Positions 1 through 64,000 of a DNA stretch of 64,000 bases are shown piece after piece. A program made the position numbers and the translations under genes. Source of the stretch: Patescibacteria group bacterium (GTDB taxonomy: Bacteria > Patescibacteriota > Patescibacteriia > 2-12-FULL-60-25); assembly GCA_031082005.1 (NCBI GenBank), contig JAVHLR010000001.1, positions 439,251 to 503,250 of the forward strand, given 5' to 3'. Position 1 is the stretch's first letter, and each line of letters opens with the position of its first letter. The notes beneath the pieces were generated by a model that was given only the letters and a program-made list of their open reading frames with translations, was not told the DNA's origin and made no database searches.

Positions 1-1538
1 TCCTGCACGAAGATGTTGTTTCTGATGGTCGGATTGATGTTGGCTGGGCGCCCGGCTTCCGGCTCCCAGTCCTGGAAGATTACGCCGTAATACAGCGGCG
101 CATGGTAATTCTTGCCGGCATTGATGACCGTGTTGTTCTCGACTAAGGCATTCTTGCTGGAGAAGAGCCCGATGCCAGCACCACCGCTGTTCCTGACTAG
201 ATTGCCGCGAACGACTCCGCCGATGTTTTCGTAATATCCCGGATTCACCGTAAGATCGAAATATTCCGGGCTCGTATCAAAGCCGATGAGTATCCCGCCG
301 GAGCCGGAATCCCAAATCTGATTGTTTATCACCCGGCAGTTCGTGGCACCGCCCTTGCAGTAGATCGCGTTGGAACATGTATTGTGGATGCGGTTGTTCT
401 CGACCAGCAAGTTATCTCCGTTCACGTTATCGATGCCTTCGGCGTTGCAGTCATCGGGCGACTGCATAAGGCCGGTCGAATAGATCTCACTATTGCGGAT
501 CGTCACATTGTCCACGTTCGGCTTGACCTTGATCGCATCGCGTCCGGTGTCGTGGATGATGCAATTCTCGATAGTCACGTCTTTGACGCCACTGCGGTCA
601 GCCTCGCCCCAATCCCATTTTGTCTCCATGGAGATCCCATAGAATCCACCGACGATCTCGATATTTTTGATGATTGCGCCATCTGCATCCACATCAACTC
701 TGACGGCGATATCTTCGCCTTCCGTTGCTGATGTCTTTATGATGGCCTTTTGCGCTCCGCTTGAGGTTAGCGTGATATGCGGCTCACGAACCCTGACTTC
801 ACCTTCTTCGTACGTTCCTGGACCGATCGCTATTGTCGTATGCGGTTCTGCGATAGAAAGCGCGTGGGCAATCGTCTGAAAAGGTTTTGCGCTCGAGCCG
901 TCTCCGCTTCCATTGTTGCCTGTCTTTGCGACGTAGATTGTCGCGGTGCTGCTGTCAGGAGGAGTCTGCGGCGGGGGATTGTCGGTGTTGCCGCTTTGAT
1001 CGGTTCCGCCGAGTAACGTTGCAAGAGTCTGGTATTTGTTGAGCAAGTAGGTCTTGGAGAAATCTGCGGAGGAATAGATGGGCAAACCTATCTTATAGCC
1101 GGTGAAGTAACCGACCGATAAGTCATTCACCTGCTTGGCCCAATCTACGCCGTACAGGTCCTTGGCGACCTGTTCACTCGTCACCCAGCGCAGTTCTCCA
1201 TTCTCTCCGACGGCATAGACTTTAGGATCGCTCGTGATCTTGATCATCTTGTATCCAGGACGATATCTGACGTTGCCTCCGATCTGCATGGCAGCCAGCT
1301 CCTGATCGGTTATCGTGACGACACCGCTAAAATCTCCGTACCAACTGAAGAAAGTCTTCTCATCGGGAAAGACGTAACGCTTCCCGTCGCTATGATAATG
1401 ATAGACGGCTGGTTGCGAAGCTTTGACCAAGGTGCCGCTGTTTACCGCGCCCGCTGTTTGCGGCGACGATATCGAGAAAAATACCGCAACCACACAAATT
1501 ACAGCAATCCGATATTTTGAGAAAGTGAAGTTATTCAT
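1..1538 (-). CDS. Secreted right-handed beta-helix repeat protein, partial
   Basis: The reading frame is open from the ATG at 1538 to the window edge, so the C-terminus is missing (about 512 residues visible). Residues 1-31 form a signal peptide ending near the A-G-A of QTAGA. Residues about 40-165 form a compact domain with the pattern KVYAVGENGELRWV followed by LYG..W...V.D, which I recognise only as a recurrent N-terminal module of secreted proteins. A Pro-rich linker (NPPPQTPPDSS) follows near residue 188. The rest shows the NosD/pectate-lyase style beta-helix rhythm, with repeats such as VTIENCIIHDTGRDAIK, VTIRNSEIYSTG, LLVENNRIHN and ALVENNTVINAG. Such folds bind or cleave polysaccharides, but no catalytic residues can be assigned. 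It probably acts outside the cell. No SD site is evident upstream. Confidence 0.85.
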   Translation of the reverse strand, partial: MNNFTFSKYRIAVICVVAVFFSISSPQTAGAVNSGTLVKASQPAVYHYHSDGKRYVFPDEKTFFSWYGDFSGVVTITDQELAAMQIGGNVRYRPGYKMIKITSDPKVYAVGENGELRWVTSEQVAKDLYGVDWAKQVNDLSVGYFTGYKIGLPIYSSADFSKTYLLNKYQTLATLLGGTDQSGNTDNPPPQTPPDSSTATIYVAKTGNNGSGDGSSAKPFQTIAHALSIAEPHTTIAIGPGTYEEGEVRVREPHITLTSSGAQKAIIKTSATEGEDIAVRVDVDADGAIIKNIEIVGGFYGISMETKWDWGEADRSGVKDVTIENCIIHDTGRDAIKVKPNVDNVTIRNSEIYSTGLMQSPDDCNAEGIDNVNGDNLLVENNRIHNTCSNAIYCKGGATNCRVINNQIWDSGSGGILIGFDTSPEYFDLTVNPGYYENIGGVVRGNLVRNSGGAGIGLFSSKNALVENNTVINAGKNYHAPLYYGVIFQDWEPEAGRPANINPTIRNNIFVQ

Positions 1539-1759
1539 ATAGTTATCGTCGGATTTTTACAGAGTCATATCTTTAACAAAATCATCATCGACCCAAAAGC
1601 ACAAGCCTAACTGTTGATAAGTTCTTTTAAAGCTAAAAAAAGGGGATATTTTCGGCACGTTGCAGAACGACCAAAGTGCGTTATGACGGTCCCTGATGTC
1701 GATATTCCCAGGCTTATCTGCTGCTGTGTGTCACAGGCTGGGTCAAAATCAAAAAAAAA

Positions 1760-2977
1760 CTAAGGCATCGCACGCATGATATAGACCACGCCAGCCTTAT
1801 CATCGCTGATGAACAGCTTCCCGTCATCCGTCGCGATCAGATCGACCGGCCTCCCGATGGCTTGATTCTCTGACGTCAACCAACCGGTGATGAAATCTTG
1901 GATTTCGCCCGTCACGTTACCTTGTTCGTCCAAAGGTACCCTCACGACTTTATACCCTGTCGGAACGCTCCTGTTCCATGAACCATGATAGGCGATCAAT
2001 AGATCTTGTCGCCAATCGGCCGGCCAGGCGTCTGTTGCTGGGATGAAAGCCAAGCCCAACGGTGCGGAGTGCGCCGGCAGTTCGATCTTGGGCGCTGTCG
2101 TCGTCTGGCAAAAATCTTTTTTGCTGTTTCGTATATCGAAAGCGTCATCATGCGACTTGTCCCCGAAGCACCAGGGCCAACCGTAATCGTTTTCTTGGAA
2201 TAGGATATTTACCTCGTCCGGCGGCAAATCATCACCCAGTAAATCCCGACCCATCTCTGTACCCCAGATTTCATGTGTCACCGGGTGCTGCGTGATGAAG
2301 ACGGCATTGCGCAGACCTTTTGCGAAAGTAACGATGTCTCCGCCGTCTCTGTTCATGGAGATCACAGATGCCCGGTAGGGCTGACTCTCGATACATGTGT
2401 CACACGACGAACCTACGGATACGAGCAGACGATCGCCGTCAAAGGTCATGGTCCTGGTGGTATGCCTACCGCCTGACGGTAAGCTGACCGGCAGATAGAT
2501 TTTTTCGTTTCTTGCGACGTCGTAGATGAATATCTTTGTCTCTTCCGCGACAAAAAGCCTGTTGGGGTCGGCAGGATCAAACGTCAAGCCGTGCGGTTTC
2601 CGCAGGCCGCGGAGCACGACTTGCTGCCTGATGTTCTGTCCATCAAAAGCGATTCTGCTCACCGTGCCTTGCGATGGTTGGGAGACCCAGATGTTTTTCT
2701 GTTCATCCACGGCCATGTCTCGCGCACCAGGGACATCTCGGGAAAAGGTGCTGACGCGCCACCCAGCAGGCGTTTTCAACGGAGAATATTCTTCGAGTCG
2801 GTCAACCGCCGTGTCGCTTGATGAGGTGACCTGTGGGATTTTTGCGAGCTCGCTCTGGGGGACAGGGGAGAGAACCGGTTGTATCCCGCGATAGACTCGA
2901 TAACCGTAAATACCGCTCGCTGAAATCAACAAGATAAGGCTCACCGCAAAAGCGATCTTTTTTATTTGCGGCGACAT
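1760..2977 (-). CDS. PQQ-dependent sugar dehydrogenase-like beta-propeller protein
   Basis: A 405-aa protein of the glucose/sorbosone dehydrogenase family, anchored by an N-terminal helix (residues about 4-25). The start is taken at 2977 (MSPQIKKIAF). In-frame ATGs at 2995 and 3028 would add 6 or 17 residues ahead of the same helix, and no SD distinguishes them. The diagnostic segment GRDLLGDDLPPDEVNIL followed by DYGWPWCFGD matches the PQQ-sugar dehydrogenase signature. Repeats resembling NHL/propeller blades (KPHGLTFDPADPNRLFVAEE, PVDLIATDDGKLFISDD) fill the rest. Members of the family oxidise sugars with PQQ or act as extracytoplasmic propellers without known activity. No PQQ synthesis genes are in the window, so activity is uncertain. 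Confidence 0.8.
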   Translation of the reverse strand: MSPQIKKIAFAVSLILLISASGIYGYRVYRGIQPVLSPVPQSELAKIPQVTSSSDTAVDRLEEYSPLKTPAGWRVSTFSRDVPGARDMAVDEQKNIWVSQPSQGTVSRIAFDGQNIRQQVVLRGLRKPHGLTFDPADPNRLFVAEETKIFIYDVARNEKIYLPVSLPSGGRHTTRTMTFDGDRLLVSVGSSCDTCIESQPYRASVISMNRDGGDIVTFAKGLRNAVFITQHPVTHEIWGTEMGRDLLGDDLPPDEVNILFQENDYGWPWCFGDKSHDDAFDIRNSKKDFCQTTTAPKIELPAHSAPLGLAFIPATDAWPADWRQDLLIAYHGSWNRSVPTGYKVVRVPLDEQGNVTGEIQDFITGWLTSENQAIGRPVDLIATDDGKLFISDDKAGVVYIMRAMP

Positions 2978-3104
2978 GTGGTGCGTGAAAAACATATACT
3001 TGATATTCAAAATGTAGCAAATCCGCACATTAAAAGGAATTTATGATTGCGCTTGTTCGGCGGTAGATGTAATCTTTCCGCAAAATCATCCATCCCATCT
3101 AACT

Positions 3105-4160
3105 ATGACCAAGCTCAAAATCATCGTCGCCGTCGTAATTCTCCTGATCGCTGGAGGAGCAGCTTATTTCGTCATTACTCGTGCCGGAGAACCGAGCGGG
3201 ACGGTCATCGGGAAGGATAGTGCTGACGCGTTTTCAGGAACAAAACAGGAGTACGGACTAATCGCAGCCGACGGCGGTTCGATCGCTCTCGCATCCACGA
3301 AAATCTCTTTTCCTCCGGAGTCCCTGAAATCAGATGCGGTAATCCAAGTCTCGGAGATGCCGCAATCATCCGACCGGGAAGTCGTCGTACCTGGTTTCGA
3401 ACTGACGGAAAAGGGCAAATCTTCGGGTCCGGAGATGACGTCTCCTGCTCTCATCGTCTTCACTCTTGATGACGTCGACTCCACGGCTCTCTCCATCTTC
3501 CGCTATACGGACGACGGCTATAAGCTCATCCCGTCGCACGTCGCGCAGAAAGACGGTAAGACCGTCGTGTATGCCGGAGTCGCACACTTCTCATCATATG
3601 GCGTTCGCCGTCTCCTTAACGGAGAGTCTGCCGACAAGACGGAATACCCCGACTACAACTGGGTGATTTACGCACAAGACAGCTACGATATCGACTCGGG
3701 AGCCATGAAGCGCAAAGTCACCTTGGATTTTAAAGCAGTCAACACTTCGGGCGATATCGCCGGTGAATACAAAGGATATGCGCATGCCAAGACTTCGAAT
3801 GATATGGATATCGGCGACGGCGGCGTCACGGCTGATTCATCGGTTAACGACGACAGTGTGAGCTTCAGTCTTGAGCCTTACGTCGAGCTGGGTGATCTCG
3901 TAGAACGTGATGATGGACTGGCTAATCTTGAGCCGGAAAAATTACCTGACTTCATGGGGCAGGGCAGCCTAAATATGAGCGGCGCTGGATCCGGTACTGT
4001 CTCGGCACGGGGTTATACCTATGGGGCGGGCCTGAAAGTTCAGGATTCACATGATGCTCTGACTGTATCCGTTACCGGCCCGCTGGTCCGCCTTACGGTA
4101 AACGTGAACGGTATCGGAACTCTGTACTTCGACGGCTACGTCCGTGGCGAAGCAAAATGA
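3105..4160 (+). CDS. Membrane-anchored hypothetical protein
   Basis: A 351-aa protein with one N-terminal helix (residues about 5-25) and a long extracytoplasmic part. Residues about 55-165 (GSIALASTKISFPPESLKSD, then FRYTDDGYKLIPS and VAHFSSYGV) resemble beta-sandwich modules of the ZU5 type, but this is a weak resemblance. The C-terminal half is rich in Ser, Asp and Gly and has alternating beta-strand character. No enzyme motif is visible. It lies divergently from the sugar dehydrogenase-like gene and upstream of another membrane protein on the same strand. I do not recognise the family. Confidence 0.75.
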   Translation: MTKLKIIVAVVILLIAGGAAYFVITRAGEPSGTVIGKDSADAFSGTKQEYGLIAADGGSIALASTKISFPPESLKSDAVIQVSEMPQSSDREVVVPGFELTEKGKSSGPEMTSPALIVFTLDDVDSTALSIFRYTDDGYKLIPSHVAQKDGKTVVYAGVAHFSSYGVRRLLNGESADKTEYPDYNWVIYAQDSYDIDSGAMKRKVTLDFKAVNTSGDIAGEYKGYAHAKTSNDMDIGDGGVTADSSVNDDSVSFSLEPYVELGDLVERDDGLANLEPEKLPDFMGQGSLNMSGAGSGTVSARGYTYGAGLKVQDSHDALTVSVTGPLVRLTVNVNGIGTLYFDGYVRGEAK

Positions 4161-4201
4161 GGCTCGTCATCCGCGCCATCCAAAGCAACAGGAAAAAATG
4201 C

Positions 4202-4207
4202 TATACT
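4202..4207 (+). promoter_or_regulatory. -10 box of a near-leaderless gene
   Basis: TATACT lies 10 nt before the ATG at 4218 with no SD site between, so the transcript would carry only a few untranslated bases. The same arrangement precedes several other genes in the window. Confidence 0.45.
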
Positions 4208-4217
4208 TATCCCAGAT

Positions 4218-4724
4218 ATGCCGTATAGCAAAGAATTTTTGGATCAGATGGCGCAGTCCCAAGAGGCTTTCATTTGGGAAGCCCCGGCCTGGGAGCTTCA
4301 GGATCGCGGTCCGCGCTGGTATCTTTGGATGGGTGCAGCCGTCCTGCTGCTTACCGGCTATGCTATCTACACGGCCAATTATCTCTTTGCTTTCATCATT
4401 TTGCTGACAGCAATTATCCTGGTCATCGCCGGAGAACAGAAAACACGCAAAATCTTGGTTCAAATCGGCGACAACGGCGTCGTGTATGATGGACGTCTGT
4501 TCAGATTCGACGAACTGCACAATTTCGCCATCATCTATCAGCCTCCGCAGACAAAAGTCTTATATATCGAGCCGAATAGCGTGCGCCATCCCAGGCTAAG
4601 GATTTCGTTGGAAGACGAAGATCCGGTGGCTTTGCGTAACCATTTACGGCAGTACCTGACCGAGGATCTGGACTTGCAGGATGAACATTATTCTGATATT
4701 GTCGCACGGCTACTGAAGCTCTAA
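4218..4724 (+). CDS. Two-helix membrane protein with a PH-like tail
   Basis: A 168-aa protein. A cytoplasmic-looking start (SQEAFIWEAPAWELQDRGPRWY) is followed by two adjacent transmembrane helices at about 36-52 and 55-75. A beta-rich C-terminal part (KILVQIGDNGVVYDGRLFRF, then FAIIYQPPQTKVLYIEPNS) resembles bacterial PH-like membrane domains. Small proteins of this layout are common in Patescibacteria genomes, and their function is unknown. The gene appears to have its own -10 box 10 nt upstream. Confidence 0.75.
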   Translation: MPYSKEFLDQMAQSQEAFIWEAPAWELQDRGPRWYLWMGAAVLLLTGYAIYTANYLFAFIILLTAIILVIAGEQKTRKILVQIGDNGVVYDGRLFRFDELHNFAIIYQPPQTKVLYIEPNSVRHPRLRISLEDEDPVALRNHLRQYLTEDLDLQDEHYSDIVARLLKL

Positions 4725-4767
4725 ATGGAGCATAAAGCAGCGAAAAAGCCATTTTTTGGTCAAATCC

Positions 4768-4898
4768 GCGGCCGTAGCTCCCCGATGTCGCTGTGCTCTT
4801 CGGGGCACGCGGCTGGATAGAGCGTCCCGATGGACATCGGGAAGGTCAGACAGCTTGCCCCGAAGAACATCGGGGGTCGAATCGTCTCGGTTGGATCA
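4768..4898 (+). pseudogene. tRNA-Arg-derived pseudocopy with palindromic inserts in its arms
   Basis: Starts with the same 13 bases as the real tRNA gene downstream (GCGGCCGTAGCTC) and ends with the same T-arm 3' side (AATCGTCTCGG). The D arm, anticodon arm and T arm have each been replaced or extended by hairpins of the CCCGA...TCGGG type. The anticodon arm now reads CCCGATGGACATCGGG, so no anticodon remains. The acceptor stem is mostly unpaired and the CCA end is lost (ATCA). It cannot be a working tRNA. Confidence 0.7.
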
Positions 4899-4922
4899 TT
4901 AAGAAAGCGAGTCAAGTATTAT

Positions 4923-4999
4923 GCGGCCGTAGCTCAGCTGGATAGAGCGCCTCCCTGCGAAGGAGGAGGTCAGACGTTCGAATCGTCTCGGTCGCACCA
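4923..4999 (+). tRNA. tRNA-Arg, anticodon GCG
   Basis: A 77-nt cloverleaf. The acceptor stem GCGGCCG pairs with CGGTCGC with one G-T pair. The D arm contains AGCTCAGCTGGATAGAGC. The anticodon stem CCTCC/GGAGG encloses the loop CTGCGAA, giving anticodon GCG for codon CGC. The T arm GACG TTCGAAT CGTC is canonical. CCA is encoded at 4997-4999. Most bacteria instead read CGN codons with an ACG (inosine) tRNA. The gene sits between two degenerate copies of itself and is followed by a terminator hairpin. Confidence 0.93.
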
Positions 5000-5028
5000 G
5001 CACAAACCCCCGTTAATAGCGGGGGTTT
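4981..5028 (+). repeat. 48-bp direct repeat, copy 1 (tRNA 3' end plus terminator)
   Basis: Covers the T-arm 3' side, acceptor, CCA and terminator hairpin of tRNA-Arg. It recurs exactly at 5385-5432. The two copies bound the GIY-YIG gene and a tRNA pseudocopy, as left and right ends of a tRNA-targeted insertion or of a tandem duplication would. Confidence 0.85.
5004..5028 (+). terminator. Hairpin downstream of tRNA-Arg
   Basis: AAACCCCCG / CGGGGGTTT, 9-bp stem with a 7-nt loop, beginning 5 nt after the tRNA CCA end. The downstream T tract is short. An identical hairpin is at 5408-5432. Confidence 0.6.
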
Positions 5029-5062
5029 GACGTTGATGTTTATTTGTGGCAGCAGTATTAGT

Positions 5063-5326
5063 ATGGCTTATCTATATATCCTTTTTTCGAAGAAGATAAA
5101 TCGTTATTACGTAGGTTCGACGGATGACCCCGACCGTCGGATCTCTGAACACCAGCGCGGTCAATCGAGGTATACTTCCACGGGCAGGCCATGGGTGTTA
5201 ATGCATTTACAGTATTTTTCAGACAAAGAATCAGCAGCGAGGGCAGAAGCCAAAATCAAATCGTGGAAGAACAGATCAATCATAAAACGCATTATCTCTG
5301 ATGGTCGTTTCGAATCAGCTGGATAG
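5063..5326 (+). CDS. Single-domain GIY-YIG endonuclease-like protein
   Basis: An 87-aa protein starting MAYLYILFSKKINRYYVGST, which gives the GIY-YIG core as Y-I-L and Y-V-G. It continues with DDPDRRISEHQRG (the R and H typical of the YhbQ/UPF0213 group) and the late conserved E in EAKIKSW. The start at 5063 is preferred to the longer in-frame ATG at 5027, because family members begin immediately before the GIY strand. The last residues (ESAG) and the stop codon lie inside tRNA-derived sequence (CAGCTGGATAG), so the gene runs directly into the pseudocopy. It probably cleaves DNA; homing or mobility is an inference from the flanking repeats. Confidence 0.85.
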   Translation: MAYLYILFSKKINRYYVGSTDDPDRRISEHQRGQSRYTSTGRPWVLMHLQYFSDKESAARAEAKIKSWKNRSIIKRIISDGRFESAG

Positions 5327-5403
5327 GGCGTCCCGATGGACATCGGGAAGGTCAGACGACTCGCCCCGATGGACATCGGGGTTCAATCGTCTCGGTCGCA
5401 CCA
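5315..5403 (+). pseudogene. Second tRNA-Arg-derived pseudocopy with palindromic inserts
   Basis: Retains the D arm (TCAGCTGGATAGGGCG), the variable region (AGGTCAGACG) and the whole 3' end with CCA. The anticodon arm is replaced by CCCGATGGACATCGGG, and the T loop carries a second insert CCCCGATGGACATCGGGG. The 5' acceptor strand is missing, since that part is the end of the GIY-YIG gene. It is not a functional tRNA. Confidence 0.7.
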
Positions 5404-5432
5404 GCACAAACCCCCGTTAATAGCGGGGGTTT
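5385..5432 (+). repeat. 48-bp direct repeat, copy 2
   Basis: Identical to 4981-5028, including the terminator hairpin (5408-5432). It marks the right border of the 404-bp unit that holds the GIY-YIG gene. Confidence 0.85.
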
Positions 5433-5517
5433 ACTGTTGTGGATTTTGGGGTGTCAGCGGCGAATGTCGGCGCAGATGGCATTTGCCTTTGTTTTTCTAC
5501 GCTTGTACGCTAAATCA

Positions 5518-7596
5518 ATGCTCCGCTGGGACGATCCGATATCCTATATCCACAGTCTGTCTTCGTATGACAGGAAGATGTTGAAGTCCTTGGATGCGGC
5601 TGATATCGGCGAATTGCTCAATCTGATACCACGACGTTACGATGATTATTCGAACTTGGCGAAAATCGCTGACATTCCCCTGAACGAACCAGTCACCATC
5701 AAGGCGAAAATCGACGAGATCAAACAAGCCCCGACTTTTCGCCGGCGCTTTACCTTGATCCGCGCAAAAGTGTCTGACGCAAGCGGATCGATCGGCGTGA
5801 CTTGGTTCAACCAACCATGGCTCTTGAAACAGTTGAAAGCAGGGGATGAGATATTCATCTCCGGTGCCGTGACCATGCGTCCGCGCTTCGGCAAGGGCTT
5901 CACCTCACCGCTGTGGGAACCGGCGGACGCAGAGACAGTAGCGGCCGGGAACATCGCGCCAGTGTATCCGCTGACCGGCAATGTCAAGCAAAAGAATCTA
6001 CGGCGTATCATCAGGCAGGCTCTCTCGGAGTTAGAGCCTCCCGAAGATTGGCTCGATGAAAATATTCGGCGACAAACCGAGCTGCCTGACTTGGCGAGCG
6101 CTTACCGTCACATCCACGCACCGGAGTCCTTGGGACAAACTGAACAAGGGAGGCGCCGACTGGCCTTCGACGAGCTTCTGTCGTATCAGCTGGCGTTGCG
6201 TACGGCGCGGCAAGAAGCTGATGCGGCAGGCGCGCCTCAAGTCGCCTTTGATGAAAACTTCGCCAAGAAGTTCACAGCTTCTTTGCCTTTTGAATTGACT
6301 GTCGATCAAAAGAAAGCCGTCTGGTCTGCTGTGCAGGATATGCTGACGGCGCGTCCGATGCGTCGCCTGCTCCAAGGAGATGTCGGCAGCGGCAAGACGG
6401 TGGTTGCCGCGATGCTGGCCGCTTTAGTGCATCGCTCCGGCCAGTCGGCTGCCATCATGGCGCCGACCGATATCCTGGCCAAACAACACGCCCAAACCTT
6501 ACGCCGTCTGCTTGCGCCGCACCACATCCCGCTGGTCCTGTTGACCTCTTCTGCGCGGCTCGCATATCAGAACGGAGACGAGCGAAAACTGACTCCAAGT
6601 GAAGCGCGCGAAGTCTTGGCGCAGGGGCGCACGGTCGCCGTCGGTACGCATGCACTGCTTGTCCGCGGAAGCGCGCCTCCTGATTTGGCTCTTGCCGTGA
6701 TCGACGAGCAGCACCGTTTCGGTGTGGCGCAACGTGAGACTCTGGTGGTTGACGCCCGGGAGGACGGTAAAGTCCCGCATCTGTTGTCCATGACGGCGAC
6801 GCCGATACCGCGCTCGTTGACTCTGACTATGTTGGGTGATCTGGATGTCTCGATCATCCGGACAAAACCCATCGGTCGGGCAAAAATCACGACCAAAGTC
6901 TGTGTCGGCGATACCGGCAGGCAGTACGCTTACGACCTGATCCAGGAACAGGTTTCTCTCGGTCGGCAAGCTTTCATCGTATGTCCGCTCATCGATCAAT
7001 CGGACAAGCTCGGAGTGAAAAGCGTCGAAGAAGAGGTCTTGAGGTTACGCAAAGGGCCGCTGAAGGACCTCAAGATAGGTATGGTGCACGGCCGTCTATC
7101 CAACGCGGAAAAAGACGAGGCGATGGGTGATTTCGCCGGCGGCGCAACGCACGTCTTGGTGGCGACCACGGTCGTCGAAGTCGGTGTCGATGTCCCGAAT
7201 GCGACGGTGATGCTGATCGAAGGTGCCGAACGTTTCGGCTTGGCTCAATTGCATCAATTGCGCGGGCGGGTGGGCCGATCGAGCCATGAATCTTTCTGCC
7301 TGCTGGCTGCGTCGGAAGACGCCGGTGTGGCGGATAGGTTGTTCGTCTTGGAACGAACAGACGACGGCTTCAAAGTCGCAGAAGAGGACTTAAAGATCCG
7401 CGGTGCCGGAAACATCCTCGGACTCCAACAAAGCGGCGCGCCGCTGTTCAAAGCCGCACGTCCGGATGATTTGGAGTTGATGGCGATGGCACGCGAGATT
7501 TCGCAAGAGATCGTCCGGACTGACCCTGATTTGCATCAACACCCAAAAATAAAACAGCGCATCGATGGGTTGCGCCAGACGAGCCATAGGGAATAG
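5518..7596 (+). CDS. recG: ATP-dependent DNA helicase RecG
   Basis: A 692-aa protein of normal RecG length when started at 5518 (MLRWDDPISYIHSL). The longer frame from 5437 adds 27 residues that overlap the repeat region and look non-native. The N-terminal wedge/OB domain (residues about 50-200) includes YDDYSNLAKI and GVTWFNQPWL. The helicase core has Walker A GDVGSGKT near 287, the DEQH box near 396, TATPIPRSL, and the TRG-type C-terminal motifs RVGRSSHESFCLL and GAGNILG.LQQSG. It remodels stalled forks and branched recombination intermediates. The gene is convergent with radA, with only 15 nt between. Confidence 0.96.
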   Translation: MLRWDDPISYIHSLSSYDRKMLKSLDAADIGELLNLIPRRYDDYSNLAKIADIPLNEPVTIKAKIDEIKQAPTFRRRFTLIRAKVSDASGSIGVTWFNQPWLLKQLKAGDEIFISGAVTMRPRFGKGFTSPLWEPADAETVAAGNIAPVYPLTGNVKQKNLRRIIRQALSELEPPEDWLDENIRRQTELPDLASAYRHIHAPESLGQTEQGRRRLAFDELLSYQLALRTARQEADAAGAPQVAFDENFAKKFTASLPFELTVDQKKAVWSAVQDMLTARPMRRLLQGDVGSGKTVVAAMLAALVHRSGQSAAIMAPTDILAKQHAQTLRRLLAPHHIPLVLLTSSARLAYQNGDERKLTPSEAREVLAQGRTVAVGTHALLVRGSAPPDLALAVIDEQHRFGVAQRETLVVDAREDGKVPHLLSMTATPIPRSLTLTMLGDLDVSIIRTKPIGRAKITTKVCVGDTGRQYAYDLIQEQVSLGRQAFIVCPLIDQSDKLGVKSVEEEVLRLRKGPLKDLKIGMVHGRLSNAEKDEAMGDFAGGATHVLVATTVVEVGVDVPNATVMLIEGAERFGLAQLHQLRGRVGRSSHESFCLLAASEDAGVADRLFVLERTDDGFKVAEEDLKIRGAGNILGLQQSGAPLFKAARPDDLELMAMAREISQEIVRTDPDLHQHPKIKQRIDGLRQTSHRE

Positions 7597-7611
7597 GGCA
7601 AAGAAACGATT

Positions 7612-8961
7612 CTACAAGCCGCACGCCCTCAAAGCCTCTTCCAACGTCGCGGCCTCAACCGTTTTTATGCCGTCGACGGATTTTTTGATTTGCCCTTTGG
7701 GCAATATTGCGTGGTCAAACCCCATCCTCTTGAATTCCTTCAGTCTTAACTCCGGTAAGGCGACCGGTCTAAGCTCTCCGCCTAATCCGACTTCGCCGAA
7801 CAGACCCAGGCGCGGATTCAGCGGTACGTTTTTTGTAGCGCTGGCGATCGCGGCGACTAGCGCCAAATCAGCGCTCGGATCTCGTGCGTCCAGACCGCCC
7901 GCTGCATTCGCATAGACATCTTTTTCCAGAGCATTCACCCCGGCACGACGTGCCAAGACAGCCAAGAGCATCCCCAAACGACTGGTATCCACGCCAGTAG
8001 CTCTACGGACCGGTGTGCCATAACCCGCAGGATTCGTCAGGGCCTGGATCTCGAGCAACATCGGCCGCTGCCCTTGTATCAAGCACGTAACGGCAGACCC
8101 AGGGATACCGGACAACCTGTGCTGCAACAATTCCTGTGATGGATCAGTGACTGTCTCCAACCCCTTTTCCGTCATGGTCAATAATGCGCTCTGGTCCGTC
8201 GGACCGAAGCGGTGTTTGAGCGCACGCAGGATGCGATAGCGATGTTCGTGGTCGCCTTCGAGGAAAAGTACGCTGTCCACCAGGTGCTCCAGCACGCGCG
8301 GTCCGGCTACATCGCCATCCTTGGTCACTTGGCCGACCAGCATGAGCGGCGTGCCGCATTTCTTGGCTGCTTCCGTCAGTATCGCTGAACCTGCTTTGAC
8401 CTGCGTGACGCTCCCAGGTTCTCCGTTCATGTCGGGCGTGCGCAAGGTCTGCACCGAGTCCACGATGGTCAGATCAGGTTTTTCTTTTTCGATCGTCGCC
8501 GCGATCGTCGGAACATCTGTCAGGTCAAGAAAAAAAAGCGTAGCTGGAAGCTGGGGTGCGAGCCGAATCAAGCGGCGATGGATTTGGGCAGGTGATTCTT
8601 CTCCCGTTACGTAGATAATTTTTTTTCCGCTGGTCGCCAAGGCGATAGCAGCCTGCGCGAGAAGAGTGGATTTGCCGATGCCCGGCTCGCCGGCAAGGAG
8701 CGTGACTGAACCTTGCACGAGCCCTCCCAGCACTTCATCCAATGCGCTGACTCCGGTGAGCTCGCTTTTGGCCGATTGTGCGCTGTGTCCTTTGAATTGC
8801 TTGATCTCACCAGGTTTGCCTGCTGTCCTTGGGCTAGAGACTTCGGCTGTCTCCGTCGCTTCCTTGAGCGACCCCCAAGCTCCGCATTCAGAACAGCGCC
8901 CCGACCATTTCAGGGTCTGGGCGTCGCATTTTGAGCAGGTAAAGATGGTTTTTTGATTCAT
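7612..8961 (-). CDS. radA: DNA repair protein RadA (Sms)
   Basis: A 449-aa protein when started at 8961 (MNQKTIFTCSKC). The longer start at 8997 would overlap the upstream stop. An AGAAGG lies immediately before the ATG. Domains in order: a four-Cys zinc finger (Cys 9, 12, 23, 26), a RecA-like ATPase with Walker A GEPGIGKST and Walker B LTIVDS, the RadA-specific KHRFG motif (usually KNRFG), and a C-terminal Lon-protease-like domain without catalytic residues. RadA promotes branch migration in recombination. The start lies 5 nt after the stop of the upstream pilin-like gene, so the two are probably cotranscribed. Confidence 0.95.
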   Translation of the reverse strand: MNQKTIFTCSKCDAQTLKWSGRCSECGAWGSLKEATETAEVSSPRTAGKPGEIKQFKGHSAQSAKSELTGVSALDEVLGGLVQGSVTLLAGEPGIGKSTLLAQAAIALATSGKKIIYVTGEESPAQIHRRLIRLAPQLPATLFFLDLTDVPTIAATIEKEKPDLTIVDSVQTLRTPDMNGEPGSVTQVKAGSAILTEAAKKCGTPLMLVGQVTKDGDVAGPRVLEHLVDSVLFLEGDHEHRYRILRALKHRFGPTDQSALLTMTEKGLETVTDPSQELLQHRLSGIPGSAVTCLIQGQRPMLLEIQALTNPAGYGTPVRRATGVDTSRLGMLLAVLARRAGVNALEKDVYANAAGGLDARDPSADLALVAAIASATKNVPLNPRLGLFGEVGLGGELRPVALPELRLKEFKRMGFDHAILPKGQIKKSVDGIKTVEAATLEEALRACGL

Positions 8962-8966
8962 GCCTT

Positions 8967-10535
8967 CTATGGTTTCGGGAAAGTCAGCAGAGGGCACGGC
9001 TTTTTTGACTTTTTGGTGTCACAGCCTGCACCTTTTATGCCCAAACTCGATAAATATCCTATGCCACAACTCGCAGTACAGTTGATGAGGGGAACCAGCT
9101 TATCCTTATCTCCTTGCGCTTGGCTGTTGTGCAACTTTCTATCATCATTCATTTTCTCACAAGCCTCGCGGTCGTTGCCCCAATCGCCCCTACAGATTGT
9201 GAACCCGTCTGATTTCAAGGTCATGATTGGATTTTTTGGGTTACATGACCGTGTCATGGCCGCGCGTGCTGCAGATTGGGCGCTGGCTGATCCTGCATAG
9301 CCCGCCCACGCCCTATCAACGTCGCCAGGATCACCAGCCCCGGCTTCTTTAAGGATGACAAGTGACGTCCAGATGCCGGCGTATGGCTCATTCAGCTGCT
9401 GTGCGGTGAAACAAATCCCCCCGAATGATTTTGACGGGATGTCTTTGTTACACGATTTAGAAAATAATGTTGTTTGGCCTGGTCCGATACCGTGACTGAA
9501 ACGCCAGTCCAACCCAAGATCCGTTTTTGACGGATCCGGCACATCGTCGTTACGCGGTGCGCTAGCCTTACAGTTCTTGTAGTTTTGGATGCTCGCCTGT
9601 AGTTCCTCGCCGGTCGAACATTCGCCTTTTCCGCAAGTCTTGGTACATTTCGGAAACTTCACGTCCTTGTATGTCACGCCGCTCTCCAAGTATGCCCGAC
9701 CAGCACTTACCCAGTAATGGACCAGACTGCGATCCGGGGGATTGGTCCCCAAGAACCTATCTAATTGGCCTACTGCGTAAACGTATTCATCATGACCGAT
9801 GATGCCCGGTAACGCTAGACCGCCAGTCTCATAGTTCATGGCTACGATCGCATAACATGGATTCAGTCCAAGACGTTTCGAGATGATTACCGCACACTCG
9901 ACCATGGATTCGAGTGTCGGGATACCCACGCTATTCATTTTGAATTTACATTCCGAAGGATCATATCCGTAGCTTGACGAACCGGTCGGTGTTCCGGCTG
10001 ATTGCGTAATTTCTTTCCATTGAGCAGGGGACAACACGTCGAATTTTTCTGGCTGTACGTATTGGATCTCGATGGGCTTCAAGCTCTTGGAGAAGTTCGG
10101 TATCACCATGTTCAATAGCGTGTATGAGCCCATGACCAGCCCCAATCCAAAAAGTGCGTCCTTGATCTTTTCCTTGCCCTTCTGCACGTCTCCGCTTGTG
10201 GTTCCTATGATATAGAGAAACCCACCATAGACCAGCATGATTGCCGTAGCGATGAGGACGATCCCGATGAAATATTTAATTAGTGCGGTGATGTATTGGG
10301 CGAGGAAAGGGATGGCGATCTTTTCGTTCTGGGTGACTTGAATATCGCTTGAGAACGTCAAACCCGGTATCGGAACATTCAGTTTTGGGACTTCTGCCTG
10401 AAAGACTTGAGCTTCGTTCCCTTCGCCATTAGTGCTTGTGGTATCGGCCGCCACTACCGAGGCGGTCGCAAGAAATATTGAGGACAAAACAAAAATCGCC
10501 AAGAAGATGTTACTCGCTATGCGGCGTCCTACCAT
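8967..10535 (-). CDS. Pilin-like two-helix protein with a lysozyme/transglycosylase-like domain
   Basis: A 522-aa protein. It has a signal peptide (residues 1-30), then LNVPIPGLTFSSDI near residue 52, then two transmembrane helices at about 80-110 and 125-145 separated by KGKEKIKDALFG. This is the layout of T4SS/VirB2-type pilin domains. Residues about 195-450 form a Cys-rich extracellular domain with SMVECAVIISKRLGL, AMNYETGGLALPG and GIGPGQTTLF. The E in NYETGG and the later G-Q pattern fit the lysozyme-like SLT fold, although the usual ES is ET. It is one of three proteins in the window sharing the VPIPG motif and helix pair. It probably cuts peptidoglycan at the cell surface; the substrate is inferred. 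Confidence 0.7.
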   Translation of the reverse strand: MVGRRIASNIFLAIFVLSSIFLATASVVAADTTSTNGEGNEAQVFQAEVPKLNVPIPGLTFSSDIQVTQNEKIAIPFLAQYITALIKYFIGIVLIATAIMLVYGGFLYIIGTTSGDVQKGKEKIKDALFGLGLVMGSYTLLNMVIPNFSKSLKPIEIQYVQPEKFDVLSPAQWKEITQSAGTPTGSSSYGYDPSECKFKMNSVGIPTLESMVECAVIISKRLGLNPCYAIVAMNYETGGLALPGIIGHDEYVYAVGQLDRFLGTNPPDRSLVHYWVSAGRAYLESGVTYKDVKFPKCTKTCGKGECSTGEELQASIQNYKNCKASAPRNDDVPDPSKTDLGLDWRFSHGIGPGQTTLFSKSCNKDIPSKSFGGICFTAQQLNEPYAGIWTSLVILKEAGAGDPGDVDRAWAGYAGSASAQSAARAAMTRSCNPKNPIMTLKSDGFTICRGDWGNDREACEKMNDDRKLHNSQAQGDKDKLVPLINCTASCGIGYLSSLGIKGAGCDTKKSKKPCPLLTFPKP

Positions 10536-10545
10536 AATCGGACTT

Positions 10546-10551
10546 ATTATA
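10546..10551 (-). promoter_or_regulatory. -10 box of a near-leaderless gene
   Basis: TATAAT on the minus strand ends 10 nt before the ATG at 10535, with no SD site between. Confidence 0.5.
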
Positions 10552-10612
10552 TGCAGTGGTGGTTATTTTGGCTATCTTGTGCAATGTTGCTATTATGGCA
10601 TCGCATGGCGCT

Positions 10613-12070
10613 ATGTCATCCCGCTTCTTCAGGCTGAAATCGTTAGTTTCACTTATCGTATTGGGTCTACCGCTATTTTTCGGCTTCGCCGTGGAAGCTC
10701 GCGCTGCTGATGATTTCTTCGCTCCGAAACTCTACGTCCCGATACCCGGATTTTCTTTCAACGATTATAAGATAACCAAGACCAGCCGGCAGCTAAGCAT
10801 CCCGTATCTCGGGGCGTATATCAGCGGTTGGTATAGGTTCATCCTGGCGATCGGGCTGATCGCTACGGCAATCATGATAACGTATGGCGGTTTCCTGTAT
10901 ATCGCCGGTGCGGAAGCAGGGACTGTTGCCAAGGGTAAAGAAAAGATCAAGGATGCTCTGATCGGTCTGGTTTTCTTGTTGAGCGCCCATACTCTGCTGA
11001 CCATGGTCAACCCGAACGCATCGACGCTAAAGCCGGTCACTGTCGGTTACATCGATCCTGATTACTACCAATTTGCGGTCGCGGGGGATACTGACCCAAA
11101 TGACCAAGTGGATCTGAAGGAGTTCTACAGCCGTGGAAATAGCGCGGCCGTTCCCGCTCCGCTGCCCGATCCTGGTGCATCGCTAGCCCAAGGAGGTACT
11201 CCTGCGAGCTCCGGAGTCCCTAGGGACGGCGTGAACCGTGGGCAAAACCAAGGCTGCGTTCAGTCTCCTTTCTATAAGTTGCCGGCCCCAGCGTGTTCTG
11301 GGCGAGACGCGTGTTATCAGAAATACTGTGTCCAAAAATCTACCGATTATCCTGCTGGCTTGGTAAAAGACAGCGACCTGAAAAAATTCGATGATTTATA
11401 TCCTGGAATAAAAGACATTAAAACGCTCCGTCTTTGCAGTACCCAGCTTAGGGAATTTAATGATGGGATGATCAGCACGACGGGTTTGTTCTTCAACTGC
11501 ATGCATCCGGCTGGGATGGGTTTGATTCCGGAAGTCCACGACGCCTTGGTTAAGGCGGGTCAGATCGCAAAATCCAAGGGATATTATCTGAATGTATTCG
11601 ATGCAACACGAACCATGCAGACCATGGTTAGTGCATTTTGCCAACGGGCCGGAGAAGCCATCGCGAACGGGGACAAGGGCCAGGGCGGGTTGGCATTGCC
11701 CGGAGCTTCTCCTCACCAGATCGGAATCGCGGTTGACCTGGCCTTGGCACGCCAAAACGACAAGTGGACCAAAGGTGGCAAACCAAAGCAGATAACGGGC
11801 GGACCTCCGGTGTGTAACGCTAAAAGCGGCAACAACCAAGTCGATAATGCTGTGACTGTCGATGGCTTTAAAGGGTTAGAGAACCAAAAAATCATGGACG
11901 ACATCATGGCCGAAGCGGGGTTTAGGCGCATGTGCGGTGAGACATGGCACTTCGATCACTATAAAGGCGTCTATAACAACGATTGCTATGTGTGTGCCTT
12001 CCCTCCAAATCCTTCACGGAGCGAAGCTTCAAACCCTGCCTGCGCACCAAAGTTTTGGCCTAAGAAATAA
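10613..12070 (+). CDS. Pilin-like two-helix protein with an M15 D,D-carboxypeptidase domain
   Basis: A 485-aa protein. The start at 10613 (MSSRFFRLKSL) gives a clean signal peptide ending AEARA-like; a longer frame begins at 10556. LYVPIPGFSFNDYK is followed by two transmembrane helices around KGKEKIKDALIG, matching the two neighbouring paralogues. The C-terminal domain (about 230-485) has the zinc ligands of VanY-type M15 peptidases: H-Q-I-G-I-A-V-D and E-T-W-H-F-D-H. It also has several Cys pairs. It should trim D-Ala from peptidoglycan stem peptides on the outer face of the membrane. It is divergent from the transglycosylase-like paralogue. Confidence 0.82.
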   Translation: MSSRFFRLKSLVSLIVLGLPLFFGFAVEARAADDFFAPKLYVPIPGFSFNDYKITKTSRQLSIPYLGAYISGWYRFILAIGLIATAIMITYGGFLYIAGAEAGTVAKGKEKIKDALIGLVFLLSAHTLLTMVNPNASTLKPVTVGYIDPDYYQFAVAGDTDPNDQVDLKEFYSRGNSAAVPAPLPDPGASLAQGGTPASSGVPRDGVNRGQNQGCVQSPFYKLPAPACSGRDACYQKYCVQKSTDYPAGLVKDSDLKKFDDLYPGIKDIKTLRLCSTQLREFNDGMISTTGLFFNCMHPAGMGLIPEVHDALVKAGQIAKSKGYYLNVFDATRTMQTMVSAFCQRAGEAIANGDKGQGGLALPGASPHQIGIAVDLALARQNDKWTKGGKPKQITGGPPVCNAKSGNNQVDNAVTVDGFKGLENQKIMDDIMAEAGFRRMCGETWHFDHYKGVYNNDCYVCAFPPNPSRSEASNPACAPKFWPKK

Positions 12071-12097
12071 TCGTTCTGAATCAAGAGATATTGCTAC

Positions 12098-12120
12098 AAC
12101 CCCGGGTTCATCCCGGGGTT
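12098..12120. terminator. Hairpin between convergent genes
   Basis: AACCCCGGG / CCCGGGGTT with loop TTCAT, between the convergent M15 and FGE-like genes. It is symmetrical enough to act in both directions. Confidence 0.6.
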
Positions 12121-12169
12121 TGTGTTATTTCGTTGTTCTGTGCCCTTCCGTCGACTCGAACGCCCTCTA

Positions 12170-14059
12170 TCAAGGCTTCAGATACATGCAGCAACGGAAA
12201 CCATTCTCAAATGCTCTCCAGCCTCCGACCGGGTGAACGCTGCCCCAGGTGACGCTGCAGGAAGGTTCGGCAGAAGTGTTGGCTAAGTGGGCGATAGGGG
12301 AATAGTAGAATCCGATCCAAGTGTAGGGCTTGGCTCCTCCGATAGCCTGACCTTTAGCGACTCGCTGTTGCAGCGTCATCGTTGATCCGGTTTTGCTGAC
12401 GACGATCTCCTGGATATTCGCTGTCATGTCGTACACGCCTTCTGCAGTCACGCAACTCGTGCGCGTGCCGCTTGGTTCCGCTTTATTCAGCCTAGTCACC
12501 TCCGTGCGCATCGCTTCGAGTTGTTTAAGCTTGTTCTCCATCGATTTAGCCTTCGAGGCATCGCCTTGTTCCTTCAGTTTTTCTACCTCTTCAATCACAT
12601 TCTTCTTGAAGTCAGGATTCAACGTGCTGAATTTCGGGTCGATAGTATAGAGAGAATAAATCTTCGAGAAGTTCGGTCCGCCGGTTGATGCCACTGTGTC
12701 GTAATTGCACAGACCGGGCTCTTTGCCTCCTGCTTTGACCTTCCAAGTGTCCTTTACCCCCGCGCTCACCCAAAGCCCTGGAATGAATTTTGGCCCGTAG
12801 CCGTAAGTGTTTTCTCCCTTCGGTCCTTTGCAGGCGCGGACCCACTCCTGTATGTTGCACAGTCTTTTGCCTCTTTCCGCGCAATACCAGTCGGCTTCGA
12901 ATTCAGATACCCCGTTCAGCGGAACGGCGCCCTGCTTGTTCGGCGCTTCGTACCTGTCGATACAGAACGATTGGACGTTTTCTTTTGTTTTTGCTTCGTA
13001 ATCAGCGCTATACGGGATCGCGACCATGTCTTCGGGGCATTGACCCTGGGCAATCAAGTTGCCTCTTTCGTCAGTCACTAGGCCACCTGGAACGACGGTT
13101 CCTTGCGGCTGTTCTCCGGGAGCGGAGGGTGCGCCTATGACGTCAGGTTTCGTCGCTACTGTCGAAGTCACGACTTGTCCGCCAGGAGTCTCGATGATGT
13201 CCACAGTCTCGATCTGTTCGCTGGGTTGGGCTTGAGATGATTTGGCGACGCGTTCGAATTCAGCTTCCGGCGAACAGATGGCGTCTTGCTTATCGACGAC
13301 TTTGACCGACAGGACTTTTAATGTCGTTGTTGCTGGATTAGCGAACTTCAGGATGGTCATGACGGAGAAGACGAGGATCAAGCCGATGATCGCTCCGGCG
13401 ATTTTTTCTTTGCCCGAGCTTATGCTTTTTGATGTCGCGCCTAGTATGTACAGGAAGCCGCCGTACACGATGACGATGGAAGCTGCGATGAGTGACAGGG
13501 CGATGACGTAGTTATACATCGCACTGATGTATTGGCTCAAAAAAGGCAGGTTTATCTTGCCGTCGATCGGCATTATTCCGGTAGAAAAAGTCAGCCCGGG
13601 TATCGGTACGCCGAGTTTCGGAGTTATGGTCGGCTCGGCTTGAGGAGGCGTCTCGGGGCAGGTTATTTCACTCTTCATGCCGGGTACCTTGTCGATCCCG
13701 CAACATTTATTCCTAAGGGGAGTATTGCCGACGCAGGCTCCGATCTCTTTGCCTGCGATAGATTCGATGCAGACACCTGCGCAGATGCCGCCGTTCCTTT
13801 TGCACAATGCCTCATCCCATTTGGTCGGATCCTTGATCGTGTCCTGATTAGGTACGCAGCAGGCGCTATTGATCGCCAGGCCTATGCACAGACCGGAGAA
13901 GCCAAAGCCTTGCTCGCAGCTCTCGCTGATCCTGTTGCAGCTTCCGCCTAAATCTTTACACTCCTGCTCGCTTATGGCAAAAACCGGGCTGATGATCAAA
14001 AATATCCCCGCATAAGTGGCCAGGACAGCTGCCGAAACCAGTTGCCGGATATTCCGCAT
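12170..14059 (-). CDS. Cys-rich pilin-like protein with a formylglycine-enzyme (FGE-sulfatase) domain
   Basis: A 629-aa protein. It has a signal peptide (1-28), then two Cys-rich repeats of about 45 residues each (ECKDLGG.C...C...C...CC and LCKRNGG.C..C...C...CC). LGVPIPGLTFSTGI and two transmembrane helices around SGKEKIAGAIIG follow. The C-terminal domain (about 335-629) follows the FGE/SUMF pattern: CIDRYEAPN, GVSEFEADWYCAERGKRLC, EWVRACKGPKG, GVYDMTANIQEIV and GFRCC. In other bacteria this fold makes formylglycine, hydroxylates or binds ligands (sugar/lipid), so the activity here is open. The gene is last in an operon with a DsbA-like gene 1 nt upstream, which suits its many cysteines. 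Confidence 0.8.
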   Translation of the reverse strand: MRNIRQLVSAAVLATYAGIFLIISPVFAISEQECKDLGGSCNRISESCEQGFGFSGLCIGLAINSACCVPNQDTIKDPTKWDEALCKRNGGICAGVCIESIAGKEIGACVGNTPLRNKCCGIDKVPGMKSEITCPETPPQAEPTITPKLGVPIPGLTFSTGIMPIDGKINLPFLSQYISAMYNYVIALSLIAASIVIVYGGFLYILGATSKSISSGKEKIAGAIIGLILVFSVMTILKFANPATTTLKVLSVKVVDKQDAICSPEAEFERVAKSSQAQPSEQIETVDIIETPGGQVVTSTVATKPDVIGAPSAPGEQPQGTVVPGGLVTDERGNLIAQGQCPEDMVAIPYSADYEAKTKENVQSFCIDRYEAPNKQGAVPLNGVSEFEADWYCAERGKRLCNIQEWVRACKGPKGENTYGYGPKFIPGLWVSAGVKDTWKVKAGGKEPGLCNYDTVASTGGPNFSKIYSLYTIDPKFSTLNPDFKKNVIEEVEKLKEQGDASKAKSMENKLKQLEAMRTEVTRLNKAEPSGTRTSCVTAEGVYDMTANIQEIVVSKTGSTMTLQQRVAKGQAIGGAKPYTWIGFYYSPIAHLANTSAEPSCSVTWGSVHPVGGWRAFENGFRCCMYLKP

Positions 14060-14060
14060 A

Positions 14061-14750
14061 TCAAGATCCCATGAACTCCTTTATCTTCTTGTCCAAATCG
14101 TTCGGGGGAAGGTAGCTTGCGTAGGCATCTGTGCCGATGAAGAACACCGGCGTCGTAGTGACACCATCAGAACGCGCCAAGTCCGCATTCGTCTTTATCT
14201 CATCGACGAACTTCTGTTCGCGCATGCAGGTGGCGATCTGTGTCCTGTCCATTTTCAGTGAAGCCGTCAGGTAATCGAAGGATAGGCTCGTGACGCGCTG
14301 TTCCGCCATGAGGGCGTCATGGACTTCCCAGAATTTGCCTTGGATGCCGGCACAGAAGGCGTAAAGTGCGGCCTCCGAATCATATTTCGCTTTTTCATCA
14401 GGCAAATCGCGCCACACATAACGGACTTTGCCGCCGTATTTAGGCACGACGTCGGTGATCGATTTCTCGATCTTTTTGCATTCTTCGCAAGAGTAGCTCC
14501 CGAAGAGGATGACGGTGCCCGCGGCTTCCGGGCCACCGAAGCGCATGTGATCTGTCAACTGGACGGCCGGCGGCCGCATGCTGGACAGGCTTATCGTCTG
14601 CGGAATAGCCAGGTTCATGATGTCGAGAGGAGGTGATCCGGCCATGAACTGCGTCGTACTGGATTTGTACGCACTATATAAAAGCCATCCCGTCATTGCC
14701 GAGAAGGCCAGGACAAAGCAGATGACGATGAAGATCCTTTGCTTGTTCAT
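14061..14750 (-). CDS. DsbA-like thiol-disulfide oxidoreductase, membrane-anchored
   Basis: A 229-aa protein with one N-terminal helix (about 5-27) and a DsbA/thioredoxin_4 domain. The active site is C-E-E-C in SYSCEECKKIEKS, and the cis-Pro loop is TTTPVFFIG. It continues with the helical insert FWEVHDALMAEQ. It should introduce or shuffle disulfides outside the membrane. It lies 4 nt after the beta-propeller gene and 1 nt before the Cys-rich FGE-like protein, its likely client. Confidence 0.9.
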   Translation of the reverse strand: MNKQRIFIVICFVLAFSAMTGWLLYSAYKSSTTQFMAGSPPLDIMNLAIPQTISLSSMRPPAVQLTDHMRFGGPEAAGTVILFGSYSCEECKKIEKSITDVVPKYGGKVRYVWRDLPDEKAKYDSEAALYAFCAGIQGKFWEVHDALMAEQRVTSLSFDYLTASLKMDRTQIATCMREQKFVDEIKTNADLARSDGVTTTPVFFIGTDAYASYLPPNDLDKKIKEFMGS

Positions 14751-14754
14751 GTCT

Positions 14755-15993
14755 TTATTTGAGATCGTAGCTGAACAGTTTTCCCGTCGCTACGTCGGAA
14801 AAAATCATCTGACCGCCGTCATCCGTGATTACCGGGTTACCGATGGCATGGGTCAAGTCAGGCAGCATCAACTTCGTCGCGACGCCTGTATTGACGCTGA
14901 TGCGGTACACGTCGTCCGGCAATGTCTCGAATTCTTTACGCGATAAGGCCGCGTTGAACGGAAGATCCTGCGGCACCGCGCAATAGACCGTTTGGTCGTC
15001 GGACCAGGCACACTTGTCCGCCCACGTGTTCAGTTGGATGGCGCGTCGGTTCGCCCCCAAGGTGTTCGGCTCGCCAGAAATCACCCACAGAGTCGGCTTG
15101 TTGTTGCTCTCGTTGCCGAAAACGCTGTACATGATCTGCTTGCCGGTGGGGGACCAGTTGGGCAGGAATCCACGTCCCACCGTATAGATGGATTTGAAGT
15201 TTTCATGGTTCTGTCCCACGAAAATCACTTCTTGCTGGTTTTCTGCCTGGACTTGCCCGCGATCGGTGTAAGCGATGATCTGTCCGTGTGGAGCCCACGA
15301 AAGGAAGGCCGAGTCAGCATTGTTCCCTAGCGGTTCAAGGGCGCGCGCCTCTGTACCATCCGGGTTAGCCGTAATCAGAAAGCGGTTGTCCGCATCGACT
15401 CCCATGCTTTTCGATTCGAGTTTGCTGTCATTCGGGGCGAATTCGAACTCCTCCCAGTGCTTGGGTAAGACGACCTGTTTTTTCTCTTCGAAATTGTAGT
15501 AATAGTTGGTGCCATCAGGGAATTCCACCACCATTTCGTCTTTGGTATTCCCCCAATTCACGTTCTCTACATTGAAATATTGCTTGTCGCCCAGAAGCGT
15601 CACGCTTCCGTCGGCTCCGACCTTGTAGAATCTCCCGTCTTCCGGATTGTAGAATCTCGCGCCCGAACCGTCGGGCCTTGTCGTGACAGATTGCGTGACG
15701 CCATCATGCAGGAGACGGAGTTTAGTCGAGGCTTCCGGCAGGGCGCCGATGGCGCCTTCTCCCCCAGCCGCCCCCGGAGTCGTCGGTAGTTCACCTGGTT
15801 GCGTGGTCGTTGCTCCTGGGGTCGGTCCGCCCGTGCCTGCTGACGGCAAACCGCCTGTCAGTTCTGTCGGAGTCGTCGGCGTCGTCGGTGCTGTTCCAAG
15901 CCTGAAGAACAGATAGTACATGCCGTAACCCATGCCGATGGAGAAGATGATGAAGAAGACCGCGAAAAGTATTTTTTTGTTCCTGTCCGTCAT
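14755..15993 (-). CDS. Membrane-anchored TolB-like beta-propeller protein
   Basis: A 412-aa protein. One helix (8-30) is followed by a Thr/Pro/Gly-rich linker (30-80), then a propeller-like domain with WD/TolB-type repeats (NTKDEMVVEFPDGTNYYYNF, FLSWAPHGQIIAYTDRG, FLPNWSPTGKQIMYSVFGN, KCAWSDDQTVYCAVP). It is likely a scaffold of the surface assembly encoded around it. A -10 box lies 10 nt before the start. Confidence 0.75.
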   Translation of the reverse strand: MTDRNKKILFAVFFIIFSIGMGYGMYYLFFRLGTAPTTPTTPTELTGGLPSAGTGGPTPGATTTQPGELPTTPGAAGGEGAIGALPEASTKLRLLHDGVTQSVTTRPDGSGARFYNPEDGRFYKVGADGSVTLLGDKQYFNVENVNWGNTKDEMVVEFPDGTNYYYNFEEKKQVVLPKHWEEFEFAPNDSKLESKSMGVDADNRFLITANPDGTEARALEPLGNNADSAFLSWAPHGQIIAYTDRGQVQAENQQEVIFVGQNHENFKSIYTVGRGFLPNWSPTGKQIMYSVFGNESNNKPTLWVISGEPNTLGANRRAIQLNTWADKCAWSDDQTVYCAVPQDLPFNAALSRKEFETLPDDVYRISVNTGVATKLMLPDLTHAIGNPVITDDGGQMIFSDVATGKLFSYDLK

Positions 15994-16003
15994 AGATTTA
16001 ACT

Positions 16004-16009
16004 ATTATA
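16004..16009 (-). promoter_or_regulatory. -10 box of a near-leaderless gene
   Basis: TATAAT on the minus strand ends 10 nt before the ATG at 15993; no SD site. Confidence 0.5.
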
Positions 16010-16046
16010 GCCGGATTGAATGATGATTGATAGTGATTCCCCGTCG

Positions 16047-18683
16047 TCAGAACAAACTGCTGATGGAGCTGATTATCTTATCCAAGCCGACCACCGAACC
16101 GACTGCACCGATACCTGCGATTATCACGATGAGGATTATCGTGCAGATGCAGAAAGGCGGCATGAACAGGAAATTTACGCACATCAGGCAGTCGAGGAAA
16201 ATCGTCAGGACATCTTCGATGAAAGATTGCTCGACGAAACCGCGCAGGCAGCCTTCGGTTTTTTCCGCCTCGGAAGCGAACCCGGCATTTCCCATCACTT
16301 CCGCGCCCGGTGACTTATCCACGCCGAAACCCTGGGCGACAGTGCCGAATGACTTGAAGATGTACTTGAGCACCAGCTGGACATTCAGCTGCAAGATGAG
16401 GAGCAATAAAGTGATGCCGACAGATTCAGGCGCTGTTCCTGCTTCTGCTGATTCGATACCGACACGCGCTGTCGCCCCTGTTGTTTTTGCGGCGACCTTC
16501 ATACCGGCTTTTTCGAGTTGTTTGACGACCTCGTCCTGGACCTTTTGTTTAGCCTTATCCATCACCTTGTCCTTTGCCATCTGCATCGCCCTGTCCACGG
16601 CGCCTTGCGCGCCTGAAGCCGGCTCTTCCCCAGGTTCGGCTTCTTCGTCCTCCTCGTCTCCAAGCCCGCCGAGATCGACGTCGTAGGATTCTTCTTCACC
16701 AGGCATGGCCTCGAGGCCTCCGCCCACGGCCGCACCAGACATAAATGACTGTGATGCCGCTTGCATCCTGCGCGCCTGGGCTTTTGCTCGCTGAAGCTCC
16801 ATGGCATCCGCCACCATCATGCCTCCGCCTGCCAAATCTTCCTCTTCTTCTTCCGCTCCTCCGAACATCGGCGATCCGGCGTGCATGACCTGACCTTCAG
16901 CAGTCGATCGAGAGGGGAGTTCGATGACTGAAGCACGCGGCTCATCCCCAAGGCCGAGGCTCTGATCGGTTATCGGTGTGTCGCCGCTCAAAGCTGCTCG
17001 CGACGATGGCGCGCCTGCCAGCCCCGCCTGCCGCGTCGGCTCGATGTTGGGCATGCGCAAAGGCTGTCGTTTTATTGCGACCCCACTCGGTAGCTTCGGT
17101 GCTTCACCTGTCGCTTCCGGCGCTTCTCCTCCTCCGGTGGCCAAGCGGTTCCGTTCTTCCTGCAAAGCCTGCTTGGCCGCTTCCATGCCCTTGCCGATCT
17201 CGCCCAAGGCTGCGGCAGCGCCGGATGCGGCGGGTTGGGAAGCGGGTGCAGATACGGCTCCACCGGCTGCAGGCGCGCCAATCGCTTGATTCAAGGCCGG
17301 AAGTGCAGGTGCTACTCCACGCAACGCCTCCGGACTTGCGTCTTTTTCTATGTTCCTGACTTGAGGTAATGCATTGAAATTGTTGAGTTGGGTGCTTGCT
17401 GCTCCGACCTGCTGTGTCAAGTTTTTATATTCAGCGGTTTTCTTTTGCGCCGCCGGCATCGATTTGATGTTGTTTTGCAGCTGGTTCAATTGGTTGCTTG
17501 CGGATTTGATCTCGGAATTGAACTGTTTGGGGTTGAAATTACGGTTCGTGCCCTTGATGTAGCCTTCGAGTTGGCTGACTTGGTTCTGCACCGGAGTGGC
17601 GATGCTGGCGTAAATCGCAGCAGCTTGAGCCGGCGTAGCGAAAATCATGGCCTCCGCTCCCGCAGAAATGCCACGGCCAGCCGCAGCGCGCTCGACTTTG
17701 CTTTGCGCCGAAACGCTGATTTGTCCGCCGATCGGTTGGGCAGCTCTCTGGGTCTGCGCCTCGGCTTTCACTTCGACCGAGCCGGTCGCCGGAGGCGTCT
17801 CTTTTTTTTCGGCTCGCGCCGTAACCACGACCTCGCCCACGTCTGACGAAACTGCCGTTGCTTCGGTCTTTGCTGTCACTTCCCCCGACGTTGAGGCGCG
17901 TCTTTCGGCCTTACCTGTGGTCGCGGTCTGTGTAGATACCTGGGGAGCTTGTTGTCGCGAAGGGACCGCCGCAGCCACTGCGCCGGCCGTCGCTCCCATC
18001 ACCGGCACGGCAACCGCTGCGGCAGTGACAGCTGCTGCAGAAGCCGCAACTGGCGTCGGTGCGGCAACAGACTTGACTGACGCAGCTCCCGCGCGCGCTG
18101 TCTGCTCCCGTGAGACGGCGGATTCGGGTTCTGTTTCCGTTTCTTCTTCCTGAACTTCTGTTGTTTTTTCTTTCTCTTCTTCTTCGGCTTCTTCCGTTTC
18201 TTGCTCTGTCGGTTTTATCCCGACTGTCTTGTCTTCGATGGTCTTGGGCGCCTGTGCGGCTTTTGCCTCTGCAGCTTTTTTCGCCTTCTCCGCTTTGGCT
18301 TTTTTTTCTTTGTCGGCTATACCTGCGGCTTCCAGGCGTTCTGCCTCCTCCTGATCCTGAACGCGTTGTTCCAGTTTCTTGTTGCGTGCGTTCTTCCATT
18401 CGGTATATTTTTTTAGCGCAAAAAAAACAGGTCCCTGCTTGGTTTCGCTCTTGCTTATCAAAGCGCCGAAAATGTCGTTCAGCTCGCCGAACTCCAAATT
18501 TTCACGATTGATGTTCGTTTGGCTTTGGACTTCGCGAGCCAGGGTTTGAAGTTCGCTCTTAAGCTTAGCCGGATCTCCGCGTCGGCCGCCGCGTGCCCCG
18601 TATTGTTCGATGATGCTATCCGCTTGCCGGACGAATTTTTCTGCGTCCGTATGATAGCGGTTTAGATCGGTCACGCTTGGCAT
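16047..18683 (-). CDS. Large Ala/Glu-rich coiled-coil protein with a hydrophobic C-terminus
   Basis: An 878-aa protein started at 18683 (MPSVTDLNRYHTDAEKF); the ORF extends to 18731 but a TATAAT box sits inside that extension. The N-terminal 115 residues look folded and helical. The middle is low-complexity (Lys/Glu/Ala, then Ala/Val/Pro/Thr rich), with a helical segment AAIYASIATPVQNQVSQLEG near residue 370. An acidic DVDLGGLGDEEDEE patch follows. The last 120 residues contain three to four hydrophobic helices with a Cys cluster (LDCLMCVNFLFMPPFCIC). The gene is first in the cluster with the propeller, DsbA and FGE-like genes. A role as a membrane platform for a pilus-like or secretion assembly is inference only. 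Confidence 0.7.
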   Translation of the reverse strand: MPSVTDLNRYHTDAEKFVRQADSIIEQYGARGGRRGDPAKLKSELQTLAREVQSQTNINRENLEFGELNDIFGALISKSETKQGPVFFALKKYTEWKNARNKKLEQRVQDQEEAERLEAAGIADKEKKAKAEKAKKAAEAKAAQAPKTIEDKTVGIKPTEQETEEAEEEEKEKTTEVQEEETETEPESAVSREQTARAGAASVKSVAAPTPVAASAAAVTAAAVAVPVMGATAGAVAAAVPSRQQAPQVSTQTATTGKAERRASTSGEVTAKTEATAVSSDVGEVVVTARAEKKETPPATGSVEVKAEAQTQRAAQPIGGQISVSAQSKVERAAAGRGISAGAEAMIFATPAQAAAIYASIATPVQNQVSQLEGYIKGTNRNFNPKQFNSEIKSASNQLNQLQNNIKSMPAAQKKTAEYKNLTQQVGAASTQLNNFNALPQVRNIEKDASPEALRGVAPALPALNQAIGAPAAGGAVSAPASQPAASGAAAALGEIGKGMEAAKQALQEERNRLATGGGEAPEATGEAPKLPSGVAIKRQPLRMPNIEPTRQAGLAGAPSSRAALSGDTPITDQSLGLGDEPRASVIELPSRSTAEGQVMHAGSPMFGGAEEEEEDLAGGGMMVADAMELQRAKAQARRMQAASQSFMSGAAVGGGLEAMPGEEESYDVDLGGLGDEEDEEAEPGEEPASGAQGAVDRAMQMAKDKVMDKAKQKVQDEVVKQLEKAGMKVAAKTTGATARVGIESAEAGTAPESVGITLLLLILQLNVQLVLKYIFKSFGTVAQGFGVDKSPGAEVMGNAGFASEAEKTEGCLRGFVEQSFIEDVLTIFLDCLMCVNFLFMPPFCICTIILIVIIAGIGAVGSVVGLDKIISSISSLF

Positions 18684-18689
18684 GACATT

Positions 18690-18695
18690 ATTATA
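18690..18695 (-). promoter_or_regulatory. -10 box of a leaderless gene
   Basis: TATAAT on the minus strand ends only 6 nt before the ATG at 18683. Transcription would start at or within a base or two of the start codon. Confidence 0.55.
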
Positions 18696-18827
18696 CTGGA
18701 ATTGCGCTTTTTTTGCATGACTTATCCGCACCCGTTCTCACAGGTAGTCGCAATCCCTGCCTGTGCGCTTCTCGACCTCGCCTTACTTCTTGAATTGCCT
18801 GTATTGTGTCATACTGATGACAAAAAT

Positions 18828-21800
18828 ATGGAGAATCTGACCAAGAAGAGTCTCCTGAAGAATTTTCCGCTCTATCAACTCATATTCACGACTCTGGCGG
18901 CCGCTCTGTTGTTCGCTGTGGTGGACATTTTTCGCGATCAACTGTATTTCGTCCTGGGCTCCTCGGCGTATCTTCTTTTCCATAACATCTCCGAATTCTT
19001 GAGCATCATAGTCTCGATATCGATTTTCAGCGTCGGATGGTTCACGTATAAGCAGACGAAAAACAGCTTCACGCTTTTCATCGGCGTCATGTTGCTTGGG
19101 ATAGGTATCCTCGATTTCATGCATGTCATGAGTTTCCCCGGCATGCCCGGCATCATTTCCCCCGGCTCGACCAACAGCGGAATCCAGTTCTGGATCACGG
19201 CTCGATTGTTTTTCGCCACAGCTTTTCTGGTAGCGGCGTTTGTCCCCGCGAATCTGTCGGAGAAAAAAATACCGCGGAGTCTTCTGTTGGCCCTGTCGCT
19301 TTTCACGTCGGTCTTCCTGTCCCTAGCCATCATAATCTATCAGGAGCAGCTGCCGGCCTTGTTCGTCGAAGGGCTCGGACTCACCCCGCTCAAGATATTT
19401 TTGGAATACGACATAATCGTCCTGCTGATTTTGGCGCTCATCGCATTCTATTTCCGTTACGTGCAGACGAAGAGCAGGGCTTTGGTCTTTTGCATGCAGG
19501 CCTTCATCTTAAGCATATTCGGCGAGCTTGCTTTTACCCTGTATATCAGTGCATATGACACGTTCAACATGTTGGGTCATGTGTACAAGGCGCTGGCTTT
19601 TTATCTGATCTACAAAGCCATATTCATCTCTGCCATCAACGAACCATATTCGGACGTCCAGCATAACGAAAACGAACTCAAGCGACTGAACAGGATGTTG
19701 AAGGTGCTTAGCGGATGCAACCAGGCGATGGTGTATGCCGTCGAAGAGAGCGAGCTACTGCGGAAGATCTGCGATCTCGTCGTCAAAGAAGGTGGATACC
19801 GTTCCGCCTGGATCGGGTTCGCCGAGCACGACAAACGCAAGAGCATCCGCCCAGTCGCTCAGGCTGGATTCAGTCGCGAGGAACAGGCCGCACTTGCGTC
19901 ACTTTCTTGGGATGTCACGGAAAAAGGCTATGGACCCGAGGGCATGGCGATCCGCACCGGCGAGCTGGTCGCGATCCAGGATGCTGTGGCCGACCCGACC
20001 TTCGCATTTTGGCGTAAGACCGCAAAAAAACGGGGTTACGCGTCCGTAATCGCCCTTCCTCTGTCGGTCGATTCAAGCGTGGCCGGCGCTTTCTGTCTGT
20101 ATTCCTCTGAACCGAACGCCTTCAACCGTGAGGAGATCGATCTCTTGACCGAGCTGTCATATGACATTTCCTATGGCATAAAGTCGCTAAGGGTCGGCCA
20201 GGCAAAGAAATTCGGGGACCAAAAGATCAGGAACAGCGAAGAGAAGTTCGCGAAGGCTTTTTATTCGTCCCCAAATCTGATGGCTATCACCACTCCGGCC
20301 GAAGGGCGAATCATCGAGATCAACGACGCCTACTGCCGTGTGATCGGTTATGGGCATGGAGAGTGCGTTGGCCATACCACGGCAGAGCTGAAGATATGGG
20401 CGGATCCGGAACAGCGGAAGAAGGTCATCAAAGCGATCAAGGAAAAGGGTTTTGTCCGCGACGTCGAAGCCGACCTGCGAAGACCCAACGGTGAGATCGT
20501 CACGGTCATGCTATCCATGGAACCGATCATGCTAGGGGATGAAGAGCTCTTATTGAGCGTCGCCACGGACATCACGGAGCGTAAGCGCATGGAGCTTGAG
20601 CTGCGCAATACCCATGAATATCTGCGCAACCTCATCGCATCGGCCAATGTGATGATCGTCGGGCTGGATGCTTCCGGGCAAGTCGTGCTGTTCAACGAGG
20701 CTGCGGAAAAGGTGACTGGCTATACTTTTGAGGAACTGAAAGGAACTAAGTGGTTCGAGAGGATCGTTCCCAAGGAACGCTATCCGAGCGTCTGGGATAT
20801 TTTTCACAAGTATCAGCAACAAAAAGACACGATGCCGAGGGAATTTGAGAATCCGATCCTGACGAAGGCGGGAGAAGAGCGTCTTATTGCCTGGCAAAAT
20901 AGCACCCTAGCTACACCTGACAAGACGCTGTTGACGATCTCTTTCGGCATCGACATAACGGAGCGCAAGAAATTGGATGAAGCCTTGCGGAGGAGCGAGC
21001 GACACTTGCGGGAAGCCCAGAAGATCGCCCGCATAGGCAATTGGGATTGGGATGCGGTCAAGGATGTGATCTGGTGGTCTGACGAGTATTACGAAGTCTT
21101 CGGTTTCGATCCGAAGAAACCGACGCCGAATTATCAGGAGCACCTCAAGGTCTATACGCCGGAAAGCGCGAAGCGTCTGGATGCTGCGGTCAAGCTGGCC
21201 ATGCAAGCTGGTGAGCCGTATGAGCTCGATCTGGAGATACAGAAGCCGACTACGGCGACGAGATGGATCATAGCCAGAGGTGAAGCTAAGGTCGACGACA
21301 AGGGAAAAATCTGGGGCTTGCGCGGTACGGCTCAAGATGTGACCAGGAAGAAGGAGGTGGAGCTGCACATAGCCCAGCTTAGTGAACTGCGCGGCAAATT
21401 CTTGGGCATAATATCGCATCAGCTAAGGACGCCGGTCGCCACCATCGTATGGAACCTGGAAGCGCTGTTAAGCGGGAACCTCGGCAAGTTGACCAAAGCT
21501 CAAGAAAAATTCATGCGCATGACCTATGAGGCGAGCGGGAGGGTCAGTAGCCGTCTCAATGATCTGCTGACGGCGATCGACATCGAAGAGGGTCGCGTGC
21601 TCTTGAGGGCAGAAACTGTCGAGCTTGAGGATCTTGTGAGGGGGGTGATGGAAGATTCCGTGGAGAAAGCGGCTGCCAAGAGGATCAAATTCGACTTTGC
21701 CATCCCGGCCAAAGGTCTGCCTAAGGTAAAAGGCGATTTGGAGAAACTGCAGTTCGTGGTCTCCAAACTTACGGAAAACGCGATTATCTATACTAAAAAA

Positions 21801-22070
21801 GGCGGTTCGATCGACATCAAACTTTCGCAGAAAGGCGACGCTATCCGTTTCGAGGTGAGGGACAGCGGTATCGGCATACCCGCAGCAGAGCAGAAGAATA
21901 TCTTCGAACGTTTCTTCAGGGCATCGAACGCATCCGTGATGCAACCGGACTCCTTCGGCTTGGATCTGTATATGTCGAAAAATTTCATCACGCAGCACCA
22001 AGGAAAGATGGGTTTCCGCAGTAAGGAAGGTGAGGGCAGCGTTTTTTGGTTCGAAGTACCGATAGCGTGA
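18828..22070 (+). CDS. Hybrid-input sensor histidine kinase (MASE3-GAF-PAS-HisKA-HATPase)
   Basis: A 1080-aa protein started at 18828 (MENLTKKSLLKNF). Domains in order: a seven-helix MASE3-type membrane sensor (about 10-260, with LDFMHVMSFPGMPG), a GAF domain (about 290-450), three PAS/PAC domains (about 465-850, with repeated DITERK), HisKA with the phosphorylated His 864 in ISHQLRTPVA, and HATPase with ENAIIYTKKGG, DSGIGIP and FERFF. The G2 box is reduced to FGLDLYMSKNF. No response regulator is adjacent, so it is an orphan kinase. It is convergent with clpC, 11 nt apart. Confidence 0.92.
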   Translation: MENLTKKSLLKNFPLYQLIFTTLAAALLFAVVDIFRDQLYFVLGSSAYLLFHNISEFLSIIVSISIFSVGWFTYKQTKNSFTLFIGVMLLGIGILDFMHVMSFPGMPGIISPGSTNSGIQFWITARLFFATAFLVAAFVPANLSEKKIPRSLLLALSLFTSVFLSLAIIIYQEQLPALFVEGLGLTPLKIFLEYDIIVLLILALIAFYFRYVQTKSRALVFCMQAFILSIFGELAFTLYISAYDTFNMLGHVYKALAFYLIYKAIFISAINEPYSDVQHNENELKRLNRMLKVLSGCNQAMVYAVEESELLRKICDLVVKEGGYRSAWIGFAEHDKRKSIRPVAQAGFSREEQAALASLSWDVTEKGYGPEGMAIRTGELVAIQDAVADPTFAFWRKTAKKRGYASVIALPLSVDSSVAGAFCLYSSEPNAFNREEIDLLTELSYDISYGIKSLRVGQAKKFGDQKIRNSEEKFAKAFYSSPNLMAITTPAEGRIIEINDAYCRVIGYGHGECVGHTTAELKIWADPEQRKKVIKAIKEKGFVRDVEADLRRPNGEIVTVMLSMEPIMLGDEELLLSVATDITERKRMELELRNTHEYLRNLIASANVMIVGLDASGQVVLFNEAAEKVTGYTFEELKGTKWFERIVPKERYPSVWDIFHKYQQQKDTMPREFENPILTKAGEERLIAWQNSTLATPDKTLLTISFGIDITERKKLDEALRRSERHLREAQKIARIGNWDWDAVKDVIWWSDEYYEVFGFDPKKPTPNYQEHLKVYTPESAKRLDAAVKLAMQAGEPYELDLEIQKPTTATRWIIARGEAKVDDKGKIWGLRGTAQDVTRKKEVELHIAQLSELRGKFLGIISHQLRTPVATIVWNLEALLSGNLGKLTKAQEKFMRMTYEASGRVSSRLNDLLTAIDIEEGRVLLRAETVELEDLVRGVMEDSVEKAAAKRIKFDFAIPAKGLPKVKGDLEKLQFVVSKLTENAIIYTKKGGSIDIKLSQKGDAIRFEVRDSGIGIPAAEQKNIFERFFRASNASVMQPDSFGLDLYMSKNFITQHQGKMGFRSKEGEGSVFWFEVPIA

Positions 22071-22081
22071 TTACCCGGGGT

Positions 22082-24541
22082 TCAGGTGACCTTGGGGCCG
22101 TTCTTCGTCATTTTTATCACGATTTTATTCTTGCTGCGGTTTTCAGTTATCACCTTGCTGATGAGCGAAGCTAGCTCACGGTCGATGACGTGCCGGATGG
22201 CTCGCGCACCTTCTTCTTGGGGCATAGGTCGATCCAATAGCCATTCGACCACGTCATCGCCCATCGAACAGGCAATCTGTTGTGCTTCGGTGACGCGGGC
22301 GAGGACGCTGTCGAGTTCGCGCTTCAGTATGCGCTTGAGGTCTTCGCGCCCCAATGGCTTGAATACGGCAATCGCATCCAAACGGTTCAACAACTCCGGC
22401 CGCAACATGGCACGGAGTTCGTCGCGGACCGTTTTTTCGAAATCATCGCCGTCCGCCGAAAAACCCAAGCCTTTTTGCGTCAGTTTATTCGTCCCTAGAT
22501 TAGTCGTGAGTACGATGTAGGCGTGACGGAACGTCACTGGCCTGCCCGTCGAATCCGTCAGCTTCCCGTCCTCCAAGAGCTGCAATAGGACGTTCTGGAC
22601 ATCAGGATGGGCTTTCTCGAATTCATCGAACAGTACGACCGAATGCGGACGCTTCTTGATCGAGTCGGTCAGTTTGTTCGCGTCCCGATAACCTACATAG
22701 CCGGCCGGCGCACCCATGAGTTTGGACAATGAGTGGCCTTCCGAAAACTCCGTCATGTCGATCTTGATCAACGCGTCTTCGCGTCCGAAAATCAGCTTGG
22801 CGAGTTGTCGTGCGCTTTCGGTTTTTCCTGTGCCCGATGGTCCGGCCAAAAGCAACGCTGATTTCGGGCGGGCAGGGGAATTGAGGCCAAGCCGTGAGCG
22901 CAGTATGACCTGTGCGATGTCCTGAAGCGCTTTATCCTGACCCACGATGAACTCCTTGAGTTTAGTCTCCAGCAATGCCAGTTTCTCTCTTTCGCTTGCC
23001 ATGATGGTAGAGAGCGGTACGCCAGTCGCCGTAGCTACCACGCGCGCCACGTCTTCTGGCCCTACGGTGGGGACATCTTTTTCCCTTTGTTTTTCATACC
23101 CGAGGTGCAGGTTATGCAGGTCGGCACGCAAGCGCTCGGCTTGCGTAGCGTTCTTTTCGGCTTCCTCCAGGTTGCCCTTTGCCACGGCTTCAGCCTTGTT
23201 CTCTTGCATTGCGTCAATGGCGACTTCGAGTGAGCGCAGGCGTTCCATGTGTTCGCTCGACTTACGGCGTGAAACGACATGCGCCGCAGCCTCATCCATC
23301 AGGTCGATAGCTTTGTCGGGGAAAAGGCGATCCGTCATGTAGCGTTCAGATAGTCTGACCGCTTCACGCAATGCCTCGACGGAATATCTGACGTTATGGT
23401 AGTTGGCGTACTGTTTCTGCAGGCCCTGAAGGATGCCGAGCGTCTGTTCGGCGTCCGGCTCCTCAACGGCGATAGGTTGGAAGCGTCTTTCCAGTGCAGC
23501 ATCAGGTTCGAAGTGCTTTTTGTATTCAGCCCACGTGGTCGCTCCGATGCAGCGGATCTCTCCGCGCGCTAACGCGGGCTTGAGCATGTTGGCTGCATCA
23601 AGGGATCCGGTGGTCGAACCGGCACCAACGATATTATGGATTTCATCGATGAAAAGTATGACGTCCTTATCGTTCTTGGCTTCGTCCAGAATCTGTTTCA
23701 GCCTGGCTTCGAACTCGCCGCGGTACATCGTCCCTGCGACTGTTAACGCCAAATCAAGAGACAATAAGCGTTTACCATGCAGAGCGTCGGGTATATCTCC
23801 AAGTGCCAGTCGTTGTGCCAACCCCTCGACGATGGCTGTTTTACCGACGCCGGGATCGCCGAGTAGTACGGGGTTGTTCTTGGTTCGTCGGCAAAGTATT
23901 TGGATGACTCTATCCAGTTCACGATCGCGGCCTACGAGCGGATCGAGCTTTTCGGTATTCTCATGCTGCGTCAGGTCGCGTGTGAATGAGTCTAAAGCCG
24001 AGGATTTGGATTGACGCGGCGCATCCGGTCTCGGAAAATCCTGGCGCATGTCGGGCGTCTCATGTTCGTCCTGCGGCAGCAGTTCCGGAAAACGGGAGGA
24101 TGACCTCAATACGTCGTTGACGCGGTCTTTGAGTGCACGGACATCCGCTCCCGAAGCTTCGAGGAACGACATGACTTCCGTGAAATTGCTTTCGAGCAGG
24201 GCGTGCAGCAGATGCTCGGTGCCGACGTATTTATGTTCGTTCAGGTGGGCCGTCAGGACGCATTTTTCGAGTAGTCGTTTGACCGCTGGAGACAGGTCTG
24301 GCGTCGCGATATTTGATTTTTTCGACGGCTTGCCGCAGAAGATGTTTTTGGCTTTTTCCGTCTTGATGTTGGACTTGTTGAGTACTTCGGCGGCGATTGA
24401 ACCCTTCTCCAGCAGCAACCCTACCAGCACGTCGCCCGGTTCAAGCTGGTCGCGCCCGTTGGTTATCGCAAAAGCCAGCGCTTTTTGCAGCGATTCCTTG
24501 AGATGCGTGGTGAAGCGGTCGAAGAGTTCGGGGAGAAGCAT
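22082..24541 (-). CDS. clpC: ClpC-type AAA+ unfoldase
   Basis: An 819-aa protein with an N-terminal Clp-N double repeat (1-150), first AAA+ domain with Walker A GDPGVGKT (228-235) and Walker B VILFIDEIHN, a short coiled-coil middle domain (about 430-490), second AAA+ with Walker A GPSGTGKT near 560, and a C-terminal small domain. The short middle domain favours ClpC over ClpB. The GLGFS tripeptide loop in the second AAA+ domain could contact ClpP. It unfolds proteins for degradation. It is the last gene of the lemA-htpX-clpC run, starting 14 nt after htpX. Confidence 0.92.
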   Translation of the reverse strand: MLLPELFDRFTTHLKESLQKALAFAITNGRDQLEPGDVLVGLLLEKGSIAAEVLNKSNIKTEKAKNIFCGKPSKKSNIATPDLSPAVKRLLEKCVLTAHLNEHKYVGTEHLLHALLESNFTEVMSFLEASGADVRALKDRVNDVLRSSSRFPELLPQDEHETPDMRQDFPRPDAPRQSKSSALDSFTRDLTQHENTEKLDPLVGRDRELDRVIQILCRRTKNNPVLLGDPGVGKTAIVEGLAQRLALGDIPDALHGKRLLSLDLALTVAGTMYRGEFEARLKQILDEAKNDKDVILFIDEIHNIVGAGSTTGSLDAANMLKPALARGEIRCIGATTWAEYKKHFEPDAALERRFQPIAVEEPDAEQTLGILQGLQKQYANYHNVRYSVEALREAVRLSERYMTDRLFPDKAIDLMDEAAAHVVSRRKSSEHMERLRSLEVAIDAMQENKAEAVAKGNLEEAEKNATQAERLRADLHNLHLGYEKQREKDVPTVGPEDVARVVATATGVPLSTIMASEREKLALLETKLKEFIVGQDKALQDIAQVILRSRLGLNSPARPKSALLLAGPSGTGKTESARQLAKLIFGREDALIKIDMTEFSEGHSLSKLMGAPAGYVGYRDANKLTDSIKKRPHSVVLFDEFEKAHPDVQNVLLQLLEDGKLTDSTGRPVTFRHAYIVLTTNLGTNKLTQKGLGFSADGDDFEKTVRDELRAMLRPELLNRLDAIAVFKPLGREDLKRILKRELDSVLARVTEAQQIACSMGDDVVEWLLDRPMPQEEGARAIRHVIDRELASLISKVITENRSKNKIVIKMTKNGPKVT

Positions 24542-24555
24542 ACTGAAGATTGATT

Positions 24556-25443
24556 TCAGAGGTTATCTATCATCTTGCGCAGACGCACGATCCGATCGTC
24601 GAGCGGCGGGTGCGTCGAGAACAGGCCGGCGATTTTCGCGCGCGCACCGCCGGATGGCTCGGAGATCCACAAATGGTTGGTCGCGACCGAGGTACGTGTC
24701 ATGGGGATGGCCGCATCGCGGATTTTCTCCAGCGCGTTCGCCAGCCCTTCGGGATAACGGGTGAGCAACGCGCCGGAAGCATCCGCCAGGTATTCGCGCC
24801 GACGCGATATGGCGAGTTTCATCAGTTCACCGATGAGGGGAGAGAGGATGAGGAACGCGATTCCGAGCAGCATCAGGATCCCGCCACCTTCTTTACGTCG
24901 TCTGCCTCCAAACCCGAAGCGCAAGAACTTGTCGCCGATCAAGGTCAGTGTTCCGACCAGAACGACGGCCAGCATCATCACCCGTATGTCGTAATTTTTT
25001 ATGTGGCTAAGTTCATGCGAGAGCACGCCTTCCAGCTCCGTCCGTTCGAGACGCAGCAATAATCCCGTGGTCACTGCGATAGAAGCATGCTCCGGGTCGC
25101 GTCCCGTGGCGAAAGCATTCGGAGAATCATCCTCGATGATGAAAATGCGTGGCTTGGGTGTTCCGGCGGTTATCGCCAGGTTCTCGACGACGTTCCACAG
25201 CGTGGGGAATTGTGCGCGATCCGTCAGTTCCGTGGCGCCGCTGGATGAAAGCGCTATCTTGTCTCCCGCGAACCAAGAGACGAGCGTCATGACGATCGAG
25301 ACGGTTAGGGCGATGATCAATCCGCTCGCGCCGTAGTCGGTGACTATATAACCGTAAACCCAGCCGGCGAATGCCAGGAGACCGATGAAGACGAAAATCA
25401 GGAGCCAGGATTTCCGCCGGTTGCTGTCTATTTGGGAGTACAT
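24556..25443 (-). CDS. htpX: HtpX-type membrane zinc metalloprotease
   Basis: A 295-aa M48 protease. Two N-terminal helices (about 13-58), the zinc motif HELSH near residue 140, two further hydrophobic segments, and the third ligand region RREYLADASGA. HtpX cleaves misfolded or damaged membrane proteins. It follows lemA with an 84-nt gap that holds a GTAC-rich inverted repeat, and it precedes clpC, so the three form a membrane-protein quality-control group. Confidence 0.95.
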   Translation of the reverse strand: MYSQIDSNRRKSWLLIFVFIGLLAFAGWVYGYIVTDYGASGLIIALTVSIVMTLVSWFAGDKIALSSSGATELTDRAQFPTLWNVVENLAITAGTPKPRIFIIEDDSPNAFATGRDPEHASIAVTTGLLLRLERTELEGVLSHELSHIKNYDIRVMMLAVVLVGTLTLIGDKFLRFGFGGRRRKEGGGILMLLGIAFLILSPLIGELMKLAISRRREYLADASGALLTRYPEGLANALEKIRDAAIPMTRTSVATNHLWISEPSGGARAKIAGLFSTHPPLDDRIVRLRKMIDNL

Positions 25444-25455
25444 GGTGTTCGTACC

Positions 25456-25521
25456 TCGTACTGCGTACTTCGTGCGCTTATACGGCAGACTTTGGTACGC
25501 GGTACGAAGTACGCAGTACGA
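25456..25521. repeat. GTAC-rich inverted repeat, intergenic copy
   Basis: TCGTACTGCGTACTTCGT (25456-25473) is the exact reverse complement of ACGAAGTACGCAGTACGA (25504-25521), with a 30-nt spacer. Read on the plus strand it encodes RYEVRST, close to the KYEVRG peptides found in frame inside PheT and DnaE. It is a member of a small dispersed palindromic repeat family. Confidence 0.85.
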
Positions 25522-25527
25522 TTTTCG

Positions 25528-26073
25528 TTAGAATTTGACTTGAGGAGCTGCTTTTTCTGCTTCGGCGATCTCGAAGAACGCGTATTTCTTGAAGCCTAGT
25601 ACGTTACCGATCATGTTGGTCGGGAAGACCTGGAGCTTGGTGTTGAAATCGCGAACATTGCCGTTGTAGAAGCGGCGTGAAGCCTGGATCTTATCTTCTG
25701 TGTCGGTCAGGTCGTTCTGCAGCTGCAGGAAGTTCTGGTTGGCTTTCAGCTCCGGATAAGCCTCTGACAGCGCGAAGATGCTTTTCAGCGTCTGCGACAA
25801 AGCGTTTTCAGCGGCTGCTTTGTTCTCTACGCCCTGTGCGCTCATGGCCGCATTGCGTGCCTGCACTACCTTTTCGAACGTGCCTGACTCATGTGCGGCG
25901 TAACCTTTGACCGTTTCGACCAAATTAGGGATCAGGTCATAGCGGCGTTTCAGCTGGACATCGATATCTGACCAGGCCTCATCTGTCCTGTTCTTCAGCG
26001 TAATCAGGCCGTTATAGGTGAAAATAACCCAGACTACGACAGCGGCGAGGACGATTAAAATCCACATGTACAT
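25528..26073 (-). CDS. lemA: LemA family protein
   Basis: A 181-aa protein with one N-terminal helix (residues 3-20) and the LemA helical domain: YNGLITLKNRTDEAWSDIDV, QLKRRYDLIPNLVETVKGYA, and the C-terminal YNGNVRDFNTKLQVFPTN. LemA genes commonly pair with htpX, as here. The biochemical role is unresolved; it may organise membrane stress proteins. Confidence 0.95.
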   Translation of the reverse strand: MYMWILIVLAAVVVWVIFTYNGLITLKNRTDEAWSDIDVQLKRRYDLIPNLVETVKGYAAHESGTFEKVVQARNAAMSAQGVENKAAAENALSQTLKSIFALSEAYPELKANQNFLQLQNDLTDTEDKIQASRRFYNGNVRDFNTKLQVFPTNMIGNVLGFKKYAFFEIAEAEKAAPQVKF

Positions 26074-26133
26074 ATTTTTTAGCGCTTAATAAGTAATGAT
26101 GTTATGATTTAACTCATAAAATATAGCGAAAAT

Positions 26134-27555
26134 ATGAGCATAAGTCCAGCTATGAGCAAGGATCTGTCAAAAGTCTTCAAAGCCTACGATATCCGCGGCC
26201 TTTCGCCCGAAGAGTTGAATGCGGATTTCGCCAAAAAATTAGGGCTTGCCGTCGCCGCCCATTTCAAACCAAGACGTGTTTTGGTAGGACGTGACATGCG
26301 TACCACGTCGCCTGTACTTGAGAGCATGCTGATTCAGGGTCTCACGGAGTCAGGCATCGACGTCGTGCGTATCGGTTTGTGTTCTACCCCCATGTTCTAC
26401 GGCCTGACCGGCCTCGCCCAGTCGTTGGAACCATATGACCTAGGCATCATGGTCACAGCTTCGCACAATCCGGGTATCTACAACGGGTTCAAGATCATCC
26501 ACGGAGATTGTCTGCCTGTCGGTCAGGGGAACGGGATGGAGGAATTGCGCGATGCGTATCTAAGTAGCGAACAGAAAAAAGCCGATCATCCCGGCACAGC
26601 CGTCGATGAACCTGGCTCGCTCGATAAATATATCGAGCTCGTCATCCGCTCCGCGAAACTTCCGTCAGACATGCCGCGGTTCAAAGTGGCGCTAGATGCC
26701 GGGAACGGCATGGCGGGCAGCGTCCTACCTCGCCTCTTGGAACGTCTGTCGTGGCTCGAGGCTTTGCCTATGTATTTCATCCCAGATGGGACTTTCCCCA
26801 ATCACGAAGCCAATCCGTTGAAGCAGGAGAATCTGGCCGAACTTATCGTCAAAGTCAAGCAAGAGAAATGCCACCTCGGCGTGTCTTTCGACGGCGACGC
26901 TGACCGTGTCGGCTTCATCGACGAAATGGGCGAGCCGGTGCCGGGTGATCTGATGACGGCTTTCCTTGCACAGGAAGTGCTCAAAGAGCATCCCGGAGGT
27001 AAAGTCTTGATGGATATTCGTGCTTCTTGGGCTGCACAGGAGGCGGTCAAGGAGGCGGGTGGGGAATTCGAGTTCAGCCGCGTAGGTCATGCTTTGATAA
27101 AAAAGCAGATGCGCGAGACCGATGCGATCTTCGCCGGTGAGATATCCATGCATATGTATTTCCGCGAGTTGTGGAATTGCGAGTGCAGCGATCTGGCGAT
27201 GCTCTTGGTGCTGCGCCGCATGGCCACTTCCGGAAAGACGCTATCCGAGCTCATCCAGCCGTTACGACGTTACAAGAACAGCGGTGAAATCAACTTCAAG
27301 ATCAGCGCCAAGGCCGAGGCGATCAAGGCTTTGAACGAGAAATACGCATCTCACGCTTCCTTTGTTTCCGAGCTGGATGGCGTACGCCTGGAATTCAAGG
27401 ATCAGAAAAGTCCGCAAGAAGACTGGTGGTTCAATGTGCGCGCATCCAATACCGAACCCTTGCTTCGTCTGGTGGTGGAAGCCCGGACAGACGAGACCTT
27501 GGGTCGCAGATCGGCAGAACTGAAAGAGCTTTTGGCTACGTATGTTGGTGCTTAA
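26134..27555 (+). CDS. manB: Phosphomannomutase/phosphoglucomutase
   Basis: A 473-aa alpha-D-phosphohexomutase. It has the catalytic phosphoserine loop TASHNPGIYNGFKI (Ser near 110), the metal loop DGDADR near 253, the sugar-binding GEISMHMYF (GEMSGH-like), and the phosphate-binding loop RASNTEPLLRL. The substrate loop E-I-S is slightly divergent. It interconverts hexose-1- and hexose-6-phosphates for cell-surface glycans. A second in-frame ATG at 26152 is possible. It overlaps the next gene by 14 nt. Confidence 0.92.
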   Translation: MSISPAMSKDLSKVFKAYDIRGLSPEELNADFAKKLGLAVAAHFKPRRVLVGRDMRTTSPVLESMLIQGLTESGIDVVRIGLCSTPMFYGLTGLAQSLEPYDLGIMVTASHNPGIYNGFKIIHGDCLPVGQGNGMEELRDAYLSSEQKKADHPGTAVDEPGSLDKYIELVIRSAKLPSDMPRFKVALDAGNGMAGSVLPRLLERLSWLEALPMYFIPDGTFPNHEANPLKQENLAELIVKVKQEKCHLGVSFDGDADRVGFIDEMGEPVPGDLMTAFLAQEVLKEHPGGKVLMDIRASWAAQEAVKEAGGEFEFSRVGHALIKKQMRETDAIFAGEISMHMYFRELWNCECSDLAMLLVLRRMATSGKTLSELIQPLRRYKNSGEINFKISAKAEAIKALNEKYASHASFVSELDGVRLEFKDQKSPQEDWWFNVRASNTEPLLRLVVEARTDETLGRRSAELKELLATYVGA

Positions 27556-28024
27556 GATATTTTTCTGGACGGGCGCGTTGTTCTCTCTGCTTGTCCTAAG
27601 TCTGATCGCAAAAGAACGGTTCTTTGGTTCCTACATTGTCACGCCCGGCTCTTGGCAGGTGGCCGAAGATTCTTGGCAGCCCTCGACCACGAGTACGTTG
27701 GATATCTTTTGGAGCGGCAAGGCCTGGAGCACCTGGTTCGAACCGAACGGCTTCTTGGTGAGATTTAGGTCCTCCGCCAGCCACAATCTCACTTCCTGCA
27801 ACATGCTGTTCGACAGACACAGGGTCTTGTTGGATCAGCTTGGTCTGAACGCATCCGACAACCCGACTGATTCCTATGATCAGCGGGTTGAAGTGATACG
27901 GCCTGGCGTGGTATATGAAGTCGGGCAGAATTCTTACATGGCCGGGGTTAATTTGGATGCCATACCCCAGAAAATCAGGTTGGATTGCCTGGAAGGTCAT
28001 GCCGAATGGCTGACCGGGTTCTGA
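27542..28024 (+). CDS. Single-pass membrane protein, unknown
   Basis: A 160-aa protein with one N-terminal helix (2-22) and a beta-rich outer part (SYIVTPGSWQVAEDSW, FEPNGFLVRFRSS, VEVIRPGVVYEVGQNSYMAGV). It sits between the phosphohexomutase (14-nt overlap) and murL (4-nt gap), so it is probably translated from the same mRNA. I do not recognise the family. Confidence 0.7.
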   Translation: MLVLKIFFWTGALFSLLVLSLIAKERFFGSYIVTPGSWQVAEDSWQPSTTSTLDIFWSGKAWSTWFEPNGFLVRFRSSASHNLTSCNMLFDRHRVLLDQLGLNASDNPTDSYDQRVEVIRPGVVYEVGQNSYMAGVNLDAIPQKIRLDCLEGHAEWLTGF

Positions 28025-28028
28025 AGTT

Positions 28029-29390
28029 ATGATCAAAGCAAATCAATTCGTATTCACCTCCTATCACGTCGACGAGACGGCCGGAATTTTTACTTTCCGT
28101 TATTCGGTAGAACTTGGAGCAGGGGATAAGATGGATTTTTCTGAATCATTAATCGTGCCGGATTTTGATGTCGACGCCTGGCATGCTATCCCTGAACCAC
28201 TGAAGCAGTCGGTTCTGCAGTCATTGCACTTGGCGCTAGGAGTCAGCTATTGGAAGATGCACTGCGCCAAACGCATGCGTATCGACGGATATTTTTTGTC
28301 GTCGGAGCAGGCTGAATTCTGGAACACGGTCTATACTAAAGGACTCGGTGAATTCTTTTTCCGCAACCAGATCGACTATCGCGGTTTGGTGGATTTTCCG
28401 TCATCTGATTTAGCCGTTCCTGGCGCCGTTGAACTATTAAGGCAGGATCGTTGCTTCGTCCCCATCGGAGGAGGCAAGGATTCAGCCGTGAGTCTCGAGA
28501 TGTTACGCCGGGGAGGATATGAACTTAAGCTCATATCGTTGGGTACATCATTTGTTCAACAACAGATGGCTAAGGCTGCAGACTTGGAGACTTTGGTGAT
28601 CAACCGCAAGTTGGACCAAAAAATGATCGACCTCTCCAGGCATAACGAAGTCTACAACGGACACGTACCGATCTCCATGATCTATTCTTTCGTCGGAGTC
28701 TTGGCGGCCCTGCTATACGATTACCGTTGGATAGTTTTTTCCAATGAGCGGAGCGCCGAAGAGGGAAATGTCGAATATTACGGCAACGTCATCAACCATC
28801 AATGGAGCAAGTCAGAAGAGTTCGAGAGGATGGTGCAGGCCTATGTAAAACAATACGTTACGCCGAGCGTCACACCATTTTCGCTCTTGCGTCCTTTGAC
28901 CGAGTTCGAAGTGGTCAGGCGCTTTGCCGCAGAGAAAAGATACTTCAAGGACTTTTCGAGTTGCAACCGCAATTTTGTCGTCGCTTCTGCCCAGCCGGTG
29001 TCTGAACGCGGAGCGTATTGGTGCTGTGCCTGTCCCAAATGTGCGTTCGTCTTTGCCATGCTATCCGCCTGGCTCGCGAAGTCTGATTTGATCTCGATCT
29101 TCGGACAAGATCTGTACTCAAGGCAGGAATTGCTTCCGCTCTTCAAGCAGCTCCTCGGTCTCGAAGACTTCAAACCGTTCGAGTGCGTAGGTGCACCAGA
29201 AGAGATGAAAGTTGCCATGCGCCGCGCCCACCTCACAGGCTCTTACGACGGCGAAGTCATCATGGAATATTTTACCTACCAGGTCGAAAAGACAGTCCCG
29301 AACTTCGCCAAGCTGGAGCGTGAACTGCTCGGGGCTAAGGACGTGGACAAGCTCCCTAAAGAGTTCAGGAAGCTGTATTTGGAAACATGA
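28029..29390 (+). CDS. murL: UDP-MurNAc-L-Ala-L-Glu epimerase MurL
   Basis: A 453-aa protein that matches, from memory of the Xanthomonas enzyme, the whole MurL pattern. LGVSYWKMHC and GLGEFFFRNQIDYRG are in the N-terminal domain. The PP-loop-like ATP site is PIGGGKDSAVS near residue 145. It also has NGHVPISMI, FSNERSAEEGNV, NHQWSKSEEFE, FSSCNRNF, the Cys pair CCACPKCAFVF, and KPFECVGAPEE. MurL uses ATP to convert the L-Glu of the nucleotide precursor to D-Glu. Its 3' end overlaps the MurD-like gene (ATGA), which is the partner expected for this route. Confidence 0.88.
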   Translation: MIKANQFVFTSYHVDETAGIFTFRYSVELGAGDKMDFSESLIVPDFDVDAWHAIPEPLKQSVLQSLHLALGVSYWKMHCAKRMRIDGYFLSSEQAEFWNTVYTKGLGEFFFRNQIDYRGLVDFPSSDLAVPGAVELLRQDRCFVPIGGGKDSAVSLEMLRRGGYELKLISLGTSFVQQQMAKAADLETLVINRKLDQKMIDLSRHNEVYNGHVPISMIYSFVGVLAALLYDYRWIVFSNERSAEEGNVEYYGNVINHQWSKSEEFERMVQAYVKQYVTPSVTPFSLLRPLTEFEVVRRFAAEKRYFKDFSSCNRNFVVASAQPVSERGAYWCCACPKCAFVFAMLSAWLAKSDLISIFGQDLYSRQELLPLFKQLLGLEDFKPFECVGAPEEMKVAMRRAHLTGSYDGEVIMEYFTYQVEKTVPNFAKLERELLGAKDVDKLPKEFRKLYLET

Positions 29391-30661
29391 TTATGCGATT
29401 CGAAGAACTTGAAGGAAAAAAAATTCTGATCCTCGGCTACGGAAAAGAGGGGAAATCGACCGAAAAGGTTTTGCGTGCCAAGCTCAAAGACCCGCAAATC
29501 GTGATTGCCGACCAGGCCGACGGTCCGGATTATCTATCAAAGCAGAATGATTGCGATATCGTCATCCGCACGCCCGGCATCCCGCTCCGCGATATCACCG
29601 CGCCGCATACGACTGCGACCAACCTTTTTTTCGGCAATATCCGCAATAAAGTCATCGGCGTAACAGGCTCGAAAGGCAAAAGCACCACTTCGTCGCTCAT
29701 TTATGCCATCTTGCAGCAGGCCGGTATCAAGTCGCGCCTCATCGGCAACATCGGAAAACCGGCGTTGGACGTCCTGCTCGACGAAATCGATCCCGAAGAG
29801 ATTTTTATCATGGAACTTTCGAGTTACCAGCTTGAGGATATCGAGCACTCGCCGCACATCTCCGTCATCACCAGCATCTTCCACGAACATTTGGATCACC
29901 ACGGAAGTCTTGAGGCATATTTCGAAGCCAAAGCCAGGATCTTGGACAAAGCTACGGCAGGTGATTTCTACGTTTATAACCCGACCTATCCCATGCTGGA
30001 TGCTCTCGCCAAGGTGATAGCGGCCAAAGCTGCTCTCGCCAAGGTCGCTCCGCCGCAGTTCGTGCCGTTCGTCGAATCCTTTCCGTTTGACGCCTCGCGG
30101 ATCAAGTTGGAGGGAGTACACAACCAAGAGAATATCCGTGGTGCAGCGACAGTGGCGCGGTTGCTCGGGGTTTCCGATGAAGATATCCGCCGAGCAGTCG
30201 AGGAATTCCAGCCCCTGCCGCATCGTCTGACCTTCATCGGCCAGTTTAAGGGCATTAAATTCTACGACGACGCGATCGCCACCGCGCCAGAGCCGACGAT
30301 TTTTGCCATCCAGACCCTAAAGGATGTCGATACAATCTTCCTCGGTGGCACAGACCGCGGATACGACTTTTCAGGCCTGGCTAAGGCCGTCGCGACTTCA
30401 GGTATCCGTAACGTCGTCCTTTTCCCGGATACCGGAGAACGCATCGCAAAAGCCCTTGAGGACTTCGGCGGAGAGTATGAGATATTGCGCACGTCCGACA
30501 TGCAGGAAGCTGTGGAATTCGCATATGCCTACACCGAACCAGGCAAGACCTGCCTACTTTCCACGGCTTCGCCAAGTTATTCACTTTGGAAGAACTTCGA
30601 GGAGAAGGGGGATGAGTTTGTGAGGTGGGTAAAAAAACTAGGGAACGACGCCTCGACATAA
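29387..30661 (+). CDS. murD2: UDP-MurNAc-L-Ala--L-Glu ligase (MurD2 type)
   Basis: A 424-aa Mur ligase with the ATP loop GVTGSKGKSTTSS, ELSSYQLE, the Lys-containing EAYFEAKARIL, and HRLTFIGQFKGIKFYDD. Where canonical MurD has NDSKATN, this protein has DDAIATAPEPT, the variant I associate with MurD2, which adds L-Glu rather than D-Glu. The ATGA overlap with murL supports the paired function. In the cytoplasm it would make UDP-MurNAc-L-Ala-L-Glu, which MurL then epimerises. A second possible start is at 29393. Confidence 0.82.
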   Translation: MIMRFEELEGKKILILGYGKEGKSTEKVLRAKLKDPQIVIADQADGPDYLSKQNDCDIVIRTPGIPLRDITAPHTTATNLFFGNIRNKVIGVTGSKGKSTTSSLIYAILQQAGIKSRLIGNIGKPALDVLLDEIDPEEIFIMELSSYQLEDIEHSPHISVITSIFHEHLDHHGSLEAYFEAKARILDKATAGDFYVYNPTYPMLDALAKVIAAKAALAKVAPPQFVPFVESFPFDASRIKLEGVHNQENIRGAATVARLLGVSDEDIRRAVEEFQPLPHRLTFIGQFKGIKFYDDAIATAPEPTIFAIQTLKDVDTIFLGGTDRGYDFSGLAKAVATSGIRNVVLFPDTGERIAKALEDFGGEYEILRTSDMQEAVEFAYAYTEPGKTCLLSTASPSYSLWKNFEEKGDEFVRWVKKLGNDAST

Positions 30662-30725
30662 CATTTTTAAAGAGTGCTCACTTGCTGCTCGGAATAGATT
30701 TCTGATGATTCAATCGCCCTCCCCC

Positions 30726-30751
30726 GTCATTCCCGCCTGCGCGGGAATGAC
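30726..30751. repeat. REP-like palindrome
   Basis: GTCATTCCCGC / GCGGGAATGAC, 11-bp stem with loop CTGC, between murD2 and rseP. This is the common dispersed intergenic palindrome found in many bacterial genomes. Confidence 0.7.
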
Positions 30752-30835
30752 AAAAAATTGAAATGATGAACACTGCGAAAAAAGGATTCTAACATGGTAA
30801 TGACAGACGATTGAATTTCCGCTACCCTCTCATCC

Positions 30836-31990
30836 ATGACTCTACTTATCTTTATCATCGTCTTGTCCGTTCTCGTCTTGATTCATGAGCTTGGGCATTT
30901 TTTGGCGGCGCGTATCTTTGGCGTAAAAGCCGCGGAATTCGGTTTAGGCTTTCCGCCACGGGCTATCGGCATGGTCAAGGAGAAGGGGAGGTGGAAAAAA
31001 GTCACCTCCCGTGACCAGACCGAATATCACAACACCATCTGGTCGCTCAACTGGTTGCCCTTCGGCGGCTTCGTCAAACTGAAGGGCGAAGAAGCGGATG
31101 GCGAGAACGAAAAAGATTCCCTCATCTCGAAACCGATTTGGCAGCGCCTCATCGTCATGGCAGCCGGCGTCGGCATGAACTGGATCCTGGCTGCAGTGCT
31201 TTTCTTCATCGTATTCACTATCGGTGTGCCAGCGGCCTTAGATGACGTTCCGGCTGGCGCGACAGTCACGGACAAAGCCATCGTCATCACCGCCGTATTG
31301 CCCGGTTCGCCGGCCGAAGAAGCTGGCCTCAAGCTCGGTGATCAGGTGCTTAAACTCGACGACCAAGCAATTCCGGATGAAGCCAAGCTGCGTGAAATCA
31401 TTAAATCCCAGGGCGATCGGGCATTTAAGCTGGGCGTAAGGACCTTTGAGGGCGAAAAAGAATATACTCTCCAGCCTCGCCTGATCGAAGAATTGGGTTA
31501 CTCCGGCATAGGCGTAGGATTGGCGGACGCGGGTACGGTCAAGCTCGGACCATGGCAGGCGATGCGCCAATCCGTCATCGTGACCGCCTTTATGACCAAA
31601 GAAGTAGTTTTCGCGTTCGGCGGACTTTTTAAGGACTTGGTCGTCGAGCGTAAAGTCACGCAAGACCTTTCCGGCCCGGTCGGTATCGCCATCATGACCG
31701 GTCAGGCGGCACGTCAGGGTATCGTCGTCCTGTTGCAGTTCGCCGCGATTCTGTCACTCAATCTTGCGGTCATCAACTTTTTGCCTATCCCGGCGCTCGA
31801 CGGAGGTCGCGCCGTCTTCCTCGCCATCGAAAAAATCCGCCGCAAGCCAATCAGCCGCAAGCTCGAAGTCGGCATGCACAACGTCGTTTTCATCCTGCTC
31901 ATCGCCCTCATAATCCTGATCACCGCCCGCGACCTGTTCCGCTACGGCGGCACGATCTGGAGCGGGGTAAGGGGATTGGTGGGGATGTAG
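30836..31990 (+). CDS. rseP: RIP zinc metalloprotease (RseP/site-2 protease)
   Basis: A 384-aa membrane protease. The first helix carries HELGHFLAAR. A PDZ domain spans about 130-225 (GSPAEEAGLKLGDQVLKL). The second metal-ligand helix is NFLPIPALDGGR, and a last helix is at about 345-365. It cuts transmembrane segments, for example of anti-sigma factors or signal peptide remnants. It stands alone here, without the usual dxr or cdsA neighbours. Confidence 0.94.
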   Translation: MTLLIFIIVLSVLVLIHELGHFLAARIFGVKAAEFGLGFPPRAIGMVKEKGRWKKVTSRDQTEYHNTIWSLNWLPFGGFVKLKGEEADGENEKDSLISKPIWQRLIVMAAGVGMNWILAAVLFFIVFTIGVPAALDDVPAGATVTDKAIVITAVLPGSPAEEAGLKLGDQVLKLDDQAIPDEAKLREIIKSQGDRAFKLGVRTFEGEKEYTLQPRLIEELGYSGIGVGLADAGTVKLGPWQAMRQSVIVTAFMTKEVVFAFGGLFKDLVVERKVTQDLSGPVGIAIMTGQAARQGIVVLLQFAAILSLNLAVINFLPIPALDGGRAVFLAIEKIRRKPISRKLEVGMHNVVFILLIALIILITARDLFRYGGTIWSGVRGLVGM

Positions 31991-32027
31991 GACGATCAAC
32001 GTAAATCATTATTCACTATCGAATCAT

Positions 32028-32573
32028 ATGGATGAACGAAAAATGGCTAGTCCAGACATAAGCGCGACGCCGGAGACGTCCTCCGCAGATGTGCAGACCG
32101 TACTTAATGGTTCCGAAACTTTCGCTTACTTCAAAAGCAACGGCATAAAACCACCAAGCGTGAAGAGCTGGAAAAAGGTTTTGAGCGAACTCGGGAAATC
32201 GACCGTCGAGGGCAATCTTAAAGCACTCAAGGCATACGCAGAAGAAACCAAGGATTCGAATCTGACAGACGCATTGCGCGACGTGAGTTTCGTGGTTACT
32301 GAAGACGTCTCCGAAATGGACTACGATTCGGCAAAAGACAAATATATCGCGCTTTTCGGCGAGAATAGGCAGCTCGAAGAACAGATTGGGGATTATGAAG
32401 AAAAGCTAGCTTCTCACCAGAAGGAATATGGAAACGACGCTGGTCATGCAGTGTATATCAATAAATTCGAAAGCAAGATCGCTGCAGCGAAAACGCGTTT
32501 GTTGGAAATCGAGGATCTAATCGAGAAATTGGAGGACGAATTCGGCCTGTCTAGCGATGTACTGGAAGAATAG
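32028..32573 (+). CDS. Cytoplasmic coiled-coil protein, unknown
   Basis: A 181-aa acidic, helical protein. Residues about 110-175 form a likely coiled coil (NRQLEEQIGDYEEKLASHQK and KIAAAKTRLLEIEDLIEKLE). No signal or membrane segment is present. The gene is followed by a strong terminator and is not part of an evident operon. I do not recognise the family. Confidence 0.7.
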   Translation: MDERKMASPDISATPETSSADVQTVLNGSETFAYFKSNGIKPPSVKSWKKVLSELGKSTVEGNLKALKAYAEETKDSNLTDALRDVSFVVTEDVSEMDYDSAKDKYIALFGENRQLEEQIGDYEEKLASHQKEYGNDAGHAVYINKFESKIAAAKTRLLEIEDLIEKLEDEFGLSSDVLEE

Positions 32574-32606
32574 TGCGGCATAAGAAGTTCTCTATCGGTC
32601 AAATTT

Positions 32607-32637
32607 AAAAAAGGCGGAAAAAGTGTCCGCTTTTTTT
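32607..32637 (+). terminator. Rho-independent terminator
   Basis: AAAAAGGCGGA / TCCGCTTTTTTT hairpin with loop AAAAGTG, ending in seven T. It closes the transcript of the coiled-coil gene. Confidence 0.75.
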
Positions 32638-32656
32638 GAATCTGAAACTCACATTA

Positions 32657-32686
32657 TTGACTCCAGTGTCTTTTTCCGTTTAGATT
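32657..32686 (+). promoter_or_regulatory. Sigma-70-like promoter of orphan gene A
   Basis: TTGACT (32657-32662), 18-nt spacer, TAGATT (32681-32686). The element including CTTTTTCCG in the spacer recurs at 33799-33828 before the similar orphan gene. Confidence 0.7.
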
Positions 32687-32714
32687 CTCGCGTACCTTCG
32701 GAAAGGGGATAGGC

Positions 32715-33737
32715 ATGAAAGAGATGGTCCAAGCAGTTGACGGACACAAGAATGTGAAACCTCTACAGGCGGACAACCGTCGCGTGAAGTACATCAAGGC
32801 CAAGTGCCTGGCAACGTATGGCCTCGAACAGCCGCTCCATTGGCTCAAGGGCCAGAAGGTTTCAGAAGTCCCTGACTTCGATACGTGGAAGCGACTGCTC
32901 GATAAGTTCACTGCGTGTATGGAAGAGACCCCCTGGGCGCACTTCCTGCACACCTACGGTGCTTTCCCGCCCGAAGAGTGGCTTACCGGCTGGCGCGGTG
33001 TCGGCCATCTGCTGGCTACGCTCCTGGATCCGACCAAGGTCGAGATTTTCGAAGCCGAGGTTGGGGAGCCGACCTACTACGTCGTTCCGCGCTCCTATCC
33101 CGACACGCTGTTCCTGCTGCGGAGTGACGGCTACTTCGATCGGATCGCCCTAGGCAAGCCAACGCTCGAGCCGAAATACGTCGGTCCGCTCCTGGAAGCC
33201 GCGGTTCTCCGAGCCTGGAACACTGAGGGCGCGCCGTTGCGGCTCGAAGCGCGGAAGCTCGTCTGCGATGCTTTCTACGACTCGATCCAGCGCCAGGTCG
33301 AGTCCTGGGAGGTCGAGTACAACCGTTCGACCGTCGCCTGCACCGTGTTCCAGGACCAGTTTCATTGGGGACCCGGCGTCCTGCGGACCGACAAGGTCGT
33401 AATCTGGCAGGTCGTCCAGGGGAAGATCGTGGCCGAGCTTTTCAGCGGCGACAAGTTTACGCCCGAATCGTTTCACGACGACGCGGTCCAACGGATTCCG
33501 ATGCTAAACCACACCGCTGACTCGCTCCTCTATGGCCACGAAAGGAGATTCCTCTTTCGCCGTCGATCCCTTGAGTTCATGTTGCAGAAATTCCATCGCG
33601 ACGTGACCACTCTGTGCGTGGTTCCGGTGAGCGCCGACGGCGAGATACCGAGGGAATTCATCCTCGTCGCGTCTCGTTCGTCTCTAAAGCACCCCAACCC
33701 CACCGACGGTGAACCTCTCCTTTGTCCCAGCATCTGA
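32715..33737 (+). CDS. Orphan protein A of a paired family
   Basis: A 340-aa soluble protein with a good SD (AAAGGGG, 6-7 nt before ATG). I do not recognise it. It shows distant similarity in layout to the next protein: a basic N-terminus, DTWKRLL, GVGHLLATLLDPTKVEIF (the neighbour has YLIASLLDRSDVEMY), LLEAAVLRAW (LEATLFSAW), a basic helix RFLFRRRSLE (WPFKRRILEHD), and a final hydrophobic strand. It has no signal peptide. It is expressed from its own promoter and followed by its own hairpin. Its GC and SD strength differ from the neighbouring housekeeping genes, which suggests recent acquisition. Confidence 0.7.
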   Translation: MKEMVQAVDGHKNVKPLQADNRRVKYIKAKCLATYGLEQPLHWLKGQKVSEVPDFDTWKRLLDKFTACMEETPWAHFLHTYGAFPPEEWLTGWRGVGHLLATLLDPTKVEIFEAEVGEPTYYVVPRSYPDTLFLLRSDGYFDRIALGKPTLEPKYVGPLLEAAVLRAWNTEGAPLRLEARKLVCDAFYDSIQRQVESWEVEYNRSTVACTVFQDQFHWGPGVLRTDKVVIWQVVQGKIVAELFSGDKFTPESFHDDAVQRIPMLNHTADSLLYGHERRFLFRRRSLEFMLQKFHRDVTTLCVVPVSADGEIPREFILVASRSSLKHPNPTDGEPLLCPSI

Positions 33738-33743
33738 ACTCCA

Positions 33744-33767
33744 GCCCTCCGATACTCCTCGGAGGGC
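33744..33767 (+). terminator. Hairpin after orphan gene A
   Basis: GCCCTCCG / CGGAGGGC with loop ATACTCCT, followed by TTACTCGT. The hairpin and flank (about 31 nt) are repeated exactly after orphan gene B. Confidence 0.65.
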
Positions 33768-33798
33768 TTACTCGTCATACTGATATCCGAGCTCATTG

Positions 33799-33828
33799 TT
33801 GACTCCCTCTTCTTTTTCCGATTAGATT
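33799..33828 (+). promoter_or_regulatory. Sigma-70-like promoter of orphan gene B
   Basis: TTGACT (33799-33804), 18-nt spacer with CTTTTTCCG, TAGATT (33823-33828). It is near-identical to the promoter at 32657. Confidence 0.7.
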
Positions 33829-33858
33829 CCCTCGTTCTTTTGGCAAGGAGAAAGGGAG

Positions 33859-34902
33859 ATGTCGCAAGGCTTGATGACATACCGCATTGACGGCCTAGAC
33901 CGTCGCCCCAAGAAGCCCAGTAACCGCGAAGAATTCATCCGTCGGAAGCTCGAGAAAAAGTACTCGGTTTTCGACCCTCCGCGCTGGATCGCTCAGCAAT
34001 CCGAGGCAGAGCAGCCAGGCGTTGATACTTGGCGCAAGATACTGCGCACGAATTTCCAGCTGCGGCTGTCAGATGAGGCGTCCTGGGTTGCTCTGATGCG
34101 CGAGTTTGGGGAACGTGTGCATTATCCCAAGGACCAGGCGCATGAATCAATGTTTTATCTTATTGCCTCACTCTTGGATCGGTCGGACGTGGAGATGTAT
34201 GCCAGGAGAGACGGTTTTTACCTGCTCGTGCCTGGACACGGGCGACTCATCGAATTCCGCGCTTCAGGAGTCGCTTCTGACAAGTCATATCGCATCAACG
34301 ATGTCGACTGCCAGGACGTAGAGTCCAAGATACTCATGCTCGAGGCAACTCTTTTTTCAGCCTGGGAATTCGGCGGTGGAGATCTGCGCAAGCGAGCACG
34401 CGACATGCTCTGTAAGCCATACGCTGAGAGCATCGCGGATGAAACGCTCCTCGCCGAGGAAGGCTTCAAACAGGTCACCATCCTCGGCAGCCGCGATTTC
34501 TTCAGCTGCGGTTTGGTTTCCGACGAGAGCTTCTCGCATCAGGCTGAGCGGGTGAGTATCGTGGTCATCTGGGAAAAGACCTCGAGCGGTTACGCGGCTT
34601 GGGCATTCGATCCTTGGCTTTTCAACCCCGACTCATTCAAAGAACCTAGACCTTCGAAGTTGGAGTCGTCGCAGTTGAGCGTCATTGAGCGTCTGCACGG
34701 TACGGTCGGTTGGTGGCCATTTAAGCGCCGGATCCTAGAGCACGATCTTCGGTTCTGCGATGTGTACAACCAAGGCATGGCTGTCAAAGCGTGTTGCGAA
34801 AACAAGCCCGGCGGACCAGCTTTGCCGTTCCAGACTATTCTCTTTGTCCGCAAGGATCGCCTCATGGAGCCTATGCCGGAAGGTGGTAGGGTGATTCTAT
34901 GA
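33859..34902 (+). CDS. Orphan protein B of a paired family
   Basis: A 347-aa soluble protein with an SD-like AAGGGAG immediately before the ATG. Shared features with protein A: a basic N-terminal stretch (DRRPKKPSNREEFIRRKLEK), DTWRKIL, a helix ending SLLDRSDVEMY, an acidic/hydrophobic LEATLFSAWEF segment, WPFKRRILEHD, and a C-terminal strand FQTILFVRKDR. No catalytic motif can be named. It is probably an ancient duplicate of protein A. Confidence 0.7.
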   Translation: MSQGLMTYRIDGLDRRPKKPSNREEFIRRKLEKKYSVFDPPRWIAQQSEAEQPGVDTWRKILRTNFQLRLSDEASWVALMREFGERVHYPKDQAHESMFYLIASLLDRSDVEMYARRDGFYLLVPGHGRLIEFRASGVASDKSYRINDVDCQDVESKILMLEATLFSAWEFGGGDLRKRARDMLCKPYAESIADETLLAEEGFKQVTILGSRDFFSCGLVSDESFSHQAERVSIVVIWEKTSSGYAAWAFDPWLFNPDSFKEPRPSKLESSQLSVIERLHGTVGWWPFKRRILEHDLRFCDVYNQGMAVKACCENKPGGPALPFQTILFVRKDRLMEPMPEGGRVIL

Positions 34903-34941
34903 ACTTTCAGACAAGACCACCTCGTACATGACAACAGCTTG

Positions 34942-34965
34942 GCCCTCCGATACTCCTCGGAGGGC
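34942..34965 (+). terminator. Hairpin after orphan gene B
   Basis: Same GCCCTCCG / CGGAGGGC hairpin and flank as 33744-33767. The next promoter begins 8 nt downstream. Confidence 0.65.
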
Positions 34966-34972
34966 TTACTCG

Positions 34973-35001
34973 TTGACAGAAGGACAATTCAGTGGTTCAT
35001 T
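34973..35001 (+). promoter_or_regulatory. Promoter of the first deoxyribosyltransferase-like gene
   Basis: TTGACA (34973-34978), 17-nt spacer, weak -10 TTCATT (34996-35001). SD GGAGG lies at 35009-35013. Confidence 0.5.
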
Positions 35002-35020
35002 CAGTCCCGGAGGATGAACC

Positions 35021-35473
35021 ATGAAAATTTGGCTCGCGTACCGTTTTACCGGAGCTGACATCGAGGAGCTGCGCAAGCGTCTGGAACTGATCCGCAGTTC
35101 TTTCGCAGCCATCGGCATGACTGTCGTGACCATGATCCAGGATATCCAAAATTGGGAAGCGACGCGTTTGCCCAAGGCCGAGGTGGTTCGTCGGGCGTAC
35201 GAGCTGATGCCCTCTTGCGATGGCTGCGTCTGCATCTATCACGACGCTTCGCCCAGCGAAGGTCGCGGTTGGGACGCTGGATTCTTTGCGGCGCTCGGCA
35301 AGCCTACGGTCATGGCTCTCCGCGACGGAATCGCTTTGCCGTACCACGAAGCCCTGTTCACGGAGAACAGTTCGAATGTCGCGTCCGGCTGGCCGTCGAT
35401 CATCCGCTATGATGATCTCGGGGAAATCGCTCCGAGCTTCTGGATGAAGATGAGACGCGAAAGAAAGGTTTAA
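35021..35473 (+). CDS. Nucleoside 2-deoxyribosyltransferase-like protein 1
   Basis: A 150-aa Rossmann-like protein. MKIWLAYRFTGAD opens the first strand; a central YELMPSCDGCVCIYHD is followed by SEGRGWDAGFFAALGKPTVMAL. This is the D/S-x(3)-G-x-E/W-x-G-x-x-x-A-x-G-K-P pattern of nucleoside 2-deoxyribosyltransferases and DNPH1/Rcl hydrolases. The usual Glu nucleophile position is occupied by D in GWDAGF. It may cleave or transfer deoxyribose from nucleosides or nucleotides. It is preceded by a strong SD and followed by a paralogue. Confidence 0.7.
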   Translation: MKIWLAYRFTGADIEELRKRLELIRSSFAAIGMTVVTMIQDIQNWEATRLPKAEVVRRAYELMPSCDGCVCIYHDASPSEGRGWDAGFFAALGKPTVMALRDGIALPYHEALFTENSSNVASGWPSIIRYDDLGEIAPSFWMKMRRERKV

Positions 35474-35556
35474 AGGTGGTTGGCACGTCTTGCATTATCC
35501 TAGGCATTGACTAGGAAAAGATAGTCTGATTTAGTTAAGTGGGGGTATAACAACCG

Positions 35557-36039
35557 ATGAAAGTTTGGCTCTCATATCACATATCGACTATCGAATTGAT
35601 TTCGCCGACCTTGCGCGAAGTCCTCTCGATAATCCGCAGCACCTTCTCCTCCAACGGCATCACGGTCGTTGACATGCTCGAGGATGTACAGCAGTGGGAC
35701 GCTGAACGTCCATTGAGCGAAGAGACCGTAATGAAGGCTTACGAGATCATGCCGACTTGCGATGGCTGTATCAGCGTCTGCACTAGCCGGACGGCGAGCG
35801 AAGAACGTGGCTGGGAGACCGGTTTCTTCGCTGGTCAAGGCAAGCCGACGACCATCGCGGTAGAAATGGGGCACTCCCTGCCGTTCCGCGAACTGCTCTT
35901 TTCACTCAACCCCGCCAACAAGCACCACAGCTGGCCAGGAGTCATTCGTTTTGAGCGGCTGGAAGGCATCGCCCCCGCCTTTGTAGCGGGCTTGCAGAAG
36001 GCCTTTGCTGCTTGCATAGAGGAGGCGAGATCGAGATGA
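35557..36039 (+). CDS. Nucleoside 2-deoxyribosyltransferase-like protein 2
   Basis: A 160-aa paralogue of the preceding protein (MKVWLSYHIS, YEIMPTCDGCISVC, SEERGWETGFFAGQGKPTTIAVE). Here the position equivalent to D in GWDAGF is E (GWETGF), the expected catalytic residue. A possible promoter TTGACT-17-TTTAGT and an SD GGGGG lie upstream. The stop overlaps the start of a 46-aa ORF. Confidence 0.7.
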   Translation: MKVWLSYHISTIELISPTLREVLSIIRSTFSSNGITVVDMLEDVQQWDAERPLSEETVMKAYEIMPTCDGCISVCTSRTASEERGWETGFFAGQGKPTTIAVEMGHSLPFRELLFSLNPANKHHSWPGVIRFERLEGIAPAFVAGLQKAFAACIEEARSR

Positions 36040-36176
36040 TGAAACGACATAGGATAGTCCAGGTTGCAGAGTATCCATTCCTCCTCGCATGCGGCGCATT
36101 AGGCGTCGCCCTGCTCTACATATACGCCCATTGCGTAGCCAGCACCCTCGCTCCTGAACACGGTATGAGGTGCTGA
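36036..36176 (+). CDS. Small single-helix membrane peptide
   Basis: A 46-codon ORF (MMKRHRIVQVAEYPF...) starting in an ATGA overlap with the previous stop, with AGGAGG about 10 nt upstream. It has a basic start, one hydrophobic helix (FLLACGALGVALLYIYAHCV) and a short tail. A terminator follows 27 nt later. It is too short for homology to help, but the coupling and SD support translation. Confidence 0.5.
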   Translation: MMKRHRIVQVAEYPFLLACGALGVALLYIYAHCVASTLAPEHGMRC

Positions 36177-36202
36177 TCCGATCGTACCCGGCTCCATCTC
36201 TC

Positions 36203-36242
36203 GCGCCCTGGCTGCATCACAGCCCGGGCGCTTCATTTTTTT
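36203..36242 (+). terminator. Rho-independent terminator before pheS
   Basis: GCGCCC / GGGCGC with an inner GGCTG / CAGCC stem and loop CATCA, then TTCATTTTTTT. Confidence 0.8.
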
Positions 36243-36278
36243 ACGCAATTTTGCTACATTCATCTGTATATCACTTCT

Positions 36279-37337
36279 ATGCAAGACCAACTGAACGCTC
36301 TGCGCCTTGAAGCCGAGAACGCCATCTCTGTCGCAAAAACGACATCAGACCTGGATGAAACCGAGGTCAGATACCTCGGCCGCAAAGGCCGGCTGACGGA
36401 CATGCTTAAGATGCTCTCCGGTGTCTCTGCCGAAGAACGCCCTAAGCTCGGTGCTTTGGCGAATGACATCAAGCGCCAACTCGAGATCATGCTGGCTTCA
36501 CGCCGCAAACAGCTCGAAGAGGAACAATACTCCAAACTCTCCGAAACCGAACGCGCAGATGTCACTGAACCCGGCAACCGTCCGCCCGAAGGCCATCTGC
36601 ACCCCATGACCAAGGCCATCAACGAAATCACCGAGATATTCGAGCGCATCGGCTTTGTCCGCACCCGCTACCCCGAAGTCGATTGGGACTTTTATGCTTT
36701 CGAATCTTTGAACATGCCCAAAGACCATCCGGCACGCGATGAATGGGAAACCTTTTTTATGGATGCTCCGGTCTCGAAGAAAGGTAAGATGGTGCTCACG
36801 CCGCACACTTCAAATTCCCAAGTGCGAGAACTCGAACGTGGCGAATTCCCAGTTCGCATGATCAATATCGCCAAATGCTACCGCCGTCAGATCGACGCCA
36901 CACATGTTCCGATGTTCCATCAGTTTGAGGGGCTGTATGTCGACAAGGGCGTATCGATCGCCCATCTGCGCGGCGTGTTGGATTATTTCGCGCAAGAATT
37001 CTTCGGCCCGGAACGCAAGACACGTCTGCGGCCGTACCACTTCCGCTTCACCGAACCGTCTTTTGAGATCGATATCACCTGCGGAGTCTGCGGCGGCACC
37101 GGCATCTCGGCCGAAAAACAGAAATGCAAGATGTGCAAGCGCGGTTGGCTCGAATTAGGTGGCGCCGGCATGGTCCACCCGAACGTACTTAAGGCTGGGG
37201 GAGTGGATCCCAAAAAGTATTCAGGCTTCGCTTTCGGTTGGGGAGTCGAGCGCACTTATTCGATGAAAGGCGGCCTCAACCTCGACGATATCCGCATCCT
37301 CTACAAGAACGATTTGAGGTTCTTGAAGCAGTTTTAA
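36279..37337 (+). CDS. pheS: Phenylalanyl-tRNA synthetase alpha subunit
   Basis: A 352-aa class II synthetase subunit. It has an N-terminal coiled coil (1-90), motif 1 region PGNRPPEGHLHPMTKAINEI, motif 2 HTSNSQVREL and FRFTEPSFEIDI, and motif 3 GFAFGWGVERT. A four-Cys zinc-like insert is present (CGVCGGTG...CKMCKRG), as in several bacterial PheS. It charges tRNA-Phe together with PheT, 14 nt downstream. Confidence 0.96.
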   Translation: MQDQLNALRLEAENAISVAKTTSDLDETEVRYLGRKGRLTDMLKMLSGVSAEERPKLGALANDIKRQLEIMLASRRKQLEEEQYSKLSETERADVTEPGNRPPEGHLHPMTKAINEITEIFERIGFVRTRYPEVDWDFYAFESLNMPKDHPARDEWETFFMDAPVSKKGKMVLTPHTSNSQVRELERGEFPVRMINIAKCYRRQIDATHVPMFHQFEGLYVDKGVSIAHLRGVLDYFAQEFFGPERKTRLRPYHFRFTEPSFEIDITCGVCGGTGISAEKQKCKMCKRGWLELGGAGMVHPNVLKAGGVDPKKYSGFAFGWGVERTYSMKGGLNLDDIRILYKNDLRFLKQF

Positions 37338-37351
37338 CTCCGCCAATATCT

Positions 37352-39802
37352 ATGAACACTCTTGTCTCTTACGACTGGCTCAAGGAATATGTCAAACTCA
37401 AGGAAACTCCCGAGGAATTCGCGCGGCGTGTTTCGCTTTCCGGTCCTGCCGTCGAAAAAATACTGAAACTCAACACCGAACTGGATGAAAAGATCGTCAT
37501 CGGAAAGATCTTGGAGCTGAATAAACATCCGAACGCCGACAAACTCAAACTTGTGTCCGTGGATGTGGGCCAGCCGCAACCGCTCTCTATCGTCTGCGGC
37601 GGTTCCAACCTCGAACTCGGCCAATATGTCGCTGTCGCGCTCATCGGGGCCAAGGTACGCTGGCACGGAGAAGGTGAGCCCATCGTGCTCGAACCAGCGG
37701 AGATCCGCGGCGTAAAAAGTGAAGGGATGATTTGCGCCTCGACCGAAATAGGGTTAGGTGAAGCATTCCCGAATTCTGACAGAATGATTTTGGATTTAGG
37801 TTTTGAATTGGGGTGGAACGACGCTGCGGCGAAAGTCAAAATCCCGAAACTCGGCACGCCGTTAGCTGACGTGCTCGGTGGAAGTGATGACGTCGGGATG
37901 GACATAGAGGTCACTTCGAACCGCGTAGATTGCATGGGTATGGTCGGGATGGCTCGTGAAGCCGCCGCAATCCTCGACAGGGAATTCATCTGGAAAGAAC
38001 CGAAGAAGCCAAAGTACGAGGTACGCGGAACGAGGTACGCGGTGCCTGTTAAAATCTCCGCCAAAAAAGAATGTCCGCGTTACATGGCCGCAAAAATCAC
38101 CGGCGTCAAAGTCGGCCCTTCGCCTTGGTGGTTGAAGCGTCGTTTGCTTTCCGCCGGTCTCCGTCCGATAAACAACATTGTGGACATCTCGAACTACGTC
38201 ATGCTCGAGTTGGCGCAACCGACTCACATCTTCGATGCAGCGACATTGGATGGCGGAATCGATATTCGTCTTTCACGGATGGGGGAGAAGATTCAGGCTT
38301 TGGATGGCAAGACGTACGAACTCGATGACACAATCCTGCTCATCGCCGATCAGTCCAAGCCTATCGCCATCGCCGGAGTCATGGGCGGCGAACAGACCGG
38401 CGTCACTTTGAATACGACTGATGTAATCATCGAGGCCGCGGCATTTGACCCGGTGTGCATCCGCCGCGGAGCTCGTAAAATCAACCTGCAATCCGACGCG
38501 CAGTTACGTTTCGAGAAAGGCCTCTCGACTGAAGCGCCGCCTATCGCCATGGCGCGGACCATTGAACTCGTCCTTGAGCTCGCTGGCGGCAAGTTGGAAG
38601 GAGACGCCGCTGACGTCGGTCAGACTAAGTACAAACCACTTTCTTTCTCGACGACTGTCGATGAGGTGGACTCGCTTATCGGCGTGAAAGTACCGAAAAC
38701 AGAAATGGTCGACCGCCTGCGTCGTTTAGGTTTCAAGGTAAAGGTCACAGGAAAGACGATCAAAGCCGAAGTTCCGTGGTGGCGCGATCATGATATCGAG
38801 CTTGGCCGTGATCTAGTCGAGGAGATCGCACGCATCGAAGGCTATGCGAATATCCCAGGCATCATACCGTTCGGATTACGGCCGAGACCCATGGACGCAG
38901 AACTGATTTGGGAAAAACGCTCACGCGATATCCTGAAAGGCGCCGGTCTTTCCGAAGTCTATTCGTACTCTTTCGTCTCCCAAGATCTGCTGGCGAAGGC
39001 TGATTACGACGCCAAGGGCATGTTGCATGTGCAGAACCCGTTGACCGCAGAGTACGAGGTGATGCGTACGAGTTTGTTGCCTTCGTTGCTTCAGGCGGCT
39101 GCAGAGAATTCCGAGCGTTTCCCAGAACAGCGCCTATTCGAAGTCGCGAACGTGTATTACCCGGCGTCACGCGGTACGGATTCGTTCTGGTCCGACCTAC
39201 CCGATGAGCAGTTGGAGATTGGTATGCTCTTCCTCGGCATGCCCGAGCCGTGGCGTGCAGCAAAAGGGGTCGTCGAGCATCTTTTGGACGAGATGGGCAT
39301 CCAAGACATCTCGTGGAAGCGTCTGGATAACGATTCTTTTTGGCATCCGGGGCATTCAGTCCAAGCTTTCGTCAAAGAGAAGCTGGTCGCTACTGTCGGC
39401 GAACTTTCGCCGAAAGTCGCCAAGAATTTCAAATTTGAATCACCAATCGGTCTGGTCGACATCCCGTTCGAAGATATCGTCGGATTAGCGGCCGAGATCA
39501 GGGCGTATCGCCCCGTGACATCTTTCCCTGAAGCTAAACGCGACCTGTCTGTCGTCGTCGATTTCCGTGTTGAATATGACGATATCGCGCGAGAGATTTT
39601 ATCGATTAATCCGCTCGTCACAGACGTCGCATGGTTCGATACCTATCGCGGGGAGAATCTTCCGGCAGACAAGAAGTCTGTTGCCATGCACGTCACCTTC
39701 TCGTCGCCCGAACGTACGCTCGAATCAGCCGAAGTTGATGCCTTGATGGAAAAAATCACGCTCGACCTGAAAGAAAAATTCAAAGCGGAGATGAGGGGTT
39801 GA
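37352..39802 (+). CDS. pheT: Phenylalanyl-tRNA synthetase beta subunit
   Basis: An 816-aa protein started at 37352 (MNTLVSYDWLKEYV); the longer frame overlaps pheS. It has an EMAP-type tRNA-binding OB domain (about 40-150), the B3/4 editing domain (from about 230), B5 (about 400-480), and a C-terminal FDX-ACB domain (RPVTSFPEAKRDLSVVVD). Residues 221-231 (KYEVRGTRYAV) are encoded by a GTAC-rich repeat inserted in the linker before B3/4. PheT edits mischarged Tyr-tRNA-Phe. Confidence 0.96.
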   Translation: MNTLVSYDWLKEYVKLKETPEEFARRVSLSGPAVEKILKLNTELDEKIVIGKILELNKHPNADKLKLVSVDVGQPQPLSIVCGGSNLELGQYVAVALIGAKVRWHGEGEPIVLEPAEIRGVKSEGMICASTEIGLGEAFPNSDRMILDLGFELGWNDAAAKVKIPKLGTPLADVLGGSDDVGMDIEVTSNRVDCMGMVGMAREAAAILDREFIWKEPKKPKYEVRGTRYAVPVKISAKKECPRYMAAKITGVKVGPSPWWLKRRLLSAGLRPINNIVDISNYVMLELAQPTHIFDAATLDGGIDIRLSRMGEKIQALDGKTYELDDTILLIADQSKPIAIAGVMGGEQTGVTLNTTDVIIEAAAFDPVCIRRGARKINLQSDAQLRFEKGLSTEAPPIAMARTIELVLELAGGKLEGDAADVGQTKYKPLSFSTTVDEVDSLIGVKVPKTEMVDRLRRLGFKVKVTGKTIKAEVPWWRDHDIELGRDLVEEIARIEGYANIPGIIPFGLRPRPMDAELIWEKRSRDILKGAGLSEVYSYSFVSQDLLAKADYDAKGMLHVQNPLTAEYEVMRTSLLPSLLQAAAENSERFPEQRLFEVANVYYPASRGTDSFWSDLPDEQLEIGMLFLGMPEPWRAAKGVVEHLLDEMGIQDISWKRLDNDSFWHPGHSVQAFVKEKLVATVGELSPKVAKNFKFESPIGLVDIPFEDIVGLAAEIRAYRPVTSFPEAKRDLSVVVDFRVEYDDIAREILSINPLVTDVAWFDTYRGENLPADKKSVAMHVTFSSPERTLESAEVDALMEKITLDLKEKFKAEMRG
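38013..38046. repeat. GTAC-rich repeat in frame inside pheT
   Basis: Two tandem units related to TACGAGGTACGCGG. They are translated as KYEVRGTRYAV between the OB domain and the B3/4 domain of PheT. The same sequence family occurs at 25456-25521 and 44702-44795. Confidence 0.75.
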
Positions 39803-39885
39803 AAAAACAGGGGCGGGGTCCCGCTCTTGCTTGTGTCGCTGTTTTGTGTTATGTACTTCTCGTTCATTTCGCGAGGAGAGTGTCG

Positions 39886-40383
39886 ATGTTCGAATTCAAG
39901 ACCGACGTCAGGATTTTTCACGACGAACGCGGCCAACCGCATGAAAAGCCGGATGACGTGCCGATTCTGTGGCGCCCGTCGGGCTACGCGTTCATTCCCA
40001 CGGGGGACACCATCTTGATGGTCGAGCCCGCATGTTCGCCGGGTGTTTGGATGCTGCCGGGCGGCGGCATCGAACCGCATGAGCCATATTTGGACGGCGT
40101 CAGGAGGGAGTGCCGCGAAGAATTGGGCTTAGAGGTCTCGATCGAGCCTCAAGCGCCATTGTATTTCGGCGAGCACGATTTTTACTTTAAGTGGACCGAT
40201 CAGTACCTGCACTCACTGGTGCTCATGTTTTTCGGCAGAGCGCCGGCCTCGTCATTCGGAAACGAATTGCCTACACCGGACCCGGGAGAGATCTTGCACA
40301 TCAAGTGGCTGAAGCTCGGCGAACTCACCGAACTGAACTGTCACTTCGTTGCCTGGCCATTGATCCGACGGCTCAAGGGCTGA
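39886..40383 (+). CDS. Nudix hydrolase
   Basis: A 165-aa protein started at 39886, with SD GAGGAG about 7 nt upstream; the ORF extends back into pheT. The Nudix box is GGGIEPHEPYLDGVRRECRE followed by ELGLE, matching GX5EX7REUXEEXGU. It hydrolyses nucleoside diphosphate-linked compounds; the substrate cannot be told. A hairpin terminator follows. Confidence 0.88.
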   Translation: MFEFKTDVRIFHDERGQPHEKPDDVPILWRPSGYAFIPTGDTILMVEPACSPGVWMLPGGGIEPHEPYLDGVRRECREELGLEVSIEPQAPLYFGEHDFYFKWTDQYLHSLVLMFFGRAPASSFGNELPTPDPGEILHIKWLKLGELTELNCHFVAWPLIRRLKG

Positions 40384-40414
40384 AGCGCTCTTTTTCTCCA
40401 GACTCCACACTTCT

Positions 40415-40437
40415 AGACAGGCTCACGAGGCCTGTCT
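40415..40437 (+). terminator. Hairpin after the Nudix gene
   Basis: AGACAGG / CCTGTCT with a 9-nt loop, followed by TGTGTT. It is immediately upstream of the -10 box of the next gene. Confidence 0.5.
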
Positions 40438-40442
40438 TGTGT

Positions 40443-40448
40443 TATAAT
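40443..40448 (+). promoter_or_regulatory. -10 box of a near-leaderless gene
   Basis: TATAAT ends 8 nt before the ATG at 40457, with no SD site. Confidence 0.55.
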
Positions 40449-40456
40449 GAACGCAT

Positions 40457-40801
40457 ATGACACTTGATTCGACGCAAGATCTTTTTTTCCTTGTCCTCTC
40501 CATCGCGACCGGTTGGGTGGCGGTGTTCGTCTGTTGGGGATTGTATGAAATCGCCAAGATACTGCATCAAGCCAACGCCGTCGTCACCGAGACACGCGAC
40601 AAGCTTAACCGCTTGGAGAAGGCCGTCATGGCCATCCGGGAACGCCTTGAATCATCCGTCAGTTATCTCGGCATGTTGGCCGAAGGCGGAAAATCCCTTT
40701 TAGGGCTGTTCCATAAACGAGAGGAACGGCGTGCTAAGCGGTCTTCGCGCAAGAAGAAGACTGACGAGGACGAGGACGATGACGATGAGGATGATCTTTG
40801 A
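40457..40801 (+). CDS. Small membrane protein with charged tail
   Basis: A 114-aa protein with one N-terminal helix (about 8-32), an amphipathic/coiled-coil region (40-75) and an extreme Lys/Arg then Asp/Glu tail (RRAKRSSRKKK followed by an acidic run). It resembles small proteins with DUF948-like layout but is not assigned. It is followed directly by another membrane protein gene. Confidence 0.7.
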   Translation: MTLDSTQDLFFLVLSIATGWVAVFVCWGLYEIAKILHQANAVVTETRDKLNRLEKAVMAIRERLESSVSYLGMLAEGGKSLLGLFHKREERRAKRSSRKKKTDEDEDDDDEDDL

Positions 40802-40802
40802 T

Positions 40803-41258
40803 ATGGATATCCCAAAACCCGTTGAGCCGAATTTCAAGACATCCGACATCGCGTTACCCATCATATACGCAAGCATCCTCGGACTCTCAAGTTATGTCAT
40901 CTTGTTCTTGGTCATGGTCAGTCTGGCCTTGCCCGCGCTCATGACCGTACGCCCGGACTTCAGCGATTCCATCGACAGCTCGTTTTCTCCGTTAGTCCCG
41001 GCATGGATCGCCATTGCCTCGCTGCTTTTCGTAGTCGAAGCTTTTATTTCCGATAACACCCTCAAGACGTTGAGACATAACGCCCTACGCGGCGGCATCG
41101 TGGCCGGAGCAGTCGTCGTCCTCTTGCTCATCGCTCTCGCACCAATCATCTACACCGATGATTTTTCCCGCAGCTCGCTCATGAGTCTAGCCCTACTTCT
41201 GGTCAGCCCCTTCGCCGGCCTCGTAGCTGGAAGCTGGTTCGCAACACGGAGATCATGA
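40803..41258 (+). CDS. Four-helix membrane protein, unknown
   Basis: A 151-aa protein started at 40803 (MDIPKPVEPNFKTSD), just after the previous stop. It has four hydrophobic helices at about 20-47, 65-85, 98-118 and 125-147. It has no recognisable motif. It is likely cotranscribed with the preceding small membrane protein. Confidence 0.7.
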   Translation: MDIPKPVEPNFKTSDIALPIIYASILGLSSYVILFLVMVSLALPALMTVRPDFSDSIDSSFSPLVPAWIAIASLLFVVEAFISDNTLKTLRHNALRGGIVAGAVVVLLLIALAPIIYTDDFSRSSLMSLALLLVSPFAGLVAGSWFATRRS

Positions 41259-41302
41259 TATTGGGCGTGATGTAATACCAGTCTTTAGTGCATTTTATAG
41301 TC

Positions 41303-41324
41303 ATCCCGGGTACAGACCCGGGAT
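41303..41324. repeat. Intergenic palindrome
   Basis: ATCCCGGGT / ACCCGGGAT with loop ACAG, in the 154-nt gap before dnaE. It could be a REP-like element or a terminator for the upstream pair; there is no T tract. Confidence 0.6.
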
Positions 41325-41412
41325 CTATTTGCCCTTCCCGTGCCCGCCGTTTAAGATAGGCACAAATCCACTCAACCCGCAGGGCTTGCCCCGTCAGCGG
41401 AATTGATCACAT

Positions 41413-44400
41413 ATGTCAGACCAACCAGCCTCTGCGCCCGAAATCCAAAAGTCTCCCTTCATCCATCTCCATGTCCACACGATGTATTCGTTGTTGGATG
41501 CGATAGGGGATGCGACGGAGGTCGTCGCGAAAGCCAAAGAGCTGGGTTATGACGCCATCGCTATCACCGATCATGCGGCTCTTTACGGTACGATCGAATT
41601 CTACGAAGCCGCGACTAAAGCCGGAATCAAGCCGATCATCGGCGTTGAGGCTTATCTCGCGCCGAACAAGCTGACGGACAAACGCGCACGCATCGATGAC
41701 CACTTCTCGCATCTCACGCTTTTGGCCGAGACGAATGAGGGCTATCAGAATCTGCTGAAGCTGGTCTCCACCTCGTTCCTCGAAGGTTTCTATTACAAAC
41801 CGCGCATGGATAAATTCATCCTGCGCGAGATGCACCAAGGGCTCATCGCCCTTTCCGGCTGCATGAAAGGGGAGATACCCAAGGCGGCACAAGCGCATGA
41901 CATGGATAAGGCCGAAGAGCTCGTGCGCGAATACGTGGACATCTTCGGTAAGGATAATTTCTTCATCGAGCTCGTCCATCATCCGGAGTCGGCAACGCAA
42001 AACGACATCAACTTCCGTCTGATCGAGCTGGCACAGAAGTTGGAAGTACCACTGGTCGCGACTAAAGATGTCCACTACCTCGATCCGGACTATGCAGAGG
42101 CGCAGGACGCTTTGCAATGCATCCACGACGGAAAACTCCTCGCGGACAATAATCGTTACACCATCTCTAACATCGATCATTCGATGACTTCTCCGCAAGA
42201 CATGGTCGAGGCGTTCGCGGATACTCCAGAAGCGATCGCCAACACGCGTCGTATCGCTGACCGCTGCAATGTCGTCATCGAACTGGGCAAGAATCACCTA
42301 CCTGTCTTCGAAGTCCCGGAGGGCATGACGCCGGACTCGCAGTTACGTAAACTTTGCGAGGAGGGTCTGAAGGAACGCTATCCTGATAGCATTCCGGCCG
42401 AAGCATCCGAGCGTCTAGATTTCGAACTCGAGACCATCGAGCGCATGGGTTTTGCGGCATATTTCTTGATCGTGCATGATTACGTCAACTGGGCCAAAGA
42501 AAACGGCGTGATCGTCGGACCGGGACGCGGTTCGGCTGCAGGTTCGATCGTCGCTTACTCTTTGAAGATCACCAACCTTGATCCGCTGTCTTATGGCCTG
42601 CTGTTCGAACGTTTCCTGAACCCTGACCGCATCTCCATGCCTGATATCGACATGGACTTCGACGACGTCAAACGCAAGGACGTCATACAGTACGTGACGC
42701 AAAAATACGGCCAGGATCGTGTGGCCGGCATCATCACTTTCGGGACCATGGCGGCACGTGCTGCGGTACGCGACGTCGGGCGTGTGCTTGGCCTGACGTT
42801 CCAGGAGGTCGATCAAGTCGCAAAAGTAATCCCACCGCCAGTGCAAGGACGCCACATTCCGCTGGCCAAATCGATAGTCGAGGTCCCGGAACTTAAGGCG
42901 ATGTATGAAGCCGACCAGCGTGTGCATCAGCTGATTGATTTGGCCATCAAACTTGAAGGCACGGCGCGCCACGCCTCGCAGCACGCTTGCGGCATAGTCA
43001 TCGCGCCGTCGCCTCTTGTCGGCTTTGCGCCATTACAGAAGGCTCAAGGCGGTGACGTCGAACAGGTTATTCAATACTCTCTGCATCCAGTGGAGGTCGT
43101 GGGTCTGCTTAAGATGGACTTCCTGGGTTTGTCTAACCTGACCATCATCCGCGAATGTCTGGAGATCATGGAGGCGGTGCACGGCGTCACTGTCGATATC
43201 GACTCGTTGCCTTTGGATGATGCGACGACTTTCGATCTCCTGGGAAAAGGCGAGACGACCGGGGTATTTCAGCTTGAATCCGACGGCATGAAACGTTACA
43301 TCAAAGAGCTTAAACCGTCGGTCATCGAAGATATCATCGCCATGGTCGCGCTCTACCGTCCAGGTCCGATGCAGTTCATCGATTCTTTCATCGCGCGCAA
43401 ACACGGGCGCGAAAAGATCTCGTACATGCACCCATTGCTCAAGAACGCCTTGGCCAATACTTACGGCATCCCCGTCTATCAGGAACAGGTCATGCAAGTG
43501 TCAAAAGACATGGCTGGCTTTACGGGCGGTCAGGCTGATACTTTGCGCAAAGCCATGGGCAAGAAAATAGCCAAGCTCATGGCCGAGATGCGCGTCAAAT
43601 TCGTGGATGGTTCTGTCGCGAACAGCGTACCGCGCGATACGGCAGAGGCTATTTTCCAGCAGTTCGAGGAATTCGCTGCCTACGGTTTCAATAAATCACA
43701 TGCTGCTTGCTACGCTCTCATCGCTTATCAGACGGCATATCTGAAAGCCCACTGGCCGGAATGTTTCATGGCGGCATTGATGAACTCCGATACGAACAAC
43801 CTCGATCGCATCACCATCGAGGTCGAAGAATGTCGCCGCATGGGCATGGTCGTGTTGCCGCCTGATGTCAACGAATCGTATCCCGGTTTTTCGGTCGTCA
43901 AAGAGAGTGTCCAACGACCTACGCCGGGCGTCAAACCGACCATCCGTTTCGGCTTGGTCGCCATTAAAGGTCTGGGCGCTGATGTCGTGGATCAGATAAT
44001 CCATGAACGAAAAAATAACGGTCAGTACGCCGATCTGGTGGATTTTCTGTCGCGTCTGAAGGGTAGGATCATCAACCGCAAATCGCTCGAATCGTTGATC
44101 CGTTCCGGTGCGCTCGACCGTTTCGGCGACCGCAACCAGCTCTTGTTCAATATCGAGACCTTATTGGAATTCCATAAGAACCAGGAACGCGAAGCGACTT
44201 CCGGCCAATACAACCTATTCGCCATGCCTTCATCGGCGAAAGTCATGCCCTCTCTCCAACTCAAACCAGCGCCTCCAGCCGACCGCCGCGAGATGCTGAT
44301 GTGGGAAAAAGAGCTCCTGGGCCTGTATATCTCCGGACACCCATATCGTGAGTACGCTGCTCGTTTGTCCGGCGTAGTGACGCCCATCGTCAATATCGGA

Positions 44401-45027
44401 GATTTCGTGAAAGAGAAGAAAGTCCGCATCGCTGGCGTAGTGACGCAGGCCAAGAAGATCCGCACCAAGAACAACGAGAACATGCTGTTTGCGGAAATCG
44501 AAGATCTGACAGGGAAGTGTGAAGCCATAGTCTTCCCGCGCGTCTTGAATGAAACTATCTCGAGTTGGGACGTTGACCGTGTCCTCGTCGTATCCGGCCG
44601 TCCGCAAGACAAGGATGGGCAGATGAAGGTCCTGGTAGAGACGGCCTATGAGATTACGCCACAGAATATCGACGAAATTGCGGGAGAGGAGAGTCATGCC
44701 GCGTACGACGTACCGCGTACGACGGAAACTCTGGCATCCGAGGCTAACCCCAATCCCGACGTGCTAGATACGAAGTACGAGGTACGCGGTGCGCCGGACG
44801 AAGTCCGCTCCATCTCCCTGCACGTCCGCGCCACTCTACCGGAATCGGTCATCCTCAAACTGCGTCGCGTCTTTGATGAGCATGTCGGCATCTATCAGGT
44901 CTATTTCCTGATCGATGACGTGGATGGCCAGCGCCGCATCAAATCATCGGCAAAAATCGCCTGGAGCGAGGAAATCGTCAAGCAAATCGAGGCGATCCTG
45001 GGTCCAGGAACCGTCAAGATAGCCTGA
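41413..45027 (+). CDS. dnaE: DNA polymerase III alpha subunit DnaE
   Basis: A 1204-aa replicative polymerase. It has a PHP domain with HLHVHTMYSLLDAIG, the palm domain with PDIDMDFDD near 410 and GPGRGSAAGS, fingers/tau-binding regions, helix-hairpin-helix (about 840-900), and an OB fold (VRIAGVVTQAKKIRTKN). Residues about 1097-1127, between the OB fold and the last domain, are encoded by a GTAC-rich repeat (YDVPRT...KYEVRG). It synthesises both DNA strands in the replisome. Confidence 0.97.
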   Translation: MSDQPASAPEIQKSPFIHLHVHTMYSLLDAIGDATEVVAKAKELGYDAIAITDHAALYGTIEFYEAATKAGIKPIIGVEAYLAPNKLTDKRARIDDHFSHLTLLAETNEGYQNLLKLVSTSFLEGFYYKPRMDKFILREMHQGLIALSGCMKGEIPKAAQAHDMDKAEELVREYVDIFGKDNFFIELVHHPESATQNDINFRLIELAQKLEVPLVATKDVHYLDPDYAEAQDALQCIHDGKLLADNNRYTISNIDHSMTSPQDMVEAFADTPEAIANTRRIADRCNVVIELGKNHLPVFEVPEGMTPDSQLRKLCEEGLKERYPDSIPAEASERLDFELETIERMGFAAYFLIVHDYVNWAKENGVIVGPGRGSAAGSIVAYSLKITNLDPLSYGLLFERFLNPDRISMPDIDMDFDDVKRKDVIQYVTQKYGQDRVAGIITFGTMAARAAVRDVGRVLGLTFQEVDQVAKVIPPPVQGRHIPLAKSIVEVPELKAMYEADQRVHQLIDLAIKLEGTARHASQHACGIVIAPSPLVGFAPLQKAQGGDVEQVIQYSLHPVEVVGLLKMDFLGLSNLTIIRECLEIMEAVHGVTVDIDSLPLDDATTFDLLGKGETTGVFQLESDGMKRYIKELKPSVIEDIIAMVALYRPGPMQFIDSFIARKHGREKISYMHPLLKNALANTYGIPVYQEQVMQVSKDMAGFTGGQADTLRKAMGKKIAKLMAEMRVKFVDGSVANSVPRDTAEAIFQQFEEFAAYGFNKSHAACYALIAYQTAYLKAHWPECFMAALMNSDTNNLDRITIEVEECRRMGMVVLPPDVNESYPGFSVVKESVQRPTPGVKPTIRFGLVAIKGLGADVVDQIIHERKNNGQYADLVDFLSRLKGRIINRKSLESLIRSGALDRFGDRNQLLFNIETLLEFHKNQEREATSGQYNLFAMPSSAKVMPSLQLKPAPPADRREMLMWEKELLGLYISGHPYREYAARLSGVVTPIVNIGDFVKEKKVRIAGVVTQAKKIRTKNNENMLFAEIEDLTGKCEAIVFPRVLNETISSWDVDRVLVVSGRPQDKDGQMKVLVETAYEITPQNIDEIAGEESHAAYDVPRTTETLASEANPNPDVLDTKYEVRGAPDEVRSISLHVRATLPESVILKLRRVFDEHVGIYQVYFLIDDVDGQRRIKSSAKIAWSEEIVKQIEAILGPGTVKIA
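44702..44795. repeat. GTAC-rich inverted repeat in frame inside dnaE
   Basis: The left arm has ACCGCGTAC and the right arm has GTACGCGGT, with related GTAC units around each, about 90 nt overall. It is translated in the DnaE linker as AYDVPRT on the left and TKYEVRGA on the right. Confidence 0.7.
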
Positions 45028-45032
45028 ATATC

Positions 45033-45060
45033 TTGACATAACGAGTAAAACGTGTAATCC
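45033..45060 (+). promoter_or_regulatory. Promoter of the 78-aa ORF
   Basis: TTGACA (45033-45038), 16-nt spacer, TAATCC (45055-45060), starting 5 nt after the dnaE stop. Confidence 0.55.
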
Positions 45061-45089
45061 TGCGGATAGGTTCATTCACGAGGTGCACT

Positions 45090-45326
45090 ATGACGATCCA
45101 AGAGCAGGCGAAGTCAGCGTTTCTCGACAAGGTGGGTATCTCCTGCGGAGTCGACCCATCGACGTTGCTGTCGGAGCTGGGCAACCAGCTGCGTACCGCT
45201 TCCGGTTTTTCCGGAGAGCTCAAGATGGCTCACGACCTCTTGAGGTTGGATGACGCCACGGCACGCACCGCGGTCATGCTCATCCCGCAGCTCAACGGCG
45301 AGATCGATCTCGGCATCAGTCTCTGA
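45090..45326 (+). CDS. Small soluble protein, unknown
   Basis: A 78-aa protein with SD GAGGTG 6 nt before the ATG, its own promoter and its own hairpin. It is mainly helical (MTIQEQAKSAFLDKVGISCG, then FSGELKMAHDLLRLDDATAR), with a single Cys. I do not recognise it. Its signals resemble those of the accessory units at 32.7-36 kb and 56.9-61 kb. Confidence 0.6.
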   Translation: MTIQEQAKSAFLDKVGISCGVDPSTLLSELGNQLRTASGFSGELKMAHDLLRLDDATARTAVMLIPQLNGEIDLGISL

Positions 45327-45376
45327 CGCCGCTCTACCGTCAAAACGCACTCGTCCGGATTATTCCGGTGCACTGG

Positions 45377-45400
45377 CCTCCGAACAACTCATGTCGGAGG
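45377..45400 (+). terminator. Hairpin after the 78-aa ORF
   Basis: CCTCCGA / TCGGAGG with a 10-nt loop, followed by TCTTCTCGTTTT. It resembles the hairpins at 33744 and 34942 in stem sequence and in the CTCGT flank. Confidence 0.6.
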
Positions 45401-45457
45401 TCTTCTCGTTTTACGGCCTCTATTTTTTTTTGATTAAAGCGTCTAAAATACACAAAT

Positions 45458-47866
45458 ATGCCAACACGTGAGACAGCGGAAAAACTCCGCATCACCGAGA
45501 CGGAAAGCATGCGCATCGCGGCACGGACTTTTGACGAAAGGCTCAAAGCCGTCGAAGCGGAATTGGAGCAGGCTCGCGCTTCAGGTGCTGCTGCGGAACA
45601 GCTCGAGTTGTTGGAGCTGGAAGCGAGCAACATCCGCCTAGAAAAAGACCTTTATCTCTGGCAGCACGACACGACCGGAGCTTGGAAAGGCGATCGTCTT
45701 GGCTTGGATCTGAAGGAAATATTCGAAAGCCAAAAACGGGAAAACCCAAAGACCAAGGCACTCGAGTTCGGTCCGGAGTTTCAACGCACCCACATCCTGA
45801 TGGTAAACATGGGGGAGCTCGACCGACTGAACGAATCCGGCGAACACGAGCTTGGGGATAGAGCTCTGGAGATAGCGGTAGCCCGGATCAATGAGACGTG
45901 CCAGAGGATAATCAAGGAATCCCATCCCGAGCTTTCCGCCCAAGGAGATGATGCGATCATATCCAAATTCAACGTCTATAGGATCGGCAGCAACGATTTT
46001 TCGGTGATCGTGAAGGATATTGATGCCGAAACCGCAAAGCGTATCCAGTTAGCCATCGGTGAAAAGCCCCTTTCCGTAGATGAAATCCGCCCAGGTGAAG
46101 ATCCGGCTCCGATGACTGTCGACATGCTTTCGTTCTCCGATGCCGCGGAGACGTACAAACGGATGGCTGAATTCAAGCAGCCAAAGATGCCCGAGTCCAC
46201 GTATTTCATCTCCATCCTGAAGGAAAAGGCCCAGACCATCAATGATTTCAACAAAATCAGGAGCCGCTTTTTCCGTCTGGCCGAGAAGATCAGGCAGCCT
46301 GGCGGCAGTATCGACGCGCGCACTTTGTATGACAAGTATCTCCAAAGATCCATCGGAGCCTCTTTTGGGCAAGCCGGCGAGGCGGGGATGGATTTTGATG
46401 ATTTCGTCAAAGAGCTTACCAATGCCGGCGCCTTGGATAGTGATCCCGTGTCTTGGCAAAGGATAGCTTTCAGCAAAGCGGCCGAGCTTGCGATCAAGCA
46501 ATATCTATCGCGCAATTTGGGGAATCGCGAGAATGCTCAACATCTGCTTGATTCGGTCTTGGAAGATTTGGCTCAAGCTGGCCGCGAGATCGGACTATCG
46601 ACCATTAACATCGAAAAGACCGCAGACTTCGCCGGTTTCACGGAGATCGGAGAGGAACAAGAGAAAGAAATCGAGTCTTTCGAGCGGCGCCGAGCTTTCC
46701 TTGGCGAGACCGAAGGCGAACAAAGATTGAAGGCGTTGACCTTGAGCCTTGTTGAGCGCGATTTCGGTACTGATGAAAAAGGGCAAGCCGAAAAACGCAA
46801 AGCAGAGCTTGAGTTGGCGATCGAAAAAGCAAAACGTGACAATCTCACAGGTTTGTCCTTGCGCGGCGTTTTTTATCAGACGTTGGAATCCAGATTGGAA
46901 AAGAACGAGGCCGTCTCCATAGTGTCGATCGACATGGCCTTCCTCAAGTACTTCGACAAAGAAGGCGGCACGGCGGTCGGTAATGAAGCGATCCGGACCG
47001 CGTCACGCGTGCTCGATCATGTCCGGCGACAACTCAAGGAGCTTGGAGTGGGTGCTGAAGCATGCCGTTTAGGCGGTGATGAGTTCGCACTAGCGATCGG
47101 AAGTGCGGATAAGGAGATAATCAACAAAGCGGTCAGCCTGATCCGCCGAGCACAGGCCGAAGTGGGCGTTTTGCCGACGCAAGAAGGCGCTCTTACCACA
47201 TACGCACCGGAAGCCCTTCAGTTTAATATCGGCATTTCCGTGGCCCCTTCACGCGAGGAGTTCATCGACGACCTGAAGAAGCGCGGAGTGGCTTTACCGG
47301 CCAACGCCACTGAACGGCAGCTTCGACGTAAGCTCGCCGACCATTTGGCTCAAATCGCCGATATGCAGATCGAATCCGTAAAGAACGTGGAGCGTTTCGT
47401 CTTTCTGCTTAATCGCTCCTTATCTGCGCTAAACTCTCCCGAAGACCAGAAAGCGGCGCGCCAGATGAATCTTAAGACACTGATGGCTTATTCGGAAAAA
47501 GCGATCTTCGGCGCATCAGGCAAAGAGAAGATATCCGCTTGGCTGAAGATGCTGCAAGAGGGGACGATTTCAGTGAAGGATCTTGTGGGGGTCGAGATCA
47601 TTCCCTTCGTCAAAGAAGAACTGCACAAGAAAGGAAAAGACGAATTTCAGGCAGGAGAGGCGCTGGAACGGGCGATGGAGTACGAATTGCGTTTGGCGCT
47701 GAACCAAATCTACATTGATGAACTGGAAAACTCGTTGCAAGCAAGGTTGGATGAGTTGGGAGACGAGCACGAACACGTCCAGTCACTTAAAAAACAGCTG
47801 GAAACCGTCAAGCACGAGATGGGTGAACTGCGCGATTTACGTCAACGTATCAACACCTTAGGTTAA
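45458..47866 (+). CDS. Tandem GGDEF-domain protein
   Basis: An 802-aa soluble protein with an N-terminal coiled coil (1-65). Residues about 105-215 look like a degenerate GGDEF domain (HILMVNMGELDRLNESGEHELGDRAL and YRIGSNDFSVIV, with GSNDF at the signature). A helical middle with coiled coils spans 215-455. A second GGDEF domain spans about 460-600 (DNLTGLSLRGVFY, IDMAFLKYFDKEGG, AVGNEA, RLGGDEFALAIGS). A helical tail follows. The second domain keeps the GGDEF signature and could make c-di-GMP or a related dinucleotide. The substrate-binding N of the usual ND pair is altered (KYFDKEGG). The -10-like TAAAAT lies 8 nt before the start. Confidence 0.82.
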   Translation: MPTRETAEKLRITETESMRIAARTFDERLKAVEAELEQARASGAAAEQLELLELEASNIRLEKDLYLWQHDTTGAWKGDRLGLDLKEIFESQKRENPKTKALEFGPEFQRTHILMVNMGELDRLNESGEHELGDRALEIAVARINETCQRIIKESHPELSAQGDDAIISKFNVYRIGSNDFSVIVKDIDAETAKRIQLAIGEKPLSVDEIRPGEDPAPMTVDMLSFSDAAETYKRMAEFKQPKMPESTYFISILKEKAQTINDFNKIRSRFFRLAEKIRQPGGSIDARTLYDKYLQRSIGASFGQAGEAGMDFDDFVKELTNAGALDSDPVSWQRIAFSKAAELAIKQYLSRNLGNRENAQHLLDSVLEDLAQAGREIGLSTINIEKTADFAGFTEIGEEQEKEIESFERRRAFLGETEGEQRLKALTLSLVERDFGTDEKGQAEKRKAELELAIEKAKRDNLTGLSLRGVFYQTLESRLEKNEAVSIVSIDMAFLKYFDKEGGTAVGNEAIRTASRVLDHVRRQLKELGVGAEACRLGGDEFALAIGSADKEIINKAVSLIRRAQAEVGVLPTQEGALTTYAPEALQFNIGISVAPSREEFIDDLKKRGVALPANATERQLRRKLADHLAQIADMQIESVKNVERFVFLLNRSLSALNSPEDQKAARQMNLKTLMAYSEKAIFGASGKEKISAWLKMLQEGTISVKDLVGVEIIPFVKEELHKKGKDEFQAGEALERAMEYELRLALNQIYIDELENSLQARLDELGDEHEHVQSLKKQLETVKHEMGELRDLRQRINTLG

Positions 47867-47914
47867 GCCTCCCGCGATTGGTGAAAATGTGTTATATTTG
47901 TGTTGATTAAGCTT

Positions 47915-49084
47915 ATGCCTATACGCCAATCCCGACCATCTTTCCATGACACGTTCCCTGCGACGCCTTCCAGTCATCTTTATCGTAACATCGGCATATC
48001 TTTTCTCGTCCTGACCATCCTTATCGTTGTTGGTGTGCTTTGGGTTTCTTCGGTCAGAGCTCGGGTTACGGTAAAAGTCAGATACGATGTAAAACAATTG
48101 CAGGGGACCGTCGAAGTCGCGAAGACTCCAGAGCAGGGGCAGCTTCAAGGGCGCGTGGTACAAGGGAACTTCGAGAAAATACAAGAATTTGCAGTCAAAG
48201 AGGGTTCGACTCTTCAGATACCTGATGACGTAGAAGTCAGAGGCACGGCAAAAATCATCAATAATTACTCAAAAGAGCAGACCCTGGTTAAGACGACACG
48301 TCTGCTGACGTCTGACGGGCGACTTTATCGCATCGACAAGACGGTCACTGTCCCGGCGGGCGGATCCGTGACGGTCGCCGCTTACTCTGACAAGAAAGGT
48401 AAGGAGTATATCCTTTCTGCGGGCACTAAGTTCACTATCCCGGGACTGTGGATAGATTTGCAGAAGCACATTTATGCCGAGGCGGTCAGCGGTTTCAGCG
48501 GAGGTGAACAAGTTGCAAAGATCGTGACCACATTGGACGTCAGCGAGGCGCAAAAAGCGTTGGAAGAGGCTGTTTTCGAACAGGCTAAAAAGACCCTGCG
48601 TTCCGAAGCTGGGGTATCTGATGACTGGGATGTGATTTACTCCAAAAAAACCGTCGAGAAAAAGACTAATGTGAATCCTGGCCAGCAATCAGACCAATTC
48701 TTAGCCTCGGTCAAGATGGATGTCGCGGCCGTCTTTTATCCGAAACAGGATATGGAGATCTTAGTACGACAACGTCTGAAGGATGGTTTGGCGGACGGTC
48801 GAGAAATCGTAAACTTCGATCCGTCGTTAGTCGTCTATAAGCTGGATCAATTCGACGTATCCAGCGAAAAGGCGAAGATTTCTATCGCCGCCCAGTCTTC
48901 GACGCGTCTGACCGAAAACAGCCCTGATCTTTCGAAGGAAGCGATCGCCGGCTTGTCTATCCAGGAAGCAGAAAAGAAGCTTAGCGACATCGACGGCGTC
49001 GAAAGAGTAGAAATTCAGATAAAACCATCCTGGATCGGAAAACTACCCAGCATGAAAGATAAGATCGAGATGGTCATACAGTAG
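47915..49084 (+). CDS. Single-pass membrane protein with beta-rich outer region
   Basis: A 389-aa protein started at the ATG at 47915; a GTG at 47900 would overlap a TTATATT box. One helix (about 27-48) is followed by an extracytoplasmic part of Ig-like strands (TLQIPDDVEVRGTAKIINNYSKEQTLVKTTRLL, written here only as two motifs: EVRGTAKIINNYS and KTTRLLTSDGRLYRI) and a C-terminal alpha/beta piece ending IKPSWIGKLPSMKDKIEMVI. Such baseplate-J-like or fimbrial-assembly-like proteins occur in Patescibacteria. The function is unknown. Confidence 0.68.
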   Translation: MPIRQSRPSFHDTFPATPSSHLYRNIGISFLVLTILIVVGVLWVSSVRARVTVKVRYDVKQLQGTVEVAKTPEQGQLQGRVVQGNFEKIQEFAVKEGSTLQIPDDVEVRGTAKIINNYSKEQTLVKTTRLLTSDGRLYRIDKTVTVPAGGSVTVAAYSDKKGKEYILSAGTKFTIPGLWIDLQKHIYAEAVSGFSGGEQVAKIVTTLDVSEAQKALEEAVFEQAKKTLRSEAGVSDDWDVIYSKKTVEKKTNVNPGQQSDQFLASVKMDVAAVFYPKQDMEILVRQRLKDGLADGREIVNFDPSLVVYKLDQFDVSSEKAKISIAAQSSTRLTENSPDLSKEAIAGLSIQEAEKKLSDIDGVERVEIQIKPSWIGKLPSMKDKIEMVIQ

Positions 49085-49176
49085 TCTTGACCCGCTAATT
49101 CCCGCGGCGTAACCTGAAAAAGCCGGACTAACCAACCGGTGGACCGTCGAACGGCCCTACAATCAGCTAAAAGTGT

Positions 49177-49192
49177 CCCGATGAACATCGGG
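49177..49192. repeat. CCCGATG palindrome in the thrS leader
   Basis: CCCGATGAACATCGGG, 7-bp stem with loop AA. Differs by one base from the palindromes inserted in the tRNA pseudocopies near 5 kb. It lies 3 nt before the T-box-like sequence. Confidence 0.7.
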
Positions 49193-49195
49193 AAA

Positions 49196-49277
49196 GTTGG
49201 GTGGAACCACCCCCTCTGAAGCCTAGGCGAAGTGGGGGTCCCGACGCGCTCGATTTTGCGGGCTCGTCGGTTTTTTT
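49196..49277 (+). promoter_or_regulatory. T-box-like antiterminator/terminator upstream of thrS
   Basis: GTTGGGTGGAACCAC (49196-49210) resembles the T-box consensus AGGGUGGNACCGCG. GTTGGG can pair with CCCGAC (49240-49245) to form an antiterminator. The same CCCGACG instead pairs with CGTCGG (49265-49270) to form a terminator that continues into an inner stem and ends in seven T. These pairings exclude each other. That is the architecture by which uncharged tRNA, bound through TGGA to its ACCA end, raises synthetase expression. A Stem I with a Thr specifier is not clearly resolved in the preceding 110 nt, though several hairpins and ACC triplets occur there. Confidence 0.6.
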
Positions 49278-49325
49278 GTTCATTCCTTCCTTATTCCGTA
49301 ATTCTTCATAAGAAATAAGACCATT

Positions 49326-51110
49326 ATGCTAACCATCGAAACACGTCGCCATAGCGCGGCTCACGTCATGGCGGCCGCTGTAAAACGCCTATTTCCACAG
49401 GCGAAATTCGGCGTCGGCCCAGTGATTGAAAACGGTTTTTATTACGATATCGACATTGGTCGCGCTTTGACGCCGGAAGACCTTGCTAAGATCGAAGCCG
49501 AAATGGGCAAGATCGTTGCAGAGAATCCCGCTTTCGTGCGCGAAGAGCTTCCTTTGGATGATGCGATCAAACTGTTCGGTGACATGGGGCAGGTCTACAA
49601 AGTCGAGCTGTTGAAAGACCTTAAAGAACGCGGAACCACCAAAATCTCGGCAGATGAAGCAGCGGACGTGGATGCCGGAAACATCGATAGCGTCAGTCTG
49701 TATAAGACGGGCGACTTCGTTGACCTATGTCGTGGCCCGCACGTCGATCAGGCGTCAGATATAGGCGCTTGGAAGCTTTTCCGTATCGCCGGAGTCTATT
49801 GGCGCGGCAAAGAGAGTAATCCTCAACTGCAGCGCGTTTACGGCCTGGATTTCGAGACACAAGAGGAGCTGGATGCATATCTTAAGATGGTTGAAGAGGC
49901 GAAAAAACGTGATCACAAGATACTCGGACCGGCCTTGGATCTCTTCACTTTTTCCGATCTAGTCGGCCCAGGTTTGCCCCTGTGGACCCCCAAGGGGACG
50001 GTCTTGCGCAATTTGTTGGATGAATTCGTCTGGTCGCTGCGCTCCATGCGCGGATACGAACGAGTAGAGATTCCGCATATCACCAAAAAAGAGCTGTACG
50101 AGGTCAGCGGACATTGGGAGAAATACCAGAACGATCTTTTCAAGATCAAGACCCGTGAGGGGCACGAATTCGCCATGAAACCGATGAATTGCCCGCATCA
50201 CACACAGATCTATGCGCGCAAGCTCTGGAGTTACCGCGAACTTCCGCAACGCTATGCGAATACGACGATGTGCTATCGCGACGAACAGTCCGGCGAACTG
50301 TCCGGCCTCTCGCGCGTACGCAGTTTCACTCAAGATGATGCCCACGTGTTTTGCCGCATGACCCAGACCAAGGAAGAGTTCCTCAAGATTTGGGACATCA
50401 TCCATGAATTCTATGCTGTCTTCGGCTTCAAGCTCCAGGTCAGATTGAGCCGACATGATCCAGCTACGCCGGATAAATATCTCGGCGGTCTGGATAAGTG
50501 GGAGAAGGCAGAAGGCATGCTTAAGGAAATAATCGCCGAAAAAGGCGTGGAATCGATCGACGGATTGGGAGAGGCTGCTTTTTATGGTCCTAAACTGGAT
50601 TTCATGGCTAAGGATTCGCTGGGACGCGAATGGCAAGTGGCGACAATCCAGCTCGACATGAATATGCCTGAACGTTTCGGTTTGGTCTGCGTCAACGAAG
50701 AGGGGGCGCAGGAGACAATCGTCATGATCCATGCCGCCATCATGGGCTCGATAGAACGCTTCTTATCCATCGCGATTGAGCATTACGCCGGCGCTTTCCC
50801 GCTGTGGTTGTCTCCTGTCCAGATAGCTGTCCTGCCGGTCGCTGATCGGCACGTCGCGTTCGCTGATGGGCTGGCTGAAGAGTTCAGGGATGCAGGCTTG
50901 AGGGTCGAGGTCGATAGTACGACCGAATCCGTAGGCAAAAAAATCCGCAATTCGGAGATGAAGAAGATACCTTTCGGTTTGGTAGTAGGGGACAAGGAGA
51001 TGGAAAGCGGCAAGCTCATGGTGCGACGTCGTGGTGAGAAGGATCAGGTCGAGATGGCGAAGGACGAATTCATCTCTAAAATACAGGATGAGACAAAAAG
51101 AAGGATCTAG
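49326..51110 (+). CDS. thrS: Threonyl-tRNA synthetase without TGS domain
   Basis: A 594-aa class II synthetase. It begins directly at the N2 editing domain (HSAAHVMAAAVKRLFPQ, with the later CRGPH motif), so the about 60-residue TGS domain found in most ThrRS is absent. The catalytic core has MKPMNCPHHTQIY (zinc Cys), motif 2 RYANTTMCYRDEQSG and the zinc His region. The C-terminal anticodon-binding domain has PVQIAVLPV. It charges tRNA-Thr and deacylates Ser-tRNA-Thr. A T-box-like leader and a terminator flank it. Confidence 0.96.
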   Translation: MLTIETRRHSAAHVMAAAVKRLFPQAKFGVGPVIENGFYYDIDIGRALTPEDLAKIEAEMGKIVAENPAFVREELPLDDAIKLFGDMGQVYKVELLKDLKERGTTKISADEAADVDAGNIDSVSLYKTGDFVDLCRGPHVDQASDIGAWKLFRIAGVYWRGKESNPQLQRVYGLDFETQEELDAYLKMVEEAKKRDHKILGPALDLFTFSDLVGPGLPLWTPKGTVLRNLLDEFVWSLRSMRGYERVEIPHITKKELYEVSGHWEKYQNDLFKIKTREGHEFAMKPMNCPHHTQIYARKLWSYRELPQRYANTTMCYRDEQSGELSGLSRVRSFTQDDAHVFCRMTQTKEEFLKIWDIIHEFYAVFGFKLQVRLSRHDPATPDKYLGGLDKWEKAEGMLKEIIAEKGVESIDGLGEAAFYGPKLDFMAKDSLGREWQVATIQLDMNMPERFGLVCVNEEGAQETIVMIHAAIMGSIERFLSIAIEHYAGAFPLWLSPVQIAVLPVADRHVAFADGLAEEFRDAGLRVEVDSTTESVGKKIRNSEMKKIPFGLVVGDKEMESGKLMVRRRGEKDQVEMAKDEFISKIQDETKRRI

Positions 51111-51125
51111 CGGCAGGGCAGAAAC

Positions 51126-51156
51126 AAAAACTCCGGTTTTCAGACCGGAGTTTTTT
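51126..51156. terminator. Bidirectional terminator after thrS
   Basis: AAAAACTCCGGT / ACCGGAGTTTTTT with loop TTTCAG. A-run and T-run on either side allow use by thrS and by the convergent 784-aa gene. Confidence 0.85.
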
Positions 51157-51170
51157 GAACTTTCGAATTC

Positions 51171-53525
51171 CTACATTATGCTTCCGCCTCGTCTTGTCTC
51201 TTCTTGACGCGATGCGCCCCTTAAATTCCTACCGACTGCTTTGCCGAACTTGCGGCCTCTCTGGCCAAGCAGGACTTCCTGTACCTTAGCGTTATATTCA
51301 AGCCCTGATTCCTTAGCTTTATCTAACGCATATGCCTTGAGATAGTTGACGATTGAAGTTTCTGCGCCTTCTTGTTCAGCTTGCAGGAATTTCGCCATCC
51401 GCACCGCCAAATCCTCATTCAGCAGCCCGAGATCCGGAATTCCGAGTATATCGAGTGCCTGGTCTCTACTCATTGGCTTGAGTGTAATTTCCATCGCTTT
51501 GTTGTGCAATCTCTCGCTTCGCAGTGCCGCAGGATTTAGGAGTTTGGAGAGCGACTGCTCGACTTGGGCTCGTGCTACGTCTGCCGCTTCTTCCAGATTT
51601 ACCCTAGCCTTCGCGCCCTTGCCTCTTAAGCGCTCTTTGATGTTGATTTTTGGTTTGTTCAGTTCGCTTAGATCGACGTCGAACGATGTTTCCGGAGTTT
51701 CTTCTTCCAGCCCGCTCAAATCGACATCTACCGATTCTGCTTCTTCCTGGTCGCGTTTAAGTTTTTCAGCCGCTGCTTCTTCGACTGTCTTGCCGTAATC
51801 CTCTGAAATCAGTTCGGCTTCCATTGCCGGACCCTGGTCTTGAAACCGTCTGGCTTTTGGTCGCGCCACCTCTCTAGATGCTATTCCTGTTGCCCTGCCG
51901 GAAGTCCTGCGGCTTTCTTCTCGTCCGGTTTCCAATGTCACTCCGACTCCGGCCTTGCCCGCTGGTTCCAGAAGGGGAGAACGTCTTAAACCTGCAGCTT
52001 TCTCCAACTTCGTCAGCTCTTTCTTAAGGCGTTCAATTTCTTTTGCGTCACCGGAAGGCAGGGCGGCTTGCACTTCTGCACTCTTGAATATCACCGCTAG
52101 AGCGTTATCGCGTTGCGCTTTAGTAGCGTTAGGCCACGATGAATAATATTCCTGTTTGCTGCCATCTGCAGCCGTGGCTTCGAGTTTGGTCGCTTGTACA
52201 CCGTATTGTCCAAGAATATCTTCCGTCATGTTGAAAGCTTGGCCTTGACCCAATATCTGTGATGACCAAGCTATCTTTTCCTGCATCTCGCGAGCTTCTT
52301 TACCTTCAGCCTCCCTTTCTGCGGTTTCTTTGGCTGCTTTATCATCGGCTTTCCGCTTTTCTTCAGCTTCAGCCTCCTGTTTTAATCTTAAAGCCTCTGC
52401 CTTCTTGGTTTCTTCGGCTGCTTCTTGTTGCTTGCGCGTTTCCGCGCTTCGTTCGCGTCTTTCAGCCAGGTCTGACTCATCTTCTGCCCTCAACGCAGCC
52501 AGCTCTTGTGCCCATTGGTTTCTTTGGGCTAATTTATCTGGTGATCCAGATGCTTCTTCCAGCTGTCGTTCAAGTAATTTGATGCGTGTGAATCTTTCTA
52601 ATGCCGATGATTTCGGTGCTTCGGGTGTTTTCTTAGGCTGCTCCATCATCTCTTCGCCCAGCATTTCACGTTCCAGGTTAGTAGCAGTCCTTTCTTTCAT
52701 CGTTATTGGCTGCATCGGGCTTAGATCGCTGATTGTATCTTCGATTTGGTTTATCCTGACTCCGACCGAATCCCAACGATCCAAGAGAGATCCTGCATTG
52801 TCATAACGCGCCGGTTCGTTGCCGGATATCCTTCCGAAGAAACCTCGAACGCCATTCACCATTCCTGCGTAAGCTGATTGTCCTCTGCGCCAAAGACGTT
52901 TTACGCCTGTTTCTGCAGCGACTTCGCTTATTTCTTTGCCGGTCAGCTGTTCGATACGTTGTGAGAGTTGGCTGTGCTCTTTTTCTCTTCGGTTGAATTC
53001 CGCTTGAAGGGATTTGAGCGCTTTGTTTGCGCTTTCAGCTGGTCTTGTGGCTCCTCTCGAAAATTTTTCCTGGAGCATTTGTCCTAACATTTCAGAGTCA
53101 TATACCTTGTCTTTCCGTACAGCCTCTTGCATGACCTCTGTCACCGCTGTCCTTACTCTATCGACACCGGCTTTTTTTTCTTCAAGTTGCTGTATCGTTT
53201 CCGGATCCGCTCCGCTTTGGATCTGCTTGTCATAAGCCTCTGACAGAGCCTCCAGGTCATCGTTTACTTGGCTAAGTTTGTCGTAATCTACACTCTCAAG
53301 CGTCATCACCATGGCTTCGGGATTCGACAAACCTGTCTGTATCCCTATGTCTTTCTTTATCTTGCGTAACGCTGCTGCGGCTTCTTTCTCGTCATTACGC
53401 TGCATCGCGGCAAGCTGCTTTTGATCCAAGCCTGTCCGTGATCGCGCGTCAGCACCGCGTCCTGGTTGGGGAACCCTCTCCTGCGCAGCGCCGGTTGCGC
53501 CACCTTCGTAATGATTTTTTGCCAT
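51171..53525 (-). CDS. Large charged coiled-coil protein, unknown
   Basis: A 784-aa soluble protein dominated by Ala/Glu/Lys/Arg helices. Coiled coils are likely at about 60-190 and 310-420 (KKAEALRLKQEAEAEEKRK and similar). Two acidic motifs, VDVDLSGLEEE and FDVDLSELNK, lie near residues 600-630; a related DVDLGGL is in the 878-aa protein at 16 kb. The C-terminus is basic and Gly-rich (GQRGRKFGKAVGRNLRG). It has no signal peptide or membrane segment. It is possibly structural or scaffolding; no family is recognised. Confidence 0.72.
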   Translation of the reverse strand: MAKNHYEGGATGAAQERVPQPGRGADARSRTGLDQKQLAAMQRNDEKEAAAALRKIKKDIGIQTGLSNPEAMVMTLESVDYDKLSQVNDDLEALSEAYDKQIQSGADPETIQQLEEKKAGVDRVRTAVTEVMQEAVRKDKVYDSEMLGQMLQEKFSRGATRPAESANKALKSLQAEFNRREKEHSQLSQRIEQLTGKEISEVAAETGVKRLWRRGQSAYAGMVNGVRGFFGRISGNEPARYDNAGSLLDRWDSVGVRINQIEDTISDLSPMQPITMKERTATNLEREMLGEEMMEQPKKTPEAPKSSALERFTRIKLLERQLEEASGSPDKLAQRNQWAQELAALRAEDESDLAERRERSAETRKQQEAAEETKKAEALRLKQEAEAEEKRKADDKAAKETAEREAEGKEAREMQEKIAWSSQILGQGQAFNMTEDILGQYGVQATKLEATAADGSKQEYYSSWPNATKAQRDNALAVIFKSAEVQAALPSGDAKEIERLKKELTKLEKAAGLRRSPLLEPAGKAGVGVTLETGREESRRTSGRATGIASREVARPKARRFQDQGPAMEAELISEDYGKTVEEAAAEKLKRDQEEAESVDVDLSGLEEETPETSFDVDLSELNKPKINIKERLRGKGAKARVNLEEAADVARAQVEQSLSKLLNPAALRSERLHNKAMEITLKPMSRDQALDILGIPDLGLLNEDLAVRMAKFLQAEQEGAETSIVNYLKAYALDKAKESGLEYNAKVQEVLLGQRGRKFGKAVGRNLRGASRQEETRRGGSIM

Positions 53526-53548
53526 ATATAAAAATGTTGTTCGGCAGA

Positions 53549-53554
53549 ATTATA
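53549..53554 (-). promoter_or_regulatory. -10 box of the 784-aa coiled-coil gene
   Basis: TATAAT on the minus strand, 23 nt before the ATG at 53525. It follows directly on the rplT terminator. Confidence 0.5.
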
Positions 53555-53559
53555 TCACA

Positions 53560-53587
53560 AAAGCTCCGCTTAACACAGCGGAGCTTT
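53560..53587 (-). terminator. Terminator after rplT
   Basis: AAAGCTCCGCT / AGCGGAGCTTT with a 6-nt loop and a short T run on the minus strand. Confidence 0.75.
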
Positions 53588-53607
53588 CTGAATTGTTGAT
53601 AACTTTT

Positions 53608-53946
53608 TTATGCCTTGGCGATCTTTTCGAAAACGGCCGGGTAAAGACGTGCGATTTCTGACAGGGATTTTCTGTCTAAAGCGACATTTTTCTTTTTGAG
53701 GTCGCTGATGATGGTGCTGTATTTCAACCCCAAGACTTTTGCTGCTGCGCCGATGCGCGTCTGTTGTAGTCTGCGGTTGTTGCGCTTTTTCAGCTTACGG
53801 CCGACGTACGCGTTGACGCCTGCTTTTGTGGCGGCGACTTTGGCCAAAGTGATCTTGGATTTGCGCCCCCACATCATGCCCTTGGTACGGGCGAGGATAT
53901 TCTTGCGGCGTTTTATGCGGTGCGTTCCGCGTTTTACTCTCGGCAT
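53608..53946 (-). CDS. rplT: Ribosomal protein bL20
   Basis: A 112-aa protein with the canonical basic start MPRVKRGTHRIKRRKNIL, the L20 core (AYVGRKLKKRNNRRLQQTRI), and the ending LARLYPAVF-like. It is the last gene of the infC-rpmI-rplT operon. It assembles early into the large subunit and in many bacteria represses its own operon. Confidence 0.97.
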   Translation of the reverse strand: MPRVKRGTHRIKRRKNILARTKGMMWGRKSKITLAKVAATKAGVNAYVGRKLKKRNNRRLQQTRIGAAAKVLGLKYSTIISDLKKKNVALDRKSLSEIARLYPAVFEKIAKA

Positions 53947-53993
53947 ATCATTAGATAAGTAGTCAGTAGTAAATAGTCTATGGTAGGGGACGT

Positions 53994-54173
53994 TTAAGCC
54001 TGTTGCTTGAGGACTTTGGCGAACGTCCCGCCCAAAGTCAAATCACGACGCTTGTTGCGCGTTACCTTGGAGCTCTCACGGCTATTGAAGTGATCTTGCC
54101 CGCCTTTGCGCTTCAGGATCTTGCCGTTTTTCGTGACCTTCACTCGCTTGGTCATCATTTTTCTCGTTTTCAT
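53994..54173 (-). CDS. rpmI: Ribosomal protein bL35
   Basis: A 59-aa ORF on the minus strand. It reads MKTRKMMTKRVKVTKNGKIL and then KRKGGQDHFNSRESSKVTRN, matching the bL35 pattern MKTKKSAAKRFKVTGSGKI...H.....S...R. It lies between infC and rplT as expected. It has a short C-terminal extension ending LKQQA. Confidence 0.93.
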   Translation of the reverse strand: MKTRKMMTKRVKVTKNGKILKRKGGQDHFNSRESSKVTRNKRRDLTLGGTFAKVLKQQA

Positions 54174-54290
54174 AACGTGATTTGTTGGGTGTCGAAATTT
54201 ATAGGTTTCCTATCGGTTACGGGTTTTTATCATGTCTTTACGGAAAAAGCAAGAATAACGTCCTATTGCATCTCGGATGAGCCGATAAAA

Positions 54291-54845
54291 TCAAGATTTT
54301 CGGCCAACTATGGTCGAAACCAGCCCGCCCTGGCGCATTATCGGCTGTTCGATGTAAAGCTCGTAAGTCACGGTAATCGCTGCTACGAATTCACGTATCC
54401 GCTGCTCGGCGAGCTCGCCATGAGCCTTTTCGCGCCCGCGCAGGATAATCTCGATTTTTAATTTATCTCCTTCTTCAAGGAATTTGAGCGCTTGTTTCTT
54501 CCGCACGTCAATATCATGGGCACCCATTTTGACCGAGAGGCGGATTCCCTTGACCTCGACCTTCTTGGCATGTGCCTTCTGTGCGCGCTGTTCTTTTGCC
54601 TTCTGGTATTTGAAGGTTCCGTAATCCAGGAACTTACAGACCGGCGGGTTCTCTTTTGGCGAGACTTCGACCAGGTCATGCTCGCGCTCGCGTGCCAACT
54701 TCAGTGCATCGAAGGTTTTCAGTACTCCTAAGAATTTCCCGTTCTCGTCGATGACTCTGACTTCCGGCACGCGGATCTGTTCGTTGGCTCGGTATTCTTG
54801 TCCTACGGGTTTTACGAAATTTTTTCGTTTATAATGGATGCGCAT
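54291..54845 (-). CDS. infC: Translation initiation factor IF-3
   Basis: A 184-aa protein with the IF3 N-domain (YRANEQIRVPEVRVIDENGK, DLVEVSPKENPPVCKFLDYG), linker and C-domain (RLSVKMGAHDIDVRKKQA, IEIILRGREKAHGELA). The start is an ATG at 54845, not the AUU/AUC used for autoregulation in many bacteria. It is first in the operon with rpmI and rplT; a 117-nt gap to rpmI shows no ORF. Confidence 0.96.
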   Translation of the reverse strand: MRIHYKRKNFVKPVGQEYRANEQIRVPEVRVIDENGKFLGVLKTFDALKLAREREHDLVEVSPKENPPVCKFLDYGTFKYQKAKEQRAQKAHAKKVEVKGIRLSVKMGAHDIDVRKKQALKFLEEGDKLKIEIILRGREKAHGELAEQRIREFVAAITVTYELYIEQPIMRQGGLVSTIVGRKS

Positions 54846-54877
54846 TTAAGTGAAAATTCTAATTACGGATGTCAAAC

Positions 54878-54902
54878 CACGAATAGTCGTCGGCTATTCG
54901 TG
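54878..54902. promoter_or_regulatory. Hairpin between ssrA and infC
   Basis: CACGAATAG / CTATTCGTG with a 7-nt loop. It could end the tmRNA transcript (no T run) or sit in the infC leader. Confidence 0.35.
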
Positions 54903-54988
54903 CTTCAATGATCTTAGTTTGGCATTCGTAATTCGACATTTTGATTTATTCTGCCCCCACGTCGCCCGATTCATCGAGCGAAGTGGGA

Positions 54989-55386
54989 TGGTGGAGATGG
55001 GGGGAGTTGCACCCCCGTCCGAAGCGGGACTTCAACGTCTTCATGCACAGGCTTGTTCCGTTCGTTGTTTCGGCTTATCGGGTAAAACGGACAAGATCGA
55101 TAAGTCTAGACAGACGCCAGTTTCAGACGGAACGGCCTGTCGGCGTTCCGGCTATATCCCGAAGTATGGCGCTCACATCCTCTATGTCGGGAACACGGAG
55201 GAGGAACGGGCCGGTCGCGTTTAGGCGAGGGCCATTGCAGGGGAAGAGACGCGGAATGCCGAAGCGATCGCGGTCTTCACCTTCGAAATAACATTGGCAG
55301 TTATCTCATTTGGGATGGTTTTATGAGTCGTCCCGGCTCAGCCTGCAGACTGTCAAAGGTGCCGTCCGTCAAAGCTCGTCATCCCC
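54989..55386 (-). ncRNA. ssrA: tmRNA (SsrA)
   Basis: 398 nt on the minus strand. The 5' end GGGGATGACGAGCTTTGACG matches the tmRNA start. It pairs with the 3' end CATCTCCACCA, preceded by a tRNA-like T arm with 5-bp GGGGG/CCCCC stem and loop TGCAACT. The tag frame runs 55298-55221: it begins at GCC with ANVISKVKT, ends AMALA before TAA, and is 25 residues long. Pseudoknot-capable segments follow (TTATCGATCTTG, CCCGATAAG). It rescues stalled ribosomes with SmpB, whose gene lies just upstream on the same strand. Confidence 0.93.
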
Positions 55387-55420
55387 TCATTGAACCACCC
55401 GTAGCCTTAGCAAAGGGTGG

Positions 55421-55891
55421 CTATTCCACGTCCTCGCCGCGCATGACGCGGTGGGCTTGGCGGTCTAGCTCGCGCGACTTGATGTGTTCGCGCTTGTCAT
55501 GGGCTTTTCGTCCTCGGCATAAGCCAAAGGACAGCTTGATCTGACGGCCAGAAGCATACAGCGAAAAAGGCACTAATGTCAAGCCTTTTTCTTGGATTTT
55601 GCCTGCTAAATAGCGCAGTTCTTTCTTGTGGACCAGCACCTTCCGGCTACGGATGGGATCATAGCCCTCCGACTTGCCGGCTTTGCTGTAGGGTTTTATA
55701 TGCGTCCCTGGCAGCCATAATTCGCCCCCATGAAACACCAGATACGAACCATCGAGCTTAGCGCCGCCCTCCCTGATCGATTTTGTTTCGCCTCCGGTCA
55801 AAACCAAACCGCCCTGAAATTTCTCCAAGGTTTCGTAGTCATGTCTGGCTTTGCGGTTTTCCGCGAAGTTTTTTGGCGCCACCTGCGTCAT
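55421..55891 (-). CDS. smpB: SsrA-binding protein SmpB
   Basis: A 156-aa protein with the SmpB core: FAENRKARHDYETLEKFQGG, LVLTGGETKSIREG, LDGSYLVFHGGELWLPGTHI, and a basic C-terminal tail. It binds tmRNA and delivers it to stalled ribosomes. Its stop is 34 nt before the 5' end of ssrA on the same strand, so the two may share a transcript. Confidence 0.97.
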   Translation of the reverse strand: MTQVAPKNFAENRKARHDYETLEKFQGGLVLTGGETKSIREGGAKLDGSYLVFHGGELWLPGTHIKPYSKAGKSEGYDPIRSRKVLVHKKELRYLAGKIQEKGLTLVPFSLYASGRQIKLSFGLCRGRKAHDKREHIKSRELDRQAHRVMRGEDVE

Positions 55892-56040
55892 CTTTTTCCC
55901 TTAAATGCTGGCTACTGAATGCTTATTGCCTCCGCACAGCATACTTTAGCCAATAAAGGTTGACAAATTATGCTCAAACCGGGTTTTGATGCGTGAATCC
56001 GATGTTGCTCTTGCGACGAACGATGTATAAACTGTGGAGC

Positions 56041-56757
56041 ATGAAACAAATTTCACGCCGCAAGCTATTGGATCAGATCGTTGAGCGTTATAGGGACGAC
56101 AAGAACGTCAAAGCTGTTTTGATCGGCGGCAGTATGGCACGCGGGGAGGAGAACGTGTTTTCCGATTTCGACATCATCCTCATCGTCAAGGAAAAGACGA
56201 ATTACGTACGATTCCATACTCAAGATGTTTTCATTGAAGTCGACTCGATAACGTTGGTTGAAGTCAGACAGCGCTTGAAGGCCACCCCTGAAGTATATTT
56301 TTCGTTGACCGAGAGCAAGGCTCTGTGGGATCCGGAAGGCTTACACCGCAGAATCCTTGAGTTGCTCAAAGCTTTCCATGAATCGTACAAAGTAGCTGAA
56401 CTTACGAAAGCGGATTTGTTCATCAAGTCGGTCAATAGCTGTAATAAGCTTGCCGCAGCCTTGGAGAGCAGGGATGATTTCTTGATCGCTTACCACACTG
56501 CATTGGCTTTGAACGTGTTTTATCCCGCGGTCTTTGCCCTGGCTGACGAAATTGCTCCTCCTATGACCCACGCCTGGAAATTCATCTCTGGTTCACCTGC
56601 GACTCCGGTTGAATATACTCGTTTCCGTCGCGCCTTAGGGGCCGGTCGGGTTGGCGATAGCGGCAAGCTGATGCTTAAGATGATGAAGGGTCTGTCAGGG
56701 CAGCTTGAGCCAAGCATCCATAGGTTCAAGAAATTTTATAAGGAGTGGAGGGTTTGA
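56041..56757 (+). CDS. Nucleotidyltransferase-fold protein
   Basis: A 238-aa protein started at 56041 (MKQISRRKLL), with TATAAA about 9 nt upstream; a longer start at 55993 is possible. The minimal nucleotidyltransferase motif GGSMARGEENVFSDFDIILIV gives G-S-x(2)-R-G and the D-x-D metal pair; this is written in two parts: GGSMARGEENV and FSDFDIILIV. The C-terminal half is helical (SVNSCNKLAAALESRDDF), like MNT-HEPN or aminoglycoside adenylyltransferases. It transfers nucleotides to an unknown target. Confidence 0.78.
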   Translation: MKQISRRKLLDQIVERYRDDKNVKAVLIGGSMARGEENVFSDFDIILIVKEKTNYVRFHTQDVFIEVDSITLVEVRQRLKATPEVYFSLTESKALWDPEGLHRRILELLKAFHESYKVAELTKADLFIKSVNSCNKLAAALESRDDFLIAYHTALALNVFYPAVFALADEIAPPMTHAWKFISGSPATPVEYTRFRRALGAGRVGDSGKLMLKMMKGLSGQLEPSIHRFKKFYKEWRV

Positions 56758-56896
56758 AGGATGGATTTATTTATCAGGTTTAAGAACAAAAATAGTGTTC
56801 AACGTATGTAAGGGAGCACTTGCCATTTTTCTGATGTTTGTTAAGCTCCATGTGCTCTTTCGAGTCGGGAGAGAAACTCTCACAGGAGTCCGTATC

Positions 56897-57103
56897 ATGG
56901 CGAAGCAAGACAAGACAGAGGCGACGGCGACCACCCAGCAAGACATCGTGACCCTTTCGTGCGGTGTGCAAGGGTGTTGCCCCACGGTCGACTTCACCGA
57001 AAAAGAGTCGGTCACGATCCGTGACGACTTCGGTGGCTGCGTCAAGCTGACTGCCGCCCAGTGGCAGGCACTCGCAGCTCTCGCGACCACGAGGTCAACC
57101 TAG
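56897..57103 (+). CDS. Cys-containing small peptide, candidate radical-SAM substrate
   Basis: A 68-aa protein with SD AGGAG 8 nt before the ATG at 56897. The N-terminal 20 residues are hydrophilic and leader-like (MAKQDKTEATATTQQDIVTL). Then come C22, C27 and C28 in SCGVQGCCPTVDF, a strand ESVTIRDDFGG, C48, and a helix LTAAQWQALAAL. A stem-loop and a radical SAM/SPASM gene follow immediately. The end pattern loosely recalls DUF397-type proteins (VRDS...FT..EW..F). A ribosomally made, modified peptide is an inference; a small metal-binding protein is the alternative. Confidence 0.6.
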   Translation: MAKQDKTEATATTQQDIVTLSCGVQGCCPTVDFTEKESVTIRDDFGGCVKLTAAQWQALAALATTRST

Positions 57104-57130
57104 ACGCGTATCTCTTCGCGTCTGCTACTT

Positions 57131-57160
57131 GCAGGCTCCCAGTCTCACTTGGGAGCCTGC
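57131..57160 (+). terminator. Attenuator-like hairpin between peptide and radical SAM genes
   Basis: GCAGGCTCCCA / TGGGAGCCTGC, an 11-bp stem, followed by AATTTCGTTT. It lies between the peptide stop and the SD of the radical SAM gene. A hairpin here commonly makes a precursor mRNA more abundant than the enzyme mRNA. Confidence 0.65.
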
Positions 57161-57182
57161 AATTTCGTTTAGGAAGGCTGTC

Positions 57183-58511
57183 ATGAGTATTCGTTTTTCC
57201 AGATACCTACGCCAACGTGTGAGGGAAGGCATCGTAGCCGTATTCCATGAATTGCACCCCGTGCCCCTCTACCTGCCGGAAAAAGAGTGGGTGAGCATCA
57301 AAGGTGTAGCTGATCTGCCCGAGGGAATGTCGGTCGAACTGCGCCAGAGGCGCCTTATCGTCAGCGATGACAAAGATGACGTCTTGGAATATCAGCGCGC
57401 GGTGACGGAATTGAGGCATAAGCTCTCTAGGCCCAACATCCTTTACCTGAAGTTGGCTGATGACTGTAACTACGCCTGCTCATACTGCCCATGCGCAGAG
57501 TCCATCGTCGGCATTCGATTGTCCCTGGTGGACGCTCTATCCGGCGTCAGGCTGTGGCGCAGCCATCTCGCTGACTATCCTGGTTCAGACCTGAACCCCT
57601 ATGTCATCTTTTACGGCGGCGAGCCCTTGTTGAACCGTTCGGTTTTCTTGGGCGCCTTGCAGGAAGTCGGCTGCATGATCGCACGAGAGGAGCTGCCAAA
57701 AAACACCAAGCTCATGCTTGCGACCAATGGCGACTTGTTGGACGACGAGCTGATCGAAGCCTGCGCCAAGTGGGGTGTCGAAGTGGCGATCGGCCTCGAC
57801 GGATTACCCGGCTTAGAAGAAATGCTCCGGCTGGATAGGCAGGGTCATCCGACGTTCGACAGGAGCGTCGCGATCATCCGCCGATTGATCGAGTGCGGCA
57901 TAGTGGTGACCGTTTCCGTCAGTATCACTCCCGCAAACCTTGAGCGGCTGGCTGATGTGCCGGTATTCCTCGAATCGCTCGGCGTGAATCGGTTCGGATT
58001 CAATTTCCTGAAAGGATGTTGGGTGGCTAAAATGTTTCCGGGAGTGCCTCGCGAGGAGTACTACCTGCGGGCGTCACGTGCCATCATCGGATCCTTCCGT
58101 CGCCACGCGAGAACCGGATACGAGTACCAGATGGCGAGGAAGGTCGCGGCCTTCGAATCCCAAGAGTTCTTCCCGGTGGATTGTGCGTGCTACGGAAACC
58201 AGCTTGTCATCCGCGCGGACGGCAGAGTGGCGCATTGTCCTTTCCAGGATGAGACTTATGGCAGCGTGCTGGATTTGCAGGAATCGTTCCGCATACAGAA
58301 CCAGCCGCAGGTCAGGGAGCTTCAGGGGCGCCACATGCTTCTCCATCCGGAGAGCGAGCGTCGGGATTTCTTGGCGCTAAGTGGAGCGGGGTGCGCCTGG
58401 AGTAGCCACGAGGCGACCGGCGACAGCATGTCCGAGGACTCGGCGAGCAGCATCTTCGCCAGGGAGGTATTCGATGAGCTCATTTGGAGTAAGCTTGAGC
58501 GAAAGCCGTGA
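57183..58511 (+). CDS. Radical SAM/SPASM-type peptide-modifying enzyme
   Basis: A 442-aa protein started at 57183, SD AGGAAGG 6 nt upstream. The N-terminal domain (1-85) has a helix and strands (ELHPVPLYLPEKEW, LRQRRLIVSDDKDD) like those of SPASM peptide maturases. The [4Fe-4S] site is CNYACSYC (Cys 95, 99, 102), followed by YGGEPLLN (the GGEP motif) and TNGDLLDDEL. The C-terminal CACYGNQLVIRADGRVAHC supplies auxiliary-cluster cysteines of SPASM/Twitch type. It should modify a peptide through a 5'-deoxyadenosyl radical; the adjacent 68-aa peptide is the obvious candidate. It overlaps the next gene by 38 nt. Confidence 0.85.
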   Translation: MSIRFSRYLRQRVREGIVAVFHELHPVPLYLPEKEWVSIKGVADLPEGMSVELRQRRLIVSDDKDDVLEYQRAVTELRHKLSRPNILYLKLADDCNYACSYCPCAESIVGIRLSLVDALSGVRLWRSHLADYPGSDLNPYVIFYGGEPLLNRSVFLGALQEVGCMIAREELPKNTKLMLATNGDLLDDELIEACAKWGVEVAIGLDGLPGLEEMLRLDRQGHPTFDRSVAIIRRLIECGIVVTVSVSITPANLERLADVPVFLESLGVNRFGFNFLKGCWVAKMFPGVPREEYYLRASRAIIGSFRRHARTGYEYQMARKVAAFESQEFFPVDCACYGNQLVIRADGRVAHCPFQDETYGSVLDLQESFRIQNQPQVRELQGRHMLLHPESERRDFLALSGAGCAWSSHEATGDSMSEDSASSIFAREVFDELIWSKLERKP

Positions 58512-59313
58512 GGGAGCTCCGACAGTCGGCATCATCGGAGGTTCGGGCCTGGAGTCATTGCCGGGGCTCAAAGAGATAAGGCGCCTGAACCTGATCACGA
58601 AGTACGGTTACCCGTCTGACGAGGTTACGGTAGGGGAGTTGGAAGGCGTTTCGGTCGCCTTCATACCGCGCCACGGACGCGGACACAGTCTGCCGCCGCA
58701 CAAGGTCCCTTATCGTGCGAACATCGAGGCCTTGAAGATGGCCGGTGTGAAGCGCATCATCGGAACCTGCATAGTCGGCAGCTTGCAGCGTGAAATCCGG
58801 CCGGGCGCACTCGTCATACCTGACCAGTTCGTGGATCTCACGTGGGGCAGGGACGATACGTTCGCGCAGGACAATTCGTTCGTCCATCTTCCGATGGGCG
58901 AGCCGTATTGCATGAAGACGCGACAGCAGATTCTGGAGGTCTCGCTTGAAGCCGAAATCGACTTGGTCAAGGACGGCACGGTGGCTGTCATCCAAGGGCC
59001 ACGATTCTCGACGGCTGCAGAAAGCCGTTGGTTCTCGAGTCAGGGCTGGTCCATCATCAACATGACCCAATACCCGGAATGCTACTTCGCCAAGGAAGCT
59101 GGTCTCTGCTATGCGGCGATCGCGGCTGTGACGGATTATGCCGTCGGGCTCCAAGAGAGCCTAGTCTATGATCCCCGGAACATGGCAGACATGCTACGCA
59201 TGTTCAAGCAGGGAATCGAAAACACGCAGCGGGTAATCGTCGCGTTCCTCAACGCCCATGCTGACGAAGCGTGCGGTTGTGCGGATATAGTCGTACGGGC
59301 ACTCTATGAGTGA
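58474..59313 (+). CDS. Methylthioadenosine phosphorylase-family enzyme
   Basis: A 279-aa protein started at 58474 with SD GGGAGG 6-7 nt upstream. It has GIIGGSGLESL (phosphate loop), FIPRHGRGHSLPPHKVPYRA, ALKMAGVKRIIGTCIVGSLQ, GPRFSTAAES and MTQYPECYFAKEAGLCYA, all standard for the MTAP/MTIP branch of PNP enzymes. It cleaves MTA or related 5'-modified nucleosides. Translationally coupled to a radical SAM enzyme, it could remove 5'-deoxyadenosine, a by-product that inhibits such enzymes; that is inference. Confidence 0.88.
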   Translation: MSSFGVSLSESREGAPTVGIIGGSGLESLPGLKEIRRLNLITKYGYPSDEVTVGELEGVSVAFIPRHGRGHSLPPHKVPYRANIEALKMAGVKRIIGTCIVGSLQREIRPGALVIPDQFVDLTWGRDDTFAQDNSFVHLPMGEPYCMKTRQQILEVSLEAEIDLVKDGTVAVIQGPRFSTAAESRWFSSQGWSIINMTQYPECYFAKEAGLCYAAIAAVTDYAVGLQESLVYDPRNMADMLRMFKQGIENTQRVIVAFLNAHADEACGCADIVVRALYE

Positions 59314-59355
59314 TTTCACGCATCGACCGACGATCTGGTCGGCGTAGAAAGGTGT

Positions 59356-61041
59356 ATGACCTTGATCACAGCAAACGACATTTCCAAGTCTTTCGGCACA
59401 GCCACCGTGTTCACGGCTTTGTCGTTCGACGTCGAACACGGACAGAGGATCGCCTTGGTCGGTCCTAACGGTTCGGGCAAGTCGACGCTTCTTAAAGTAC
59501 TGGCCGGCGAACTCATGAGCGACACCGGGAGTGTGACGCTGCTTGATGGATTGCGGATCGGATACCTTCCGCAGGTCTTCGTCCTCGAAAGCGATCTGAC
59601 GGTCAGGAACCTCTTGAAGTCTCGAACCGGAATCGAAGACCTGGAACGTGAGATCGACGGGGCGCTCGATTCATTGGACGACCCAGCCGTAGCCGCCAGG
59701 TATGCAGAGGCGGTCGCGGAATTCGAGAGGCTGGACGGATACTCTTTTGAGCGCCGTATGGAAGCCGTTCTGGGAGGCCTGGATCTGGAGCCGAGGTACC
59801 TGGATGTTCCGTATCCCGACTTGAGCGGCGGCCAAAAGTGCAAAGTGGCGCTTGCGGCCATCCTGCTCGCATCACCGGATGTTCTTTTGCTCGATGAGCC
59901 GACCAATAATCTCGACGTCCCTGCGTTGGTGTGGCTAGAGGGCTATCTCACGACGACCACAGCGGCATGTCTCATCGTTTCGCACGACCGCTTGTTCCTT
60001 GACCGCGTCGCTAACGTCATCTTCGAGATCGACCGTAAAGACGGGGGCCTTGTCGTGACTCACGGGTCATACAGCGAATACGTCCTGCGGGAACAGAAAA
60101 AACGCGAGCGCCTTCTGGAACAATATCGGGCGCAACAGGAAGAGATCGCTCGTCTTCGCGATAGGGCACGCAGCATGCGCTCCAAGGGAGAGCAGGGCTC
60201 GCGCTGGGTCGGGACGGACAATGACAAGTTCCTGCGAGGGTTCAAGCGCGATCGCGCCGGCAAGTCGTCGAAGGGCGCTAAAACTGTCGAGAAAAGGATC
60301 GACCGGATGGAAAAGGTGGAGCGCCCCCAAGAACGCGAACCGCTGCTCTTTTCCTTGGTGGCTGAAGAAGCGAAGGGGAGATGCGGCATCGCGCTGCAAG
60401 CTGTCGAGTTGGGATACCCGGGCAGTTTCCGCATCGGTCCCTTGAATTTGAACATCAAGTACGGCGACCGCTTGGGTCTGCTTGGCTTGAACGGCGTCGG
60501 CAAGACGACCTTGTTGAAAGGCTTGGTCGGTGAGTTGGATCCGATCACGGGCATCGTCAGCCGCGGATCCGGCATCGTATTCGGCAACCTGATGCAGGAG
60601 CATGACGGATTACCCGAGGACGAATCGCCTCTCGAGTATGTGATGGAACGCACCGAGGCAGATCGCTCCATCGCCTACGCGACTCTGGTCCATAGCGGAT
60701 TAGGCGCAGCGAAGGCGGATAGCCGGATTTCTGAACTAAGCCCGGGTGAAAAAGCGCGTCTCCTGCTGATGGTGTACTCGCTGATGTCGGTCAACGTCCT
60801 GATCCTGGACGAGCCGACCAATCACCTTGACCTCGAGGCTCTTGCGGCGCTGGACGAAGCGCTCGAAAGCTATCAAGGCACTGTCGTCCTCGCTTCACAT
60901 GACAGATACTTCATCGAACGTACTCGTTTGGATGACTTGTATCTCCTGGAAGACGGAGCCTTGAAAGCGACCGATGCCGCTTCGTACTTCGCTCAAGCCG
61001 AGGAGCGCGCTTCGCGCATGCTACGCCTGTTGAAGAAGTAG
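59356..61041 (+). CDS. ABC-F family ATPase
   Basis: A 561-aa soluble protein with two ABC domains and no membrane segments. The first has Walker A GPNGSGKST, signature LSGGQKCKVAL and LLLDEPTNNLD. A basic helical linker follows (about 235-320: EQKKRERLLEQYRAQQEEI and a Lys-rich stretch). The second has GLNGVGKTT, the variant signature LSPGEKARLLL and LILDEPTNHLD. ABC-F proteins act on the ribosomal E site as translation factors or antibiotic-protection proteins. It is the last gene of the peptide/radical SAM unit and could be an immunity factor; a housekeeping role is equally possible. Confidence 0.92.
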   Translation: MTLITANDISKSFGTATVFTALSFDVEHGQRIALVGPNGSGKSTLLKVLAGELMSDTGSVTLLDGLRIGYLPQVFVLESDLTVRNLLKSRTGIEDLEREIDGALDSLDDPAVAARYAEAVAEFERLDGYSFERRMEAVLGGLDLEPRYLDVPYPDLSGGQKCKVALAAILLASPDVLLLDEPTNNLDVPALVWLEGYLTTTTAACLIVSHDRLFLDRVANVIFEIDRKDGGLVVTHGSYSEYVLREQKKRERLLEQYRAQQEEIARLRDRARSMRSKGEQGSRWVGTDNDKFLRGFKRDRAGKSSKGAKTVEKRIDRMEKVERPQEREPLLFSLVAEEAKGRCGIALQAVELGYPGSFRIGPLNLNIKYGDRLGLLGLNGVGKTTLLKGLVGELDPITGIVSRGSGIVFGNLMQEHDGLPEDESPLEYVMERTEADRSIAYATLVHSGLGAAKADSRISELSPGEKARLLLMVYSLMSVNVLILDEPTNHLDLEALAALDEALESYQGTVVLASHDRYFIERTRLDDLYLLEDGALKATDAASYFAQAEERASRMLRLLKK

Positions 61042-61058
61042 GGTCAGACAGGCGACCT

Positions 61059-61104
61059 ACGTCCGTCATCCACCGCAAACTCTGCGGACTCGGATGACGG
61101 ACGT
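61059..61104 (+). terminator. Strong terminator after the ABC-F gene
   Basis: ACGTCCGTCATCC / GGATGACGGACGT, 13-bp stem, with inner CCGCA / TGCGG, then TTTTTG. It ends the peptide/radical SAM/phosphorylase/ABC-F unit. Confidence 0.85.
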
Positions 61105-61213
61105 TTTTGTTCTTCTTGATAAGGAAACTCTGAATCCTTTGGTCTTGCGTCTTCCATAATGCCATTTCCGCTGACCCGTGATATCCTTAAATCACATGCC
61201 CGAGAGGTCTGAA

Positions 61214-62257
61214 ATGAAGATTACTATAGACACCTGGTCTATTTTGAAGATTTTGGCTATTTTTGCGCTTATCGGCTTTTTGTATTTGCTGCGGAATATC
61301 GTGATGTTGGTTTTTTCCGCCCTGTTCCTGGCTGCCCTGATCCATCCGGCTGCAGAATACCTCTCACGAAAAAAAATCCCCAAAGGTGTGACTGTCATCG
61401 CCATCTATATTCTGCTTGGCGGTCTTGCCGTCATGACGATCAGCCTACTGCTTCCGGTATTCATCGAGCAGAGCTCGCATATTTTGGAGTCTTTTGGCCG
61501 ATCCTGGGAGACTTTGTCCGGTGGTGTCCATTGGCTCCAGGACATCTCTACCCGCTACGGGTTCAATGACAACTTGACTGCCGGTCTGCAATCCCTGCAG
61601 GAACAACTTGCCGGCTTGGCCGGGGGATTGGTCGGTAGGGTAACGGACGTCATCTCTGGTTTCATCGGAATCATAGCCGTGATGGTGATGACCTATTACA
61701 TGGTGGTCAACGAAAAAGACGCACGTCGCGTTTTCCACAATTTCGTGCCGGAAGAATATCAAGAATCGATCGCATCCATCCTAAAACACGTGCAAGACAA
61801 GATCGGTCGTTGGTTGATCGGGCAGATCTCCCTCTGTCTCATCATCGGCCTCATGTATTACGTCGGCCTGCTCCTGGTTGGCGTCAAGGGTGCTTTAGTC
61901 TTCGCGGTATTTGGAGGATTCATGGAGCTCATACCTTATCTAGGGGCGATACTTGGAGCCATCCCGCCGATTATCCTGGCTTTATCGGATTCTCCTTTCA
62001 GAGCGTTATTGACCTTCGCCGTCATCATCTTCATCCAGCAGTCAGAAGGACACGTTATTGTGCCTAAAGTCATGGAGAAGGCAGTGGGACTTAATCCGCT
62101 GATCAGTATTTTAGCTTTGCTGGTAGGCGCCGAACTTTTTGGGCTGCTCGGCGCCCTGTTCGCCATCCCTGTCGCTACCGCCGTATCAGCCATCCTCTCC
62201 GAACTGTATCGTCAGCGAGCTGCTTTGCGGCAAGCCTCGAACAAGACATATGAGTAA
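61214..62257 (+). CDS. AI-2E (PerM) family membrane transporter
   Basis: A 347-aa protein started at 61214 (MKITIDTWSILK) with SD GAGAGG 6 nt upstream; other starts lie at 61178 (GTG) and 61196. It has about eight transmembrane helices. The family features FGGFMELIPYLGAILGAIPP, QQSEGHVIVPKVMEKAVGLNPL and LLGALFAIPVA are present. Relatives export small molecules or act as Na+/H+ antiporters. It overlaps the next gene by 8 nt. Confidence 0.9.
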   Translation: MKITIDTWSILKILAIFALIGFLYLLRNIVMLVFSALFLAALIHPAAEYLSRKKIPKGVTVIAIYILLGGLAVMTISLLLPVFIEQSSHILESFGRSWETLSGGVHWLQDISTRYGFNDNLTAGLQSLQEQLAGLAGGLVGRVTDVISGFIGIIAVMVMTYYMVVNEKDARRVFHNFVPEEYQESIASILKHVQDKIGRWLIGQISLCLIIGLMYYVGLLLVGVKGALVFAVFGGFMELIPYLGAILGAIPPIILALSDSPFRALLTFAVIIFIQQSEGHVIVPKVMEKAVGLNPLISILALLVGAELFGLLGALFAIPVATAVSAILSELYRQRAALRQASNKTYE

Positions 62258-62633
62258 TGAAAACAAATGTTGTCCATCAACAAAGATAATCGCTCCGATA
62301 CTGTTTGTTTTTATCTTGGTGGGAGCAGTTTATTTGGTCGTCTATTCAAAACTATCTGTATCCAAGCTCGAGCAGGGAACTATTTCACAACCTTCTGTAG
62401 AAAGCGATTTGCATACGTCGTGGCTCATCCAAGTCCGCTCAATCATGTCGGATTTGTCTACCATAACTACGCCCACGCAAGCAGAGGAGATGCAACACAG
62501 CCTATTGGAGTTACGTGTTGCCGGACAGGATAGGGAGACCCACCTGCAACTTGTTTTACTCCTTGGTGACTTGGAAAGGGGAGATACGCAGGCGCTAGAA
62601 AAAATTGAATCAATATTGAGTTCATTGAAATAA
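62250..62633 (+). CDS. Small single-pass membrane protein, unknown
   Basis: A 127-aa protein started at 62250 (MSNENKCCPSTKII). One helix (about 12-32), then a helical outer part (LHTSWLIQVRSIMSDLSTI, EEMQHSLLELRVAGQDRE). It overlaps the AI-2E gene stop and is followed 3 nt later by another membrane protein gene. It is probably a cotranscribed accessory protein. Confidence 0.7.
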   Translation: MSNENKCCPSTKIIAPILFVFILVGAVYLVVYSKLSVSKLEQGTISQPSVESDLHTSWLIQVRSIMSDLSTITTPTQAEEMQHSLLELRVAGQDRETHLQLVLLLGDLERGDTQALEKIESILSSLK

Positions 62634-62636
62634 TTT

Positions 62637-63398
62637 ATGCCCGAAAACACAAACCGAGCTGATACAAGAACAGAACCGATACCAGCAGGCGTTACAAACG
62701 CAAAACCAGTGATAGCGACACCCGTTACGCCGCAACCGAAAAAAATTGCGCCCATCAAACCGAAATTCGGCAAGAACGCCATGCTTTTCATCGGTGTCAT
62801 AACCTTGACCGTATCAGGCCTTCTGCTGGCGCTCGGTGTCTTGGTGGCAAAAAGCGGCATAGTCGAGCTTACACTGTTGTCTCGTCTGTATTACGGCCCT
62901 GTGCCTGCACGACAGCTCGATGCGACGCCGGTTCCAGCAGCAGAGTTCATCGGCTTTCTTGATTCCAGGCTCAAGCAGGCTTACGCGGTATCTCCAGTGC
63001 CTCCATATCGCGCGGTCATCAACGAAAAGGAAATTTCAGGAGCTCTGTTTAATGCTCTGCCAGGAGCGCTGCGTGATTCAAAATGGTCGGTCGATAAGGC
63101 ACAGATACTTGTCAGAGAGGATGATTTTGAATATTTTTCCCATTTTTCTCGTGGCGCCTTAAGCTTGGAGGTGTTGATCAGGATGAAACCCGTCCTTGAA
63201 GCTGGTTCCGTGCGTTTCGATGTCCAATCTATCCAAGTGGGTGACTACGCATTGCCTGTGCCGATTGCCCAGACTTTGGCGGCCTACTATTTTGGCCGCG
63301 ATCTTGGGACATGGACCCTGACTTTCGGTAGTTTGCGCATCAATAGACTGACTTTGCACGAGGGTTACGTAGAGATTTTTGTCAACGAATTGAAGTAG
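62637..63398 (+). CDS. Single-pass membrane protein, unknown
   Basis: A 253-aa protein with a Pro/Thr-rich cytoplasmic start (1-45), one helix (about 48-72) and an outer alpha/beta region (AEFIGFLDSRLKQAYAVSPV, INEKEISGALFNALPGALRD). Its strands recall SRPBCC/DUF-type lipid-binding modules of membrane-associated proteins, but no assignment is made. Confidence 0.7.
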   Translation: MPENTNRADTRTEPIPAGVTNAKPVIATPVTPQPKKIAPIKPKFGKNAMLFIGVITLTVSGLLLALGVLVAKSGIVELTLLSRLYYGPVPARQLDATPVPAAEFIGFLDSRLKQAYAVSPVPPYRAVINEKEISGALFNALPGALRDSKWSVDKAQILVREDDFEYFSHFSRGALSLEVLIRMKPVLEAGSVRFDVQSIQVGDYALPVPIAQTLAAYYFGRDLGTWTLTFGSLRINRLTLHEGYVEIFVNELK

Positions 63399-63441
63399 TC
63401 TTGAAACAATCCTGCTCATCAGACAAAATGGTGATAACGGA

Positions 63442-64000
63442 ATGATTTTGCTCATCAGACTGTTGCCATTAGCCGTAGGCGCACTCGAAGTGTTCTTATT
63501 TTGGTCGCAGTATAGTTTTCCGTCGAGTTACCCATATTTGGTTCTTGTGGCCTTCGGCGTAGTTCCCGTAACTTCGCGCATCATTGCCGGGCGCCAAGTG
63601 AAGGTGTTGGATCTGTTGGAAAAGATGTTTCCGACCTACATCCTTTTGGCGGCTCTCGGTTTTGCCCTGTTGCTTGCCGAGGGGCGCGTGCAGGTGATGC
63701 TACTCATACTGCTGGCTGGTTTCGCTTCCTTCATATCCCTGGAATTGCTATTTAAGTACGCCAGAAATCCTCGAGCCTACCCGGTTAACGGGTTGTCGCA
63801 CGTGAATCTTGCGTACGTTCCTCTCATCATTTGGTACGCCGCTTCTACGTCAGCCGGTCTGATGATCTTTTTGCATTCGAGCGGAGTATGGCATGTCGCA
63901 GCAGCCTTTCTCCTAGGTGTCGTTATTTTTCGCACAACCGGCCACCCGGGCGCAACCTCGCAACAGAATTATGTTTGGATGGTGGTCGGTGGTTTACTGG
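63442..64000 (+). CDS. Polytopic membrane protein, partial
   Basis: Open from ATG at 63442 (MILLIRLLPLAVGALEVFLF) to the window edge, 186 codons seen. It shows about six closely spaced hydrophobic helices with short polar loops (SRIIAGRQVKVLDLLEKMF, KYARNPRAYPVNGLS). The C-terminus is outside the window. No family is recognised. Confidence 0.7.
   Translation, partial: MILLIRLLPLAVGALEVFLFWSQYSFPSSYPYLVLVAFGVVPVTSRIIAGRQVKVLDLLEKMFPTYILLAALGFALLLAEGRVQVMLLILLAGFASFISLELLFKYARNPRAYPVNGLSHVNLAYVPLIIWYAASTSAGLMIFLHSSGVWHVAAAFLLGVVIFRTTGHPGATSQQNYVWMVVGGLL

Follow-up and report, generated by a model that had tools for sequence, protein, structure and literature searches.

A T4SS pilin-type hairpin fused to different C-terminal domains, including an M15 peptidase, in neighbouring genes of a Patescibacteria genome

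Background

Why should one tiny, uncultured bacterium, related to Candidatus Uhrbacteria, encode, side by side, three proteins that join a pilin-like hairpin to three different C-terminal domains? The question arises from a 64-kb stretch of a Patescibacteria genome (contig JAVHLR010000001.1, positions 439,251 to 503,250; hereafter the window), in which an earlier note had described three pilin-like modules, each followed by a different domain. Two published studies form the background, and neither PMC12102498 nor PMC10633639, in the sections drawn on here, reports hairpin-enzyme fusions. According to the same part of PMC12102498, VirB1 is absent from most genomes with VirB2-like pilins and was inferred to be unneeded; PMC10633639, as far as cited here, describes the Patescibacteria T4SS as essential in the sole strain tested.

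Results

The three fusion genes and their neighbours

Three adjacent open reading frames were confirmed at 8967-10535 (-), 10556-12070 (+) and 12170-14059 (-), with products of 522, 504 and 629 aa. The features of the locus are as follows.

5437..7596, + strand: RecG, flank of the fusion array, kept in relatives
7612..8997, - strand: RadA, flank of the fusion array, kept in relatives
8967..10535, - strand: P0001, 522 aa, with signal-like N-terminus, pilin hairpin and probably GH23-like C-terminal region
9828..9830, - strand: E236 of P0001, invariant within its family and aligned with the SLT Glu; candidate catalytic Glu
10044..10388, - strand: T4SS_pilin module of P0001, residues 50-164 (PF18895 match and profile comparisons)
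10556..12070, + strand: P0002, 504 aa counted from GTG, with signal-like N-terminus, pilin hairpin and M15 peptidase
10724..11062, + strand: T4SS_pilin module of P0002, residues 57-169 (PF18895 E=1.9e-7, above the curated cut-off)
11063..12067, + strand: C-terminus of P0002, containing the M15 peptidase domain (the SxHxxGxAxD and ExWH residues do not vary; 1r44 E=6.9e-11)
12170..14059, - strand: P0003, 629 aa, with Cys-rich N-terminal region, pilin hairpin and FGE-like C-terminal region
12173..13282, - strand: C-terminus of P0003, containing the FGE-like domain (PF03781 E=8e-8, above cut-off)
13283..13621, - strand: T4SS_pilin module of P0003, residues 147-259 (PF18895 match)
14061..14750, - strand: P0004, DsbA-like thioredoxin-fold protein (PF13462 E=2.2e-19), a neighbour kept in relatives
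14755..15993, - strand: P0005, membrane-anchored WD40-like propeller protein (PF07676), a neighbour kept in relatives
16047..18731, - strand: P0006, 894 aa, low-complexity/coiled with hydrophobic C-terminus, adjoining the locus in some relatives
22082..24541, - strand: ClpC, opposite flank of the fusion array, kept in relatives

For P0002, the ATG at 10613 is more likely to be the start than the GTG at 10556. An annotation or assembly artefact was ruled out by matches in 56 of 57 relatives. MurD is also encoded within the window, and a comparison of seven proteins with PHROGs gave zero matches.

The shared module belongs to the T4SS_pilin family

P0001, P0002 and P0003 have in common the motif P-K-L-x-V-P-I-P-G-[LF]-[TS]-F, two long helices and the string G-K-E-K-I, and, relative to the P0001 module, the other two show 52% and 49% identity. 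In a six-frame search of the 1.31-Mb genome with PF18895, 11 places were found, including all three modules, which scored 28.5, 35.1 and 27.7 bits against a cut-off of 26.6; when whole proteins were searched, P0002 remained above the cut-off, with P0001 (23.8) and P0003 (22.6) slightly below. Only one of 14 control genomes contained a match. Profile-profile comparison of the module with the small pilins of Patescibacteria arrays gave a probability of 99%, against at most 0.7% for membrane-protein controls, a figure that is partly circular in that the pilin set was collected using the module profile itself. Together, the genome and control searches with PF18895 and the profile-profile controls rule out a chance similarity between two-helix proteins. 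The three modules are thus homologous to pilins, as the earlier note had proposed, although the apt family is T4SS_pilin (PF18895) and not TrbC/VirB2 (PF04956), which matched only below threshold (E=0.86 for P0003). Comparison of the module profile with PDB sequences returned zero matches.

Predicted models of P0001 and P0003 have low mean confidences of 57 and 51 outside the hairpin, and the hairpin is their only confident part: two helices of 31-35 residues each (77-110 and 114-144 in P0001; 172-206 and 210-240 in P0003), separated by a 3-residue turn. The VPIPG(L/F)(T/S)F motif and the helix pair described previously were borne out by these analyses. The supposed K-G-K-E-K-I linker to the enzyme was not, because both models place this string where helix 2 begins. 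The net charge of the hairpin turn, used as a topology test, was positive in half of the modules. With 504-629 aa and large C-terminal domains, the fusion proteins are unlike the small stand-alone PF18895 subunits.

Three different C-terminal domains

The most secure assignment is that of P0002, an M15 D,D-peptidase. P0002 alone falls below the Pfam cut-off for M15, but its family profile matched 1r44 with E=6.9e-11, and the His, Asp, Glu and His of the motif HxxxxxxD...ExxH are invariant in 10 sequences. The C-terminal region of P0001 is probably lysozyme/GH23-like, judging from profile comparisons, which gave 52% to SLT directly and 89% via an intermediate family, with other families at 2.7% or less; E236 aligns with the SLT Glu and is invariant in the P0001 family. 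These profiles favour the transglycosylase-like domain claimed before, whereas a fold search with the low-confidence model returned nothing significant and PF01464 (SLT) matched neither P0001 nor any other place in the genome. P0003 matched PF03781 with 32.7 bits (cut-off 23.3), in agreement with the FGE-like label, and the match covers the N-terminal half of the domain. The active-site Cys pair of FGE, which belongs near the C-terminal end, was not seen in an alignment made up of seven P0003 family sequences, and an enzyme function of P0003 is not supported. The view that at least two of the three domains are linked to the cell wall holds securely for P0002 and probably for P0001; for P0003 such a link is not supported.

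Conservation and exchange of the C-terminal domains in relatives

Relatives, mostly Candidatus Uhrbacteria, were compared by scanning genome contigs with a profile built from a 12-row module alignment. They conserve the gene order ClpC, WD40-like, DsbA-like, one to four pilin fusions, RadA and RecG, and a DsbA-like gene lies within 1 kb of the fusions in 30 of 39 loci. Many other wall enzymes are joined to the module in these genomes. The C-termini are interchangeable and include SLT, glucosaminidase, M15, NlpC/P60-like, CHAP-like, GDSL and FGE-like domains, several of these labels being based on motifs only. SLT was found above cut-off, and glucosaminidase, GDSL and C39 were also found. In the NlpC-like family, Asp-Cys is retained and the His nearly always so. 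Pilin fusions with exchangeable wall-enzyme heads are a class-wide pattern. A glycan cutter and a peptide cutter occur together in 18 of 23 multi-fusion loci, compared with 11.6 after shuffling (P=0.002, kinship uncorrected). Modules are more alike inside one locus than between genomes, and head types have been swapped quickly among close relatives; the module tree does not support a single old fusion for each enzyme type. Pilin fusions elsewhere sometimes carry PKD or Ig-like repeats.

Linkage to the T4SS

A search for secretion genes detected VirB4 (PF19044 E=6.6e-27) and PrgI/VirB3 (PF12666 E=2.7e-8), a combination typical of the MPF-FATA-like T4SS of Patescibacteria, in one operon, headed by a 965-aa protein with hydrophobic stretches, 36 kb from the fusions and outside the window; VirB6 (PF04610) gave no match. 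This genome consequently encodes a VirB4-type ATPase alongside its PF18895 homologues, and the outcome that would have spoken against the earlier note, a helix pair lacking pilin similarity in a genome lacking a secretion ATPase, was not observed. Among 20 genomes with both VirB4 and a module on one contig, the two lie within 25 kb of each other in 18 (kinship uncorrected), the distance to the fusions being 36 kb in genome G000 and 86 kb in genome G003. Lineages that arrange these genes differently have pilin fusions directly next to VirB4. The plain pilin array of the genome, with six plain pilins, sits elsewhere.

Discussion

The explanation that we favour, at somewhat better than an even chance, is that T4SS-linked, pilin-derived membrane hairpins hold cell-envelope enzymes outside the membrane, where these would take the role of VirB1 while built onto a VirB2-like part. 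Each fusion protein would be exported by Sec; both T4SS_pilin helices would remain in the membrane with both protein ends outside, turning the GH23-like, M15 or FGE-like domain towards the wall, and the DsbA-like neighbour would probably introduce disulfides into the Cys-rich ends. Together, heads that cut glycan and heads that cut peptide could then open peptidoglycan, either the cell's own or a host's, at or near the T4SS. The membrane-embedded display of wall enzymes suggested earlier fits the signal-like N-terminus, the two hydrophobic helices, the Cys-rich ends, the DsbA-like neighbour and the interchangeable hydrolases. Counting for this explanation are the pilin homology, the invariant M15 motifs, the GH23-like profile of P0001 with its invariant Glu, the wall enzymes of the relatives, the kept gene order with a DsbA-like gene, the linkage of modules to VirB4, the pairing of glycan and peptide cutters, the likeness of modules inside a locus and the lack of a PF01464 match in the genome. 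Counting against it are the distance of the T4SS operon, the separate plain pilin array, the size of the fusions, far above that of pilins, the lack of a VirB6 Pfam match and the empty fold search for P0001.

The hairpin might instead have been co-opted as a plain two-helix anchor for enzymes of own-wall growth, division and turnover, with no role in the T4SS and with the nearness of VirB4 reflecting old gene order. We regard this as unlikely, while giving it real weight: the fusions are most tightly associated with RadA, RecG and ClpC, none of them a T4SS gene, VirB4 is remote in G000 and G003, and MurD suggests that the cell builds its own wall. Yet the fusion genes right beside VirB4 in other lineages speak against it, as do modules homogenised or re-used inside a locus, beyond the needs of a passive anchor. 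A doubtful proposal is that fusions and plain pilins co-assemble into an extracellular T4SS filament whose wall-cutting and binding heads act against another bacterium's wall. Homology of the hairpin to array pilins and module similarity within a locus are consistent with such a filament, quick head exchange among close relatives would be expected for a changing outside target, and a cultivated relative is, in the cited part of PMC10633639, epibiotic with essential T4SS pilins; heads of 200-500 aa on every subunit would nevertheless be bulky and hard to pack, and the plain pilins are encoded elsewhere. Equally doubtful is a T4SS pilus, or the base of one, of mixed composition, with interchangeable glycan and peptide cutters on part of its pilin subunits: in effect an enzymatic pilus breaching another bacterium's wall. 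Finally, the C-terminal domains may chiefly bind and not cut, as surface adhesins derived from enzyme folds. The FGE-like domain of P0003 without the Cys pair and the PKD or Ig-like repeats elsewhere point that way, but the invariant M15 motif residues and GH23-like Glu, and the Asp-Cys and, nearly always, the His retained in the NlpC-like family, make it highly improbable.

If the favoured T4SS-linked reading is right, the fusions may supply the wall-cutting part reported missing from the Patescibacteria T4SS in the cited sections of PMC12102498, and they offer a concrete, testable gene set for its route through peptidoglycan. In this class the wall hydrolases sit on the hairpin itself, where searches for small pilins or a stand-alone VirB1 may overlook them. 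The locus also provides a natural case of a single pilin chassis with exchangeable enzyme heads.

Among known systems, FGE/sulfatase-modifying factor (PF03781) resembles P0003 by an above-threshold match, the active-site Cys pair not being seen. The P0002 domain is similar to M15 D-Ala-D-Ala dipeptidases and carboxypeptidases of the VanX and VanY type (1r44), sharing the invariant motif residues, but it stands behind a pilin hairpin and has extra cysteines. VirB1, TraG of pIP501 and PrgK, as cited in the part of PMC12102498 used here, are likewise T4SS-linked wall hydrolases; they combine glycan and peptide cutting in one protein and have no pilin hairpin, whereas here the two activities would be split over neighbouring fusion genes, and P0001, unlike them, has no PF01464 match. 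Closest are the Patescibacteria T4SS with VirB2-like pilin arrays (PMC12102498; PMC10633639, in the same sections), which share PF18895, the phylum, VirB4 with PrgI and clustered pilin genes. Their array pilins are small plain subunits, in contrast to the hairpin described here, which is fused to wall enzymes in a locus with RadA, RecG and a DsbA-like gene.

Hairpin fusions and their relation to T4SS pilins

Three neighbouring open reading frames (ORFs) encode proteins in which a helical hairpin module is joined to a C-terminal region of its own:

8967-10535, minus strand: P0001, ORF of 522 aa
10556-12070, plus strand: P0002, ORF of 504 aa
12170-14059, minus strand: P0003, ORF of 629 aa

All three consist of a hydrophobic, signal-like N-terminus, the motif P-K-L-x-V-P-I-P-G-[LF]-[TS]-F, a pair of long helices and the C-terminal region, which contains 16, 12 and 11 cysteines in P0001, P0002 and P0003, respectively; P0003 has 13 further cysteines ahead of the module. 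Compared with the P0001 module, that of P0002 shows 52% identity and that of P0003 49%. Translation of P0002 probably starts at ATG 10613 rather than GTG 10556, which would result in a normal signal peptide.

The pilin-like character ascribed to these modules in the earlier note was borne out by PF18895 (Pfam T4SS_pilin). In a six-frame genome search all three modules scored above the cut-off, and in a whole-protein search P0002 exceeded the curated cut-off and P0001 and P0003 fell slightly below it. Since the six-frame search returned only 11 matching places in 1.31 Mb, and only one of 14 control genomes had matches, PF18895 is no general detector of helix pairs. A profile-profile comparison aligned 62 modules with 27 small array pilins (from the same genome, Saccharibacteria, Gracilibacteria and others) with a probability of 99% (E=5e-18), a result that is partly circular because the pilins were gathered using the module profile, Pfam being the independent test; seven other membrane proteins or families each reached at most 0.7%. 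AlphaFold models, poor in overall quality, confidently predict a hairpin of two 31-35-residue helices with a 3-residue turn, and place K-G-K-E-K-I, formerly read as a linker, at the start of helix 2 and not between hairpin and enzyme.

Elsewhere in the window, neighbouring same-strand ORFs at 32715-33737 and 33859-34902 (340 and 347 aa), similar by eye, may be tandem paralogues, and an 802-aa ORF (45458-47866) contains, by eye, a stretch resembling GGDEF along with long coiled regions.

C-terminal domains

Two of the three C-terminal types originally proposed, M15 and FGE-like, were recovered; the transglycosylase-like one is only probable. The P0002 family profile matched the D-Ala-D-Ala dipeptidase 1r44 (E=6.9e-11), and the residues of its SxHxxGxAxD and ExWH motifs vary little or not at all, identifying the domain at the sequence level as an M15 peptidase. 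P0003 scored above the PF03781 (FGE-like) cut-off over the N-terminal half of that domain only. True FGE has a Cys pair, which was not found in P0003 in the family alignment; this domain may serve in binding. The P0001 C-terminus had no significant match in Pfam, PDB sequences or a fold search. Its family profile aligned with SLT at 52% probability, rising to 89% when the intermediate family c6 was added (both alignments being limited to the helix and Glu region); c6 alone reached 94%, and families besides c2 and c6 at most 2.7%. These alignments and E236, invariant in the family, make a GH23/lysozyme-like domain probable, not proven.

Distribution of the fusions

P0001 was matched in 56 of 57 related genomes; most of the named ones are Candidatus Uhrbacteria, and a few are Magasanikbacteria or others. 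The survey of hairpin-fused domains envisaged earlier yielded ten C-terminal families with at least two members in this class. They include GH23-like, M15 and FGE-like families, SLT proper (E=7.7e-8, above cut-off), an NlpC/P60-like family (one member PF00877 at E=0.026; Asp-Cys invariant, His nearly so), a glucosaminidase or C39-like family (best glucosaminidase E=3.6e-5, below cut-off) and a CHAP-like family assigned on motifs alone. One GDSL lipase C-terminus was also seen (2e-15). SLT matches adjoin a module in four genomes (G012, G021, G041, G056); the genome studied here had no SLT match anywhere. In a 153-genome phylum sample, module matches better than 1e-24 were confined to the class; in the remaining genomes the match was mostly to the hairpin only, at times in open frames of 900-1700 aa. 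A fusion to a C39 peptidase (E=2.6e-12) came from outside the class.

Other architectures were encountered. The same genome encodes a 3577-aa protein with N-terminal T4SS_pilin followed by TIG and Ig-like repeats (L187, G000:C3:1013886-1024619) and, beside it, a 655-aa protein with T4SS_pilin and one Ig-like domain (L013, G000:C3:1024541-1026505). In relatives an SGNH/GDSL-type domain precedes the hairpin, next to a DsbA-like gene (L116:5185-7080, L119:5155-7104); archaeal bins labelled Halobacteria and ANME-1 contain T4SS_pilin proteins with 200-residue C-terminal extensions (L130:3080-3955, L132:5902-6915); and a 1012-aa T4SS_pilin protein of another class ends in PKD domains (L137:7360-10398).

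Locus organization and module evolution

The conserved gene order is ClpC, (P6), WD40-like, DsbA-like, one to four fusion genes, RadA and RecG. Across 39 loci, several of which miss a neighbour at contig ends, a DsbA-like gene lies within 1 kb in 30, a WD40-like gene within 3 kb in 30 and RadA within 1.5 kb in 27. The triad of GH23/SLT-like, M15 or CHAP-like, and FGE-like domains recurs in L053, L054, L056, L060 and L069. A glycan cutter accompanies a peptide cutter in 18 of the 23 loci with at least two assigned fusions (11.6 with shuffled labels, P=0.002), a pairing that is suggestive only, because it draws on related genomes, with several of the labels inferred.

In a tree of 72 modules, same-locus paralogues with unrelated C-termini were often well-supported sisters. 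In 29 of 60 cases a module's closest sequence lay in its own locus (mean 1.7 and at most 7 after shuffling), and identity was 51% between modules of one locus, 41% between those sharing a C-terminal type across genomes and 40% otherwise. Either homogenisation acts on the hairpins of each genome, or duplication was followed by a swap of heads, the C-terminal enzyme-like domains; both fit hairpins obliged to match one another, and duplication alone would also yield such similarity.

Linkage to the T4SS

Of the two secretion genes named in the earlier note, VirB4 was found, as a single copy (PF19044, 6.6e-27) some 36 kb away from the fusions, beyond the window, and VirB6 gave no Pfam match. The VirB4 operon also encodes PrgI, a 965-aa protein with hydrophobic stretches and a short protein, weakly matching TraC_F_IV, that we take to be the VirB4 N-terminal part. 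VirB4 and a module share a contig in 20 genomes from many families (contigs up to 1.5 Mb), 18 times within 25 kb and once each at 36 and 86 kb. In other genomes a pilin fusion adjoins VirB4, in L141, L146, L155, L156 and L126, and L147 unites DsbA-like, WD40-like, fusion and VirB4 genes. Six small T4SS_pilin genes form an array elsewhere in the genome studied (L014, G000:C3:1229316-1232116), one with a Cys-rich N-terminal region resembling that of P0003.

Discussion

For the observed fusions, pilin homology, motifs, gene order and VirB4 linkage, we lean modestly towards a model in which the proteins would be exported, their pilin-derived hairpins staying in the membrane and exposing wall hydrolases on its outer side, at the T4SS or close to it, with disulfides presumably made by the DsbA-like neighbour. 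That the hairpin is a plain membrane anchor serving ordinary wall growth has perhaps half that likelihood. An assembled filament directed at a host wall seems more doubtful still. The wall that is opened may be the cell's own or a host's; that close relatives differ in their heads weakly favours a changing outside target. Least probable by far is that the C-terminal domains bind only.

The T4SS and its pilins are essential in Southlakia epibionticum (PMC10633639). PMC12102498 lists VirB2-like pilins in 1,948 VirB4-carrying assemblies, with 441 arrays, and describes VirB1 homologues as few, most VirB2-bearing genomes being without one. In the text consulted and in keyword searches of openly available main texts, no pilin-enzyme fusion came to light. 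By opening peptidoglycan for the T4SS, the fused hydrolases of our favoured model would do the job of VirB1 on a VirB2-like chassis.
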